From: Puccinia triticina
Taxonomy: Eukaryota; Basidiomycota; Pucciniomycetes; Pucciniales; Pucciniaceae
Direction of reading: 5' to 3'
NCBI RefSeq assembly: GCF_026914185.1
Contig: NC_070560.1
Coordinates: 2,285,501-2,349,500 of the forward strand
Length of the DNA stretch: 64,000 bases
In this document: piece by piece, positions 1 through 64,000 of the stretch
Layout of the letters: every line of letters starts with the position of its first letter
Position numbering within the stretch: position 1 is the first letter of the stretch
Position numbers and translations under genes: made by a program
Notes under the pieces: model-generated
Seen by the model: the letters and a program-made list of their open reading frames with translations, nothing else
What the model was told of the DNA's origin: nothing
Database searches by the model: none

Positions 1-10
1 GAGGTGGAAA

Positions 11-135
11 CTTACAAGGTCTTTTTTGCAAGGACTTCCATTACAAGGTCAATATTTGAACAACTCCTTGGAAAATTACACATCAACCCCCCCCCCCCCC
101 CCAATGTGTAATTTTACAAGGCCTTGTACCTTGTA
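11..135. repeat. Inverted repeat around a poly-C run
   Basis: The arm at about 73-90 (CCTTGGAAAATTACACAT) pairs with the arm at about 103-121 (ATGTGTAATTTTACAAGG) across a 16-nt run of C. TTACAAGG words recur at 13, 42 and 113 and again near 133. This looks like the end or centre of a small foldback element cut by the window edge. Nothing coding is visible. Confidence 0.6.
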
Positions 136-149
136 AAATTCAATACCCC

Positions 150-275
150 CGCAGAGAAGCCCGCTCAGACTTGCCTGGTACTGCTTAAGGAGCGCCGCGG
201 GTGCTCACTTTGCTCCCTTGTTTCAAAAGAATAACATTTTGAATAGCAAAGGAACACGGGTTGGATATTGGCCAT
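150..275. repeat. Dispersed repeat, copy 1
   Basis: This stretch shares blocks with 2945-3075, including CCGCTCAGACT, AAGGAGCGCCGCGGGTGCT and TTTGAATAGCAAAGGAACAC followed by GGTTGGATATTG. The two copies diverge in between. No coding signal is seen, so it is probably a fragment of a dispersed element. Confidence 0.7.
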
Positions 276-1470
276 GAAGAAACTGGAAGTGCAGCAACAT
301 AGCCACCTTGTACTCTAGTTGATTTTTGAATATCAATTTACTCAAATCATCAGATCTATCAAAGTTTTTAGAGGTGTTTGAAATGAAGAGAACTCTCAAC
401 TTTCACTATATGAGAATTTTGGACATGTAGATCTAGTTATGATTGCATGTAGAAAGTGGCTCAAAAATCAATTTGGAACACCACAATTGCATGGTGGCAA
501 ACAGTCATTGCAAAAATTGCCCTGAAAGGCTGGGAAGTTGATATTGTGACGCCTGTATGATGATGATTGCAAATTGGGAACTTTATTATTTTTGCCCTGT
601 TTATTGCATGATTAGGGCTGGGCCCCAACCCAAGGCCGGTCAGGCAGGGCGTGGGAGGGTTATTAGCAGAAAAATACCCAACCGCAGGTAGAAAGACCAG
701 ATCCAAGGAAAATCTCAATCCAAGATCACTAGCCCACCAAATCACTGCCAACACCAAAGTTTAATAGCTTGAAAAATGGATATAGTTGATTAGATGTGAA
801 AAGGCTAATGAGATGCATCCCTTCTCCGTAGACAATGTCACAAGAAAAAGATTGAGCAAACCAACCCGGTCCAAACAGCAGGCCAAGGTGAGTGGCCACA
901 TCCAAGCCCAGATGGCTGATTGTAACACTGACAGATGGATCCTCAGAAAATTTTGGGGTGTCTGCTTGGTAAGACTTAAAGAGACAGATCCAGTTGTTCA
1001 ACTGCGCCAGTGAACTTGTGGTAGAGAAGGTTGTGGGTTTTTTGAGTTATAATGGGCTACACATGAAATAGCTATTCCACATGGGGGCTGAGCTGCAAGA
1101 CAGAAGGATAAAATTACATTCATATGCAGATGGAAGTAGTTAAAACAGATTGTAAGATAGTAGTAAAATTTCAACAAACCAATCATTCTTTTATACATCA
1201 CAATTGATCAAGCCAAACTGGAGAGTTCAAAATTAAGCAGATATTCAAGGAATAGGAAAATCATTGAGCATATGTACAGTATAGAAATTTGTATTCATTG
1301 GGGAATAGCTATTTTCAATTCTGAGTGAATTGAAGCATGAAGAGAACCAAATAGGACAGATGCTCATGGATTATTTGGAATTCTCTCTTTTGTCTCACAA
1401 TTAGATTCAGAGATACTAACCACACCAGAGCCAGATGGGTTCTTTTTGGGTGAATTTCAGAAGGAGATGA
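276..1470. other. Intergenic, no supportable gene
   Basis: The stretch is AT-rich and contains only short open frames on both strands. None has a convincing start, splice context or recognisable motif. Confidence 0.5.
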
Positions 1471-1961
1471 TCACAATTCAACACATAAGCCCAAATGCAC
1501 TAGCTTGCTGTCAATTTTGGAGAGAAAACTGCAGTCACTCACTGGTTTCCAATTGTTTTTACAACAAAAATTAATATTTGTATCCTTCCCCTCACAATTA
1601 TAATTGAAGTGTTCTGCAGCTCCCACTTTGTTTGCCTGAATTACTGGTAATTTTTGCAATTAATGTTGAATTCCAAAAATAACACCTCTATTAGTTGAAC
1701 TGGATTATGCCAAGAATTAAATGATCCTGATTTGGTTTCCACTCAATATAAAAGCTTACCTGGTTTGAAATACTTTTGTTTCATGCCGGGTATCTCACTG
1801 AGAGTGATAACTTTGTTGGCGCACCACCCCATCTTGAATCCAGGATTTTTAGCATCAAAGCATGTGAAGGTAGTTCCTTTATCTATGACTGGTTTTGGGC
1901 CAGCCAACACCCCGAGCGGGGTTGCGCAAGATAGTAAGAAAATGGATTTGGGGAGCTGCAT
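1471..1961 (-). CDS. Small cysteine-rich secreted protein (candidate effector)
   Basis: Two exons, complement(join(1471..1643,1760..1961)), give a 124-residue protein. The 116-bp intron has a GTAAGC donor at 1759 and a CCAG acceptor at 1644, and joins the frames exactly. Translation starts MQLPKSIFLLSCATPLGVLA, a good signal peptide with likely cleavage after residue 20 or 21. The mature part of about 103 residues holds seven cysteines spaced F-T-C, G-W-C, N-Y-N-C, F-C-C, D-C and L-C, ending shortly before the stop. Small secreted proteins with this kind of spacing and a CC pair are common in rust secretomes and are often treated as candidate effectors. No enzymatic motif is seen. The splice model is inferred from the sequence only. 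It lies about 1.8 kb from the mating-type HD2 gene on the same strand. Confidence 0.72.
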
Positions 1962-2944
1962 TGTTGAGTGTTACTGAGCTAATGATTGGTTGATACGCGT
2001 GCCCTCCAAAGTTGGAGTTGGGATAGTCTGAATATGGCAGGGAGGTTACGAAAAAGGCTGAAAATTTTTCCTGGAGAATACCTATATGTAGGGGCAAGCA
2101 CGAAAATCTGGTTTAGTTGTGTGGCAGCAAGACATTTTCATCGACACGATCAGGGCTTCTTATGAGAACGGTTGTTGTCGTTTCAGCTCGAGGGTGAAGA
2201 AGTCATACCCCCTCGCAATCAACATGGCGTCAGTTGCATTGCAACTTTCCGTCACTAGCCGCAATAAAACAAGCGTCAAAAAACGGAGAAACCGGTGCCC
2301 GTTATATTGAAGTCGAGGCCGGTATCGATCTTGGCGAAGTGCGTCGCGCGGTGTTCGTCATGTCATCCATCTTGAGTTGCCCGACCCCACACAAAAACTT
2401 GGAAATCAGGGCGAAACAAGATTCCTCTTCCTTTATATTTTTTCGACTTCCGGAGTCGATCGATTGAATAAGGGATGCTTGCCTTCCCTCTGTAATATAG
2501 TGGTCTCTCGGCACCTCGCCAAAACCCCAACCTACCGAAGCTCCTCGATTGGAGGGGGGATTAGGTAAGTTAGGCCAAAAGCCATCGACCGGCACCGGTT
2601 CCCCAGATGTTTGATGCTTGTTCCACGTAATTTGGCGGTGGTAGAGCCCCGGTCGGCAGGTGGATAGGTTGGGGAATGATTCCCCCACCTCCGAGCCGAC
2701 CCGCCAAAAACTGAGCAGAACTGGCTTTTCAGGATTCCTTAGAAGCTTATGAGAAGTTCTTATCTTGTCAATTATCTTGTCAATGCAAGGGTCCAGCCCA
2801 ACTGCACAAATTTCTAGACCATTTTTTCTTTCCCTTGCGTAATTTGTGCGTATCTCCAGGAAGGCTTCGTGTTGGTCCAGCGCAAGCCGAGCCGCGCCTC
2901 TGCTCGAGTCGCAGCGGCCCGCGGAAGGGCGGCATTGGGCGCCC
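1962..2944. other. Intergenic
   Basis: A 128-codon open frame at 2302-2688 (minus) has no signal peptide, motif or splice context and may be chance. Otherwise no gene is supported. Confidence 0.4.
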
Positions 2945-3075
2945 AGAGAAACCCGCTCAGACTCGGCCGGCCCCCGCGCTGGTCAAGGAGCGCCGCGGGT
3001 GCTTGCCTCGCTCGCTCGCTCGGCAAGAATCGCAATTTGAATAGCAAAGGAACACAGGGTGGATATTGCATACCG
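2945..3075. repeat. Dispersed repeat, copy 2 (GC-rich)
   Basis: This copy matches 150-275. The GC-rich surroundings (about 2830-3160) hold CTCGCTCG-type simple repeats that create overlapping open frames on both strands. These are compositional, not genes. Confidence 0.7.
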
Positions 3076-3802
3076 AAAGGAAAGTCTGCGCTGGACCGCA
3101 CGCACACCGCTCATTGCGCTCGCTCGCACTCGCGATGCGCTGTGTCGGTGCCTCCGACTTACAACAAGCTGAGCATCATCAGGACACCAGTCTTTTCATC
3201 ATTTGACAATCCTTTAACTGACTGCAGAACGCCACACCACTTCAAGAGTCTATTGACTCGGTTTTCATGAGCACAGTGACATCATACTGTGACTGGCCAT
3301 ATCCAGTCCCATTAAAAAGGACATGTCTGATGCATCCTAGTGCTGATAATAAAGATGACTTCATGATGAGCGACATCCTCACCCGCTCAACCTGGTAAGT
3401 CACCCACTGCCGCATAGAATCTGAAAACGCACCTCGGACTATTTGGAGATGCTCACTACGAGTGGTGCGACATATATATCAAGGAAAGACCCATATATTA
3501 TTCATTGGTCTAGCCAAAGTAAGTGGAGATAAAACAACATGGGATGAGGAACTACTGGAGGATGATAAGTTAATTGAGGTGGCTATGAGAGCAAAATAGA
3601 TATATCTTATATGTACTACATATACACAACGCATGAGGAACGAAGACTCATGAGCAGATCGAAAGGAGGATGGATACAACTAGACGGCTCAAGAAATCGA
3701 AGAAGAGCGGACAGTGGAGGGAAGGGGAGGAAATAGGCGATGATACAATTGGTTTCCCGAAGCTACATCAACAGAGACCCAAGAACGGACAGAGGAGGAA
3801 GA
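3076..3802. other. Intergenic, 3' side of HD2
   Basis: Only short open frames occur. A CTCC/TCATC-rich stretch at about 3530-3570 explains the Ser-rich minus frame. The 3' end of HD2 transcripts must lie here, but no clear polyadenylation signal stands out. Confidence 0.4.
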
Positions 3803-5241
3803 TCAACAAGCGAAGGACTGGAAGTTGGGAGTCTGTGCCTGAGGATTCCAGCGCTGCAGGTCGTCAGCCGATGCGGGAGTAGGAGCGAGGAAAGCGCAAG
3901 AGGATTGGAGGGCGCCGAAGTCGAAAGACACGGGCGGGAGGGGTGCGAGGTGCTGTTGCGGCCACGACTCGGGGCAGGCCGAGAAATCGAGGTAAGCGTT
4001 CATCGGCTCGTCCTCGTCTTCTCCTTCTGACGACGACGCCGATGAGGATGAGGCCGACGTCAAGAAGATCATGTCCGTGTCTTCCGATGAGCCGGTGCTC
4101 GGCCGCTCTGGGGACTGGATCTGTGAGAGAAACAGACGGCTTAATTAGTATCCCACTCCGAAAAAAATAAAGGCTTATCCAACTTGGCGGTGTTTTGTAA
4201 CTTACTTGTTCGGCTGGTGGTGAGGTCGAGACGATCGGAGCGGGCGAGCTGGTGTTGCTCGCCAAGCTCTTCATGGCGGGTGCGGCGGACTGACGGGAGG
4301 GGCACGAGTATGGTTTCTTGCGTGCACGCGCATTGCAGAACTGAAGAAACAGTGAAAGACGTCAGATGAATGCAAGTGGTAGGCTTGGTGATTCTGGATG
4401 AGAAAGCTTACCCATCGGTTTACTTGCTCGCGGGTCATCTTCAGCTCGTAGGCGATGAGATCTTTTTCTTCCGAGGAGAATTGGTTGTCGCGGGCTAGTA
4501 GAGCATTGAGCGCGGCGGTTTGCTCCTTGGTGAATTTCGGCGCTCGGCCTCTGGGTTTGCCGGCGGACTTGACAGGGCCGGATGATGATGGTGTACCACT
4601 TGAGGTAGATGCGGATGACGATGGAGGACTAGACTGGGGAGCTGATTGGGCCGATCTGGATTGTTGGAGGAGAATGTCGACTCGAGATTGTAAGGTGGTC
4701 AGGAGTTTTTGCACGAACTGAGCTCGCAGCCTGTGATGATGATCATGTAAGGCTTGGACGAAGGACGATCGCGAATTGGGAAACGCAGCATTTTCTCTAA
4801 ACTTCAGGGCGTCGGCTTGGTAGGACTTGGATAGTGATTCATCCAGCCTTTGGAGAGTGCAGGAGAACTCGTGGTTCAGGAAGTTAGCGTTATCCGGGGT
4901 GATGCCTACATGTAGTAGTTGAGGAACCAGGCTTCCGACCTCGGGGAATTGGAGTGGGGGGACATCAAAGTGCTTCTGGTTCATGAAGGAGTCGAGCAAT
5001 GAGGCAGGCAGGATTTTGGATGACAGGTTTCGAATTTTGAGGGCCGTGGCACACGTCGCATTCCACCATGGAACAACCATCTTGTCCTCGAGCAGCACGA
5101 TGAATGAAAAATGTGTTCAGTGGGGCCGACTTGGAAGGTAGGGGCTAATGCTAGGTTGCTTGCTGAGTAGTTGGTGTGATTTTGCAGATAGTGAAGCACT
5201 ATGGGGAGGAGTACTTCCGAGTGTTGCCAGGAAGAAGCCAT
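3803..5241 (-). CDS. bE-HD2: Homeodomain transcription factor HD2, mating-type b locus
   Basis: Secure exons are complement(join(3803..4120,4206..4340,4412..5080)), which give 373 residues from the ATG at 5080. The homeodomain (about residues 175-235) has helix 1 around FTKEQTAALNALL, helix 2 around SSEEKDLIAYELKM and recognition helix TREQVNRW-FCNARARKK, keeping the invariant W48, F49, N51 and R53. Intron 1 (4341-4411) splits the gene exactly between W48 and F49. Intron 2 is 4121-4205. The N-terminal 170 residues contain helical segments (about 85-140) that in this family decide self versus non-self dimerisation with HD1. The C-terminus has a Ser/Asp/Glu run (SSSEGEDEDEP). An upstream ATG at 5241 begins MASSWQHSEVLLPI. 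It could join the frame through an intron of about 113 bp (donor 5199, acceptor 5087), but this is uncertain. In rusts the HD2 partner is usually called bE-HD2. A heterodimer of HD1 and HD2 from different alleles acts in the nucleus to set dikaryon identity. Confidence 0.9.
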
Positions 5242-5670
5242 ATTTTTATGAAGTGGTCACTCGTGTACTCTCGTGTATGATCGAATTGAGTGTTCCTTTG
5301 GTTGGTGTGTATTCCTTTTGTTTTAAGGTTTAAAAGGAAGGCCGTTCGTTCGTATTCATCTGCGCGGGGCTCGGCTGGATGGATTGTATGTAAGCGGGGG
5401 TTCGATATTGCATAACAAAGCAATCACTACAGCTCGCACCATGCATACCAATCAGCCCTTTACAAAACAACAACCCTTCTTTTCATTTGCCACACTCACC
5501 CTTTACAGACACCGTACGATATAAAACCCAAAAATGTCGCCCTCACCAACCAATGGACGACTACCCCGTCACAACATCCGGTTACCTTCCAGCCTCAAAC
5601 CAAGCCCCAGACCACCTCCAGGACAACTCCTCCTTCATCACTCTCCATCGTTCCAAACTCAAACAACATC
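5242..5670. promoter_or_regulatory. Shared bidirectional promoter of HD2 and HD1
   Basis: This 430-bp gap separates the divergent HD genes, so both promoters must lie here. A TTTAAAAGGAAG stretch at about 5328-5339 is a possible TATA-like element. The half next to HD1 (5440-5670) is C/A-rich and pyrimidine-rich, typical of a fungal 5' leader. No recognised factor site is assigned. Confidence 0.6.
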
Positions 5671-7598
5671 GTGCCCATCATGCCAAATCCTCATCTTGGT
5701 CGTCAAGATCTTCCAAATCTCCAGCGTGATCTACTAACGGCTTTGAAAACCCAAGACCCTCATGGTTTGACGAACTTCGAGCGTCAATTCTCCAAATTTG
5801 TGCTTGACTTCGAAAGAGATATCCCAATAAACTCACTCTCTGCGGACGAACTCAAAGCTCATTACTGCTTCAGCCACAATGTTTGTATCGCATCAACGCT
5901 GGCTCAACAGGTTCAGCTGGCCATGGATGAGATATGTGACGACTTCTCTCAGCAGTTGAGCTTCCTGGCTCCACTGGCCGATGTATCGCCGGCCGCCTCG
6001 TCGCCGCCATCCAAAGAACCCGTCGTCGAAGATAACGGCAGTCCATCGACCTCTCACACAATCCTCAAGAACTGGAGTCAAACGTAAGTACATAGCACCT
6101 CGGGCCTTGAGTCTATCCAAACAGGAAGCTCACATCTTTACTGTCTTACCTACCTGATAGCCGCTTGTCGTACCTCTTCCCATCTCCGCTCGAGCTCAAA
6201 GAGCTGGTATCCCACACCTCCATGAGCGAAACGAAGTTGAACTCTTGGTTTCGCAATGCTCGCAGCCGATCGGGCTGGGCGAAGCTATACGCGCTCAAGC
6301 CCGATGTCAATAAAAACCAGGAGAAGCTTCAGTCGCTTATCGATGAATACCAGTCCCTCAAACGTCTGAACACCCCCGAAGAGTTCAAGAAGATCGTAGC
6401 AGCGCACGAGACCTACCAGCTTCTGGAGAAGATCTTCAAATGGTTCGCCACCACCAAGGAAACCAAAGCCGCCTTATCGACACCCAAAGCCGTCAAGCCA
6501 TGGATCAAGGACGTTCTCAGCAGCACCCTCAGCTCCTTGAAGCAAGGCGCAACTGGTGTCTTGGACTCGTCCAAGCAACTCCTACCATCCTTCTCCTCAA
6601 GAGGTACCACTCCGAGCTCCACCACGACCTCTTCGCCCACCGCTTCCTCGCCGCACACCGCGTCTACTGCTCCCACGTCGGTCGCCAGCTCTTCCAGTGA
6701 CCGATCGGACTCGCCGGAACTTTCCCCTCGCCCTGCATCATTATCAACCTCTTCTTCCAGCCCCGTCATCTCTTCTCCCAACCTCCTCCCCGCACCCTCA
6801 TCCATCCCCAACCCTCCTTGCACTGAGCTGCCGGCCGACCTGCTCAAATTCCTCTCCAACCTGCCAAAAGCATCGACATCTTCGCACAGCCCTGCCATCT
6901 CACTTTCACAGATCTCACCCGAACCGCTACCCCCCTCCAACCCCGCTTGCGACCTGTTCTCAGCCGCCTCCCTGGCCTCTTCCTCCAGTCTCCCAGCACA
7001 GCCAAGCGCATCGCTCGAACCTGCCCTGTTACCCTCCGCCCTCCCGCCTGCACCTTCGGCCTGCCCCATCCCCTGGAACAGCAGTCGGCCGGCCCCCTGC
7101 TCCGACTCCTCGAGTCGCCCGTCCTCGTCGTCGTCCATGCCCAGCTCGGTCGTCTCATTCACCAGCAACGCATCTGCACCCGCCGGCATGCCCGCCTCGG
7201 CGGACAAGATTTACATGCATCCCTGGGTCAACCCGCTGCTGCCACGCTCTGCCCGCCCATCCCGATCAGGCTCATCGGGTAGCCTTCAACGATGCGAGCA
7301 TCTGGGATCAGTCTCTCCTTTCTTCTGGAACAGCCCCGAGCAGTCGCCCTTCGCATCGCCCCGCTGCCAGGCCTCCCAGCTCCCCCAAAAATCAATCCCC
7401 TCGGCACAGCCTCCTTTCCAGTTCGTGCTCCCCCAAACCCGGCCCATCGCTCTGACCATCCTCTCGTCTAGTCCCACCGAGCCTGTTACCGACGAAAGGC
7501 CCTCGTCCTCTCACCCTTCCATCTCCTCCGCGCTCTCGAAAAAAACAACACAGTCTTGTCTCTCCGGACAATTCGACGATGCCCCTGAAGACCTCTAA
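5671..7598 (+). CDS. bW-HD1: Homeodomain transcription factor HD1, mating-type b locus
   Basis: Two exons, join(5671..6083,6161..7598), give 616 residues. The intron (6084-6160) has a GTAAGT donor and a CTGATAG acceptor and joins the frames at a phase-2 position. Residues 1-130 form the variable dimerisation region. The homeodomain follows, split by the intron between NWSQT and RLSYLFPSP. Its recognition helix SETKLNSWFRNARSRSGW keeps W48, F49, N51 and R53, and has the GW after the helix that is typical of basidiomycete HD1 proteins. The C-terminal 370 residues are Ser/Pro/Thr-rich and low in structure, as in other HD1 proteins. ATG 5671 is the first in frame. A second ATG nine bases on is also possible. 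Divergent from HD2, it forms the mating-type b pair. Rust papers name this gene bW-HD1. Confidence 0.9.
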
Positions 7599-8949
7599 CC
7601 TCTTTCCTCCCCTCTCATATTGTATATAGACTATGTAATATTTTTTTGGGTTCTTGGACTCTTCCTTCGTCTTGCTTCTTCAGATCGTCTTTCTTCGCCG
7701 TGTTTTACATATGCGTAACATGTGCGATTGTTGTATTGGTGGATAGGTACCGCACGTTGTCGTAATGGTGTAAATCAATTAATCCTCACCCTTTATTCAC
7801 TTATAGCTATAGTTAATGCATACTTCAGCTACCACATAAATATATATATTGGTCTAGAATTCAGTCCCAAAGCAGCTATACAATGTCAATGTCAGACATT
7901 GCGCTTCGTGAGTTGGATTTAGCACAAGTCCCTTCCTCCGGGGAGACGCTTGTGCCTCCCCGGTCCCAGAGATCGAGGTGATATTGAGTTATTAACTGCG
8001 GCCTTCGCTCACCTTCGAATCCAATTGCAAGGGCTGCACAAATCCTTTAGAAATGTTGAGTGCTTGTGTCTGCAAGAGCCTCTCGCTCACATGTCTGAAG
8101 AAGACAGATTTTCGAACATGTTTACTTTTTGGACATGGCTCAAGAGTCATTCATTTCAATCAAATCTCCCCACGAAAACGCAAGAGGAGCAGTAGAATCA
8201 AAGCTCCATACGTGCAAAAATATCACATCCCGTTTGGTCTAAGTAGACTTGGTATGCTTTACATTAGTCCAGCTCAACAAAGAAAAATGAGGGAACCATT
8301 AGAGTAACTACAGATTTAACTTTGAATAAAACGGGACTACGACTCACGAGAGGGGGTGCATATAACTTGAATGTGTTCAAGAGAGCTAAGCTCACATGGG
8401 CATCAGACGAACACTTCAATGGAGCGACGGCGTACGTGGTCATCAGAATTTTATTGAACTTGGGATATGCCACAAATGAATTCCACTGATCACTCAAACC
8501 ATAACTCCTCTTTTTGACAATCATGTCATCTTCTGCGAAAACTGCGCGCGTCTACAACTGGCTTGGATCATTATGTGCCTCATTAGTTTGGGCCCTCTGT
8601 TCAGTAACCCATCCAGTTCAGCATGGAGGTGGACAAACAGGTGCTTTGACGACAGTCTTTATTCAGACTTTCTGATTGTTATCACTTGTGCAAGATTAGT
8701 GTGTTTGAGGCAAGGTCTTGTGAAAGGTGCGATATTTTGAACTCGGATTGCTTTGTTGTGCAGGGTGATGATATTGTTTGATTTTTCGTGACTTGTATCT
8801 CAAGTGTGATAAAGATGGGAGAATATTAGAGGGTGCAAGTGGATTAGAGCGTAATCCAGATCCTCTCTTCCATATGAAGTTGAGAAAAATCAAGCCTTTT
8901 GAATTCTGTTCCTTGCTTTCATTAAAAAGATATGCGGTTGGTAACAATA
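7599..8949. other. Intergenic, 3' side of HD1
   Basis: The stretch is AT-rich. An open frame of 81 codons at 7950-8195 has no recognisable feature. Nothing else is supported. Confidence 0.4.
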
Positions 8950-8950
8950 A

Positions 8951-9083
8951 TGATTGATCGGAGAAATGAATGCCTTTGAAACTAGGCACAAGGTGTTGGT
9001 ACTAATAAAAAGCGTACATCATGACTGATCGGAGAAATGAATGCCTTTGAAACTAGGCACGAGGTGTTGGTACTAATAAAAGC
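8951..9083. repeat. Short direct repeat, two copies, at unit 1 start
   Basis: A block of about 62 bp containing GGAGAAATGAATGCCTTTGA and ACTAGGCAC(A/G)AGGTGTTGGT occurs twice in a row, at about 8953-9010 and 9024-9078. Units 2 and 3 have only one copy, so the duplication is private to unit 1. Confidence 0.85.
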
Positions 9084-9350
9084 GTACAAAGTTTAATATT
9101 TATCTAATACAGTATGAGGAAGATCGAAATAGATGTGGATGAGTTGAAGAAGCCATTTTGTGGGTATTTTTGATGGGAACAATGGTACACGAGAAGGACG
9201 AAGAAAAAGTGCAAGAAAACTGCAAGAATAGAGAAACAACGAGAGCATAATAGAAAACTGTCGAAGCAAAATTTAATATATATATATTAGTCGACTATGT
9301 TTAGAATGCGATGGGAGAAAAGCTATGAAGTACTGACTGGGCTTCATGAT

Positions 9351-9692
9351 TCAAGCAGGCTTAGTGTTTGAGCCTTGAGCAAGGTCCTTGAGCTCTTGTG
9401 GAAGCTCGTTGACGTTGAAGATAACACCCATGCCGCGTGCAATTCGAGCTCGGATGGGGGGAGGAAGGGAGTCAGGAGCTGGGGGTAGCTCAGATCCACC
9501 AATCTTCTGGAGCTCTTGAGGAAGTTCGCCGGCGGAGAAGACCATGCCCTGAGGGCGATTGGCCCGTGATGAGGATGGGGTAGCACGGCGTTGGGGGGCG
9601 GCCTTCTGTGGTGGCTTGCGGTGGCGGCTGAAGTCACGGGATGGAGCCCCGATCGGACAAACTCGCGCATCCGTGTCGTAAACGGTGCGCAT
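9351..9692 (-). CDS. Small unknown protein with two ELPQEL repeats, copy 1
   Basis: This 113-residue protein begins MRTVYDTDARVCPIGAPSRD. Its N-terminal half is basic (SRHRKPP and an Arg-rich tract). The C-terminal half has two copies of a short motif, FSAGELPQELQKIG and FNVNELPQELKDLA, separated by a Pro-rich linker. It has no signal peptide, membrane segment or enzyme motif that I recognise. Upstream 5' exons without ATG are spliced to it: the acceptor at about 9714 follows CTTTATAG, a donor follows GGTCGTAGG at about 9776, and another donor follows GGAGGAG near 9900. Transcription probably starts near a TATA-like site at about 10200. It is one of three paralogues (9351, 13060, 16941) kept open with mainly conservative changes, suggesting selection. 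Confidence 0.68.
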   Translation of the reverse strand: MRTVYDTDARVCPIGAPSRDFSRHRKPPQKAAPQRRATPSSSRANRPQGMVFSAGELPQELQKIGGSELPPAPDSLPPPIRARIARGMGVIFNVNELPQELKDLAQGSNTKPA

Positions 9693-10194
9693 CTTGCCTG
9701 GCCTGGGCTTCTTCTATAAAGAGGAGGGACGTTAGGCAGTGAATTTATGCGGAGTAAGGAGAAGGGGGATAACTAACCCTACGACCGCGCGCTTGACCTG
9801 TGAGGGACTGGTGACACAAAAAGGAAGATAAGGAGGCAGATAAGCAATTGAACGAGAGTGCAAGCCAACTGAGAGTGCAAGAAGTAGGATGAGTGCTCAC
9901 ACCTCCTCCGAGGAGGGAAAAGATCCTACAAGAGTAACTCTCAGAGTCCTTGAAGTGCTAAAGACCGGCTTTCTAAGGGTTAATTTAAGGGAGGGGGAGG
10001 GGAAAAATTCGAGGGAAAGGATGGGTGTTAATATATCAAGTCAGAAAAGGAAAGGGAGAGGAGTGTTCGTATTAGTAAGAGGGTATGAGGGCTTCTACTC
10101 ACAAGCGTCACTTGTAGGAGGATGGGGAGTAATTAAGAGGAAGAGGTTGAGGATGGAGGGAGATGGGGAGGGAGTTGCCCCGTCAAGCAGCGAG

Positions 10195-10380
10195 TCTATT
10201 TAAATTAGGTGGCTCAGCACCACCAGCAGCTTCTTCTCCGGTATCCCCCTGGTGCCCTTTGTTCCTTCACGCGCCTTCCCTGATTCGCGCTGCTCCTGAC
10301 TCTTTGCTCAGCTGCCTTTCAACTGGAGCGTGGTCACTAAATCGGGGTGCGCGCAAGGCGAATTGTGATTGGCCAGACAC
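10195..10380 (-). promoter_or_regulatory. Conserved core promoter of unit 1 gene (TATA-like and CCAAT)
   Basis: On the minus strand, TTTAAATAGACTC lies at about 10193-10203 and a CCAAT box sits inside TGGCCAATCACAAT at 10362-10375. Both elements and their spacing of about 165 bp are kept in units 2 and 3, which marks them as functional promoter parts. Confidence 0.6.
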
Positions 10381-11279
10381 AGTGAAACTCTATTCACTGT
10401 CGATTGCTGAGCATTCTATGTGATCACAAAGGATTAACAGAAGTATGGTGTTACGGAGTAAACATGTTGGTCGGTATTCAACCGTGATCGCCACGGCGAG
10501 TATTGATTGAACGGCAAAAACTTAAACCCCAACAGCTTTCTACTATATCCTCATATGTCTTCATCGTACAAGCTATGGATTTTTTGCGTAGGGATCTAAG
10601 GAAGAGATTCTGGGAAGCCGCTTGTTTGTTGTGAGCCTTCCCTCTTTACAAGTACGTCCATTTCCGTAAAGCTGTAATGGTATAAGCAAGTAACAGGTAT
10701 TTATAGGCAGGCGCTTTTTGGGAGTACATACTTCGGGAAATGACCTAGTGTCAAAGAAAGAATCAGACAAACCAATGGCGACTTATAAGATAGATAAATA
10801 TCCTACATCTTGACTGGGAAAAAAAAAATTACATGTCTTTTTTCGGCGACGTAGAGAGCTGCCTCAACCAAGTTACCTTGGATCACGTTGCAAAGCCTGA
10901 ATCTTTCCAATAACGTTGCCGCTGGTACAATTAACCCTAAGGAAAAAAATTCATAAGTGTTACTGCCTTGTTGGCAACTGGTGACTCAACGCTGCAAGTG
11001 TATGTTGCATTAGAGGGGCTGAAAGATCACAAGCCTGCTTATTGCTTCATGATCATCCAGTTCGACAAAGCAAATCAATATGGCAATAAAAAATGCAACA
11101 GGCTGTTTGCAACTGAACAAATTATACCTCAGAGGGATAGATCATTTGGTAGACCTGGTTTGAATCATTTACCTGCTGGTGCTTCGCTCCTGTCCTCCAG
11201 TCAACCATGATACAGAGGCGTTGTCATTTTGGGTTGACTGTGGTCGAACACCTTGACGCGTGATCTGGAACTCATCCCT

Positions 11280-11990
11280 CAGTTGATTCTGAGCTGGCAT
11301 ATCTCTTGGCCAAACATCACGTTAAATATGTAGAGCTGCTTTGCCCTCCGCATTGTGAGTGGGTCGCTAATGCGAATCGATCTAGCCCTTCTCGAAATCA
11401 AGTGGTCTATGTCAAATGACTTCTGACACAACGCGACGAGTATGGTTACATGGGGGGTGATAAATGCCTTCGTGCCTGCATACTCTGAAGGACACTGGTA
11501 TCCGTAGCAAAAGTGGATCGGCCAGAAGCTCAACCATGAGTGGAATGGTGACACGACATAAGACAAAGTTTCTACATAGAGGGAGTTCGACGCTCATGCA
11601 AATCGATACAAGATAGGCTGAGTGGTCAGCAGCAGACCCGGTTCAAGGATCATAAACGACTCGCTGGTTGCTCAACTACTCTTCTGAAACGTCGGGCGGC
11701 TATCTGGTATATCTGACCAACCGACTACAAAACTATATAGCAGTGGCCGATGAAGGGAATCCTGAGCTACGTATACGGAGGCCAGATATGGCTGGCAGAG
11801 CTAAAAATCTAGGTCGTTTCGCTCCAGGTTATGATGATCAAGAGGGATCAAGCCTTCTGGAACAGTGGGCACCCGCGGGGCTTTTGAGGGCGACCGGGGC
11901 CCGGGTCATCGCTTGAACGCTTCCGAGCGGCCGGCGCGCCGCGGAGCAGGGCAACATGCATTGAGAGGCTGAAAAGACGCTGGCGTACAT
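11280..11990 (-). pseudogene. Decayed open frame in unit 1 distal block
   Basis: The minus strand encodes fragments (around LLADPLLLRIP and IYHPPCNHT) that align with an open frame in unit 2 (LPADSLLLRMP, IYHPLANVH) but are broken by stops and frameshifts. The parent protein is not recognised. It could also be a conserved non-coding block that is open by chance in unit 2. Confidence 0.35.
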
Positions 11991-12580
11991 ATTAAATGGT
12001 GGATTGCTAGAATCCTTGATGACACCTTGAGAGTGCCTCCTGCTCGAACAAAATTAAAATCTGACTGCAGGTCGTACAATCATTCTCGTTTATTTTATAC
12101 GACCGGCAACACCTTTCATTCAGGATTTGGTTTTTGAAGATTCAGCAAAATTTTGAGGCAAATTTTGAATGATACCCTCACTATTTTCGTGTGGTTATGC
12201 CCCGCGCTAAAGTGCCGGCTTTGTTTCAAAAATTGAGTCGAATGAGGTCGGCTGTATGAGACTAAAATATTATGCGGGCTAATCAGTTCTTCTAAAACAG
12301 TAGGGAAGGCTCTTTGAAATGCGCTTAGACTTACGCTTAGCTTATTAGTGTGGTTTGAAGGATGACTGGATTTTTTAATTCAATTTGAGAGGTTTAGTCA
12401 AGAGTATGGAAGCCTGGAAGGGATTGGTAGCGCTTGCTCGAGCAGAGATTCAGAGCTTTTAATAAGAATTTGTTTACCGCAGGCACGACGCCCCACGCCA
12501 AGATGCATGGATATAAAGTGTGATATGTGATTTTGATAACGCTATAAGAACAATTAAGAAGATGCCAGGGATTCCTCCAC

Positions 12581-12620
12581 CTCCCATACAGTCTTCAAGA
12601 GCTGGAGTCAAACGGAAGTA
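12581..12620 (+). pseudogene. HD1 exon 1/donor-like fragment, copy A
   Basis: This fragment matches HD1 positions 6051-6090 at 34 of 40 bases, including CTGGAGTCAAACG next to the HD1 intron donor. The 25 bases before it also resemble HD1. No further HD1 exon follows, so it is a truncated relic. Confidence 0.6.
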
Positions 12621-13059
12621 TGATGTTCCAACTGCGGTACCGTCTATGCACGAAACAACGCTATGTATATCTTGGTATGGAATCTAAATTTTTGTTGTAT
12701 TTATTGGAGGTGCGGACTCAATCAGACATTGGGGGTTGTTAAAAATCATGATTGATCAGAGAAATGACTGCCTTTGAAACTAGGCACAAGGTGTGGGTAA
12801 TAGTTCGTGTACAAATAATAACTTTCATGTAATACAGTTTGGAGAAGAGCTAAATGAGGGCGGATAAGTTAGGAAAGTCATGTTAAGGGTATTCTACATG
12901 AGAGCAACCGTCCACAAGAAAGACGAGAGAAAGGGCAAAGGAACTGCAAAGAAAGAAGAAACATTAAGAACTGTTGAAATAAACACAGCATGTATGTTAG
13001 TCGAATGTTTTGAGCTTGAATGAAAGTGAATTTATGAAGAACTGACTAGGTTTCATGAT

Positions 13060-13404
13060 TCAAGCGGGGTTAGCCTTTGAGCCTTGAGCTCGAAGTTCCT
13101 TGAGCTCTTGGGGAAGCTCGTTGACGTTGAAGACAACACCCATGCCGCGTGCAGTTCGAGCTGGGATGGGGGCAGGAAGGGAGTCAGGAGCTGGGGGTAG
13201 CTCAGATCCACCGATCTTCTGGAGCTCTTGGGGGAGATCGCCGACGGAGATGACCATGCCCTGGGGGCGATTGGCTCGTGATGAGGATGGGGCAGGGCGG
13301 CGCTGGGAGGCTACCTTCGGTGGTGGCTTGCGGTGGCGGCTGAAGTCACGGGATGGAGCCCCGACCGGACAAACTCGCGCATCCGTGTCGTAGACGGTGC
13401 GCAT
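13060..13404 (-). CDS. Small unknown protein with two ELPQEL repeats, copy 2
   Basis: This 114-residue paralogue of 9351-9692 starts MRTVYDTDARVCPVGAPSRD. The ELPQEL motif is present once exactly (FNVNELPQELKEL) and once as GDLPQELQKIG. An ATG at 13431 lies in the predicted intron end (ATGCAG, acceptor), so I start at 13404. The upstream leader exons have a 5' UTR intron with a GTAAGT donor near 13795. Function is unknown. Confidence 0.68.
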   Translation of the reverse strand: MRTVYDTDARVCPVGAPSRDFSRHRKPPPKVASQRRPAPSSSRANRPQGMVISVGDLPQELQKIGGSELPPAPDSLPAPIPARTARGMGVVFNVNELPQELKELRAQGSKANPA

Positions 13405-13894
13405 CTTGCCTGGCCTGGGCTTCTTCTGCATAAAGAGGAAGGGACGTTAGAAATTGGCCAGTGGATTTATGCGGAGTAGGAAGAAGGAAGAGAAATAACC
13501 CTACGACCGCGCGCTTGACCTGTTAGGGACTGGTGACAAAACAAGGAAGATAAGAAGGCAGATAAGCAATTGAACGAGAGTGCAAGAATTAGGATGAATG
13601 CTCACACCTCCTCCGAGGAGGGTCCTACAAGAGTAACTACCAGGGTCCTTGAAGTGCTAAAGACCGGCTTGCTAAGGGTTGGATTAAGGGAGGGGGAGGG
13701 GAAAGATTCAAGGGAAAGGATGGGTGTTAATATATTAAGTCAGAAAAGGAAAGGGAGGGGAGTGTTCGTATTAGTAAGAAGGTATGAGGGCTTCTACTTA
13801 CTAGCGTCACTTGGAGGAGGAGGGAGAGTAATTAAGAGGAAGAGGTTGAGGATGGAGGGAGATGGGGAGCGAGTTGCCCCGTCAAGCAGTGAGC

Positions 13895-14079
13895 CTATTT
13901 AAAATAGATGGCTCAGCACCACCAGCAGCTTCTTCTCCGGTATGCCCCTGGTGCCCTTTGTTCCTTCACGCGCCTTCCCTGATATGCGCTCCTCCTGGCT
14001 CTTTGCTCAGCTGCCTTTCAACTGGAGCGTGGTCAATATATCGGGGTGCGCGCAAGGTGAATTGTGATTGGCCAGACAC
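13895..14079 (-). promoter_or_regulatory. Conserved core promoter of unit 2 gene
   Basis: TTTAAATAGGCTC (minus) lies at about 13892-13902 and the CCAAT box at about 14061-14075, in the same arrangement as unit 1. Confidence 0.58.
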
Positions 14080-14360
14080 AGTGAAACTCTATTCACTGTC
14101 GATTGCTGAGCATTCTATGTGATCACAAAGGATAACAGAAGTATGGTGTTACGGAGTAGACATGTTGGTCGGTATTCTACCGTGATCGCCACGGCGAGTA
14201 TTGATTGAACGGCAAAAACTTAAACTCCAACAGCTTTCCGCTATATCCTCACTCAGGTCTCCACCATGTAAGTTATGTCTTTTTTTGCGCCGGGAGCCAA
14301 GGAATAAGAGGGTCTGGGCATCCCTTTGCTGGTTGCATGCCTTCCAGATCCTTGTTACAA

Positions 14361-14813
14361 CAAGGCTGAAACGCTGCGCTGCGCTACAAAAAAGCGGTCT
14401 TTTAGCGCAGCGCAGCGGGGAACCGCTACGCGGTCAGCCCAAAAAGCGGTAGCGCAGCGCCAGTATCGCTGCGCTACCGCTGAAAATAGCGGGGTCCCGC
14501 TTTTTTCCCGACCCAAAAAGCGGTAGCGCAGCGGGCGGGGCCATTCCTTTCAGCGCCGCGCAGCGGCCACCAAAACAGCTGCGCTTTTTTGGCGTGCAGC
14601 GGGGGAGCGCTACGCGACCAGCTCAAAAAGCGGTAGCGCAGCGATGGTTCCGCTGCGCTACCGCTGAAAGTAGCGGGTCCCTGCTTCTTGCCCGACCCAA
14701 AAAGCGGTAGCGCAGCGGGCGGGGCCGCTACTTTCAGCGCAGCGCAGCGGCCACCAAAACCGCTGCGCTTCACGCTGCGCTGCGCTTTTTGAAGCGCAGC
14801 GCTTTCACCCTTG
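14361..14813. mobile_element. Non-autonomous TIR element made of GCGCAGCG-type palindromes
   Basis: This 453-bp insertion is absent from units 1 and 3 at the same place. Its ends are inverted (CAAGGCTGAAACGCTGCGCT on the left; the right end read in reverse is CAAGGGTGAAAGCGCTGCGC). TTACAA occurs at 14355-14360 and 14818-14823, a possible target duplication. The inside is a dense mosaic of AGCGCAGCG, CGCTGCGCT and AAAAAGCGGTAGCGCAGCG in both orientations. Open frames across it are compositional. It is best called a MITE; the superfamily is unknown. Confidence 0.75.
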
Positions 14814-15224
14814 GAACTTACAAACATGTCTACTTCCGTAATGCTTTGTTAGTATAAACCAATTCGTGATTTGAGTTAGTGTTAGACAAAAAATCTAGGA
14901 AACTAAGGATGACTTGACCAGATGGCCAAATATTATCATTTCTTGAGTTGATTGCACAACGGGTATAGCTTTCTTTACCGGCGATGAAGGGAGCTGCTCC
15001 AACCAAGCTGATCCCATTCGATTACACTTCATGCCCCGGATTTTTTCAGAAGAGTTACAGTTACTGTTAGTACAGCTTGTCCCAACGCAAAATTCACAAG
15101 CGCTGGTGCCTTGTTGGGAGCTGATAAATCAATGTCCCAAGTAAATTGAATTTGAATCAGAGGGACTTAAACATCACTCAACGGTTCTCTGTTTGATCAA
15201 AATGCGACCCAAATCAAGACAGTA

Positions 15225-16117
15225 TTAGTCAATCGATACGGCAATAGGAAAATCGACAGCATGTTTGCAACTCAACGAATCAATCCTTTCAGACTGAAAA
15301 GTAAATTTCTTGGTAGACCTGGGTTGAATCACCTGGTCAATTTTTGGTGGTGTCCTCCAGTCTGCCATGAAATAGGGGGTGTCAATATGAATTAACTGTG
15401 GACGCGCAATGTCGAGCTCATCCCAGTGTCGATTATTCGCCGGCTTGCCTTCTAGCAAAGGATGGTCGTGATAAAGCTGTTTAGTCCTCCACCAGACTAG
15501 TGAGTCGCTGGTGCGACTCAACTTTTTCAAAAATTACGTGGTCGTAGTCAAGAAACGTCTGAAAGAACCCGAGATGTACGTTTGCAAGGGGATGATAGAT
15601 GCATTGATTGGCATAACATGCCCTCTCAAGCTCTGCCGCTGGCATGCGAAGCAAAAGTGAATCGGCCGGGAGTCCACTCATGTCATGAATGGAGTTGAGG
15701 TAAAACATCAGACAACAGCTCTACAACGAGTTCTACACTGAAACAAATCGTTACACGATAGGCTAATGTTCAGCAGCAGACATTGGACAAGGATCATAGA
15801 TGACCCTCGCTGGTTGCTCAACCACTCTTCTCAAACGTCGGCGGGCTTCATCTGGTATATGATATATCTGACCAGCGGACTTCAAGGCCATAAAGCAGTG
15901 GCCGATGAAGGGAATCCTGAGATAAACGCAGATCAGATATGACTGGTAGAACTAAGAAAAACCCTGGTCGTTCCGCTCCAGGTACGTGTTTCAAATTGTC
16001 GATGATCTTGCTCAAGCCTTCGAGTGAGAACAGTGAGTTCAACATGGAACAACGCGGGGCACCCGCGGGGATTTGTAAGGTGGCCGGGCCATATTCTTCA
16101 CACCGCAGCTTGTACAA
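15225..16117 (-). pseudogene. Decayed open frames in unit 2 distal block
   Basis: Minus frames at 15481-15708 (SGLPADSLLLRMPAAELERA region) and 15225-15530 (TKQLYHDHPLLEGKPANN region) look protein-like and have partial counterparts in unit 1 and weak ones near 19640-19990. No complete gene model joins them, and the family is not recognised. Confidence 0.35.
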
Positions 16118-16464
16118 CTTTAGGCAAGGCTCTCTCGAATATGCTTCAACTTATGCTTAGCTTATTAGTGTGGTTTGAAGAATGATTGTAATTTTTTAAT
16201 TCAATACCTTCAATCTGAGTGATGTGGTGGACAGTGTAGAGGCCTGGAACTTGGAAGGGCTTCGTAGCGCTTGCTCGCGTAGAGCCTTTGCAGATTCCCC
16301 ACCTTAGAACATGCCAGTGATTCAGATTGCTTTCAATGAGGTTATTTTTACCACCAATAGGACGACGACGCCCGAAACCAACATATTTTCATGATTATAG
16401 AGTGCTAAATGTGAGAGCATAGCTCTATACAGGCAAAAAAGTAAGATGCCAGTGATTGGCCCAC

Positions 16465-16504
16465 CTCCCACATATTCTTCAGGAGCTGAAGTCAAACGTA
16501 AATG
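16465..16504 (+). pseudogene. HD1 exon 1/donor-like fragment, copy B
   Basis: This fragment matches HD1 6051-6090 at 31 of 40 bases, including GTCAAACGTAA at the HD1 donor. It sits at the same place relative to unit 3 as copy A does to unit 2. Confidence 0.55.
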
Positions 16505-16940
16505 GGATTTCCCAACTATGGTCTATGCAAAAAATAAAATCATATATTCGCATGGAATAAACAATTTGCTTGTGTTTATTGGAGGGGCGGGCTCAACAAG
16601 GGTGTGAGGTTGGTAAGGGTTGGTAACAATGATGATTGATCGGAGAAATGACTGCCTTTGAAACTAGGCACACGGTGTGGGTAATAGTTTGCGTACAAAT
16701 AATAAATTTTATGTAATACAGTTTGAAGAAGAGCGAAGTAGAGGTTGATGAGGTAGAAAAGCCATGTTAATAGTACTTTACATGATAGCAATGGTAAACA
16801 AGAAAGACGAAAGAAAAGTGCAAGGGAACTGCAAGGATACATAGAAGAGAAAGTGAGAGCTGTTGGAATAGAATTGCATGTGTGTTAGTCGAATGTGTTA
16901 ATGTTTGAATGAAAGAGAAGGAATGAAGTGCTGACATGAT

Positions 16941-17285
16941 TCAAGCGGGCTTAGCCTTTGAGCCTTGAGCTTGTAGCTCCTTGAGCTCTTGTGGGAGCTC
17001 GTTGACGTTGAAGACAACACCCATGCCGCGGGCAGTTCGAGCTGGGACTGGGGGAGGAAGGGAGTCAGGAGCTGGGGGTAGCTCAGATCCACCGATCTTC
17101 TGGAGCTCTTGAGGGAGGTCGCCGACGGAGAAGACCATGCCCTGGGGGCGATTGGCTCGTGATGAGGATGGGGCAGGACGGCGCTGGGGGAGTGCCTTCT
17201 GTGGTGGCTTGCGGTGGCGGCTGAAGTCACGGGATGGAGCCCCGACCGGACAAACTCGCACATCCGTATCGTAGACGGTGCGCAT
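16941..17285 (-). CDS. Small unknown protein with two ELPQEL repeats, copy 3
   Basis: This 114-residue protein starts MRTVYDTDVRVCPVGAPSRD and is the third paralogue. It keeps GDLPQELQKIG and NVNELPQELKEL. A short deletion next to the 5' acceptor removes leader bases compared with copy 2, outside the predicted coding part. Confidence 0.68.
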   Translation of the reverse strand: MRTVYDTDVRVCPVGAPSRDFSRHRKPPQKALPQRRPAPSSSRANRPQGMVFSVGDLPQELQKIGGSELPPAPDSLPPPVPARTARGMGVVFNVNELPQELKELQAQGSKAKPA

Positions 17286-17784
17286 CTTGCCTGGCCTTCC
17301 TCTGTATAGAGAGGAAAGGACGTTAGAAGTTGGCCAGTGAATTTATGCGGAGTAAGAAGAAGGAAGAGAACTAACACTCCGAGCGGGCGCTTGACCTTTG
17401 AGGGACTGGTAAGAAAAAAAGGCAGATAAGCAATTGGTCCCGAGTGAAAGTGGACAGAAAGTGCGCCGGGGGATATGAATACTCACAATTTACTTCGAGG
17501 AGGGAGGGGGCTCTCCAAAAGTAACTCCAAGAGTCCTAGAAGCGCTGAAGACCCGCTTGCTAAGAGTTGGATTGAGAGGGAGAGGGACAAATTTCAAGGG
17601 TAAAGATATGTGTTACTATGTCGAACCAGCAAGGGAAGCAAAGGGCAGTGGTGGTGAGAAGGTATGAGGTAGTGTACTTACCAGCGTCAGTTAGAGGAGG
17701 GGGAGGGGAGGAGGGGGGCAGTAATTGAGAAGAAGAGGATGAGGATGGGCGATGGGGGGAGGGAACTGACGGTCAAGCAGCGAG

Positions 17785-17971
17785 TCTATTTAAGCTATGC
17801 GGCTCAGCACCACCAGCTGCTGCTTCTCGGAAATCTTCTTGCTACCCTTTGTTCCTTCACGCGCCTTCACTGGTACGCGCTCCCTTTGATTCTTTGCTGA
17901 GCTGCCTTTAAGCTGCAGCGTGGTCAATAAATCCGGGTTACGCGCAACTTGGATTGTGATTGGCCAGACAC
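17785..17971 (-). promoter_or_regulatory. Conserved core promoter of unit 3 gene
   Basis: A CTTAAATAGACTC word (minus) lies at about 17783-17794 and CCAAT at about 17955-17968, matching units 1 and 2. Confidence 0.58.
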
Positions 17972-20159
17972 AGTGAAACTTTATTATCTGTTGTTTGCTG
18001 AGCATTCTATGTGAACACAAAGGATCACAAGAGGTATGGAATTACAGAGTGGACATGTTGATCGGTATTCCATAGTGATCGCCGCGGCGAGTTTTTATTG
18101 AAAGCCAAAAACTTAAACCCCAACATCTTTCTGCTACATCCTCCACAATTTCTTCATCGCACATATCTATGAAGCAGATTTTTCGTAGGCTCCGAGGAAT
18201 CAGAGACGCTGGCGCGGTCAGCTTGTCGTACGACTTGCTGGTGTCTCTCAGGGCTAATGTTTCAAGCATCACTTTTATAGTCTTTTAGAGATAACCTCCA
18301 CCGGATGTCAAAGACAGGTGACTACTTGGAGTACTTCAATGTGATAAATCTCATAGAGGTCACAGACGCTTCAGTTGAATTGATTTGGGCAATATCCGCA
18401 TCCTGAGCTATGTAGTATCAGATAAATTCCCTTCAACAGCAATGAAGAAAACTGCCTACACCCATGTGTGATCTCATCTACTCTTCATATTCCCATTTAT
18501 GCCAACGAACGTCTTGATATTTTTTCTCGACACGTTTCGTGACTATGAGAGGCAATCGCAATCTTGCAGCGGGCTGTGGAAAGTGTATTGGTCTGTGCAT
18601 TGTATATTTCTTCTGCTCAGCTTTGAAAACGACTCTCTCTTTATACCGGGGTTTAAAATCTCCGATCATATCATCCATTTTTACTATTTCAGCCTTTGAC
18701 CTATGGAGGCCAGTCAAGAAGTTGGTCTTTCGTCCCACGCGTACCAAGTAACCATGGATCAATAAGATCAAGGTTTCAGCGCGACGCCGCGAGGGGGCCC
18801 GGGCTGCCGCCTGCACCATCTAATCCGACAAGAAGGAAATAAAACAAATGCAAAAACAAAAAACTGGCCAAAAATGCGGCTGGGTGAGTGGGTCGCAGCA
18901 AGAAAAACGTCAGATGGCGGGCGATAGGAGAAAACTGGTTTCCGCTAGGTGCAGTCTGCAGAGAGCGGCGAACTTTGGGGAGTAGAGGAGCAAGATAAGG
19001 GGACGATGCCTGAGTCTTGGCTTCCAGCTTCATACGTATTGCTCATGTGGCAGTCTAAATGACTGCGATTGGAGGCGAAAAGTCTGCCGACCCTGGCGTG
19101 GTTTCACCTCCCGACAGCCTCCTGCTGCGCTCCGGAAATATATAACCAACGAAAAGTGAAGCGCCATTAAACCTCGTTGGCAGCAAATAAGTCACTTCAA
19201 AGGCCGCTGGGATTGGTTTTATCAAGGCGAACCTGAAAAGCATCAGTCCCGCGGTGGTAGTTGATGTATCAACCTTTCTAAATGCACAACATGGACTCAG
19301 CGCTCCCTTATCGCAGTCTGATCCTGCCCCATGTTACGCAGTTCGGGAAGCAGTGGTGGGTGATCGTGCCAAATCAAAAAAGCGATATGCTGCCGCAATC
19401 TCCTTTAACCAAATCTCCGAAAGAAACATTTTACAACACACCCGATCGACTGATACAACTGGTCTTATTTTGATGATTGATTGTACCATGAACGAAAGGT
19501 TGTGCATTTATGTCGAGTGCGTCGCGTCTCAAGTGGGACAATCCGATCAATTTCTTCTCGCAATCAAGTGGCGGTCTCAATATAGCATCTGAGAGAACCT
19601 GACGTGTAGACAGCGAGAGTAATAATCACATTGCATTATACATGTCCTGCCTTTCTACCAGTACTCTGTTATGAACCTTAACGCTCGTTGTGAAGCTCAG
19701 AGCCTCTAAAGATCCAACAGCGCAAGGCAATTGGTCGGTGACAGTGGATAGGACGAGTTGATCGATCGGAAGTCCAATCAGAGATACACCCCATTCACTG
19801 CATGGAATGGAGACAAAAAATTAGTCAACGGTTTTGCGCTGAAACTTGCCGATACAATACAGCGTTGGGTGGAATACCCACCATGGTTACTCAACTACGG
19901 CGGACCCATCTAAGAACATCGGCGGGCTTCATCTGCCATCCACGTAACAAGACGACAGCAGGACAGGATAGCAGCGGTGACCGAAGGCAATCTTGAGAGC
20001 TATGCGAAGGCCAGATATGACTGGCAGAGTGACCCAAGAATCGGGTCGTTTCGGTGCAGATGGCAATTGGCGATGATCGAGTCCTGCCGTCGAAAGAGAA
20101 TTCCTCACGGGGGCAGACGGGACCCATGCGGGCCCCTCGAGGGCCGGGGCTTCAAGCTT

Positions 20160-21097
20160 GCGGCCTATAAAAAACGGCTCCGAGTCCTCCAATCCTGTCG
20201 CCTAAGGACACCGGAGGAGACGGCGCAATGAGATGCAGCAGGAACTGAGAGTTTATTGACACAGTTCTCCTCACCATCTGCATCCAAAGCTTGTATTTCC
20301 TTCTCAAAAGCATGCAACCCAAATAAGGTTGAGACTCCGCACGCGCATACATCCAAGTGAAGGTCTCAGGCAAATTGATACACCCCCCAGTAGACTCTCC
20401 GTCCCAGAGTCCGCCGGGTTGTCACCCAGGATTGATGACTCAGCTTCCGGGATTCAGGTGAGCGTAGCCGTCGCCGGAAACACCAGCTGGTTTCCTCCCC
20501 CGCGACGAGTTAGTAAGAAGACGAGGCAATGCGATGATGATGATGATCTTGTCTGTCGATTGTAAGCAGTGCCGGTGGCTCTGAACTGTGGGCGCTTGTT
20601 GCCAGAGTCGCTTGGCATTTCCAGGAGACCAGGTGTTGGTGGGCTGGGCATCTTCTGAACCCTTGGCTGGCCCCGCGACAACTAGCACCCTGACACGCCC
20701 TCCAGCTCGTTCGAGTTGTGTATCAGCTGGCATGAAACAGATCCTTTGTCTCCACTCCGCGCGGCCTTCTCCCCCATCAGTTCCTCCGAAAGCTGACGGT
20801 TGGCTGGATCATGGATGGGTGCGGAAGAAACGGGCGGGACGGACGTGTTGGTAACTGCTGGGGCATGAGGCTGTCTCAAGATGTGTATTCAGCTTGGAAC
20901 ATTTGCCCATCAACGAGCAAGGGCCAGCTCAGCTCACCACCTCCTTCTTGTAAGTATATAGCATCGGTCGCAGCCCCAACTTTCCCCCTCTCCATCCACA
21001 GTCCAGTTTACCTACCCTCAGTCGTACGGCCACCCAGGCCATTTCTATCACATTACCAACACTTTATACATTCCTTACTGCACAACTCGCAACCCAG
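20160..21097 (+). promoter_or_regulatory. Spacer and upstream region of the 21-exon secreted gene
   Basis: From about 20800 the sequence parallels 27180-27486 upstream of the paralogue (GGAAGAAACGGGCG, GGCTGTCTC(A/G)A). TATATAG near 20957 takes the place of the paralogue's TATA box. The pyrimidine-rich leader with CATTCCTTACT ahead of the ATG is shared by both genes. The duplication therefore included the promoter. Confidence 0.6.
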
Positions 21098-24000
21098 ATG
21101 TGTCTCCCAGCCACTGCCACTGGGCACAGGAGTCTTTCTCATTTCGCCCAGCTCATCATCGTAGCATGTCTTTGCACCTCGTTCATCAACGCTAGCCCAC
21201 TACCAGTGGGGACAGCGCCATTAGCACTAATCCAAAGCTCTCATCCTCAGCCCGTCTCCCGCTTGTCCAAAAGGATGTACAGCATGTTGGCTGTTGCAAC
21301 GGGGGCCAAAGCTGGCACCACAGTCCATGATGTGGTCGTCGGCGCTGAAACAGCAAAGGGTCAGTGGGCACCATTTATCTGATTTTCACTTTGCATTCCC
21401 CTAACCTCTAGACTGTGCCTTCCTCTTGCAATCACTCCAACACTGCTCTACCTTGACAGGTAAGTACTTCTTCGCAGCGTGATCTCAAACATAGACACGG
21501 AAAAATTCCTGGAAGCCACACTGATTCCCCACATCTGCAGGTCTCCAATCGACCGTTAGCGGCGTTGAAACAGCCAAGGCTGCCTCAGTAATCCCGGACG
21601 TGGCCGATTTATCCAAACTAGGAAACGCGCAGACCCTATCAAGTAGTAAGAAATTTTCCCTGATCTTTTTTATCGAGCCCGATCGAGGTATGTATCCCTG
21701 TCTGATGATGAAACTACTTCGGTTATATGATCATTCTAGAGTGTTTTCTGCCACCGCTGTGACCGCGTGTAAGCAGCATCTTGCTGAATAATTCTATTTG
21801 TAAACCAGAAGAGGCACTCGCATCCGACTCCAAAGATGTGGTGGATCTAGGCTCAGATGTGGCTTCATCAGGCAACAGTCTGGACAAGTCACAAAAAGCT
21901 ATCAAGCCGAAGACCAACAAGAATCTCGTTCAAGAAGGTACGTCCAGTTGATGAGCTCCCATCGTTCATGACCTGACCAACCCTTCACACTTCCGGACAC
22001 AGACACAGGCAAGACAGTTGCATCTACAGACGGCAAGGGAGCTTCCACCCCCGCCACCGTGGAGAAGACCCCAGATCAAACGAACTTGAAGGATGACATT
22101 GGTAAGAGATACCCTCCGCTCAGTGCGCTCGAGTCTGATCCAATTATCTGACTTGGACAAATGTAAATCAGATGAGGATGTCTTCCACGACGCAACACAC
22201 TTGGATGGTGAAGTTCCAACCGGGACCACATCAGAGAAGATCGGCTCCCAAGCCGGTTTGGTAAAGAGCGATGAGAAGGTTGTAACCGCCGATTCGGCCG
22301 GAAAATCAGCCCTCGCTAGTCAACCAAAGAACTCCGCTTCCGCCGATGGTTCCGTCGCGGAAGGCCAATTCGCCCCAACGGTGGGTGAATTCACCCAAAA
22401 AACAGCGAACGCCGATCAACAGCCACTTGTTACCGAACCCACCTACCGTCAGTGAAACCTGATATCATCCCTCTCCTCTTCTTGACCGCTATTCTTCGAG
22501 CTAACCGAAATATGTCCCAACTCTTACAGTAACAAGACTGAAAAATGCTATCACTGGAGCTCCAGACGGTAAAGCGAAACAGTCCACTCAAATGTTGCAG
22601 CTGAACCCAACCAGCTGATCTTACCTTGATTTATTTCATCAGCTATCCAGAGGATCTTCAGGGGTATCCTATCCAAACGTGAGCTACTAATCATTTTTCT
22701 TTTTCTTGAAATTTGAGAATTGTCTCTCCTTCTGAGTCAAACTCACCCCTGATCCTTTGTTTGTGAAATCGGAACTCAGCGATCAAAGCACCGCCCACAC
22801 TCGGCGAGACACTCGACAAGCCCAAAACAGTGGGCACTAATGTGGCCACGGAAGCCTCCCAAGTCAAAAATGGTGCGCGATGTATTGCCGGCCATACCTC
22901 GCTCCCTGCCAGCCCCACTGACATCGCCTCTTGTTATGATCACCCCTACCTCGCCGTTACCGTAATCAGAACCCGCGAAGTTGACACCAGACGCTTCCCC
23001 ACCAGCAACCCCTAAGAAAGTTCAATTTAAAACTGGCCCCACAGACAGAAAATCTGTCACCAACCCTACGGAAGCCGCCTCGGCTGGTGCGTGATGTTTT
23101 TCGCCCGCCAGAAATCGTTTTTCAGTCTAGCTGACATTGACTCTTGTAATTCTGACTCTAACCTCCTTGCCACCGTAACTAGACGCCGTGAAGTTACAAG
23201 ACCCTCCCCGTTCAGCAATCAAGAAAAGTGGACCCGCGAACTCCGCTGACAAAGTGCCTGACAACACTAAGACCGAACCCGTGGACTCCGCCAAGAAAGT
23301 GCCTGACAACTCTAAGACCGAACCCGTGAACTCCGCCGACAAAGTGCCTGACAACCCTCAGACCGGGCCACAGTCGAATCCTCGTACCACCTCCAACCCA
23401 ACAGACGCGAAAGTGGCCCCGAAAGCCTCGGGCGGAGCTACCAACCCAGAGACAGTCGCTACTAAGCCCGGCAAATGTCAGTGGAGCCTGATATCATTTA
23501 TTGTCTTCTTCTTCTGAAACGCGTTGCCCGCTGTTCTTCGAGCTAACCAAAATATCTCCCGACGTTTAAAGTGGCAGCACTCCGCCAGCAATTTTCAAGC
23601 ATTCCATTTCGTAAATCTCAGATACTTGACATAACTGCAACAATTGGACGCAAACAGCTGACTTAACCTTGACTTATTGCAGCAAAATTCCAAAAAGTCT
23701 TGAACATTTTCAGTAAAAGTGAGGAACGTCTCATGCTATTTTTCCCTTGAACATCTGAGGCTGGTCTCGACTCTGACTCACACTTCTGATACTTTTTTTG
23801 ATACTCGGTGGTCAAAGAAGCAACGTCGGTCGACGAGTTGGCAAAACCTATCGGCCCCAAAACAGCCGAAGAGACCCAGACTTGGTTCCAAAAAATGAAG
23901 ACATCCGGTAAATTCCAACTGTAAAACTCGTCATCCGAGTCCCGAATAGCGAGAAACTGAGTAGCGCTTGTGTCATTTCCCAGCCGGCAATTTCAAACTC

Positions 24001-25107
24001 AATCCCTTCTCAGCAAAACAGACTCCGGAAGCGGTCCTGAAACCCTCTCCTCGTGCGTGATGTCTTGCCAGCCGGAGCTCGTTTCTCTGCCAGTCGAACT
24101 GACATCTCTCGTTATCGTGCTCAAATTCCTAGCCCCCCAAGGAGACCCAGTGAAGACAACAATAAATCGCCCTACAAGCGTCGCGGAGAATTCTAAACCC
24201 ACAGTTCCCAAAGAAACGGCAAACCCTCCCACCACCAAGTCGGGTAAAGGTGACGTACCCCCGCCCAGTGCGTGATGTTTTCCCGCCAGAACCCATTTGC
24301 CTACCAGTCTAACTGACATTGCCTCTTGTGATCATGACACGAATCTCCCCGCCACCGTCACTAGACACCGTACAGTCGGCTGAATCTCGTCCTCCAAAGA
24401 TCCAGAAGGAAGAGGCGCCCCGTGATGCACCCACCACAGAGCAAACGGCAAACCCTACCGCCACCACAGCGGCTACTCAAGCGGCCTCGGACGCTTCCCA
24501 CGTCAAACCCGGTGCGTGATGTTCAGCCCGCTAGAACCAGCTTGTCTCCCAGTCGAACTGACATGTCGCTAATCCCCCCACCACCGTAACTAGATTCCTT
24601 AGGACGTCCTTCAATATCCCAGAGGTTTAGTAAGTCAAAACTCCTCCCCTTCGATAAGCTAACCGAGATACACCGAGCACCGTTGACCTTTGCCGCTTTC
24701 CCATCAGAATCACTCCTTTCAGACATGCGGAACTGTCAGTTCTATTCTTGCTATCGACGTCTCTCACCTGATGATCATATTTGGCGCAATTGAGCACTAA
24801 CCCACAATTAATTTTGTTTCTTCCAAACCCTCAGTTTTCAAGAAGCGCTGTGAGTGACTTATTTTAGGCCCACCGTTACCCCGTGATGTGCCGCTAAATA
24901 GGTTTTTGTTTTTCCGCGGACAGTCGCCGACCCCTTGAAGACATTCTGGAGGCAAATCACCAAAATCCGCAGAGCAGGAATTAACAAGGGTGAGACACAA
25001 GTTGTTGACTTCCCTGTCCACCATCAACACAGCTGACAGTTTTTGGTGCATCCAACGCTGCAGTCCGCCCAGAAGTAGGCCCACAAGCGGCCAAACCCGC
25101 AGCATGA
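21098..25107 (+). CDS. Secreted modular micro-exon protein A (21 exons, all introns phase 1)
   Basis: My splice model has 21 exons: 21098-21359, 21541-21645, 21809-21937, 22009-22101, 22172-22447, 22530-22568, 22643-22678, 22780-22872, 22970-23086, 23183-23476, 23572-23610, 23683-23718, 23818-23907, 23984-24052, 24133-24267, 24365-24511, 24594-24629, 24708-24734, 24835-24849, 24924-24989 and 25064-25107. The sum is 2148 bases, 715 residues. All 20 introns are GT-AG and phase 1. Residues 1-36 carry a signal peptide (core LIIVACLCTSFINASPLP). A Kex2-type KR follows near residue 60. The body is Pro/Thr/Lys-rich and probably unstructured. Exons of 15, 27, 36 and 39 bases encode short basic/hydrophobic helical pieces (AIQRIFRGILSK; KFQKVLNIFSK), and the last exons are basic. 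Exons 6-10 and 11-16 look like duplicated blocks. No known domain. Function is unknown; a secreted host- or wall-interacting protein is possible. Confidence 0.75.
23235..23370 (+). repeat. Tandem 45-bp (15-residue) repeat inside exon 10 of protein A
   Basis: Three consecutive copies of the pattern (N/D)SA(D/K)KVPDN(T/S/P)(K/Q)T(E/G)P are encoded, with very similar DNA (GACAAAGTGCCTGACAAC). This is a recent in-frame expansion within one exon. Confidence 0.85.
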
Positions 25108-27320
25108 TTCTCAGCCACGGTCAAAGCTGCCCGCGTCTCTGGAACATTCCTCTGGACTGGCAAACCAGGCGCAGCTCCCACGGCGGTTGGGGAGGGACTT
25201 TCACTAACTAATATTCCATCTTTGACCAACCTTTTCTATGTAGCTTTTTCTTTCCATCAGTCACTAGCGCAGTCCGCAAGTCTACAAAAACAGACGTATA
25301 CCTGTTCATTCATTCGTTTTCTTCGTTGATCCTTACCCGCCAATCCACTTATTCTGATTAATTACATACATCATTTGTCTCAAGCCCCAGCCTCCAGAAT
25401 CTCGCCCTGACACGAGGCTGTCTCTTCTATGCCAAGTGCAGGGCGCTCCAAAGCTTGGGTGCAACAAGATCATGCATCGTTCCTCTGAACCGATGATCCC
25501 TTTTCTCCTCATTTACCATTTGACACATTGTACTTAGACCCACTTTTTCAGCAAAATCCAATCTTTTGTACTTACAACCGGACAAGGAGAGCAACAACTG
25601 TCACATTCAAGTTCCCTGTTTGCACCAAAATCCCATCCCAAAAGACAACATGAGATTGTTTGTCCAGCAGCCAAGACCTGGGAGACTCTTGATTTGATTG
25701 TCAAGATTCCTAAAGAATACAGTATTTTACTGGGTTGGCCGATGTTTAGCTGACTGCTGACTTGGTTCAGCTGGCATAACTAAGTCCCCCTCTGATCAGG
25801 GAATTAGTGAAGCTAGCTTCAGCAGGACATCTCCTATTCCTAGAGGACTGGTAAATTATTTTTCGCTCAGCCATGCAAGGGCTTCACAAAATTGGTGGCT
25901 TTTGGCCAAATTCCTGAATCAAAGTAAGAGTGCCTTGGGCACAAAATTTTGGGAGGACAGTACATTTGAGGCACAAAAGTGGCCGCAGTGGATCGTTTTC
26001 CAAGAAAAAACAAAACAGTGGCACGAACGAAACTGGACAGACAGGAACGTGGAAACAATTCTAGCGCTTAGCTGGATTGGAGGGGGACTTGGTCAAGTTT
26101 GGGCATAAGCCCCGCTTGCACCTTCAGGTCTCCCGGCGATGCTCGCGGGCTTTGTCCCGCTGGGCCAAACCGCCGTGCCGGTCGTGAAAGAGCAGGGCTA
26201 GCCGGCCGCCGATTGGACCTGGCGGGTTTCCATCAGGCATTTACACATATCCAACCCGAACGATCAGTCCTGCCTCACGCGAGCAGGAAGCACAGCCTGG
26301 TCGACAAGGAGGAATCCGTCTCGGTCCAGCACTCGTCGGCGGGAGGGTTTCCCGCCCTGCAATCAGGCTAATATAGAAACCGCGCCAGCGGGAGGGTTTT
26401 CTCCCGGTCGTTCAGGCCACACAACCTGTTTGACAAGGTCAGCTTCCGGTCGATCAGGTTTAAACGCTCTCGATGACCAGCTTGTCTAGCCTGCCGGAAG
26501 GCCTCCCACCGACCAGTGGTGGACCACGATGGTTTCCTCTATCTTGTGTTGCCTGATTGCTTGTAAGACTGCAACCTGATTGATCGCGTCGCGGAAATGT
26601 ATTCTGCCGGAGCGAACCCGGAAGAAACCCGCCGGGTAGAAACCGTGGCCGGTAGCCCTGTTATCTCTCGACCGGCACGGCGACTGAAGCCTATGTATGT
26701 ACATACATTTGATATTATGTTTCGGTCGGCGGAATTGAGCAAAGTATTTATGTGAAACTCCGAAGTCAAAACTCACTTCACCCCAGGCGATGTACCCGAC
26801 CCGCAATGGGCCATGACCGGCGGGTCGACCGCTCCGGGTCATGCTTGGCCTTCAAGCTGGCCCGTAAAGGTACACATTTCTGAATGAATGCGGTGTTACT
26901 GATAGGAAATATGTAAACTTGGGACGTACTGTCACCAGGGACCCAATTTTGATTAAGTAGTCGCAAGATGAAACACCGGACTTGACTTCCATTCTATCGC
27001 CGGCTGGAGTTGTCCATGCAGTTCGGCCGCGTGGGCAGCCCCCTGAGACACCCCCCAGCTCTTTCATCTGGGAAGGAATAAGCAAGCATCGGTATGAAAC
27101 AGTTCCTTCGTGTTTCACTCCGTGGGGTCTTTTCCCTCTTCCAGCCCTCCGAATTTCGAAGGTTGACTGTTCGCTGGATGGGTCCAGAAGAAACGGGCGA
27201 GAAGAGTCGGTAAAATGGACGTGTACGGGCATCGGGTTGTCTCGAAATGTGTATGGCCAAGGATTCGTCTTGGAACACCGGCCTGAGACTCTGTGCCCAT
27301 CAGCGAGGAATGGCCGGCAC
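25108..27320. other. Intergenic between the two paralogous secreted genes
   Basis: The 3' part next to gene A (25108-25320) resembles the sequence after gene B (AGCCACGGTCA, TCACTAGC, GTTCATTCATTCG). From 26110 to 26860 the DNA is GC-rich with short inverted words such as GGCGGGAGGGTTTCCCGCC and many CCGG-type sites. This may be a relic of a non-autonomous element, but I found no clear ends. No gene is supported. Confidence 0.45.
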
Positions 27321-27329
27321 CCCCCTCCA

Positions 27330-27337
27330 TATAAATA
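27330..27337 (+). promoter_or_regulatory. TATA box of secreted gene B
   Basis: TATAAATA lies 150 bp upstream of the ATG, followed by a pyrimidine-rich leader. Confidence 0.6.
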
Positions 27338-27486
27338 TCCAGCATCAGTCGCCGTCCTTCCGCCCCCACCCACAGTCACTTATCTATTGTCAGTCTCAAG
27401 GCCCTCCAAGCCCTATTTATCACATCCAGGCTATAATTATTACACTACCTACATTCCTTACTACCCAAAGCAAAGTCACAGCCGAG

Positions 27487-29781
27487 ATGCGCCTGCCAGC
27501 CACTGCGTCTGGACGAGCCAGTCTTTCTCACTTCGCCCAGCTCATCATCGTAGCATGTCTTTGTGCCTCGTTGCTCAATGCTAGCCCACTGCCAACGCCA
27601 TCAACCCCATTAACACTATCCACCCAAACATCTTATCCTCAGTCCTTCTCCCACTTCGCCAAGAGGAACATCGTCAATCTTGAAGAGGAAACCAACGCTG
27701 TCATCACAGCAGGACACTCTGCCGCCGAAACCCTCAATCCGACAAGGGGTCAGTCCACACCTTTTCTCACTTTGCATCCCCCTAAGCCCTCGACTGAGCC
27801 TCCCTCTTCGGTTTCACTTCCCCTACTGGATTAGGCAGCGCTAGCGCAGCAGACAAAGTCCCGGCCACCACTGATTCCCCCACGTTGGGCAGGTCCACCT
27901 CTCTCCCCAACCCCTCCTCACACAATTGGCCCAATGTCGCACTCAAGACTAACGCAGCACCGGAAGTGAAGGGCACCACTGCTTCTCCGACGTTGGCCAG
28001 TACCGGATCCGCCTCCCAAACTGCGAAGACCGAGGATGCAAGTAGTAAGTAAAACTCACTGATCAGTTTGTTCGAGTTTGAGCCAATGTCTGGCTTACAC
28101 TATGATTGCTCTAGAGTGTTTTTGTCCCGGTGTTGACCGCGTGCAGGCGTTTTGATCAATAATTCTCTCCGTACACTAGCTGCCGTTGTGAGCACACAGA
28201 ATGATGCAGCACCTCCACCGGCTGCTGTCGTGGGCACACAGCACGAGGCAGCACCAGAAGCAGTTGTCGATTCCTCGGTGAACCCCGAGAATGACCCCTT
28301 CAAACTAGGTACGTCTAGTCGATCAGCACCTATCGTTTAGATCTGATCAAACCCTTTCACTTCCGTGCCCAGGTGAAGCCAAAAAGATTGCAACCACAGC
28401 AGACACCAATTCCCTTCCCCAGGATGTGGCTACATCACATAGCAGTCCGACCACCTCAGTCGCGCCACTAGGAGAAGACCAGTATCCGATCAATTTCTCA
28501 AAGAGTACGTCTTATTGCTGACCTCCCACCCTTCAAGATCTGACCAAACCCTCCAGCCCCGCCACTAGGAGAAGCCCAGTTCCCGATCGATTTCTCGCCG
28601 GATCCCAAGACGAACGTCGTCGAAAAGGGTACGTTTTATTCATGAGTTCCCATCCTTCATGGTCTGACGAAACCCTCTTTTTTCCTTACTCAAACACAGG
28701 CAAGAAGATTGTAAACGTCGATTCAAACGGTGCCTCAACTGACGCTGAAAAATCCGCCCAGCAAGTGACCGGTGCTCAAACCACCGGAAACACCCCAGAA
28801 GAGCAAGTGACCGGCACTCAAACCACCCCGAAGACCGCAGAAGTGCAAGAGTCGAGCAGACCTTCCACTGCTGCTCAAACCGACAGATGTTAGTAAAACC
28901 CTATACCACCTCACTCTTCCTATTTGACTCGACTGCTGTTCTCTGAGCTAACTGTAACATATCCACCCATTCCCTCTACGTTTTACGTGTCATCCACCGA
29001 AAGTGGAAGAGAAGAGACCTCCCTCCATCCAAGTAACCAACCTCAATGGCGAAACCAATTCACCTCCAACTGAGGTTACCACTCCACCTCCAACTGAGGT
29101 CAAAGCTGCAAAGACACCCACTGACACAGCCGCAAAGTCGACTGAGGTCCCCCATGAATCTATCGCCCCTGAACAAGCCAAAGAACCCACGCGCTGGCAA
29201 CGCCTCAAAGATCGGAGTAAATTTTAGCTTTTCAACTCATCAATTGGGTTCAAAGCCTTGAGAAATTGAAGAGTTGGTTATATCACTTCACAGGTCACAA
29301 GGAATATCTCGAGGCCAGGGCACGACGCCAGAGGTTTACCGCCTGGTTCAGCGCAAAGTCCCAGAGCATTAAGAAATGGATCAAGAGTGAGTCAACGTGT
29401 CCTCTGTTCTGATGGGCTGTCCCATACCCATGTGTAGCGTTAACCTTTGTCGCTCTCCAATCAGAGAGATTTTTCACCCAAAAGCCAGCGAAGGACCAAC
29501 AAACTAAGCCCAAGAAATCACTTTGTGAGTGGCTGGTTCACGTCCGCTGCTGCCTTGTGACGCGCTGCTTAAACTGCATTTGTTTTACTGAACCAACAGT
29601 GAGGAAGTATTTGAAAAAACTACGCAAGTTCCTCGGACTCAACAGAAAAGCCAAAAAAGCTAACAAAGCAAATGCCCAGGGTGAGCACAGCTTTTGTTTT
29701 CCCTGCCGACCAAATCTTCTGACCGTCTTTGCTACATTCTACGCCGCAGTTGCCCCCGAAGCGGCGCCTCATGCAGCTTGA
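27487..29781 (+). CDS. Secreted modular micro-exon protein B (11 exons, all introns phase 1)
   Basis: My model has 11 exons: 27487-27748, 27835-28044, 28180-28308, 28373-28504, 28557-28628, 28700-28888, 29004-29216, 29294-29386, 29465-29524, 29600-29680 and 29750-29781. The sum is 1473 bases, 490 residues. All 10 introns are phase 1. Exon 1 is 262 bases, exactly as in gene A, and encodes a signal peptide (core QLIIVACLCASLLNASPLP) and a KR site (HFAKRNIV). Exon 3 is 129 bases in both genes, and the last exon ends VAPEAAPHAA against VRPEVGPQAAKPAA in A. Exons 4 and 5 each encode a PLGE-(D/A)Q-(Y/F)PI-(N/D)F-S motif. Exons 8-10 are strongly basic and amphipathic (FSAKSQSIKKWIK; LRKYLKKLRKFLGLNRK). 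It is the shorter paralogue of gene A, 6.4 kb downstream on the same strand. Function is unknown. Confidence 0.8.
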
Positions 29782-32309
29782 TTACCCAGCCACGGTCAGA
29801 GCAGTCCCATCAAACTGGACTCACATGACCAAACCATTCATTGAATAATTTTCCACCCGTCATCGCTTGTCTCTGTGTACATCTTTCTTTCTAAAAATCA
29901 CTAGCATAGCCCGCCACTCAAAAAAAATTCACATAGCTGTTCATTCATTCGGCGTCTTCCACAATCCTTACTATACCATCCACTTACAAACCTGCCTCAC
30001 TCACGGAGTCACACTCGTTAATCACATCATTTTACAGACCTTTTAAAAACATATCACTCTGATCCCATTTGTACAGGAACAGACTCCCAGCCTCTGCATT
30101 GCTTATGGAAATACATGAACGCTTTGAAATACCAGTCCCTTTGAATGGTCGGAATGAGCGCAGCGAGATTGTCGCGAGTAATTTGGAAGCTTGCGCGTTT
30201 CAGAGCTGCTGATGTGAAAGGACGCTTTGAATTACCAGTTAAAATGGCCACAGTGAGCTCAGCGAGATCCTCGCGAGTAATACGGAAGCATGCGAGTACA
30301 GAGCTGCTGATGTGATCATCATGGGAGATACTGTCCGGTTTTAAACTCGCACATGGATGGTTTAGGTTATGCATGTGGTGATGCATAAATCCGGGGTGCA
30401 TGCGATGCTCAGGCTTTGTCGATCGACTAGGACTTCGGACTGGGTTTTCTTCCGATCAACCATCACTTCTCGCCGATAAACTTCTCTCCCCTTTTTCTTT
30501 CTTTCTTCTCAAAATCGAATCTCTACAATCATCAATCGATAATCGATCATCAAACTCGAAGGTTATTCTTCTTCGTAACCTAATCAACCAAATCGAACGT
30601 ACAATCTCAACCATCGTCGATCTCTGACATCTAGGAGGAGCTAGATCCAGCTTCTTGGCAGGTAGTCTATTTAGTTACCTCATCTATCCTTAACATCATG
30701 TATTAAGATATTGACATTGTTACATTGTTTTGCTAGGCTGTTTCGTCGTGATAATCCTTGTGTCTTACATTGTCGTCGTTGCTATTGTATCAAGATTTTT
30801 CTTTTTGCGTGATTCATATCTTTGAGGTATTTTTTCATTATTGTTATCTATCCTTCTACAAAACCGATTCTAACAATTGTTTTTCTTTATTCAAAAAGTG
30901 TATTACTTTTATTGAGTTCTTAAATTATAACTGTTTCAAAAAGTAATCTATTTACCATTTTTACAGATACATCCCGAGTGTGTTGGGGACCGCTCTGGTC
31001 TTCATAATCTCAAGTCTGATTTGGTCCACGCAGTAAGCAAATGCTGACTATTTGTGAAACTGAACCCCACAAAACCCGGCAAGCGTTTACTTGACTAAGG
31101 GGAGGGAAGAGTACATGAAAAATACATCCTTTTGTACATCAAGCATTGCAGTGAACACTGATTGGGCCAACATCCCCCGAAAATCCCGCAATAAGGCTGT
31201 GTATGTCAAACGTAATCTTGAAAGGCAGAGAAATAATCCTGAAATGAATTGAACAAGAGATTCTTTGTTGGAGATACATAGAAAAGAAAATCGCAACAAA
31301 GAGACTACAATTGTTGACTGATATAGTTGATTGGTAGAAGTGAACCGTGATACATCAAATTCACTTTGAGGTTTGGTTGCGTGAATAAAACAGGAATCAC
31401 TTGTTTCCATGTGAACCTTCGAAGTCGACGGATAAAAACCTTGGCCTGATGTAAATTCATATCACTCTTTCTGATCGCGGGAAGATCTTTGTAATGATTC
31501 GGAGTGCTCGATCGCGGTTTGCGAGGAGTTTTGCTCTTTTCTAACGGAGGGCGTCGTTTCTTATCCGCGATTATGTCCGCTTTCCGGCGGTCTAATTTGA
31601 TGGGGCTCAGAGTCTATCAGTTACTGCAAAAATGGATGTCGGGTCCAATTTGAAAGACGCGCTCACAGTATGGAACCCGCTGTCGTGGCCTTCTTGATCT
31701 CGGTTTATCACGAAAAGTCATCGAAAGCATCAGGTTCAAGGGTTTTAGCTTCTCACGGGGAGTGCTGCCCTCAAATGCATTTTCCTTGCTACTTAGGTCA
31801 GTTTTGTCTAGAGTATTTACTGAATATGCTCTCTCTGAAAGCAAATCCGAAAGAAAAAAGACGATTGGTCATAGCCCAACTGATGATCAGGATCAAGAGT
31901 TATGCTCACCTAATTTCATTCGAGAATCAAACACACCGAGGCCTCCTATTCTCGGCGATGATACCTTAATATAAGCCGATTTGGCCCTTGACATGGATTT
32001 CTGGTGGTCTGCCAAAAATTTCATCAAACTTCAGGATGCAGTACTTTCGCAATTTGAAGCAATCAAATAAGAGAAACTAACGTGGTACTGCATCGACCAC
32101 TGGTGGTTGATGCGGAGGGGCTTATCAAAGGCTTAAATTTCAGATGACCTCTTGAGAGATGAATGGAGCAAAGTGTGCCTACCAGAAGAACCGTCTGAAG
32201 CTTTCATAGCTTCCACATAGAATTTACTTCTGCAAGAAGCGCAAAGTAAGGTTAAGGGAAATATCCCATCAGCTGCAACGCCTACTTCAAGAAAGATTGG
32301 AATGTATTA
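29782..32309. other. Intergenic with a tandem repeat and a CT-rich leader-like stretch
   Basis: 30119-30217 and 30222-30314 are two diverged copies of a block of about 95 bp (ACGCTTTGAA, CAGCGAGAT, TCGCGAGTAAT, CAGAGCTGCTGATGTGA). 30470-30640 is CT-rich with repeated ATCGAT/AATCGA words and may be a relic of a retroelement leader. An open frame at 31617-31844 (minus, 75 codons, basic centre) has no splice link that I can prove. Confidence 0.45.
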
Positions 32310-35300
32310 TTACTTTTCCTTCGTGACTTGAGTTCGAGAGTCTGTCCCATCTTTATTCATGAATCCAACTCTCTTTGAAGGACTGTTAGGGCCAGATCTC
32401 CGCGGACTTCCCCGAGGAGAATTTTTTAGAACACTAAAACAAGGTGAATTTCTGGCCTTGATTCCATCAACCGGTGAGCTCGCTATTAATTTTATCATGT
32501 TTGATTATAAAGAGTTACATTTTGTCCCAATTAACAGTAAAACATTCAGCAAAGACTCGGATTAAGATATAAGTAAGATTGAAGGGCTCTTACGAGGTGA
32601 ATCATACATGTGAGTCTTTTTGAAAGCTTCCAGGACGTCTTTGATAGGCTTGGAAGGGTCTATAAAGATAATGATGAAAAAAATTCAATGATATGGATGA
32701 ACTGAACATCATGGTGGCTATTTTTGGGTATGACCTTCATGTTTACCTATTGGGAGTGGGGGTTCTTCTCGTTTACGAGGTATAATTCGTTTGAGTCCTT
32801 GGGGGATACTGAACATATCTTTTGTCGCTTGCGCTAAAGGGAATCCAAACACATTGAGGCTTCAGTAAATACAATCTTGTTTCAGGGAGTCTGGAATAAA
32901 GAATCTCACATTCAAATAAAGGCGACACGCTACCTTTTTCTGGGGATGCATCCAAATTCATCCGACTGCTGTCCATCGTTTTACCTGCATCTTTTGGATT
33001 TTTGGGATAATGAAAGAAGGCCTAAAATCAGTTTCCTGGTGTTTCATCAAAAATTTTCAGGTGACAAAGACATCGCATAAAAATTACCTTCTTCAGACTG
33101 TTTTGGATGATCCTGGTTTAGATTTTTCTGTGATTCCTTGTTTGGTGACGTATGGACTGATTGTTCGAAATTTGTAACAATATCCGGAAGTCCAACTGGT
33201 TTCCTGCGTGCTATTTGAGATTCTGCTGACTGGGATGAAAGATTTGTGGATCCCGACGTCTTCGATAGATCTTTCTGAGATCCGGATGGACGAAGACGAG
33301 AGAAACCACGTGAAAGACGACCAGTCTTTGATCGCAGACTTCTGATACTGCTAGCCCCACCGAGGATTTGGGTTTCTGATCGAGTTGGAAAATAAAAAGG
33401 AAAGGGTGTTCAGCTTCAATAAAGTCTGGGGCTAAACGAGATAAAAAGAACTAGTCGAACTGTTTTTACCAGGTTTAGAGCTGGGAAATAGCGATGGTCG
33501 TTGGTTTGCTTGGGAAAACAAGCTCAAACGACTAGCCGTGCCTTCCGCGTCAACTTGTCTGGTTGATGCAATGGTAAGAGAGTTTTCCCCTGCTACTGAA
33601 GCACGAGACATGTAATTATTCATTGGGTTAGCATTATACCTGATGTAAACAAACACAGCCACTTTTTATTACCTTTTTGGGGCGTTGAATCTGCGTGAGC
33701 TTGCGGAACTGAGTTGGAGAACTCATCAGTTTGTGAAACCGGAAGCGGTGTATCTGAATCTGAAGTTGGATCATATGTTTTTTCTGATTGCGCCGGTGTC
33801 TCCAAAGATTCTGATGAGAGGGAAGGAATATCGGTTGATTGCGCCAACAATCTCAGCGGATTTTGATGAGCTCCTTCTACGCCTTTGGCAGAGGGGGAAC
33901 CCAGGTTTTCCGCCAGATACTTTGATTCAACTATGGATGTGCATTTAGGATGATGTGCATTTAGGATGATAAGAAAAGAAAAGATTAGCTTTAGTTTCTA
34001 ACTAGAGCCTGAAAAGGAAAATATCCGAGTTTTTACCATGTTGAGTTCCGGGAAAACTGGGTGCGTTTCCATCCACGTGTGACTCAAAGCTAGGGAGAAA
34101 AGGGCCCTCAATGATCTCTGCTTCTGCCGCGACAGGTTCAGGGGTAGGTGAATCATCTTGTGCGAGCGATGCACGAAAAAAGTAGACATTCATGGCATTA
34201 TTAGTATTGCAGACCCACTCGAAAAGATAAATTGTTTTTTTCTCACCTTTTCTAGATGCTGGAGCTTCGTGAACTTCTGGAGCTGCACTCAAGGATATGC
34301 TCTTCTGCGAAACAAGTGGCGATGCTTTTAAACCTGAAGTAACATCTTGATTTTCCACAGGGGGTTCCCCCGCAGGTTGCTGGTGTTCCCAAGTAATTGG
34401 AGGTTCTCCTGGCAAGTAAGTATCAGCATCTTCCATGTGAGCGTTTCGTAGAACTGAAGCAGTGTCTTGGGGTGTAAGATCACGGTCTGTTTTTCTGTCA
34501 CTTAATTCCGGGTAAAATTCTTGCATTTGAGGGGGTGTTTCCGCCTCTGCTTCTGCTTCTTAAAAGACAAAGCAAATGATGAGCAATCACTCCGTTTGAT
34601 AAAAGGATCCAGCGAGTTTCTACCTTGATGGGTGCGAGGAGAAGTATCCCGAGGGTTTGGATCCGGGTCTGAGTCCTCAATTTGTAGCGGATGGGCCAGC
34701 CCGCTGCCTCCGACTTCCGGAATCTCTCGGTTGTGAACGTGCGGATTTTCGTGTCCTTTTTCAAAACAAAACAGAGTCAATAGCCAGAAATTTACGATGG
34801 CCAAAGGTGCCTTTGAACTTGAGTGATTGTAATCACCTTCTTGTGCAGTGGAAGGGATGTCATCCTTTCTAGCCAAGGCTTCTTCGATTCCGCTGAGCGG
34901 TGAAGTGAAAGGCTCGTCATCCTTCTCAGCTGAGCTTTCTTCCATTTCGCGGGGTGGAGGATTTGCAACATTCAATGTGTCTTCAGCTGGAATCTGAGGG
35001 GAAGAGTTTTCCTCTGTCAAACCTATGAATGCCACAAATATATCAATGTCACTGTTAATTTGTAATATCGGCAAAAACTGCTGTTATTAGGCTTCACCAA
35101 CCCTTTCCAGCCATAGAGTTTGGCTGAGGTTCTTCGATGTCGATCTCATGAAACTCAGTCTTGGCTTCTTCTTTTTCAGGAACTTCATCGGCAACTCCTG
35201 ATCCATGATCGGCTTGGATGCCGGTTTCTTGTGGTTTCGGATCTTTCTCCTCTTGTTGGTTTGGCGATTCCCTAGAGGGTGCTACTTCTATTTTTTTTTT

Positions 35301-37533
35301 ACAGAAATACCCCAAGACTTTAGTCTGAGCTACCCAGGCTACCACGAAAAAGACCTTGCCTAGATTTTATTTACCTTTTTCAATGACGGGATCCTGCTTT
35401 ATCTCGACCGTATTCAACGAATTCTCGCTCTCCGTTTCTCCTGCAATTTCATTTAATAATCTGGTCCCCCGTCCTGTTTCTTTGGAGCTCACATTTTCTT
35501 CTTCCTTCCTCGATAGGCCAATAGGATTGGATTCTTCGGCTGGCTCTACTGTAATTATAAACATGTCGAATGATTCATCAGTTCAAGCTATTTGATGGAT
35601 CCTCAAGCCTTCTAAACTGTTTACACTTGCCTTTCTCCACAATGGGATTTGGCTGATGCGGCTTTGTCTCAACCTCCTTCAACAGGAGGGCCGTTGCCTT
35701 TGTCAATGGTACTCCTTGGCCAACTCTCTCACCAGGTCCTAATTTTCTACTATTTTTTTGAGTATTCACATGTTCTTTTTCTTGATGATTTGATAATTTC
35801 CCAATGAGAGTGTCTTCTTCTACAAGCCCTTCGTTATTTTGGCGACCCAAAATCAGTTTATATGTCAAATAATCTCAGGTGAAAATGTAGATGCTTGCTA
35901 TGACATACTATCTTGTGGAATTGAAGATTTGGGGATTTTACCCGGAATGAACTTTTTCGACTCTAGGGGTTTTTCGTCTTCTAAATCTTGAAATTCATTC
36001 GCAGAAAACACATTTTCATCAACGTAGGCTTGGGGGGGGGGGGGCCTTTGGTGCTTAAAACACTATTTACAAACCTTTAATCCAAGCATCGCGGAATTTT
36101 ATCCCCGGCCTTCTTGGCTGAAAGTGAAACCCATTTCTGGGAGGGTGGTTTGGTCGGTGAGTAATCCAATCATCTCTCCATCTGTGACCATTCTCCCTTA
36201 GTTGTTTGAGAGCTGCCGGGTTTGGAAGAATCATATCAGCTCTGTAACGCTATGTCAATTATTTGAGGGCAAGTGAATGCTTTGCAAGGAGGTAAAAACA
36301 TATTTTAATCCGAAGAAAGAATTACGTCTAATAGGGGAGAGCTCAATCTCCTTCAGTGCTGGAATTGGGGAGGAGTTTTGCATGGGATGGAGGATATTTC
36401 TCAAGGACTTGAATCGAATCAATTGGATTTTTTTCATCATTGACCCCAAAAATTGCTTGATATGAAAGGTGAGCATGGACTTCCCATTGCTCAACAGTTC
36501 AACTAAATGGGTTAGACGAAGTTTTAAAATCTGTTTCACTCTATGGTGCCGATGTGAGGAAGCAAATGAAAGGCGGCTTGTATGCAATGAAAAACAAACA
36601 ACTCACCAATTGAATAGGGTTTTTCCATGTTAGCAATCGAGTTTCCTCCAGGCTTCGGAGGAATTTCAAAAGGAAGTTTGAGATCTTGCACACTTTTGAA
36701 CGTAACTTCTTGATTAACAGATGCAGTAGAGATTGGACGGGAGTTTTGAGCCTTGACAATCTCTTCCCAGCGGGCCTTGAAGTGACCTGGAGGAAATCAA
36801 AGGTAAGTTACAGCATGTGTCAATGTACATGGGGAATGCGTGTTATCACTCTTCTTACCCTGCGATTTTTGTGACTTGAAATCTGATGAGCCTGACTGAT
36901 CCTCCCAATGGCATTGGATGCTGGGATCAACTGATGGTTCACTTTTGTGGATAGTGGACACTGGAGTCGGTGAGGGTAGGTTGTTGGCTATTATATAGGT
37001 ATATGTACCAAGGCAGGATTAAATGGTGAAGATGATAACGTGAGTTTTTGGGTAGTTGAGAGCCTGTCTATGAATGAAATCCAATCAGAACGGAAACTGT
37101 TGGACAAACCGAGGATCACTTCCTCATCCGAAAGCTCTTCACTTTTGTGATCACCATCGAATTCGAACCGTCCCTTGGGTGCAGCCAATTCGGCAGGCTT
37201 CGGGACATCCGGCAGTTTAGCCACGCGGGCATCGGTATGCAAAGCAGCCCGCGGGGCTGCCTGGGATGAATCGCAAGCATCCAGGACCCCCGTAATCGAT
37301 CTCTTAGTCAAGGCGTAGGTTTGACAGCTGGGGAGGCCACCACTACTTGGGGATTTTGTTGAGCGGTTTGATGGGGAATCTGCCGAGGTGGACCCAACGG
37401 TAATGACGAGAATGTGAATGAGGAAGTAATCAAATACGAGGACTATGAAAGATTTCATCACGTTCATCATCGAGGAAAAGCTGAGAGTAGGACGAATGGA
37501 TGATAAGCTAATATTAGATAGTCGATCCAACAT
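32310..37533 (-). CDS. Secreted modular protein C (about 20 exons, all traced introns phase 1)
   Basis: Exon 1 is 37533-37110 and ends in phase 1 before GTTTGT. It includes a signal peptide if translation starts at MNVMKSFIVLVFDYFLIHIL (a few codons inside the open frame), and a KR site (YALTKRSI). I could trace about 20 exons down to the stop at 32310. They are bounded by phase-1 introns, and one donor is GC (GCAAGT at 35630). Exons include those beginning HFKARWEEIV, DLEDEKPLESKKF, LTEENSSPQIP, HENPHVHNRE and DSPTPEPVAAE. The body of roughly 1000 residues is acidic and Pro/Ser-rich. The last exon is basic with S-P repeats (NSPRGSPRRSGPNSPSKR). The exon near 36310-36510 is the least certain. 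It has no clear sequence similarity to genes A and B but the same architecture. Function is unknown. Confidence 0.62.
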
Positions 37534-37970
37534 GGGACATGCGCGGCATACAAAGAAGGATATATGCGGATGGGCTTATAAATTTACATGGCATGTAACC
37601 AGGGTTTAGATCCTAGGTTGGTGGCTGCGTCGCTGTTCAAGATGTTTGGATAAGCGGTGAAGCTAAAGCAAGAACCGAAAAAATACTGAGGGTGACTGCC
37701 ACCCGCAAACATATGTTTGTCGTCTCCAGAGAAAGGTGCCCATACAGGTTCGAAGGTAGCAAGCTGGCTCTTGAATCAAGTTTAATCGATGCCAATGCTT
37801 GTTCATGTATGCCTAGATCTCCTCGATGGTGTACTGGATCCCCGCCGTCACAGGTCTGCGGGACAGATGGCTGAGATGGGGAAAGGATCGTGATACAAAC
37901 ACATGTACAACTCGGTAAAACGCACCAGTTCAAAAAAAGCTTGAAGTGCTTGAAGGTGCGCAAACACTCA
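37534..37970. promoter_or_regulatory. Upstream region of secreted gene C
   Basis: The promoter of the minus-strand gene must lie here. No clear TATA box is assigned. A 108-codon minus frame at 37637-37963 lacks supporting features. Confidence 0.4.
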
Positions 37971-38725
37971 TATACTACACTAGCTTAACTAAGCCTCTCG
38001 AACGGAGGGTCCGGGGGACCCCGCCCGGAGGGCTCTCCGCAGGAGAGGCTTGCGCCTAATGTCTGAAGTCTGGCAGGGAAAGGAAGGATATTCAACCCCA
38101 AAACCACTAAATAATTATTTAAAAATCAGCAAAATATGTACAAAAAAAACTGAATAGACAGTTTCATTGGCAGGGCTGATGCGCACCCTCACCTAAAATT
38201 TTGAGCAAAAAGCTCCAAAACTGATTGAAGGAATCTGTTTTGAAGGTCAAAGGAACCCTGAAGGATATTACATTGCTCTGAAGATCCATTTTTGGATTTT
38301 CTGATAATATGCACAATTGAGTTTCCTATATGCAACAAAATGCAACACTACATGTGTAGGATCTGCGGGTTTGTGGATCCAGGATCCACCAGGCATGATG
38401 GTTGTGCATCCTTAGTTTACATTTCTTCATGTTTTTTTATTTTTAAACCATTAGTACAGTGCAAATGGTTTGGATTGAGGAGATGAGACCTGTGCCAAAT
38501 GAAAGCTGAGGTCCAGAAGTATCTTTTGGCTCTGGGGCAGGTCCACAGAACCTGAGGGGGAGGCTGGCTGAGGCTTAATATTTTCCCTCCAGCCATTTGT
38601 GATTTCTTTCCCAGCCAAAATTTTGACATTACGCGCAAGTCCCTCCCTGCGGGAGGGGCCGCTTCGCGGCCAGCCACAGCGAGCCTCCCACCAGGGGGTA
38701 CTTGTGTTAAGTTAGTATACTACAC
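37971..38725. mobile_element. Small DNA transposon with 10-bp target duplication
   Basis: TATACTACAC occurs at 37971-37980 and again at 38716-38725. Just inside, TAGCTTAACTAAG on the left mirrors the right end (read in reverse, CTAACTTAACACAAG). The 735-bp body has GC-rich ends with palindromes (GCGGGAGGGGCCGCTTCGCGGCC on the right exceeds a chance match) and no transposase. A target duplication of 9-10 bp suggests a Mutator-like or related superfamily. Confidence 0.72.
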
Positions 38726-39071
38726 AACTCTTGTCACCTCTCCCGGCACCCAGCTTTGGGAACTTGCCGTGCTAGGTGGTCCTCCAGAATTCACTTAGAG
38801 CCTCAAAAGCTAGATTTCACTGCAAAAATCTACATAGATTTTTTGGGCATATCCGCATCTGCTGGGGTCTCAGCATTGACAGAAAGTCATTTGTCTCTTA
38901 ATGAACACTCTCGGTCGATCAAAGCAGCTCAAATTCAAACCGCACATATCCACACCTGTGAGCGCAAAAATCCACACCTGCGAGTATTTTTGTTAACCCA
39001 ACAAGGCTGTTGCATGAGGTACATCATCTAACAGATAATTCCTTGTAGGATAATGCTCTTTGCTTCCATAT

Positions 39072-39189
39072 GTTAGCCCGGTGCACGTTGGGGCATTTTA
39101 AGTTCACGACTAAAATTGACGTTGTTGGCCGTTAGCCCGGTGCACGTTGGGGCATTTTAAGTGCAAGACTAAAATTGACGTTGTTGGCC
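39072..39189. repeat. 59-bp perfect-length tandem duplication
   Basis: Two adjacent 59-bp copies begin GTTAGCCCGGTGCACGTTGG and end GACGTTGTTGGCC. They differ at only two or three bases (TTCACGAC against TGCAAGAC). Confidence 0.95.
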
Positions 39190-40574
39190 AATAAAATTGG
39201 GAGCTTAAAAAGCCTTGAAATGGCTGTGGAAGTCCAAATTCCAGCAAGAGCTGATATTAAATGCTGGAGATGACTGGATGACTTCACACTGATCTGCAGC
39301 CCCCTGTAGAACAAGATCTGCAGCCAGAATACCTTAATTTTTGCGGGGAAATGCTGTCCCAGGGCCTTCAGGCTCATTAGATCTCAAAGGGAAGCCCTCC
39401 ACCTCCTGTCCAGATCTGCGGGTCGGGCAGAAGTGATCTAGAGCCCAAAAAGCTAGATTTACCTGTGAAAATCTAGACTCTTTGGGTCTGAACCAAAATC
39501 TGCACAGGTTTCAGATTGCACAGGAAGTCTTCCACTGTTTCTGGCTGGCTGAGTGGGTAATCTAATAGACCACTTTTGAACCATTTTGACTCTGAGCCAC
39601 TGGCCAAGCCACAGCAGAGGCAACTCCATGTTTGTGATACCAGAATGTAATACTGAAGAGTCCCTTGAGGTATCATGATCTGAATTAGCTGAATGTAGGA
39701 AAATGCTCAGGGAGGATCTTGCTGTTAAAGTCATGGCCAGGTGACTATTCCTGGGATGCAAGGAACCTTTCAGGGTGCATAAATTTGAGACAGTTTTCAC
39801 AACAGTTAGTTGTAGTTAGTCCCTTAACTAATGGGGGTTTAGTGACTTCAGGCGTGCAGAAAAATATTGCCTGACTTGAATTATTGATTAACCAATCAAA
39901 AGGTCAACGTAATGGTGAAATTTGGAAAGATTACATGTCAATGATAGAAACAATTATAGAAAAATTATCAGTATTGGAAACTAGTATATGGAACCAATCA
40001 TTGTCTGATGGAAGTTTATAGCTGGGTTGAAAAATGGAAAATACAAAACTTTGCAGGTAATTTTATGGATTTACTTGGTGCAATGCAAAAAACTAATTGT
40101 GCAGTGCAGAGATTGCAACTTGAAATCCTGGCCACAGTGCACTACAAGAAAAACTGTAGAAACTGCTAGCAGTTGAGATACAGAAGCTCAAAGGAAGCTT
40201 GAGGTGATACTCTAGCCTTTCTCAAAGGTTATTTCAACCAAGGTTGAATGCACAGTCACTGCCCAAATCACACAGTTACTGTGCATGAAAGGGCATGATT
40301 TAATTATGTGGAGCTACAATGGCAGTTACACTGGAGTATGCCACATGTCAACTACTGGCAGTTTTTAGAGTTTTTCTTGTATTGGTGCACGGTAGCATGA
40401 AACACTATGAAAACTGCAAAATAAAAAAAATGAATTTTCAATTTTTCTTGCTGTCAACAAGCAGAAGGGATTTTTCTTCATTTATCCCCATTGGGGACTT
40501 ACATCTGCATACATCCAATTGGTATATTAAATTCAGTGAAGAATAGAATGAAAGATCAAGGGTTCTCCCTAAAA

Positions 40575-40765
40575 ATAGGGGGTTGAGAAATCGACTCCCA
40601 CAAATTAAAAAATCGACTCCCAAACGCAATTTACGTCGCGCGGACCGCCTCGCGACGTCTTTCCCGGGTCCTCGCGACCGCATTTTGACCCGGGGGCGTT
40701 TTGGGAGTCGGAATTGTCATTCTCCAATCCCAAACGGGAGTTGGGATTTTAATTTTACAAAAAAT
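40575..40765. mobile_element. Foldback (MITE-like) element
   Basis: ATCGACTCCCAAACG on the left is mirrored by the right end (in reverse GACTCCCAAAACG and CCCAACTCCCGTTTGG). The centre is GC-rich with CTCGCGACGTC and CCGGGTCCTCGCGACCGC. The surroundings are AT-rich. Exact ends are unclear. Confidence 0.5.
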
Positions 40766-40961
40766 CCCAGAATATAGAGAAATATTTATATCTCCTCACT
40801 GGAGCACCCAAACGCTCCCAATATTTTACAGCAATCTAGATACACTGTCTAGAAAATATTTTGAGATTTACAGCAGTAGAAACCATCAGGAAGGCCTTGT
40901 GGAACGGGGGGGTTAATTTGGCTGATTTCCTACTCAGGCAAACCCCCGAAACCTTATCTAT

Positions 40962-42084
40962 TGTCAGCCGGGCTACTATAATAAGTTAGAGCCCGGCTAA
41001 CTATTGTAACATTACAAAAACTGTATGTACTAATAGCGGCGCAGAGCGCTGCGTACAAGTAAACTTCTTTCTTGGGAAAGACTTAGCTGCGGCGCGGAGC
41101 GCCGCGCACAGAATAAAAACAACAAAGAATCATATACATAATAACAAGATCCCTTAGACGAGTAGGGATAATAGCTCCGGCCGCAGAATTGGTAGGAGAA
41201 AGAACAATAGTTCAAAACCCATTCTCAAGCCAAGAGAACGGGTTGCCATACAATCTCAAGAGACTACTAAACCAAGATTAGTCTCCATGAGAAATAGAAA
41301 TACTCCGGCCGGGGAGGAGAGAAACAGAACTATACTACTCCTCCTCCACCGGCCAATGATTAAACACAAAACCACGCTATTCCTCGAGCCAAGGAATAGC
41401 AAAAAGATCACATGACAAATAAAAATGAACGGGAGCGAAGAGACTAGTAGAATTCCCCTTCACTCCCGTCACTCTTGTCAGAAGCACGCCTTCCTCCGGC
41501 CAAGAAACCAAGGAAGCATTTGCAATGAGAGCTATAACCCTACCCGTTGTAGCTCGAATATATAATTGAGGGCCTTCGGGCGAAGGAAGGCCCCTCAGAT
41601 ACCTTTTATAACCAGTTTGACGCCTCGCCAGTCTCGCCACTTGTCTCACCGACCAGTTCGCCAGCCTGACATCAACTTGACTTTGGTTTTTATTGGATTG
41701 ATTGTGTTTTTTTGTCGCAGACTTCCTTTTACAAGTAAGTCTGTGTTTTTTTTTTCCCTTTCTATCGGGATTTTTATCCCCTTATATCTCCTGGGAGCGT
41801 TCTATCGCGCAAACACCCCCTTGTTAAGGGCCCCAGACGTCACAGGCTACAAATACCCCTGCGCATATCGTGCGCAGGCCCTGTAAGAACTGCGGAGGGC
41901 ACTAAACCACCCCTGGCGCCCCTGGCCCCTCCGTTAACCCCTTTTTTTTGGGTTCATTAGAAGTAGCTTTTTCTGAGCTACTTCACACTTCTACCGCGCA
42001 TTTTCTGCGCGCGCTACCGCACCGTGCTCTATCGCCGGCGTAGCTAGAGGAGTATTCATACTCCTGGCATCACCAAGCCTGACA
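40962..42084 (+). repeat. 5' LTR of the chromovirus
   Basis: It begins TGTCAGCCGGG and ends GCCTGACA, with inverted termini TGTCAG/CTGACA, and is 1123 bp long. It matches 63090-64000 along its first 900 bp. It holds two GC hairpins (GGCGCAGAGCGC at 41038; GGCGCGGAGCGCCGCGC at 41092). TGGGGGTCTGGCC at 42087, just after the end, could be the primer-binding site. Confidence 0.88.
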
Positions 42085-42580
42085 ATTGGGGGTCTGGCCG
42101 GGAATAAAACCGTTTTTTAACCCATAACCCCATAACCTACATAGTTTTTTTCGTTTATCCAACAAAATAAACCAAACCAAACCCTACTTTAAGCTTATTT
42201 AAGCTCACCTAACTACCTGGTTAAATCCCTGCGCTCCGAGCGCGGCAGGATACATATCCCAGTTAAACTTAACATATTAAGTTTAGCACAGCTCCCTACC
42301 CGCTCTCCATAACGCATTACCCGCTCTCCATAGCACACCACCTGTGCTATCTAGCGCGAACCAAAAACCGCTACTTAGCGCAACCCACTCTGCGCACTCA
42401 CGCGCTCTCTACCTGCTCTCTGTAGCGTACCTCCTACGCTACTTCGCGCAACTCAACTTCGCGCTCTCTCGCGTCACTAAAACTCGTTCCATAGCACAAC
42501 ACAAACCACCCTTGATTTCCTTGTTGGAGCGCACTCTTAAAAACTCTTTCTAACAATTTTTTTTCTCTCTATTCCAGTGG
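42085..42580 (+). other. Chromovirus 5' leader
   Basis: This untranslated stretch has repeated words CCCGCTCTCCATA(A/G)C at 42299 and 42319 and many GCGC sites. Nothing coding is supported. Confidence 0.5.
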
Positions 42581-43715
42581 AGTTACAGAGAAACAACAAA
42601 CTAATTCAATATTATCTCTGTTATCTTAAGGATAAAAAAGAAGAACAAGACCAAAACTACGTCCCTACTGCTTGGGAGCTGCTGTCATACAAAGAGCAAC
42701 TCAAGATCGCTACCGATTGAATCGAGCGCGAACAAAAAGAGAATCTAGAAGCTCAAATCTGTTTTCAGCTTTTTCTGCGCGCACACTACGCCCGGAAAGC
42801 TCAAGCTCGCAAAGAAAGAGAAAGTAAGTTATATTCCTTAAACTTTTGATTTACCAATTAGTGCCCTAACTGTGTCTTTCTTCCCCTATATAAGTGGCTA
42901 GAAAAACGCAATCCGAGAAGAACTTGCCCACCTTCACCGCTCCTCTGACCAAGACGGAAGCGCCGTTGAAGAAACCGACAAGTAAGTCTTTTTTTATTTT
43001 ATAACTCTCGCCTCACTCCGCGCTGAACCTATCTGCGCCTCATCTTTCGTGCCCACTAGAAACGCGACATACGTTGCAGGCACTATACGTCACCCCCAAG
43101 AGTCCCGTAAGTCCTTTGTTTTCACCTTTGTGCGGAAACCCTTTCCCAAGGAAATTTACATTACCACTACTCCGCAGCCGAAGTAGAAACAGCTCCCGCC
43201 GCAAACCTCGCGGATATTGACATAAGTGACTCTGAACCGGAAACCGGCGGTTAGTCAACTCTCTTATTTTCATTATCAAAAACCTATAATAGACTTAAAA
43301 ACATGTCTACTCAATCTTCCAGACCCAACCTCAAAGGTCCTCTCCCTACTCCAAAACAAGCCAGCCGCAAAGGGTCCGCCCTCGGAGGACCAATTGGCGG
43401 AGGATCCGACCGAAGCGGAGGTAAATATCCCGCTTTGGTTCAAGAAGAAGACCCCCGCTCCAAGCACTTCAAAAGCCAGAGATCCAAAAAAGACTCCAGA
43501 AGAATTGGAGGAGGAGCAGATCCAACTAATCAAGGATCTAGTATACGCTCACCAAGTGAATTGGAAAAAGTGCGTAGCCCTCCAAGCGCGAGGGGTTCCG
43601 AAAGAGGAGCTCCTAGCCGCACTGCGCGACGCGCAGGAGACTCAAAAAGCGGCTCAGAGACATCTAACTGGACCAGAGTTAGAATCCTTGGTTGACGGGT
43701 GGAATCCCTGGACGG

Positions 43716-44463
43716 TGTGGAACTACTCTTTGGGGGAATAGAGCTTAGAGAGGGATGAGTGCGTGAAAAGCTGCCCCTCAGGTTGGGAGAGTAATATGGG
43801 ACAAGAATAAGAGTATGGACTCTTAAAGAAAAGTGTGGCTGATGAAGTATTGAGAATAGTGCTTTCTAGACGAAATCAAGGGGGAAAATATACTGTAAAA
43901 TATGTGGTAAAATAGGCTATGTAATTCTTATTCTGTGACCAGGGATGCAAAGTGACAATCTGATGGGGGACAAACAGAATGGGCCAAAAGGCTCTACATT
44001 TATAGTGAGGGGACAACAGGTGGTTCTGAGACGAAGAGAGAGATGGGAACAGGGTACAAAAAAGCCTCCAACAAGGTGACAAGGCAACAAACCAACAAGG
44101 CATCTACTACATGGCTTGGGATGACATAAGAGGAAAACAATAACCATGGCGCATCAGCCGCCATGCATCTGAGAAAGAGTTACGCTTTGCTGGAATATAG
44201 AGGAGTTAATTCTAGTGAACACTCAGGGTCCTTCCTAATAGTCTGGCTCTGTTTGATGGTGGACTTTCTCCCACTTTGACCTGATTTTGTACATATTTTA
44301 TTACCCATTGTGGAGGGCCATCCATGAAAGTGAATACTGAGAAGTTGAGGCGCCTTGTAGAGATGGTTCTAGGCTATTATGAAGTGTCTGTGGGCGTTTG
44401 GCGGTGATTCCTTCCTGGTGAGTGTCTGAGTGATGTAATAAGGTTTTGATTAGGCTCACCACA
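43716..44463 (-). repeat. 3' LTR of inner gypsy element
   Basis: 748 bp with TGTGG/CCACA termini. On the minus strand it is preceded by the purine tract TTTGGGGGTGGA at 44464-44475. Confidence 0.95.
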
Positions 44464-44475
44464 TCCACCCCCAAA
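44464..44475 (-). other. Polypurine tract of inner gypsy element
   Basis: The minus strand reads TTTGGGGGTGGA directly before the 3' LTR, as expected for the plus-strand primer in reverse transcription. Confidence 0.75.
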
Positions 44476-44908
44476 TTAGATGATGTCCCCATCATCCAAC
44501 CTTGAGTGAGGTGTGACGAAGAATAGAAAAAGAAAATAGGGCAAGGCAAAAGAAGGCTGTGACGTGGCAAGTTTGATTGGTTTTTGTGCAGATTTTTTTT
44601 TGTATGTTTGATTTTCCTTCTAGCGTAAAAAATTTGAGATGAGTTTGAAGAATAGAAAAGCTATGAACAAGTGAGGCAGAAATAAGATTTGGTTGATTTA
44701 TATTCCTTTAGTGATTTTTATGCTGTTTTTCTTATTTGATTTTATAGTAATTTTCCAGGAAATAATGTGACGATGAAAAGGTATATCTAGATGAAGAAAT
44801 AAAGGAAAAATGTAACAAGAATTTTTAGTGGAAATGGGTGGAGAAACCACCCCCAAATTGGTGTGATCCTTGCGGCGTAGCTATCCTTAGTTTCGTCTCC
44901 AGGGCTGT
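44476..44908. other. AT-rich 3' region of inner element
   Basis: It lies between the RRM gene stop and the purine tract. No open frame or motif is supported. It probably carries the 3' UTR of the RRM gene. Confidence 0.45.
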
Positions 44909-45241
44909 TTATGTCATCCGCGCTAGAAGTTCCAGACCTCGGCGCTCCTCCTTCGTCGTTGCTCGCGCTTCCAATAGCAATCCGTCGGCTTTCGCGCCAT
45001 CAAGAGCTCCAATAGCTTTGTTAGCTCCCTCCCGACTTGTGAACACAACCAGCGCAAATAACTCCATCCCAGATCCGACGTGTGGCGTAAAAGATTCTCT
45101 TATAGCTCCATGCTCTTTCAAGGCTTCCGTGATGTCTGCGGCAGACGTTCCCGGCGCGATATTAAAGAGGTAGATGGGCCAGAAATGTGCTAAAGAGGTT
45201 TCTGCTGACTGATTTGCAGGGACTTTAGAATGTTCACTCAT
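44909..45241 (-). CDS. RRM-like accessory protein inside the retrotransposon
   Basis: This 110-residue protein starts MSEHSKVPANQSAETSLAHF. Residues 27-105 look like one RNA recognition motif: an RNP2-like strand IYLFNI, a helix (AADITEALKEHG), an RNP1-like strand ELFALVVFTS, then REGANKAIGALDGAKADGLL and a final strand LEARATTKEER. The aromatic residues are only partly kept, so RNA binding is likely but unproven. The gene lies in sense after pol and before the 3' LTR, where gypsy elements normally have no gene. Its ATG is about 700 bp from the divergent antisense gene, so they may share a promoter region. It could bind the element's own RNA or be a captured host gene. Confidence 0.7.
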   Translation of the reverse strand: MSEHSKVPANQSAETSLAHFWPIYLFNIAPGTSAADITEALKEHGAIRESFTPHVGSGMELFALVVFTSREGANKAIGALDGAKADGLLLEARATTKEERRGLELLARMT

Positions 45242-45943
45242 TTTGAAGGTGCTGTATTGAGTTGATCACGAAAATGTTTATCCAAATAGGTTGGCGAGAT
45301 GTAAGTGAGTCGTGGTAAGAAAGCTCTCGCGAAAAGGGGGAAAGAAACTGGGGAGTGCGCTGGTCGGTCGAACCCCTCAAACAACAAGCACCACGCGAAT
45401 CGTCTCCGGTCTAGCTTCTAGATGGTATTGTGCGCCGCGTTGTTAGCAAGGCCACCTTTGAACTGAGGATGGCGCTACCGCTATCGCCTCAAGCATCATT
45501 TCCAGTCCCAGTTGTGCAAGCTATGCTTGTTGTTTTCGTTTTTGGACCGGCCTAGGCCGGAAACTTGTCTTGTACGTTTGTTGATTCGATTTTGGACCGG
45601 CCTAGGCCGGAAACTTGCTTTCTTTAATTTATACCGATGTTATTTTTACTGACCCGCCGAGAGCTCGAAGTCGGCGTGGTCGCGGAGATGTAGGCCAAAG
45701 ATCATGTTACTGGCTAGACAAACGCTTGTAGTTTGGCGTGGTCGCAGAGATCTAAGCCGATGGTCTTGTTCCCAACTAGACGAAAGTTCGAAGTCCTTGG
45801 ATTCTTCCGAGCAAAAGGAGAGCACCCAAAGCTATATAAAGGGGATTTAGATGATGGCGAAAATCCACATCCACCCCAAGTTCCTCATTACTATCAGTCC
45901 TTGCTAAGCCAACACACAAACTTCGCCTCATCTCCTGTTTACC
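45242..45943. promoter_or_regulatory. Bidirectional control region with repeated palindromes
   Basis: CCGGCCTAGGCCGG, a perfect 14-bp palindrome, occurs at 45547-45560 and 45597-45610, exactly 50 bp apart, inside a longer repeat (TTTTGGACCGG...GGAAACTTG). A second pair of repeats, GGCGTGGTCGC(G/A)GAGAT plus CTAGAC, starts at about 45673 and 45735. TATATAAA lies at 45833-45840. The arrangement resembles tandem binding sites for a dimeric factor between two divergent genes. Confidence 0.65.
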
Positions 45944-46360
45944 ATGTCTTTTATTCCTGAATCGCCTATTGATGGTGCCTGGGATCCAAACTCCCGAACA
46001 AACGCGCGCAGCGGTTACGGCGAAACCAATACTCCCTTATCTTTAGTAAATAATTATCCCCTTGGTTCACAAAATTATCCTATCTTAATCCACTCCGACG
46101 ACGAAGATTTCATTGCTGGAGTACATGTAGCAGCCTCCTATGTCACTTGGGTTGTTGAACTCCCGCAACTTCATGTTTTTCGGCAACGCCTCCGCCTCCT
46201 TGTCGCCAGAACACAATTCCAACACAATCAACCGACTAGAAGAGCTCGTCGAAATGGCCGTGCCCGCGGCAGTCGTCCGGTGGTCCTGGAATTCCGCCAT
46301 GTTGAGCGCGAACTTGAGGCGCTGATAAATGGTAGCTTTGAGATTCAAATGGCCTACTAA
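45944..46360 (+). CDS. Antisense accessory gene, protein with arginine-rich stretch
   Basis: This 138-residue protein is encoded opposite to the retrotransposon's own genes. The ATG at 45944 lies 104 bp after TATATAAA and follows an A/C-rich leader (CCAACACACAAACTTCGCC). It begins MSFIPESPIDGAWDPNSRTN, has an acidic patch (HSDDEDF) at about 50-55, and an arginine-rich stretch RRARRNGRARGSR at about 98-110 that could bind nucleic acid or act as a nuclear signal. The stop is followed at once by GTAAGC, so a 3' UTR intron is possible. No family is recognised. Confidence 0.58.
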   Translation: MSFIPESPIDGAWDPNSRTNARSGYGETNTPLSLVNNYPLGSQNYPILIHSDDEDFIAGVHVAASYVTWVVELPQLHVFRQRLRLLVARTQFQHNQPTRRARRNGRARGSRPVVLEFRHVERELEALINGSFEIQMAY

Positions 46361-46449
46361 GTAAGCCCCTAATTTTTTATTTTTCACTGAAATTTACTCC
46401 TTTATTTTACTAATTTATGCTTCCTATCGGCAACACCAGTCCCCCACTT

Positions 46450-46461
46450 CTTTTTCTTTTT

Positions 46462-46497
<36 letters not shown>
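46450..46497 (-). repeat. A-rich tract after pol
   Basis: About 48 bp are almost pure T on the plus strand, so A on the element's sense strand, about 100 bp after the pol stop. It could mark a polyadenylated insertion boundary for the accessory module or simply a simple-sequence tract. Confidence 0.7.
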
Positions 46498-46498
<1 letters not shown>

Positions 46499-46593
46499 AA
46501 TCTTGAAAGCCCTTATAGATCTAACTGTCTGAAATGTGAATAGCCATAGAAAATTTAATCTTTCCCAAAAAAAGCAACGAAGCCAGAATAAAA

Positions 46594-49500
46594 TCAGAGT
46601 TTTCTTGAATGGAACAGCTTCACATGCGGCGCCGCATACCTGCGCTTGAGTTCTTGACCGTCAAGTTCTTCTAAAGTATATGAGCCACTTTTTTCTTGTG
46701 ATTTTATGCGGTACGGCCCATTCCAGCGGTTTTCAAAGAGCTTTCCCCACTGACTTTCTAGGGATTTATTGTACACAAGAACTAGGGATCCCGGCGTAAG
46801 CGGTCCTCTGTCTGGTTTCTTTTGATTCCAATATTCGACAGAATTTTCCCTGGAGTCCTTCATGTTCTTGTAGGCTTCTTGCAAAATTGATTCTCTCCTC
46901 TCCAGTTGGCGAACTCTGGCAAGGAGAAGGTCTGCGGTTGATTTTACTGACTCCCAATCAGTCCCTAAGAAAGTTTCCAGTTCGAGGTCAATTGGTAAAA
47001 CCGCCGGTTGGCCAAACATGAGTTCATAAGGCGTATAACCAGTGGTTCTCTTCGTAGAAACTCTATCCGCAAAAAGGACAAGAGGTAAGTAGCTGCGCCA
47101 TTTCTTTCCGTCCGTCCCAGCCAGTTTAACCAAGGTATCTTTAATGGGCTGATGACCTCTTTCTACCATCCCGTTTGCTTCCGGATAATATGGCGTAGTG
47201 ACTTTTACAATGGATCCTTTCTGCTTTAAGCAATCCTGAAGTTCCTTCCCAAATTCCGCCCCGCCGTCGACTACAACTGTGTGAGGTGCACCATATCTGA
47301 AAATCCATTCGTCCGTAAACCACTGCGCAATCTTTTTAGCTTTAAGAGTTTCCAATCCCACAGCTTCAACCCATCCGGAGAGATCATCTCTTGCAATCAC
47401 TAGATATTTCCACTTTCCCGCTTTAATATGTACTGTATCCATACTGACGCGCCCAAAAATGGTAGATTTCCCTGTTGCGTGCTTATGTTCCAAAGGTTTC
47501 AAGGGGCTCCTCTTCTGACAGGCGTTGCAGGACTGGACCCAACTCTTGACTTTTCTTTTCATGTGCGGCCACCAAAACCTAAGCTTAGTCCGTTTGTAAG
47601 TTTCTTCCACTCCTCTATGGCCAAGTTGTTCGTGAAGCGCCTCCAGAATGTGTTCCTGGTATTTTGGATTGCTGATAACTAGTTGCGGGAAAGGTTTATT
47701 TCTCTTTTTAAGTTTGCCGTCAGAGACCATGAAGCCGGCAGATTTATGCTTTATTACTTTCCAATCCGCGTCAGAGGTATCTGTTGGCCTATTTAGAGTG
47801 AGCAAATATTCTTGAAGCTTGCCCCAAATTCCTTCTTGCTGAAATTGACCGCGCTCCACCCCCAAATTTAAAGTGTTAACTTCTTTGACGCCAAAACCGG
47901 GATGAGGCTTAATCCATTTCTCATCTTCGTCAAAACTGGGCTGCTCTCCTTCATCATCGTCTGGCGGTCTTCTAGATAATCCGTCGGGCATAGTGAAAGT
48001 TTTCCCAGGGACGTGAACCAAATTATAAGAGAATAATTGAATAAAAGCCACCCAACGAGTCATGGGAGCATTTGGAAGATCAGGTGAGTTAATCATTTCT
48101 ATAAGGCTTTTAGCGTCCACTAAGAGGTCGAATTGCTGGCCCCAAAGCTGAGTTTGTAATTTTTTTAGGATTTTTGCGACGCCACAGAGCTCCAGTTTTG
48201 ATTGAGAATATCTGGATTCCACCGGCGAAAAAACCACGGATTCGTATAAGACTGGCCTGTCTTTCTGGTTATCTTCTTGAGTGAGTACTGCTCCTGCCGC
48301 AATGTAGCTAGAATCCACCGCTAATTTTATTTTTCCTGCTCCTTCAGAGTAGTCCAATTTTTTTAGAGTTATATCATAACCTACTATCCGTTTCAAAAGA
48401 TCAAACGCATCCTGGCACTCCTTTTTCCAGTTCCATTCCGCGTCTTTTCTGGTTAATTTTCTAAGCGGTGCGGCAAGCTCTGAAAGTCCTTTAATAAACA
48501 TCCTGACATAGACGCAGACTCCTAGAAAACCTCGAACTTCCGTTGCATTTTTTGGTACCGGCCATGTTTCAATTTTATTTAGCTGTTTTTTCGAAATTTT
48601 TCTGCCCTCCCTGCACACAAGGTGACCCACAAGATCCAACGCGGGGACGCAGCAGGCAAATTTCTTTCCGGAAATTGTGAGTCCAGCTTCTTCTATTCTA
48701 AATAAGATCCGCTCCAGAGTGACGGCGTACTCCCAGATAAATTTCCTGATGCCAGGGTTTTCTGCCAAAGTTTCTTGATTGTAATCTGAAACAGGACCTT
48801 TTATACCGCCATCATCAATGAATATACCAACATTTTGAGGAATTTCGTCTTGTAGAATCCACATCATTTGCGCCTGGTATACGGCGACAGAATTGGTTGC
48901 TCCTTGTGGTAATCTGGTAAGCTGAAATCGTCCCAGAGGAGTTACAAAGGTGGTTAATGGCCTAGATTCTAATGATAACTCTCTTTCATCGTAGCCTCCC
49001 ATTATATCTCCCAGACCGTAGCAAGCTCTCCCGGTAAAAGATTCAATTAATTCTTCCGGTGAAGGCGGTATTCCAGAGTCCTTAATTGTTACTTTATTGA
49101 GTTTTTGTAAGTCGTGGACAATCCTGAGCCTTCCATCTTGTTTTTTGACGCAAAAGACCGGGCTAGAGTAAGAGGAATAAGACTGCTCATAAAGACCTGT
49201 TCGGATGCGCTCCCGTACTAACTCTATGAATTGATCTTTAATTGCGGCAGGAATTGGAATAGGTCGCTGCTGCCAAGGTTCGTGGGCGATGACGGGAATG
49301 ATGTAAGGTTTCCCGTAAGTGTGTTTGAGAAGTCCTCTCTCTTCCTCCCGAAAAGCAAGTCCTCCCTGCCGCATTACGATGATATGTTTGAATAATTTAA
49401 GTTCTTCAGGTTTGAGCCACCCGGGTGGACCGAAATTAATGACTTTAAGGCGGTCTTCTGTGATTTTCCAAGTAGGGGTAAAATTAGGCGGGTGAGGAGT

Positions 49501-49652
49501 TAAAGGTGTTACATAAGGATCTCTAGATAAAGGAGGACTACATAAGGGTGAGTTTATGTTCTGCGGCATGAACTGATTTACTGGCTTGATTTTTTTTGAC
49601 GTTGATTTATATTTTGCCGCAAACACTAACTTTTCTTTTACACTATATTTGG
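46594..49652 (-). CDS. pol: Pol of inner gypsy element (RT, RNase H, integrase), -1 frame
   Basis: The open frame runs from about 49697 (after frameshift) to 46594, over 1020 residues without a stop. The RT core has LTRLPQGATNS and IFIDDGG (an FIDD form of the YxDD box). RNase H begins around LAVDSSYIAAGAVLTQ and includes ESVVFSPVESRYSQSKLEL. Integrase has an intact HHCC zinc site (HEQLGHRG to SCNACQK). The DDE triad is D in SMDTVHIKA, D in VVVDGGAEFG and E in GMVERGHQ. A GPYRI module follows. There is no chromodomain. It has no ATG near its start, consistent with expression by frameshift from gag. It belongs to Ty3/gypsy by domain order RT-RH-IN. Confidence 0.95.
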
Positions 49653-49698
49653 GCACCTTCCAATCACCTACTTCTGGAAGGTGCCAGAAGCTAAAAAA
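49652..49698 (-). promoter_or_regulatory. -1 programmed ribosomal frameshift signal between gag-pro and pol
   Basis: On the minus strand the slippery heptamer T-TTT-TTA (49698-49692) lies in the right phase of the gag frame (CAT TTT TTA). A 6-nt spacer (GCTTCT) follows. Then comes a perfect 10-bp stem GGCACCTTCC/GGAAGGTGCC (49685-49676 with 49661-49652) closing a 14-nt loop. Pol lies in the -1 frame and is open from the slip point. The gag stop (49670-49668) sits in the loop. Confidence 0.9.
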
Positions 49699-52214
49699 TG
49701 ACTCGAAGTTGTGGCGGAATTGACAGGAAAAGTGGTCTCGTATTTTTGGTTTGATGGGTTTAAAATTGGAACCAGGTAAGTCTGACCATTTTTATTTATT
49801 GAGAGGGATTCCACACCGCTGTCCTTGAATTGAATAGTAGCTGAGACGTCTATCAACCATGGTTTTCCTAGTATAGGCTGTACCGCCGCAGAAGAGACCC
49901 AGAAATGCACTTCTTTCGTAATATTTCCTACTTTAACCGGTACATTTTCCGCAATTCCCAGAATGTCACTCTTGTGTCCGCCAATACCGCGCAGTTTCAT
50001 AGGTTTTTGAGTAATTATAAGCCCCATTTTCCCCGCTAGATCCCTAGGTAAAAGATTAACTTGAGAACCGTTGTCTAAGAGCGCCTGAATTTGCTTCCCA
50101 TTAATGGTGACAGCAACATATCCTAAGGGGCAAGCGTAATGCGCTGGACCGCTATCTTGCGCTTCCTCCTCTTCGTCTTCAGAGTTGACGTCGACAGCAT
50201 TGGTTGTCTTAGGTTGATCTATAGGAACTCTTTTAGGACTAATCTTCTTTTTGAATGCATCCACGGCGCCGTTAGATATGGCGAAAACTTCTCCAATGGT
50301 GAGTTGAATTTTCTCATTTAACATTTGTGAGACCAACTTCTCTTCCGTGTTGGGGAACTGTGTAGCTAATGGTCTTTCCACATAGGTTTTGCGGGCAGGT
50401 TTCTCCTTTGTTGGCGCGCTGGTAGAGTCCTGAGGCGTGAGGATTTTAACCTTCTTCGGTGCGGGGTTTTCTTTTCTTGAAGATGCAGGAAGAGGAACTG
50501 GGTCATAATCATCCTGTCGAGCAATCTCCAAGATCCTCTCGTCGTCGACGTCCATGAGCTCTTCTTTTGTGTTTCTGACTTTTTTTGCTTTCGAATTGTC
50601 TGACCCTTCAGGATATTCTGCACCACTTCTGGTTCTCTTTCCAATGTCGCAGTCAAAAGTGTCTTCCTCCGCATATTCAACCTCCTCAAGCTTTCCAAAA
50701 GAGGTCTGGACTTCTGGTGCGCTATCTTCCTTTTTTCCCGTATGCGTTCCTGGCGGTAGATTGATAACTCCCGCTGTTTGTGCTCTGCTTTGGTGATAAG
50801 TGTCAACTACGGTTTTAAAAGGCCTGGTTCTATCATAAGGTATTTGAGTTCCGTCTGGTAAAATAACATTGGTTCCTTCCTTCTTTACTAATCCGTTGAT
50901 TTCGTCCAAGTTAACTTGATTGCACCTGTGGATGGTATGTCCAATCATGTGACAGTAATTACATTTATAGCTAGATGGGGACCGGTCTAGTTGGGCGGGT
51001 TTATAAGGAACGTGACTTGACGACACAAATGGAGACGGCTGCTTTTGTACATTCCAGCTAGAGAGGCTTTTAGTAAGTTGATCCATAGCATTATCTTTTG
51101 GTTGAGCTTTCTGCGCCGGTGGCTGAATTGTTTGAATTTCTTTCTGAATGTTTTCGTTGTTTAAAATAGCCATAGTCCTAAGTTCTCTATTAATATAGTC
51201 CAAGATAGTGTTATACGGCGGAAGAATGTGAGATCCATCCAAGGCCATTTCCATGTGGTTATCTCTTATGAGTTCCCGGTTTACGGCGATCCGGATAGGA
51301 AAAGATAAGCAATTTAGAACCGAGTGCCTGATTTCTTCCGCGCTAACCATGTGTCGACAGCGTACTAAGTAGGCTACTAAGTTTTCTAGCTGGATACTGA
51401 AATCCTGGAACTCCTTCTGGGTTTTGATTCCCTTCGCCATCGTGGTTGAAATAAGTTTGTCCAAATCATTCCTTGTGTACTGCAGAAGCGGAAGCATTTT
51501 TCCCCAACGTTGAACTAATTTAAGCTTGAGTTTTTCCCAGTCGTGTCTTTCCCGCTCTGCCATTTCCTGTACTTCTTTGATTAAAGATTCCCCTTCCAAG
51601 AAGAATATAATTTGTAGAGCAATATCAGATCCTTGGGCGCCATCCAATCTAGCCGCATATTCCAGGCGCTTAATAAAATCTCCAATGTCCATGTTTGTAC
51701 CATCAAAGATAAGTCCTTTGGCGCCAGCTTTGATTTTAACTGGTTTCCTTCCAAATGGTTCTGGGTTATAGGCGGGGAGCTGAATGCTAGTTTGTAAGAA
51801 ATGTGGCGTAATTTGAGCTGCTGCGCCTGATTGGCGAGTCTGGTTTACGTATTGCGGCGCAGGGCGGTATTGACTGTTTAAAAAGTTATTTCCTAGGAGT
51901 GGATCCAACGCTGCGCTTCCTGTGGTCGAAGGGCTAGTATTTCTCATTGGTCCAGGATTAAATGGCACTGAGGGCGCTTGATTTGATGAAAATGTAAGCC
52001 CGCTATTCACTATTGGCATAGCTCCGACGTTCCTCGGCGTAACTGACGATCCAGCGTTCCCCGGCGGAACCGACGATCCAACGTCCATCGGCGCAGGCGC
52101 TAATCCAACATTTGCTTGTCTAGTATTTCCTCCAAACGGCGGAATTTCCATATTAGATAAATGGAACCTAGGGTACGGTCCGGAGAAAGAGCTTCGTCTG
52201 CCGGCGTTAGGCAT
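49668..52214 (-). CDS. gag: Gag-protease polyprotein of inner gypsy element
   Basis: 848 residues. The N-terminal 130 are Pro/Asn-rich. The capsid-like core (about 165-350) includes KGLIFDGTNMDIGDFIKRLE and WEKLKLKLVQRWGK. One zinc knuckle (CNYCHMIGHTIHRC, CX2CX4HX4C) sits near residue 425. An acidic/basic linker follows. An aspartic protease (about 690-800) has ALLDNGSQVNLLP (DNG in place of DTG) and a closing ILGKPWL. The protease is therefore in the gag frame, and pol is added by -1 frameshifting near the end. The start at 52214 is the first ATG. Confidence 0.93.
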   Translation of the reverse strand: MPNAGRRSSFSGPYPRFHLSNMEIPPFGGNTRQANVGLAPAPMDVGSSVPPGNAGSSVTPRNVGAMPIVNSGLTFSSNQAPSVPFNPGPMRNTSPSTTGSAALDPLLGNNFLNSQYRPAPQYVNQTRQSGAAAQITPHFLQTSIQLPAYNPEPFGRKPVKIKAGAKGLIFDGTNMDIGDFIKRLEYAARLDGAQGSDIALQIIFFLEGESLIKEVQEMAERERHDWEKLKLKLVQRWGKMLPLLQYTRNDLDKLISTTMAKGIKTQKEFQDFSIQLENLVAYLVRCRHMVSAEEIRHSVLNCLSFPIRIAVNRELIRDNHMEMALDGSHILPPYNTILDYINRELRTMAILNNENIQKEIQTIQPPAQKAQPKDNAMDQLTKSLSSWNVQKQPSPFVSSSHVPYKPAQLDRSPSSYKCNYCHMIGHTIHRCNQVNLDEINGLVKKEGTNVILPDGTQIPYDRTRPFKTVVDTYHQSRAQTAGVINLPPGTHTGKKEDSAPEVQTSFGKLEEVEYAEEDTFDCDIGKRTRSGAEYPEGSDNSKAKKVRNTKEELMDVDDERILEIARQDDYDPVPLPASSRKENPAPKKVKILTPQDSTSAPTKEKPARKTYVERPLATQFPNTEEKLVSQMLNEKIQLTIGEVFAISNGAVDAFKKKISPKRVPIDQPKTTNAVDVNSEDEEEEAQDSGPAHYACPLGYVAVTINGKQIQALLDNGSQVNLLPRDLAGKMGLIITQKPMKLRGIGGHKSDILGIAENVPVKVGNITKEVHFWVSSAAVQPILGKPWLIDVSATIQFKDSGVESLSINKNGQTYLVPILNPSNQKYETTFPVNSATTSSHFLASGTFQK

Positions 52215-52491
52215 TTCTTGCGGTATTTCTACGGTTAAGTTTCTAGAGTCTACTAAGTTGATGATATAGTTATTTAAGGTAGAAAGACTTGGGTGCGTCG
52301 AGTTTAAAGGTATTTCAGAAGAATTCTAGGTCGGAATTTTGTTTGAAAAGATTTTAAACTAAGAGTAAGAGTAATTTTTCTACTAAGATCAATAGAATTT
52401 TTAGAGTAATTTTTAACTAATGTATTTATTTAGCCTAGAAATGACGAGACTATAAATCTAAAGATCTTCAGGCCACTGTTGGGACACCACT
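52215..52491 (-). other. 5' leader and primer-binding site of inner element
   Basis: On the minus strand the sequence directly after the 5' LTR reads AGTGGTGTCCCAACAGTGGC. TGGTGTCCCAACAG would be the primer-binding site. The rest is AT-rich leader up to the gag ATG. Confidence 0.7.
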
Positions 52492-53239
52492 TGTGGAACT
52501 ACTCTTTGGGGGAATAGAGCTTAGAGAGGGATGAGTGCGTGAAAAGCTGCCCCTCAGGTTGGGAGAGTAATATGGGACAAGAATAAGAGTATGGACTCTT
52601 AAAGAAAAGTGTGGCTGATGAAGTATTGAGAATAGTGCTTTCTAGACGAAATCAAGGGGGAAAATATACTGTAAAATATGTGGTAAAATAGGCTATGTAA
52701 TTCTTATTCTGTGACCAGGGATGCAAAGTGACAATCTGATGGGGGACAAACAGAATGGGCCAAAAGGCTCTACATTTATAGTGAGGGGACAACAGGTGGT
52801 TCTGAGACGAAGAGAGAGATGGGAACAGGGTACAAAAAAGCCTCCAACAAGGTGACAAGGCAACAAACCAACAAGGCATCTACTACATGGCTTGGGATGA
52901 CATAAGAGGAAAACAATAACCATGGCGCATCAGCCGCCATGCATCTGAGAAAGAGTTACGCCTTGCTGGAATATAGAGGAGTTAATTCTAGTGAACACTC
53001 AGGGTCCTTCCTAATAGTCTGGCTCTGTTTGATGGTGGACTTTCTCCCACTTTGACCTGATTTTGTACATATTTTATTACCCATTGTGGAGGGCCATCCA
53101 TGAAAGTGAATACTGAGAAGTTGAGGCGCCTTGTAGAGATGGTTCTAGGCTATTATGAAGTGTCTGTGGGCGTTTGGCGGTGATTCCTTCCTGGTGAGTG
53201 TCTGAGTGATGTAATAAGGTTTTGATTAGGCTCACCACA
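52492..53239 (-). repeat. 5' LTR of inner gypsy element
   Basis: 748 bp, same length as the 3' LTR and almost identical to it. ACGG follows at 53240-53243 as target duplication. Confidence 0.95.
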
Positions 53240-53337
53240 ACGGTGATGAAGCAAATCAACCCTCTGGTGAAGAATTCGAAAAAACAAAAGACTCCTCCCA
53301 CAAATCAATCCAACAATCTCCGCAAAGACCGCGGCAG

Positions 53338-55089
53338 ATGGGCTCAAGTCATGAAGGCAGCGAACACCTTGGAACAAGCCTACAATCAGATGTAGATAGA
53401 GATTTTATTTTTCACATGTTTGATAATTTGTATGGAAACTTGTCTACTTTACATAGTAACTCTAGTAACCAATATAAATTTACAAACTCTAAAATTGTGG
53501 AATGTCATACTTCTGTTATTAACACCCTTGAGTCTGCTGTTAGCCGAGCAATAAAAATGTCTCAAGAATACTTTGTTAAAATTCCTGAGTTTCGCCAGGA
53601 CATAGGAGAACTTAAGAATAACCTCAGTAAGGTAACAACAAACCTAGAAAATCAGGCTGAGATCCATCAGAGTCTGCAAGACAAACTTACTGATATTGAT
53701 ATTGGTATGGCGGACTTTAAAAGTCAATTGTTAACCACTTTGAAAACTGAGGTTATCAAAGAAAACAGAGAGCGTGGAGACCACCAATCCGCCCAGTTAC
53801 AAATCTTGATAGATTTAGTAAGTCATCAAGAGGATAACATGAAAGAGATTATGAATAAAATCAATACCTCTACTGCGGAGAAAATGGAGGACTTCCCGTC
53901 GAGTCTGGGAGCCTCCCAGATCTCAATTTACACAACGCAACTCTTAATTTTCAGGATCAAGGAAAATGTTTTCTTAAGCCTGTAGTTTGTTGCTCTCATG
54001 TGTGCTGTTCGTGGTTTTGGTAGGTGTCTTAATTTAGGAATTAGAGAGGCATTTAGAGCTCTCTAAATGCCGACGGGAAGTCCTCCAATTAGCTCTCTGA
54101 AACAAGAGATAAAAACTCTTAAACAAAATGTAGCGGGAATACAAACTCCCCCGCACCTGAGTCGTAACCCTGAAACTTCTCAGATGGAGGAATTCATTTT
54201 CAACAATCCTCTGCTAAATACCAGAAGCAGAGTGTTTCAACACCAAGAGAGATCTTTACCTCCCAAAGAAGAGGAACCAACTGCTCCGCCCTGGCAAAAT
54301 GCTGCTAGTGATTCTCAACCATACCAAGAACAACCTAGACAGACCACTTCCTTTTTGAATAGTTTGTATGCAGTAACCAAATGCAAACTAATGCCGCCAA
54401 TGAAAGAATGGCCTAAATTCTCCGGAGAAGGAGAATATGATCATATCTACTTCATGGATTATGTAGATCATCTCCTTGAGTGTTACAAAGCTACTGATGA
54501 AGTAGTAACCTCCAGATTGCCAAGGTTGTTTGAAGGAGTAGCTTTAGACTGGTTCTTCAGAAAAAAGAAATCTGTCGGAAAAATAAGCTGGGAAGAGTGC
54601 AAGAAACTGATCCACAAACAGTTTGGTACAGATGTCTGGGAGGATAAAATGCTAGCGGCATATGAAAATGATTTCTTTGATCCTGCTAAAGATGATCCTT
54701 ACAAATGGTGCCTAAGTCAGAAGAAAAAAATTGACTGTATCTACGACCAACCCTCTCAGAAATTTGTCACCAAGAAAATCTTGAAAAAGTGCCCTAATAA
54801 TCTAGAACATGATGTAATGTGCAGATTGAAAGATGCCGACGTTGATTTGTCTGAATTGGTAGCTACCATAGAAATAATTATTGTAGCCAAGAAATTAGAC
54901 AGAAGACCCAAAACGTACAAAGAAAGGCGTAATCTAGCTCCTAAAGAGAACATGGCCACAGACAAAAAGAATACAGAAATGCCTCCTAGGAAAACAGCTG
55001 GTATTGAGTGCTATAATTGTGGAGAGAAAGGCCATAAGAGACCTGATTGCCCTAAACCCCGTAAACGCATCAACAATATCGAAGTGTAG
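53338..55089 (+). pseudogene. gag: Chromovirus gag, broken by a foldback insertion
   Basis: The first part (53338-53884) is a helical, coiled-coil-like segment. The second part (54088-55089, same frame) has the capsid core (MKEWPKFSGEGEYDHIYFMD; RLPRLFEGVALDWFF; KLIHKQFGTD) and one zinc knuckle (CYNCGEKGHKRPDC). The insertion at 53885-54087 adds a stop at 53983-53985. A TAG at 55087-55089 separates gag from the protease in the same frame; it may be a mutation or a readthrough site. The 5' end overlaps ORF1. Confidence 0.75.
53885..54087. mobile_element. 203-bp foldback element in chromovirus gag
   Basis: A 17-bp arm TGGAGGACTTCCCGTCG (53885-53901) has a perfect inverted copy at 54071-54087. 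A second internal hairpin, GGCATTTAGAG/CTCTAAATGCC, abuts the right arm. It interrupts the gag frame with a stop. Confidence 0.72.
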
Positions 55090-55841
55090 TCGGAAGAAGA
55101 TGATTTATCTGATACGGGCTCCCAATTCGACATTGTCAGTATGCAGCCGGAAGTAGGAGATTGCTTGGATGACGCTGAAATTAATGCCAAATGCAATGTA
55201 ATACAAGCTGATCTGGGTGATCCCTTGCATATCACTGTAATCCAAGGAGATTCCAATTTGCCACAGAAATGGAACTCCTCGCTAGGAATTGGTCACGTAT
55301 CAGATGCAAAACTGATGACAAATAAGCCAGAAGAAGGCATGAGTTATACTCTGGGAAAAACTAGCTATACAACAGTTATCTTTGATGGGAAAGAAGTCAG
55401 AGCTCTTTTAGACATTGGAGCATTTTTTTCTTGCACTAGTACCAATTTACTAGACTCTTGTTACCCTGACTGGAAGAATAACCTTCTCCCCACTCCCAAA
55501 GCTAAATTTAGCAGTTGTAACTCAGCCCTTAAACCAATAGAGATAATTAAGTTACCTCTTATTTTCCCGCACACAAAAGGATCTTTGAGATTACACGTGG
55601 AATTTGTAGTCCTAGAAGATTCTGTGTGTGATTACCTCATCATCGGAAATGATACATTCTGCTTGTATGGAATAGATGTGATTCAAAGCAAAAACAGATA
55701 CTACACAATAGGTGGTGATTGGAAACAAAAGTTTGAGATATGTAACATCAGCTTTCAGAACCCTCTGGGACAAGACCATGAAGATAAGGAATTGAAGAAA
55801 TTCCGACAAGATTATATGTCTCAAGCTGCCATCAGTAGTAA
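55090..55841 (+). pseudogene. Chromovirus protease segment, active site altered
   Basis: It continues the gag frame after the TAG. The active-site region reads RALLDIGAFFSCTS. DTG or DSG is expected, so DIG (ATT in place of ACT) would be inactive. The later flap part has CDYLIIGNDTFCLYGIDV. The frame then runs into the 55842 insertion and resumes in frame at 59140. Confidence 0.75.
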
Positions 55842-56169
55842 TGTAAAACCCCCGCGCCGGAGGCGCCGCGGATTTCACAAGCCTTTCACAAGACTCCACT
55901 TCGATCCGATATAGCCTGTTCCCCGGTCTCATCCTAGCTCAGCAGAGATCCCGACTGACTACTCATCTCTCCTGAGCTAGGTGAGCCTCCCCTTTTCATT
56001 CTTCCATTTCCCTTCCACTTAGTTGTATATAGAGCAGAGATCCCAACTGACTACTCATCTCTCCTGAGCTAGACGTGCAATACAAGCCCCACGTTGGTAT
56101 CAGAACTCCTGAGACCCTCGTCTCTCCTGTGCCAACCCTCTAGCCCAGTGAAGAGCTTCGGCTCTTACA
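55842..56169 (+). repeat. 5' LTR of gag-only element
   Basis: 328 bp from TGTAAAAC to GGCTCTTACA. It has internal repeats of GCAGAGATCCC(G/A)ACTGACTAC (55936 and 56033). A GGTATCAGAAC word at 56095 resembles an initiator-tRNA primer site but lies inside the LTR. Confidence 0.93.
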
Positions 56170-56457
56170 CTTTTTTTTTCTGATCCCGACGAAGGATTTT
56201 TTTTTTTTTTCTTCTTCTTCCTTTCTCTCGACTCATTCCGAACTTGATTGCAACGGACCCGTTCGACTGACGACAGGATCTTGACTACTCCGTTGCATGG
56301 ACTACACGAACTAAACGAACTACCGAACTGCCCGCATTTTTTTTCCCGAACTCACGAACTCCTGGACTCATCGAGTTCTCCTAACTCTTCCTCTTGACCC
56401 CAGCCAAAGTTGCCGATCTACAACTTCTTCTCCTCACTCAACAGTGGACAGCTCATG

Positions 56458-58486
56458 TCCACTCGACGAACGATTTCGTCCGATCAACTCCTTCCCTTGA
56501 CCGATCCCGAGGATATCCTACGGCGGGCACGAGCCGAACAAAGGAGGCTTCAGCAAGCGGCGTCGACCGCGGCCCAACTCAACAGTCCCCTAGAAGCCAC
56601 GGAAACCGAATCAATCGCGCCCCACGCGTTTGCTCCACTGATAGTAGGCTCCGCACCAGCGTCGCTCCCTTCTGGTGTACAACTCGCCCTCACGGTAGAC
56701 CCTCAAGAACCACTCCCCACACCCGGCCCGGACCCGCAGGACCCGGCGGAAGACTCCTCCCCAATGATTCCCCCCTCCATGACCGACTCTAGCCTCCAAG
56801 CCCCGCCGAACACGACTACAACGGGCGCCTCGGGAGATCCTGGAGCGGGACAGGAAACCAAGCCGAAGGACTCAGGCCAACTGACAGACCCCAAAACAGG
56901 GTTCCAAACCGACCCCCCCCCCCCCCCGCCGCCACCCCCACCATCCAGCAGCCTCTCCACAAGGGATTGCATGAAGATGCTGATGTCCTCCCAACACGCC
57001 AGCATTACTCAGGCTCACGCGGATAGGGTGGAATATGCGGCCCGTCTGGCGAGAGCTGAGGAGGCCGCCGCCAATCGTACAGCCCGACTGGAGGAGGCAT
57101 TCGCAAGCCTCCTGGATAGCTCCCTGGCTTCGGGTTGGTTCACAGCTACACCAAGGGACCAAGTGGATCACCGTTGATTCAACACAACCAATGCGCCGAA
57201 GTACGTAGGTCCCTACATGGAGGTAGAGCCTTTTCTACTTTGGATCAACGCCGTGGAGATCTTCTTCACGTCAAAAGACGTCACCAACAACCACGACAAA
57301 CTCCTCATCATCGGCCGTCTAATTTCGGAAACGAACCTCTTGTCCTTCTTTCAAGCCGAGGCGCAGAAGATGACTGGAAGATCTTGGGCTGAAGTAAAGG
57401 CAGATCTGTTCGACGCGGCACTACCGTCACAATGGTTTTCCGACCTTCAGAGAGAGGTCCGCTACCTCAAGATGATGGACTCCGAGTCCTTTAATCAGTA
57501 CACAACCCGCGCGCAGACGCTCCAGCGGATGATTAACTTCAACGGCACCTCACTCACCGACTTCCAGCTCGCGGAGGGGATGACATTTGGTCTTCCCCAA
57601 GAGCTTGAGAACGAAGTCAAGAAGCTGGACATACTCAAGCCAGAGGAGTTCAAATTCAAAGAATTCGTCAGGAGGGTAGGGAACTGTTACGACGCAATGC
57701 CTAAGAAGACCCCACGCTCCCGTTTCGGAGGATCAAACTCGACAGCTCAACAAGGATCAACCCTGAGCTCCTTGCCCCGAGAGGAATACATCTGGCGGAT
57801 CCACTCGTACCTGGACTCGGTGGGTAAGTGCCATCATTGCAAACAATATTGCGGCAACGCGGCCGGCACTTGCCCTGGTCCGGCCTACCGCGGCCCCGTC
57901 GACGTTCCTCCCTCCTTCATCGTGCCTCCGAAGCCAGCAGACTACGTGGCCCCCAGGGCGTGGAACAAACCGCAGGCAACCGGAGCCAAGGTCGGGTTCT
58001 CACAACCTGGGCGCCCAACTGGTAAACCGGCAGGAGTAGCGGCAGTCGCCGACCAGGGGGACGACTTGCTGGACCCAACGGCCGTGATCAACGACGACAC
58101 CGACTTTGATGAGTATCACGCGGCGGCAATAACAACGGTTGACGACATAGAGTCCTCCCTCCGTGACGACACAGGCGTCGGACCGCCCGGCTTGTCCTTC
58201 GCCTCCGTTGCTGCTACAGCGACGGATTCAATCATTGAAGCGGAACGCCAAGCCTTCATGGAAGGCGAGGCGCTCATGCTGGACTACCCAGGATTTAACC
58301 CGGCCTTGCTCAACGAGCTGGCGGCGGAGTTCACCAAAGATGATTCGGCTGATGATGGGTACGTCCGGCCCCGTTCACCCCGGCAGACGAGACTCCATCA
58401 GTTCCACGCTGGTAGGTGCTTACGAGGCGCTGTTCATACAGGTCGGAGGATTGAACCACCAGGATTGCACCGGCGACCCCTAGCGC
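56458..58486 (+). pseudogene. gag: Gag of the non-autonomous LTR element, one in-frame stop
   Basis: The frame opens with ATG 56458 (MSTRRTISSDQLLPLTDPED) and runs to a TGA at 57175-57177. It then continues in the same frame through 57217 and onward. The N-terminal part is Pro/Thr/Ala-rich with a poly-Pro run (poly-C at 56911). The second part is a retrotransposon gag capsid (PFLLWINAVEIFFTSKDV; SWAEVKADLFDAALPSQWF; LTDFQLAEGMTFGLPQELEN) and a cysteine cluster CHHCKQYCGNAAGTC that is not a standard knuckle. The true C-terminus is uncertain (between 58480 and 58884). The TGA fits a CGA to TGA change. Confidence 0.75.
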
Positions 58487-58811
58487 CGACAACCGGCCTG
58501 ACTCCACACGATAGTACGCCCACCATCCGACTCCATTCAAAAATTCCAACATTTTTCGTCTGCGCAATAGAACCGACCATCAAATTGTCCGCTACCCACC
58601 CAACCAAAAAGCCCGCTTCCACTAAAAACACTCGCGACCGACCAAAGCCCCCCGCGACGCGCCCCACCGCACCGCCTTCCACTGCTCCAACCACTGCAAG
58701 CTCGCGACCATCCTCCTCTGCGACCCAAAAAAAATACCGTCGTGCCGCTCAACCGCCCTTGTCCCAATCAACCACTCAAGCTTCCTTCCCTTTCAATATA
58801 GGGGGGGAGAC

Positions 58812-59139
58812 TGTAAAACTCCCGCGCCGGAGGTGCCGCGGATTTCACAAGCCTTTCACAAGACTCCACTTCGATCCGATATAGCCTGTTCCCCGGTCTC
58901 ATCCTAGCTCAGCAGAGATCCCGACTGACTACTCATCTCTCCTGAGCTAGGTGAGCCTCCCCTTTTCATTCTTCCATTTCCCTTCCACTTAGTTGTATAT
59001 AGAGCAGAGATCCCAACTGACTACTCATCTCTCCTGAGCTAGACGTGCAATACAAGCCCCACGTTGGTATCAGAACTCCTGAGACCCTCGTCTCTCCTGT
59101 GCCAACCCTCTAGCCCAGTGAAGAGCTTCGGCTCTTACA
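58812..59139 (+). repeat. 3' LTR of gag-only element
   Basis: 328 bp, matching 55842-56169 except at about two positions (C/T near base 9 and in GGAGG(C/T)GCCG). Confidence 0.93.
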
Positions 59140-60560
59140 AGTAACCTGACCGCGGAGCAACAATCAGCTGTGTTAAAAGTCTGCTTTGAGCATGAAGAAG
59201 CTTTCTGTACAAAAGAAGAACCCATAGGGAATATCTCAGGACACGATATTGAGATAGAACTTACGTGTCAACCCCCTTACCCTCCTGCGTTAAGGAGAGC
59301 AGCATATCCTTTGAGCCCCAAGTCTTGTGAAGCTCTAGAAATTCAAATCAAAGAACTATTAGAACTTAAGGTTTTGAGGAAAGTAGGCCACAATGAACAA
59401 GTGGAAATAACTACGCCAGTGATTATAGCATGGCATAACAAAAAGTCCCGTATGGTAGGAGACTTCCAAGCCCTCAATAATTACACCAAGGCAGATAATT
59501 ATCCTATTCCAAGGATAGATCATTCACTACATAATTTGGCAAAAGCTAAATACATTACCACAATGGATGTGCTTAAAGGATTCCATCAAATACCCATTAA
59601 AGAGGAAAGCAGACAATTTATGAGAATAATATGTCATCTAGGAGACTATGAATATTTAAGAATGCCATTTGGTATAAAAAATGCTCCTTTGCACTTCCAG
59701 CGTATGATGGAAACAATATTTGGATCCTTTATTAGACAAAGTTGGATGATGATATACATAGATGACATTATCATATATTCTACCAACTGGGAGGATCATT
59801 TAGAAAAAATAAGTCTGGTCCTCCGTACAGCTATCACAGCAGGCTTGAAAATGTCAATCAAGAAATGTAATTTTGGTTTTCAAGAACTCAAGGCTTTAGG
59901 TCATATAGTCTCCGGATTATCTCTAGCCATAGATCAGAACAGAGTAGCCGCAGTTCTGCTTAAACCTATGCCGCAGAAAATGACAGAAATGCAGTCATTT
60001 CTGGGATTTTGTAGTTACTACAGACAGCATATCTCTAAATTTTCAAACATCTCAAAAAGTCTATACAAGCTATGTAGCAAAGATATCTTCTTTGAGATGA
60101 CGTACAAGAGAGTAGAGAAATATGAGCAACTAAAGAGGCTCATTACCACAGCTCCCATACTGGCGCAACCAGACTACTCTTTGCCATTTATACTGTACAG
60201 AGATGCTTGCTTTGAAGGTGTAGGAGCGGCTTTACATCAGGAATTCATAATTGATAGAATTCCGGTAGAAAAACCTGTTCTGTTTATTTCTAGACAAGTC
60301 CAGAAAACAGAAATGAGATATGGAGCCAGCCAGATGGAATGTTTATGTCTTGTATGGGCCTTGGAGAAACTACACTATTACCTGGAAGGTTGTAAAATCA
60401 TTGTAGTTACAGATTGTATAGCAGTGCGGACTTTAATGAACATGAAGACGCCTAACCGTCACATGCTAAGGTGGCAAATTGCAATACAACAGTACAGAGG
60501 ACATATGACCATTATCCATAGGGCTGGAGCTAAGCATACTAATGCCGATGGACTGGGGCT
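59140..60560 (+). pseudogene. pol: Chromovirus reverse transcriptase and RNase H
   Basis: It resumes in frame after the gag-only insertion. RT motifs are KKSRMVGDFQALNNYT, EYLRMPFGIKNAPLHFQ and the active site YIDDIIIYS. RNase H starts around ILYRDACFEGVGAALHQ and has SQMECLCLVWALEKLHYYLE. At about 60552 the expected NADGL-SRW stretch is disrupted and the frame changes, consistent with a small deletion of about 8 bp, so RT-RH and integrase are no longer in one frame. Confidence 0.88.
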
Positions 60561-61461
60561 TTGCCTAATACGCCAGATAATCCTGCCTATGATCCGGAGG
60601 ATGAGGATGTATTCCCCATTTTGGGCATCCATGTATGTGACATTGATGATGCATTCTTTGAAGAAGTCAGAATCAGCTATAGTGAAGATTTGGAACTTCT
60701 CAAGTTGATCAATATCCTGGATAATGAAAACAGTGCTCCAGAATTGATTGCTAGCTTACCAGAATACCTATTGACCCCATACAAAGCAGGAAAGTTTACC
60801 CTGTTAGATGGCATAATATACTTTAGACATAGACATTCCAGTGTGATAGTCCTGAGTAAAGAAAATCACATTAAAAATATGTTGTATGAATGCCATGACA
60901 ATGCTGGTGCAGGTCACTTCTCTGAGGATAGAACCTTGGAAAGGATCAAACAGACAGCCTGGTGGGTTGATTGGAAAATTCAAACTAAAGCATATGTTAA
61001 ATCCTATGAAACATGCCAAAAAGCCAATAAACAGAATGGAAAAAGATTTGGACTATTGCAGACCATAGCAGAACCCAAAACTAGGTGGGAAATCATCAAC
61101 ATGGACTTTGTGACAGGACTACCACCGGGAGGAGCCTTCTCTTATAACTCTGTCCTAGTGGTAGTAGATAGATTTTCCAAGAGAGCTAGGTTTATACCAC
61201 ATCACAAAGATGATACCGCTATGGAGGTAGCTATGTTATTCTGGAACAGAATCATGGCTGACTTGGGTATCCCAAAAATTATTATCAGTGACAGAGATCC
61301 AAAATTTACGTCAGAATTTTGGAGAAATCTTCACGATATGCTGGGTACCAAATTAGCCTTCTCAACTGTGTATCATCCACAAACGGATGGCCTAGCAGAA
61401 AGAATGATCCAGACACTGGAAGATCTTCTACAAAGATTTTGCGCCTTTGGGCTGGAATTGA
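60561..61461 (+). pseudogene. Chromovirus integrase, N-terminal and core parts
   Basis: The zinc site has [13 protein letters not shown] and [12 protein letters not shown], where the first Cys of the usual CxxC is Tyr (likely G to A). The core keeps all three acidic residues: D in [12 protein letters not shown] in [11 protein letters not shown] and E in GLAERMIQT. The frame ends at the 61462 insertion after CAFGLEL. Confidence 0.85.
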
Positions 61462-61686
61462 AGGGCCTGTACCATAGCGGCTCAAAAAGCTGTTTTTCGG
61501 CCGGAAAACGACTTTCCCCTCAAAAACGTGTACCACAGCACCTGTTTCTGGGGGAAATCAGAACTCGTTTTTCGCTCAAAACAATCAATTTCCAGAAACA
61601 GGTCTGACCCTGTTTCTCATGTGTGTTTTCCTTCTGCTGAGCCCCCTCCAACCAAGACACCGGGGCCTCTCTCGGCCAATGCAACA

Positions 61687-61755
61687 TGTGTATTGGTCTC
61701 TCTCTCATCTCAGACCAATGCAACATATGTATTGGTCCATCTCTCACCTCGGACC
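61687..61755. repeat. Direct repeat with AATGCAACAT(G/A)TGTATTGGTC
   Basis: Two copies of about 45 bp lie in a row (61679 and 61719), each with CCAATGCAACAT, TGTATTGGTC and CTCTCTCA-type sequence. Related TGTATTGGTCT words recur at 62047 and 62091. Confidence 0.8.
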
Positions 61756-61800
61756 GACCCATGATCACCTTGGACCAAGCCAACAACTCGGTCCGTCTAT

Positions 61801-62023
61801 CCTCCCAGACTGATATTATCAGTCTGAGAGGAGTTCTCTCCTTCCTCTCCAACCGATACAACCAGATTGGTTGGAGAGGAAGAGAGAGGGTTCTGCCACC
61901 GATACTATGTATCAAGTAGCTCTCTCCCCCTTCCTCTCGGACCGTTCTATTGGATCGGTCCGAGAGGAATCCTCCCCTTCTTCCTCTCTGCCCGATAAAT
62001 TGGTCCAAGAGGAAGAAGGGGAG
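61801..62023. repeat. Array of four consecutive perfect hairpins
   Basis: Hairpin 1: CAGACTGATA with its inverse, 61806-61826. Hairpin 2: CTTCCTCTCCAACC at 61841-61854 with its inverse at 61869-61882. Hairpin 3: TTCCTCTCGGACCG at 61931-61944 with its inverse at 61956-61969. Hairpin 4: CTCCCCTTCTTCCTCT at 61972-61987 with its inverse at 62008-62023. All arms are perfect and loops are 1-20 nt. Arms 2-4 share the CTTCCTCT core. Confidence 0.92.
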
Positions 62024-62313
62024 TGTTCCCCTCAGATTGATACATTGTATTGGTCTGATGGGATCTCATCTTGGAACAATACACAATGAATGTATTGGTC
62101 TAGTGTTGAGGACCTTCCATCCCCCCCAGACCCATGTGTTATGTATTTATGTATGAACATACACAGTTTGGGCCGGGAGAGAAGTGGAGGAAGCCTGCAG
62201 TTGTGGTACACGATTATGGGAGGCTGTTTTTACCTCTTGCTAAACTGAATATTGAAAAAAAGAAAACTGTTTTCCTCGCACGGGAAAAACAGATTTCGTA
62301 TGGTACAGGCCCT

Positions 62314-63050
62314 AAAAATAGTGACAGGTATACACATGACTGCGTTAATCTACTCCCTGCCCTAGAAATGGCCTACAATAGTAGTAAGCACTCTACTACT
62401 AAGGAAGCGCCGTATATCTTAGAAAGGGGTTGGATTCCCAGACTACCTAAAGACACTCTTAATGATAAATTGCCACTAGCACATCCTACAGCTTGAGACT
62501 TTAAACAGATGCTAGAAGCCGCAAATAAACATGCTGCTAAATGCGTTCAAGAAGCGGCTGAGTACAGTAAGATGCGTTGGGACAAGAGTCATAAAGAACC
62601 AGAATTCTGTATAGGAGAAAAAGTACTTCTTTCTACAGTAAATTTTAACAATTTGGGAGGTTGTAGAAAACTCAAACCCGCCTTTGTAGGAACATTTGTA
62701 ATCAAAAACTTACACGGTAAAAATGCAGTGGAAGTGATTCTTACAGAGGAATTCAGCAGGAAACATCCCGTATTTCCGGTGAGCCTAATAAAAAGATATG
62801 TTCACAGAGAAAATGAACCAGTCCCTAAACCTTTGCCCGTACCAATAGAGGAGCCACCTACAAAGGAGCAAATTAAAGTACATAAGATCCTCAAAGATAA
62901 AAAAAGAGAGAGTTTTAGGTAAAGATACGAGGTTATACCTAGTAAGATACAGAAACCAGTCAGCAGATAAAGATGAATGGCTACCCAAGAATAATATCCC
63001 GGCTGGAGCAATTCACCTGCGCAACTACAGAGTTTCTAAGCGTAAATAGC
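62314..63050 (+). pseudogene. Chromovirus integrase C-terminus with chromodomain
   Basis: After the insertion the frame reads YTHDCVNLLPALEMAYNSSK and ERGWIPRLP, then a TGA at 62494-62496, then onward in the same frame to a GPY-type module (LKPAFVGTFVIKNL, HPVFPVSLIKRY). A frameshift at the A-run near 62900 leads to a chromodomain-like tail (RLYLVRYRNQSADKDEWLP, then NIPAGAIHLRNYR) ending at about 63050. The chromodomain marks the element as a chromovirus, a group that uses this module to choose heterochromatin as target. Confidence 0.82.
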
Positions 63051-63078
63051 ACAGCTAATTTACGAGTAACTTATCTTG

Positions 63079-63089
63079 GTGAGAGGGAA
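63079..63089 (+). other. Polypurine tract of the chromovirus
   Basis: GGTGAGAGGGAA directly precedes the right LTR start (TGTCAG at 63090). Confidence 0.75.
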
Positions 63090-64000
63090 TGTCAGCCGGG
63101 CTACTATAATAAGTTAGAGCCCGGCTAACTATTGTAAAATTACAAAAATTGTATGTACTAATAGCGGCGCAGAGCGCCGCGTACAAGTAAACTTCTTTCT
63201 TGGGAAAGACTTAGCTGCGGCGCGGAGCGCCGCGCACAGAATAAAAACAACAAAGAATTATATACATAATAACAAGATCCCTTAGACGAGTAGGGATAAT
63301 AGCTCCGGCTGCAGAATTGGCAGGAGAAAGAACAATATTCTCAAGCCAAGAGAACGGGTTGCCATACAATCTCAAGAGACTACTAAACCAAGAGTAGTCT
63401 CCATGAGAAATAGAAATACTCCGGCCGGGGAGGAGAGAAACAGAACTATACTACTCCTCCTCCCCCGGCCAATGATTAAACACAAAACCACGCTATTCCT
63501 CGAGCCAAGGAATAGCAAAAAGATCACATGACAAGTAAAAATGAACAGGAGCAAAGAGACTAGTAGAATTCCCCTTCACTCCCGTCACTCTTGTCAGAAG
63601 CACGCCTTCCTCCGGCCAAGAAACCAAGGAAGCATTTGCAATGAGAGCTACAACCCTACCGGTTGTAGCTCGAATATATAATTGAGGGCCTTTGGGCGAA
63701 GGAAGGCCCCTCAGATACCTTTTATAACCAGTTTGACGCCTCGCCAGTCTCGCCACTTGTCTCACCGACCAGTTCGCCAGCCTGACATCGCCTCGACTTC
63801 GGTTTTTATCGGATCGATTGTGTTTTTTTGTCGCAGACTTCCTTTTACAAGGAAGTCTGTGTTTTTTTTCCTTTCTATCGGGATTTTTATCCCCTTATAT
63901 CTCCTGGGAGTGTTCTATTGCGCAAATACCCCCTTGTTAAGGGCCCCAGACGTCACAGGCTACAAATACCCCTGCGCATATCGTGCGCAGGCCCTGTAAG
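63090..64000 (+). repeat. 3' LTR of the chromovirus, cut by window end
   Basis: 911 bp match the left LTR from its first base, with scattered substitutions and indels. The last about 200 bp of the LTR and the target duplication lie outside the window. Confidence 0.9.

What the first reader, a model, noticed from the sequence alone, without database searches (positions are those of the whole stretch)
21098..25107. Secreted gene with 21 exons and 20 introns all in phase 1, including 15-39-bp micro-exons
Seen: a complete splice model in which every internal exon is a multiple of three and every intron interrupts after base one of a codon. If phases were random this would have odds of about one in 3 to the 20th. 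Known: schistosome micro-exon genes use symmetric exons to create secreted protein variants by skipping. Inference: this rust gene may generate many secreted isoforms in frame, a possible diversity system for a host-facing protein.
Basis: partly seen in the sequence, partly recalled or inferred. Interest (0 to 1): 0.88.

Follow-up and report, generated by a model that had tools for sequence, protein, structure and literature searches.

The report
Rust gene of same-phase exon cassettes
In the wheat leaf rust fungus, a gene for a predicted secreted, predicted mostly unstructured protein is modelled as 22 exons that all break at the same codon position, so exon pieces could be copied or lost, and possibly skipped, without breaking the reading frame, and some have been copied.

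Summary
Window 21098-25107 is Puccinia triticina Pt15 haplotype A gene PtA15_3A279. Its deposited 747-aa protein maps onto the window with 22 exons and 21 introns (reader: 21/20), all phase 1, with seven exons of 15-39 nt. Three paralogs follow the same rule (22/22 deposited; 10/10 and 7/7 read by hand): 60 of 60 introns as modelled. Chaperonin genes of the same genome have mixed phases (8/6/5). Gaps where both paralogs are coding are multiples of three in 10 of 10 cases, in introns 1 of 12. The odds of 1 in 3^20 are wrong: introns fall into about 14 sequence families because exon-intron cassettes were duplicated. Short exons encode nearly all predicted body helices of an otherwise disordered chain; the body changes at about the neutral rate behind a conserved signal region. 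My reading: in-frame cassette turnover in DNA, likely in a host-facing secreted family. In-frame splice isoforms are possible (229 of 231 joins make no stop) and deposited models differ in micro-exons, but none was observed. It resembles schistosome MEGs and aphid bicycle genes without being a member. It lies 13.5 kb from a likely HD mating-type locus.

The parts
21098..25107 (+). Gene G1 = PtA15_3A279, 22 exons, 21 phase-1 introns, start codon to stop codon
21098..21359 (+). Exon 1 (262 nt): signal-like N-terminus, pro-region with Lys-Arg at residues 58-59, start of mature part
   Evidence: signal region dN 0.08-0.21 among paralogs
21412..21459 (+). Exon 2 (48 nt)
21541..21687 (+). Exon 3 (147 nt in the deposited model; 105 nt if the donor at 21646 is used, 102 nt with 21643); tandem donor AAGTAGTAAG present in all five family loci
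21809..21937 (+). Exon 4 (129 nt)
22003..22101 (+). Exon 5 (99 nt)
22172..22447 (+). Exon 6 (276 nt)
22530..22568 (+). Micro-exon 7 (39 nt), predicted helix; absent from deposited model PTTG_03695
22643..22678 (+). Micro-exon 8 (36 nt), predicted amphipathic helix
22780..22872 (+). Exon 9 (93 nt)
22970..23086 (+). Exon 10 (117 nt)
23183..23476 (+). Exon 11 (294 nt)
23572..23610 (+). Micro-exon 12 (39 nt), counterpart of exon 7 (flanking introns 6 and 11, 7 and 12 alike)
23683..23718 (+). Micro-exon 13 (36 nt), counterpart of exon 8 (introns 8 and 13 alike)
23818..23907 (+). Exon 14 (90 nt)
23984..24052 (+). Exon 15 (69 nt)
24133..24267 (+). Exon 16 (135 nt)
24365..24511 (+). Exon 17 (147 nt)
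24594..24629 (+). Micro-exon 18 (36 nt)
24708..24734 (+). Micro-exon 19 (27 nt); counterpart in paralog G3 is 21 nt and left out of its deposited model
24835..24849 (+). Micro-exon 20 (15 nt)
24924..24989 (+). Exon 21 (66 nt), predicted basic amphipathic C-terminal helix
25064..25107 (+). Exon 22 (44 nt) with stop; most conserved exon of the 3' block between G1 and G3 (39/44)
27487..29781 (+). Tandem paralog G2 (BBBD counterpart PTTG_03694): 11 exons, 10 introns all phase 1; exons 27487-27748, 27835-28044, 28180-28308, 28373-28504, 28557-28628, 28700-28888, 29004-29216, 29294-29386, 29465-29524, 29600-29680, 29750-29781

Best explanation
This is one of four apparently intact P. triticina genes whose modelled introns all lie in phase 1, and it likely encodes a secreted, host-facing, mostly disordered protein that diversifies mainly by in-frame duplication, loss and divergence of exon-intron cassettes, with in-frame exon skipping a possible second source. 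Shown: uniform phase in the models of four paralogs; cassettes duplicated together with their introns; gaps between paralogs in shared coding stretches always multiples of three; a conserved signal region in front of a body that changes at about the neutral rate. Predicted: the short exons carry basic amphipathic helices and the long exons carry disordered linkers, so that each cassette would add or remove a helix or a linker without touching the frame. Inferred: a conserved Lys-Arg near residue 58 is cut by a Kex2-type protease; the helices touch membranes or a host partner; the uniform phase persists because only symmetric cassettes can be copied or lost harmlessly. Untested: expression stage, real isoforms, destination and function.
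For: 60 of 60 introns in phase 1 over G1 (21) and G3 (22), both deposited models mapped exactly, and G2 (10) and G4 (7), read by hand. The G2 model agrees exon for exon with deposited PTTG_03694 apart from its 59-aa N-terminal extension, one residue at a tandem donor and two substitutions. Cassette copying: G1 introns 6/11, 7/12, 8/13 and 9/10/15/16/17 are alike; G3 carries a two-exon unit of about 424 bp three times, introns 95-99% and exons 85-96% identical. Deposited PtA15_3A327 has four SEKSGSQDG units, the BBBD protein PTTG_27988 has two. Gaps: 10 of 10 multiples of three where both copies are coding (9 of 9 without the 21-nt exon that the G3 model omits), 1 of 12 in introns (Fisher for 10/10 against 1/12, p 3e-5). 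79 of 98 residues from the eight short exons are helical in the predicted model against 14 of 495 in the rest of the body. Five of the six strongest amphipathic stretches of G1 fall wholly or partly in those exons, and the last 90 residues of all four proteins are basic. Signal region dN 0.08-0.21 against 0.45-0.62 in the rest of exon 1 over six paralog pairs. Controls with mixed phases.
Against: No transcript, protein or function data were seen. G4 and the sites of G2 were chosen by hand. dN/dS in the shared coding part of the G1-G3 3' block is 0.99 to 1.17, not above 1 (bootstrap P of dN at or below dS 0.510 and 0.344); a first estimate of 1.18 (bootstrap 0.246) included 72 nt of G3 that its deposited model does not code. 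In the G3 cassettes synonymous differences also exceed intron differences and one of three pairs is not significant, so relaxed constraint, or conversion of introns, explains the data as well as positive selection. Exons are slightly less conserved than introns in one of three alignable blocks (0.75-0.76 v 0.79), not in the others (0.82 v 0.74; 0.67 v 0.68). The helix model of G1 has mean pLDDT 33.6 (best part 60-66); in G2 a 72-nt short exon is not helical. The copy-number difference rests on a fragmented BBBD assembly and may be a collapse. About 14 intron families remain unlike each other, so traceable duplication does not explain all 21 phases.
Confidence: 0.6

Rival explanations
1. A micro-exon splicing system: the symmetric exons exist so that alternative splicing can produce many secreted isoforms in frame, as proposed for schistosome MEGs.
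For: 229 of 231 exon joins make no stop; PTTG_03695 omits exon 7 exactly and in frame; PtA15_3A327 omits a 21-nt micro-exon; an in-frame tandem donor AAGTAGTAAG is present in all five loci, and deposited models use two different donors at that intron: the upstream tandem site in G2 and G3, a site 42-45 nt further on in G1.
Against: No reads seen. Automatic pipelines often miss micro-exons (general knowledge; PMC10526429 says the same of MEGs), so model differences are weak. PTTG_03695 also starts at Met60 and reads into intron 11, so it is a poor model. Joining exon 11 to 14, that is skipping both micro-exons of a pair, makes a stop.
Confidence: 0.25
2. Passive history only: one ancestral phase-1 gene grew by unequal crossing-over of exon-intron units; uniform phase is inherited, the body is under weak constraint, and the pattern has no present function beyond keeping a frame.
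For: Recent and old cassette copies; dN/dS near 1 in the body; one degenerate family member on contig 13 with a stop in exon 1.
Against: Short exons keep predicted helix and basic charge while their sequence changes; frame and signal region are kept in four genes; about 14 intron families show no traceable common origin yet all are phase 1.
Confidence: 0.3
3. Artefact of choosing splice sites by eye: with many GT and AG sites a same-phase chain can be built almost anywhere.
For: The finding was made by eye; alternative in-frame donors exist (intron 3); the free-phase finder did not call every intron phase 1.
Against: Deposited models agree: PtA15_3A279 and PtA15_3A327 by exact mapping, PTTG_03694 by protein alignment; gap lengths obey the exon/intron partition; resampled sequence gave no uniform path with 8 or more introns in 60 trials.
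Confidence: 0.03

Closest known systems
Schistosome micro-exon genes (MEGs)
   Same: Signal peptide followed by a rapidly evolving body, disordered in the members studied; micro-exons mostly multiples of three; some members with amphipathic membrane-binding helices; mature dN/dS above signal-peptide dN/dS (PMC10526429, PMC4350168, passages read).
   Different: In MEGs very small exons make most of the coding region and introns reach kilobases; here micro-exons make 10% of the CDS and introns are 52-121 nt (163 with the other donor). No MEG-like sequence came up in the protein searches. Splice isoforms are documented there, not here.
Aphid bicycle genes
   Same: Plant-facing secreted family, many small exons, nearly all internal exons in one phase, sequence evolving faster than gene structure (PMC9168663, passages and abstract).
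   Different: Bicycle internal exons are phase 2, these are phase 1; the recalled paired Cys-Tyr-Cys motifs are not possible: P0001 has two Cys after the signal region and the G2-G4 proteins none.
Class 1-1 exon modules of animal extracellular proteins (recalled, no call)
   Same: Phase-1 symmetric units behind a signal peptide, copied in frame.
   Different: Those modules fold as stable domains; these are predicted short helices and disordered linkers in a fungus.
Fungal Kex2-processed repeat proteins (recalled, no call)
   Same: Predicted secreted, repeated, a Lys-Arg near residue 58 in all four genes.
   Different: Dibasic sites do not separate the repeats.

Membership tests
Schistosome MEG | Most of the coding region in very small symmetric exons | tested here: not met
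   Seven exons of 15-39 nt = 10% of 2202 nt; definition from passages of PMC4350168 and PMC10526429
Schistosome MEG | Micro-exons mostly multiples of three | tested here: met
   All 20 internal exons of G1 are multiples of three
Schistosome MEG | Long introns between micro-exons | tested here: not met
   Introns 52-121 nt in the deposited model, up to 163 nt with the other donor
Schistosome MEG | Signal peptide and secretion | tested here: inconclusive
   Hydrophobic N-terminus conserved in four genes, predicted helix 11-30; no dedicated predictor or secretion test was run
Schistosome MEG | Splice isoforms by micro-exon skipping | tested here: inconclusive
   Only deposited models differ; no reads available
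Aphid bicycle gene | Internal exons nearly all phase 2 | tested here: not met
   All phase 1
Aphid bicycle gene | Paired Cys-Tyr-Cys motifs (recalled) | tested here: not met
   P0001 (G1) has Cys only at 2, 24, 26, 89 and 99; the G2, G3 and G4 proteins none after the signal region
Kex2-processed repeat protein (recalled) | Repeats separated by dibasic sites | tested here: not met
   KR/RR at 58, 710 and 727 only in P0001; in P0003 at 57, 577, 755 and 1018, not between the four units
Any Pfam or PDB family | Sequence match over cut-off | tested here: not met
   Pfam best E 0.054, below its cut-off; no PDB match at E 1 or better

The most novel reading that the evidence does not exclude
A fungus has convergently evolved a micro-exon diversity system: helix-bearing micro-exons and linker exons, all phase 1, are reshuffled both in DNA (cassette copy number) and in RNA (in-frame skipping and tandem donors) to make a cloud of secreted variants, and the tandem pair G1-G2 sits beside the multiallelic HD mating-type locus, whose heterozygosity keeps two divergent cassette sets in every dikaryon.
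Probability: 0.2. Interest if true: 0.85.

Novelty: new variant of a known kind. Interest (0 to 1): 0.62.

Why it matters
Secreted families built of many small symmetric exons are known from schistosomes and from sap-sucking insects. A further case in a crop rust would suggest that such architecture recurs where secreted proteins must change fast without losing their frame. It would also mean that automatic gene models, which here disagree on micro-exons, can misread such families.

Tried and rejected
Rejected: the odds of 1 in 3^20 (introns not independent). Rejected: a claim of positive selection. The first estimate (dN 0.386, dS 0.326, intron 0.315) counted as coding 72 nt of G3 that its deposited model does not code (the acceptor before it is not AG); redone on shared coding only, dN/dS is 1.17 (79 codons) or 0.99 (85 codons, with the 21-nt micro-exon). 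The gap count of 12 of 12 in exons used the G1 exon borders alone; two of those gaps lie in the same stretch, hence 10 of 10. Rejected: a conserved extra exon inside intron 3 (about 29 nt in G1, about 31 nt in G3, by eye; not multiples of three). Nothing in Rfam for 20500-30500.

Searches for relatives: (one protein; alignment) returned only P. triticina proteins; both scored only the roughly 8000 candidates sharing most words. One search (N-terminal region, 98 candidates) returned only its own query although paralogs are known, so it is no evidence of absence. No other rust genome could be searched.

Literature: bear on novelty, 18 and 31 were for methods papers. No paper with the four locus tags; no paper with micro-exon, rust fungi and effector together; one paper with both Puccinia and microexon, a Rhizoctonia genome paper seen only in the listing, 256 papers held at least 3 of 5 terms, 15 were listed and none of the 15 held a microexon term. 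A germinated-spore proteome paper (PMC13190833, passages) does not hold the string PTTG_0369 in its main text. Supplementary files could not be searched.

First free-phase run: G1 19/19, G3 24/24, G4 7/7 phase 1, but trained on G1 and G3 themselves with exonic bases in the site model; the G2 start was one base off and that row was dropped. One search repeats it with intronic bases only, leave-one-gene-out for G1 and G3; in two of three weightings it ends G4 at an earlier stop instead of using the GC-AG intron of my reading. Chaperonin control: eight of the loci used; loci C11:5760 and C7:4230, one segment of C15:2524 and the isolated hits were left out; 6 of 25 introns unassigned. Fold search not run because model confidence is too low.
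Full report
What it is. The gene's deposited protein is PtA15_3A279, 747 aa, on a contig of 8,806,656 bases, the length of contig C3.

The structure. My parse by hand gave 22 exons, 21 introns, all phase 1. An exact spliced mapping of PtA15_3A279 without any phase constraint gave one solution with the fewest introns: 21, all phase 1. PtA15_3A327, a paralog about 485 kb away on the other strand (G3), gave one such solution with 22 introns, all phase 1. The tandem neighbour G2 (window 27487-29781) has 10 of 10 and G4 (contig 3, beside G3) 7 of 7, one of them GC-AG; these two models were read by hand. PTTG_03694, from a gene set guided by RNA-Seq (PMC5295586, passages), agrees with my G2 model apart from a 59-residue N-terminal extension, one residue at a tandem donor and two substitutions. 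A fifth locus on contig 13 is degenerate, with a stop in exon 1.

Is it more than chance? A Viterbi gene finder with no phase preference, intronic splice-site models only and, for G1 and G3, training on the other gene, called phase 1 for 15-17 of 18 introns in G1, 22-23 of 23-24 in G3, 9-10 of 10-11 in G2 and 6-8 of 6-9 in G4 over three weightings. On 60 resampled sequences (model trained on both genes) it gave phases 0/1/2 = 128/144/144, a mean of 6.9 introns, no uniform path with 8 or more introns, and a best score of 40.7; G1 scored 222 at the same weighting with the model trained on G3. In the same genome, eight chaperonin loci gave 8/6/5 for phases 0/1/2 over the 19 of 25 introns assigned, and trial models of the two homeodomain genes in the window gave 2,0,0,2 and 0,0,0 (best-scoring trial models only). 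The exon calls are tested by gaps between paralogs in three alignable blocks: 10 of 10 gaps where both copies are coding are multiples of three (9 of 9 without a 21-nt exon that the deposited G3 model omits; six of them rest on the hand-read G2 and G4), against 1 of 12 in introns (p 3e-5 for 10/10 against 1/12).

Why the odds are not 3^-20. Introns 6 and 11, 7 and 12, 8 and 13, and 9, 10, 15, 16 and 17 are alike, so exons were copied together with their introns. About 14 intron families remain; if independent, that is still about 6e-7. G3 shows the process recently: a two-exon unit of about 424 bp in three copies (a fourth, longer copy of the large exon follows), with introns 95-99% and exons 85-96% identical. 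PtA15_3A327 has four SEKSGSQDG units and PTTG_27988 of isolate BBBD two; this may be true variation or a collapse in a fragmented assembly.

What the modules encode. The signal region is conserved among paralogs (dN 0.08-0.21; dS 0.13-0.44), whereas the rest of exon 1 has dN 0.45-0.62 and dS 0.30-0.88 over six pairs; one pair has equal dN and dS in the signal region. A Lys-Arg follows at residues 57-60 in all four. The long exons are rich in Pro, Thr, Ser, Ala and Lys. The eight short exons (7, 8, 12, 13, 18-21) are enriched in aromatic (9/90 v 9/520), hydrophobic (29/90 v 79/520) and basic residues (21/90 v 63/520). AlphaFold2 gives a disordered chain (mean pLDDT 33.6) whose body helices fall mostly on these exons: 79 of 98 residues against 14 of 495, a value reached by 2 of 592 circular shifts; exon 14 (90 nt) holds 12 of those 14. 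The confidence of these helices is low (best 60-66). In G2 (P0005) the C-terminal helices reach block means of 80-89 and cover exons 8 (31/31) and 10 (25/27), part of 9 (9/20) and the end of 7 (8/71), and not the 72-nt exon 5 (0/24).

Selection. In the G1-G3 3' block, on stretches coding in both deposited models, dN is 0.320 and dS 0.275 (79 codons; bootstrap P of dN at or below dS 0.344); with the 21-nt micro-exon 0.360 and 0.363 (85 codons; 0.510). Intron divergence there is 0.315. So the body changes at about the neutral rate. An earlier estimate included a stretch of G3 that its deposited model does not code and is superseded. In G3 cassettes nonsynonymous differences exceed intron differences in two of three pairs (p 0.007, 0.011; third 0.325), but synonymous differences are also above intron differences. 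The safe statement is: frame, signal and helix chemistry are kept, sequence is not.

Splicing. 229 of 231 possible exon joins make no stop; 11 to 14 and 11 to 19 make TAA. Deposited models differ in frame: PTTG_03695 skips exon 7 but also starts at Met60 and reads into intron 11; PtA15_3A327 leaves out a 21-nt micro-exon that the free-phase finder includes. The tandem donor AAGTAGTAAG is present in all five loci; deposited models of G2 and G3 use its upstream site, those of G1 a site further downstream. These are leads, not isoforms.

Relation to known systems. The architecture works like schistosome MEGs and aphid bicycle genes in that small symmetric exons carry a fast-changing secreted protein, but it fails defining tests of both (micro-exon share and intron length; phase and cysteines). 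I found no sequence relatives outside P. triticina in the two usable protein searches, and no description in the held library by the searches named in Tried and rejected.

Context. 13.5 kb upstream lie two divergent homeodomain ORFs about 1.1 kb apart (one Pfam match over its cut-off, one just below), matching the described HD mating-type locus (bW-HD1 and bE-HD2 about 1 kb apart and outwardly transcribed; PMC10977897, passages). That paper reports conserved gene order around this locus among the P. triticina haplotypes tested. Linkage to a locus that is heterozygous in the dikaryon could keep divergent alleles of G1 and G2; this is inference.

Noticed in passing
window 4271-5098 (-) and 6165-7598 (+): Divergent pair of homeodomain ORFs about 1.1 kb apart (PF05920 over its cut-off, PF00046 just below): very likely the bE-HD2/bW-HD1 mating-type locus, 13.5 kb from G1.
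   Followed up: partly
window 46594-52214 (-) and 54067-61607 (+): Gypsy-type retroelement ORFs (reverse transcriptase, RNase H, integrase, protease or zinc knuckle domains) downstream of the gene pair.
   Followed up: no
G000 C3:2788200-2796600 (L009, L025): A second, inverted pair of the family (G3, G4) about 480 kb away: the tandem pair seems to have been copied as a pair.
   Followed up: yes
G000 C13:903710-903892 (L010): Degenerate fifth member with a stop in exon 1; tandem donor AAGTAGTAAG still recognisable.
   Followed up: partly
window 21643-21808 (intron 3): Intron 3 holds a stretch (agtgtttt...cgtgtaagc) recognisable by eye in several family loci; length differences are not multiples of three, no Rfam match; role unknown.
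   Followed up: partly
window 21098-25107: Deposited models of this locus disagree (late start, skipped micro-exon 7, read-through into intron 11 in PTTG_03695): secreted genes with micro-exons may be under-annotated in rusts.
   Followed up: partly
L009 reverse strand 6279-6350: In G3 the acceptor matching that of G1 exon 17 reads TAACTCG instead of TAACTAG, and the deposited model begins the exon 72 nt later, again in phase 1: an exon border that moved in frame.
   Followed up: partly
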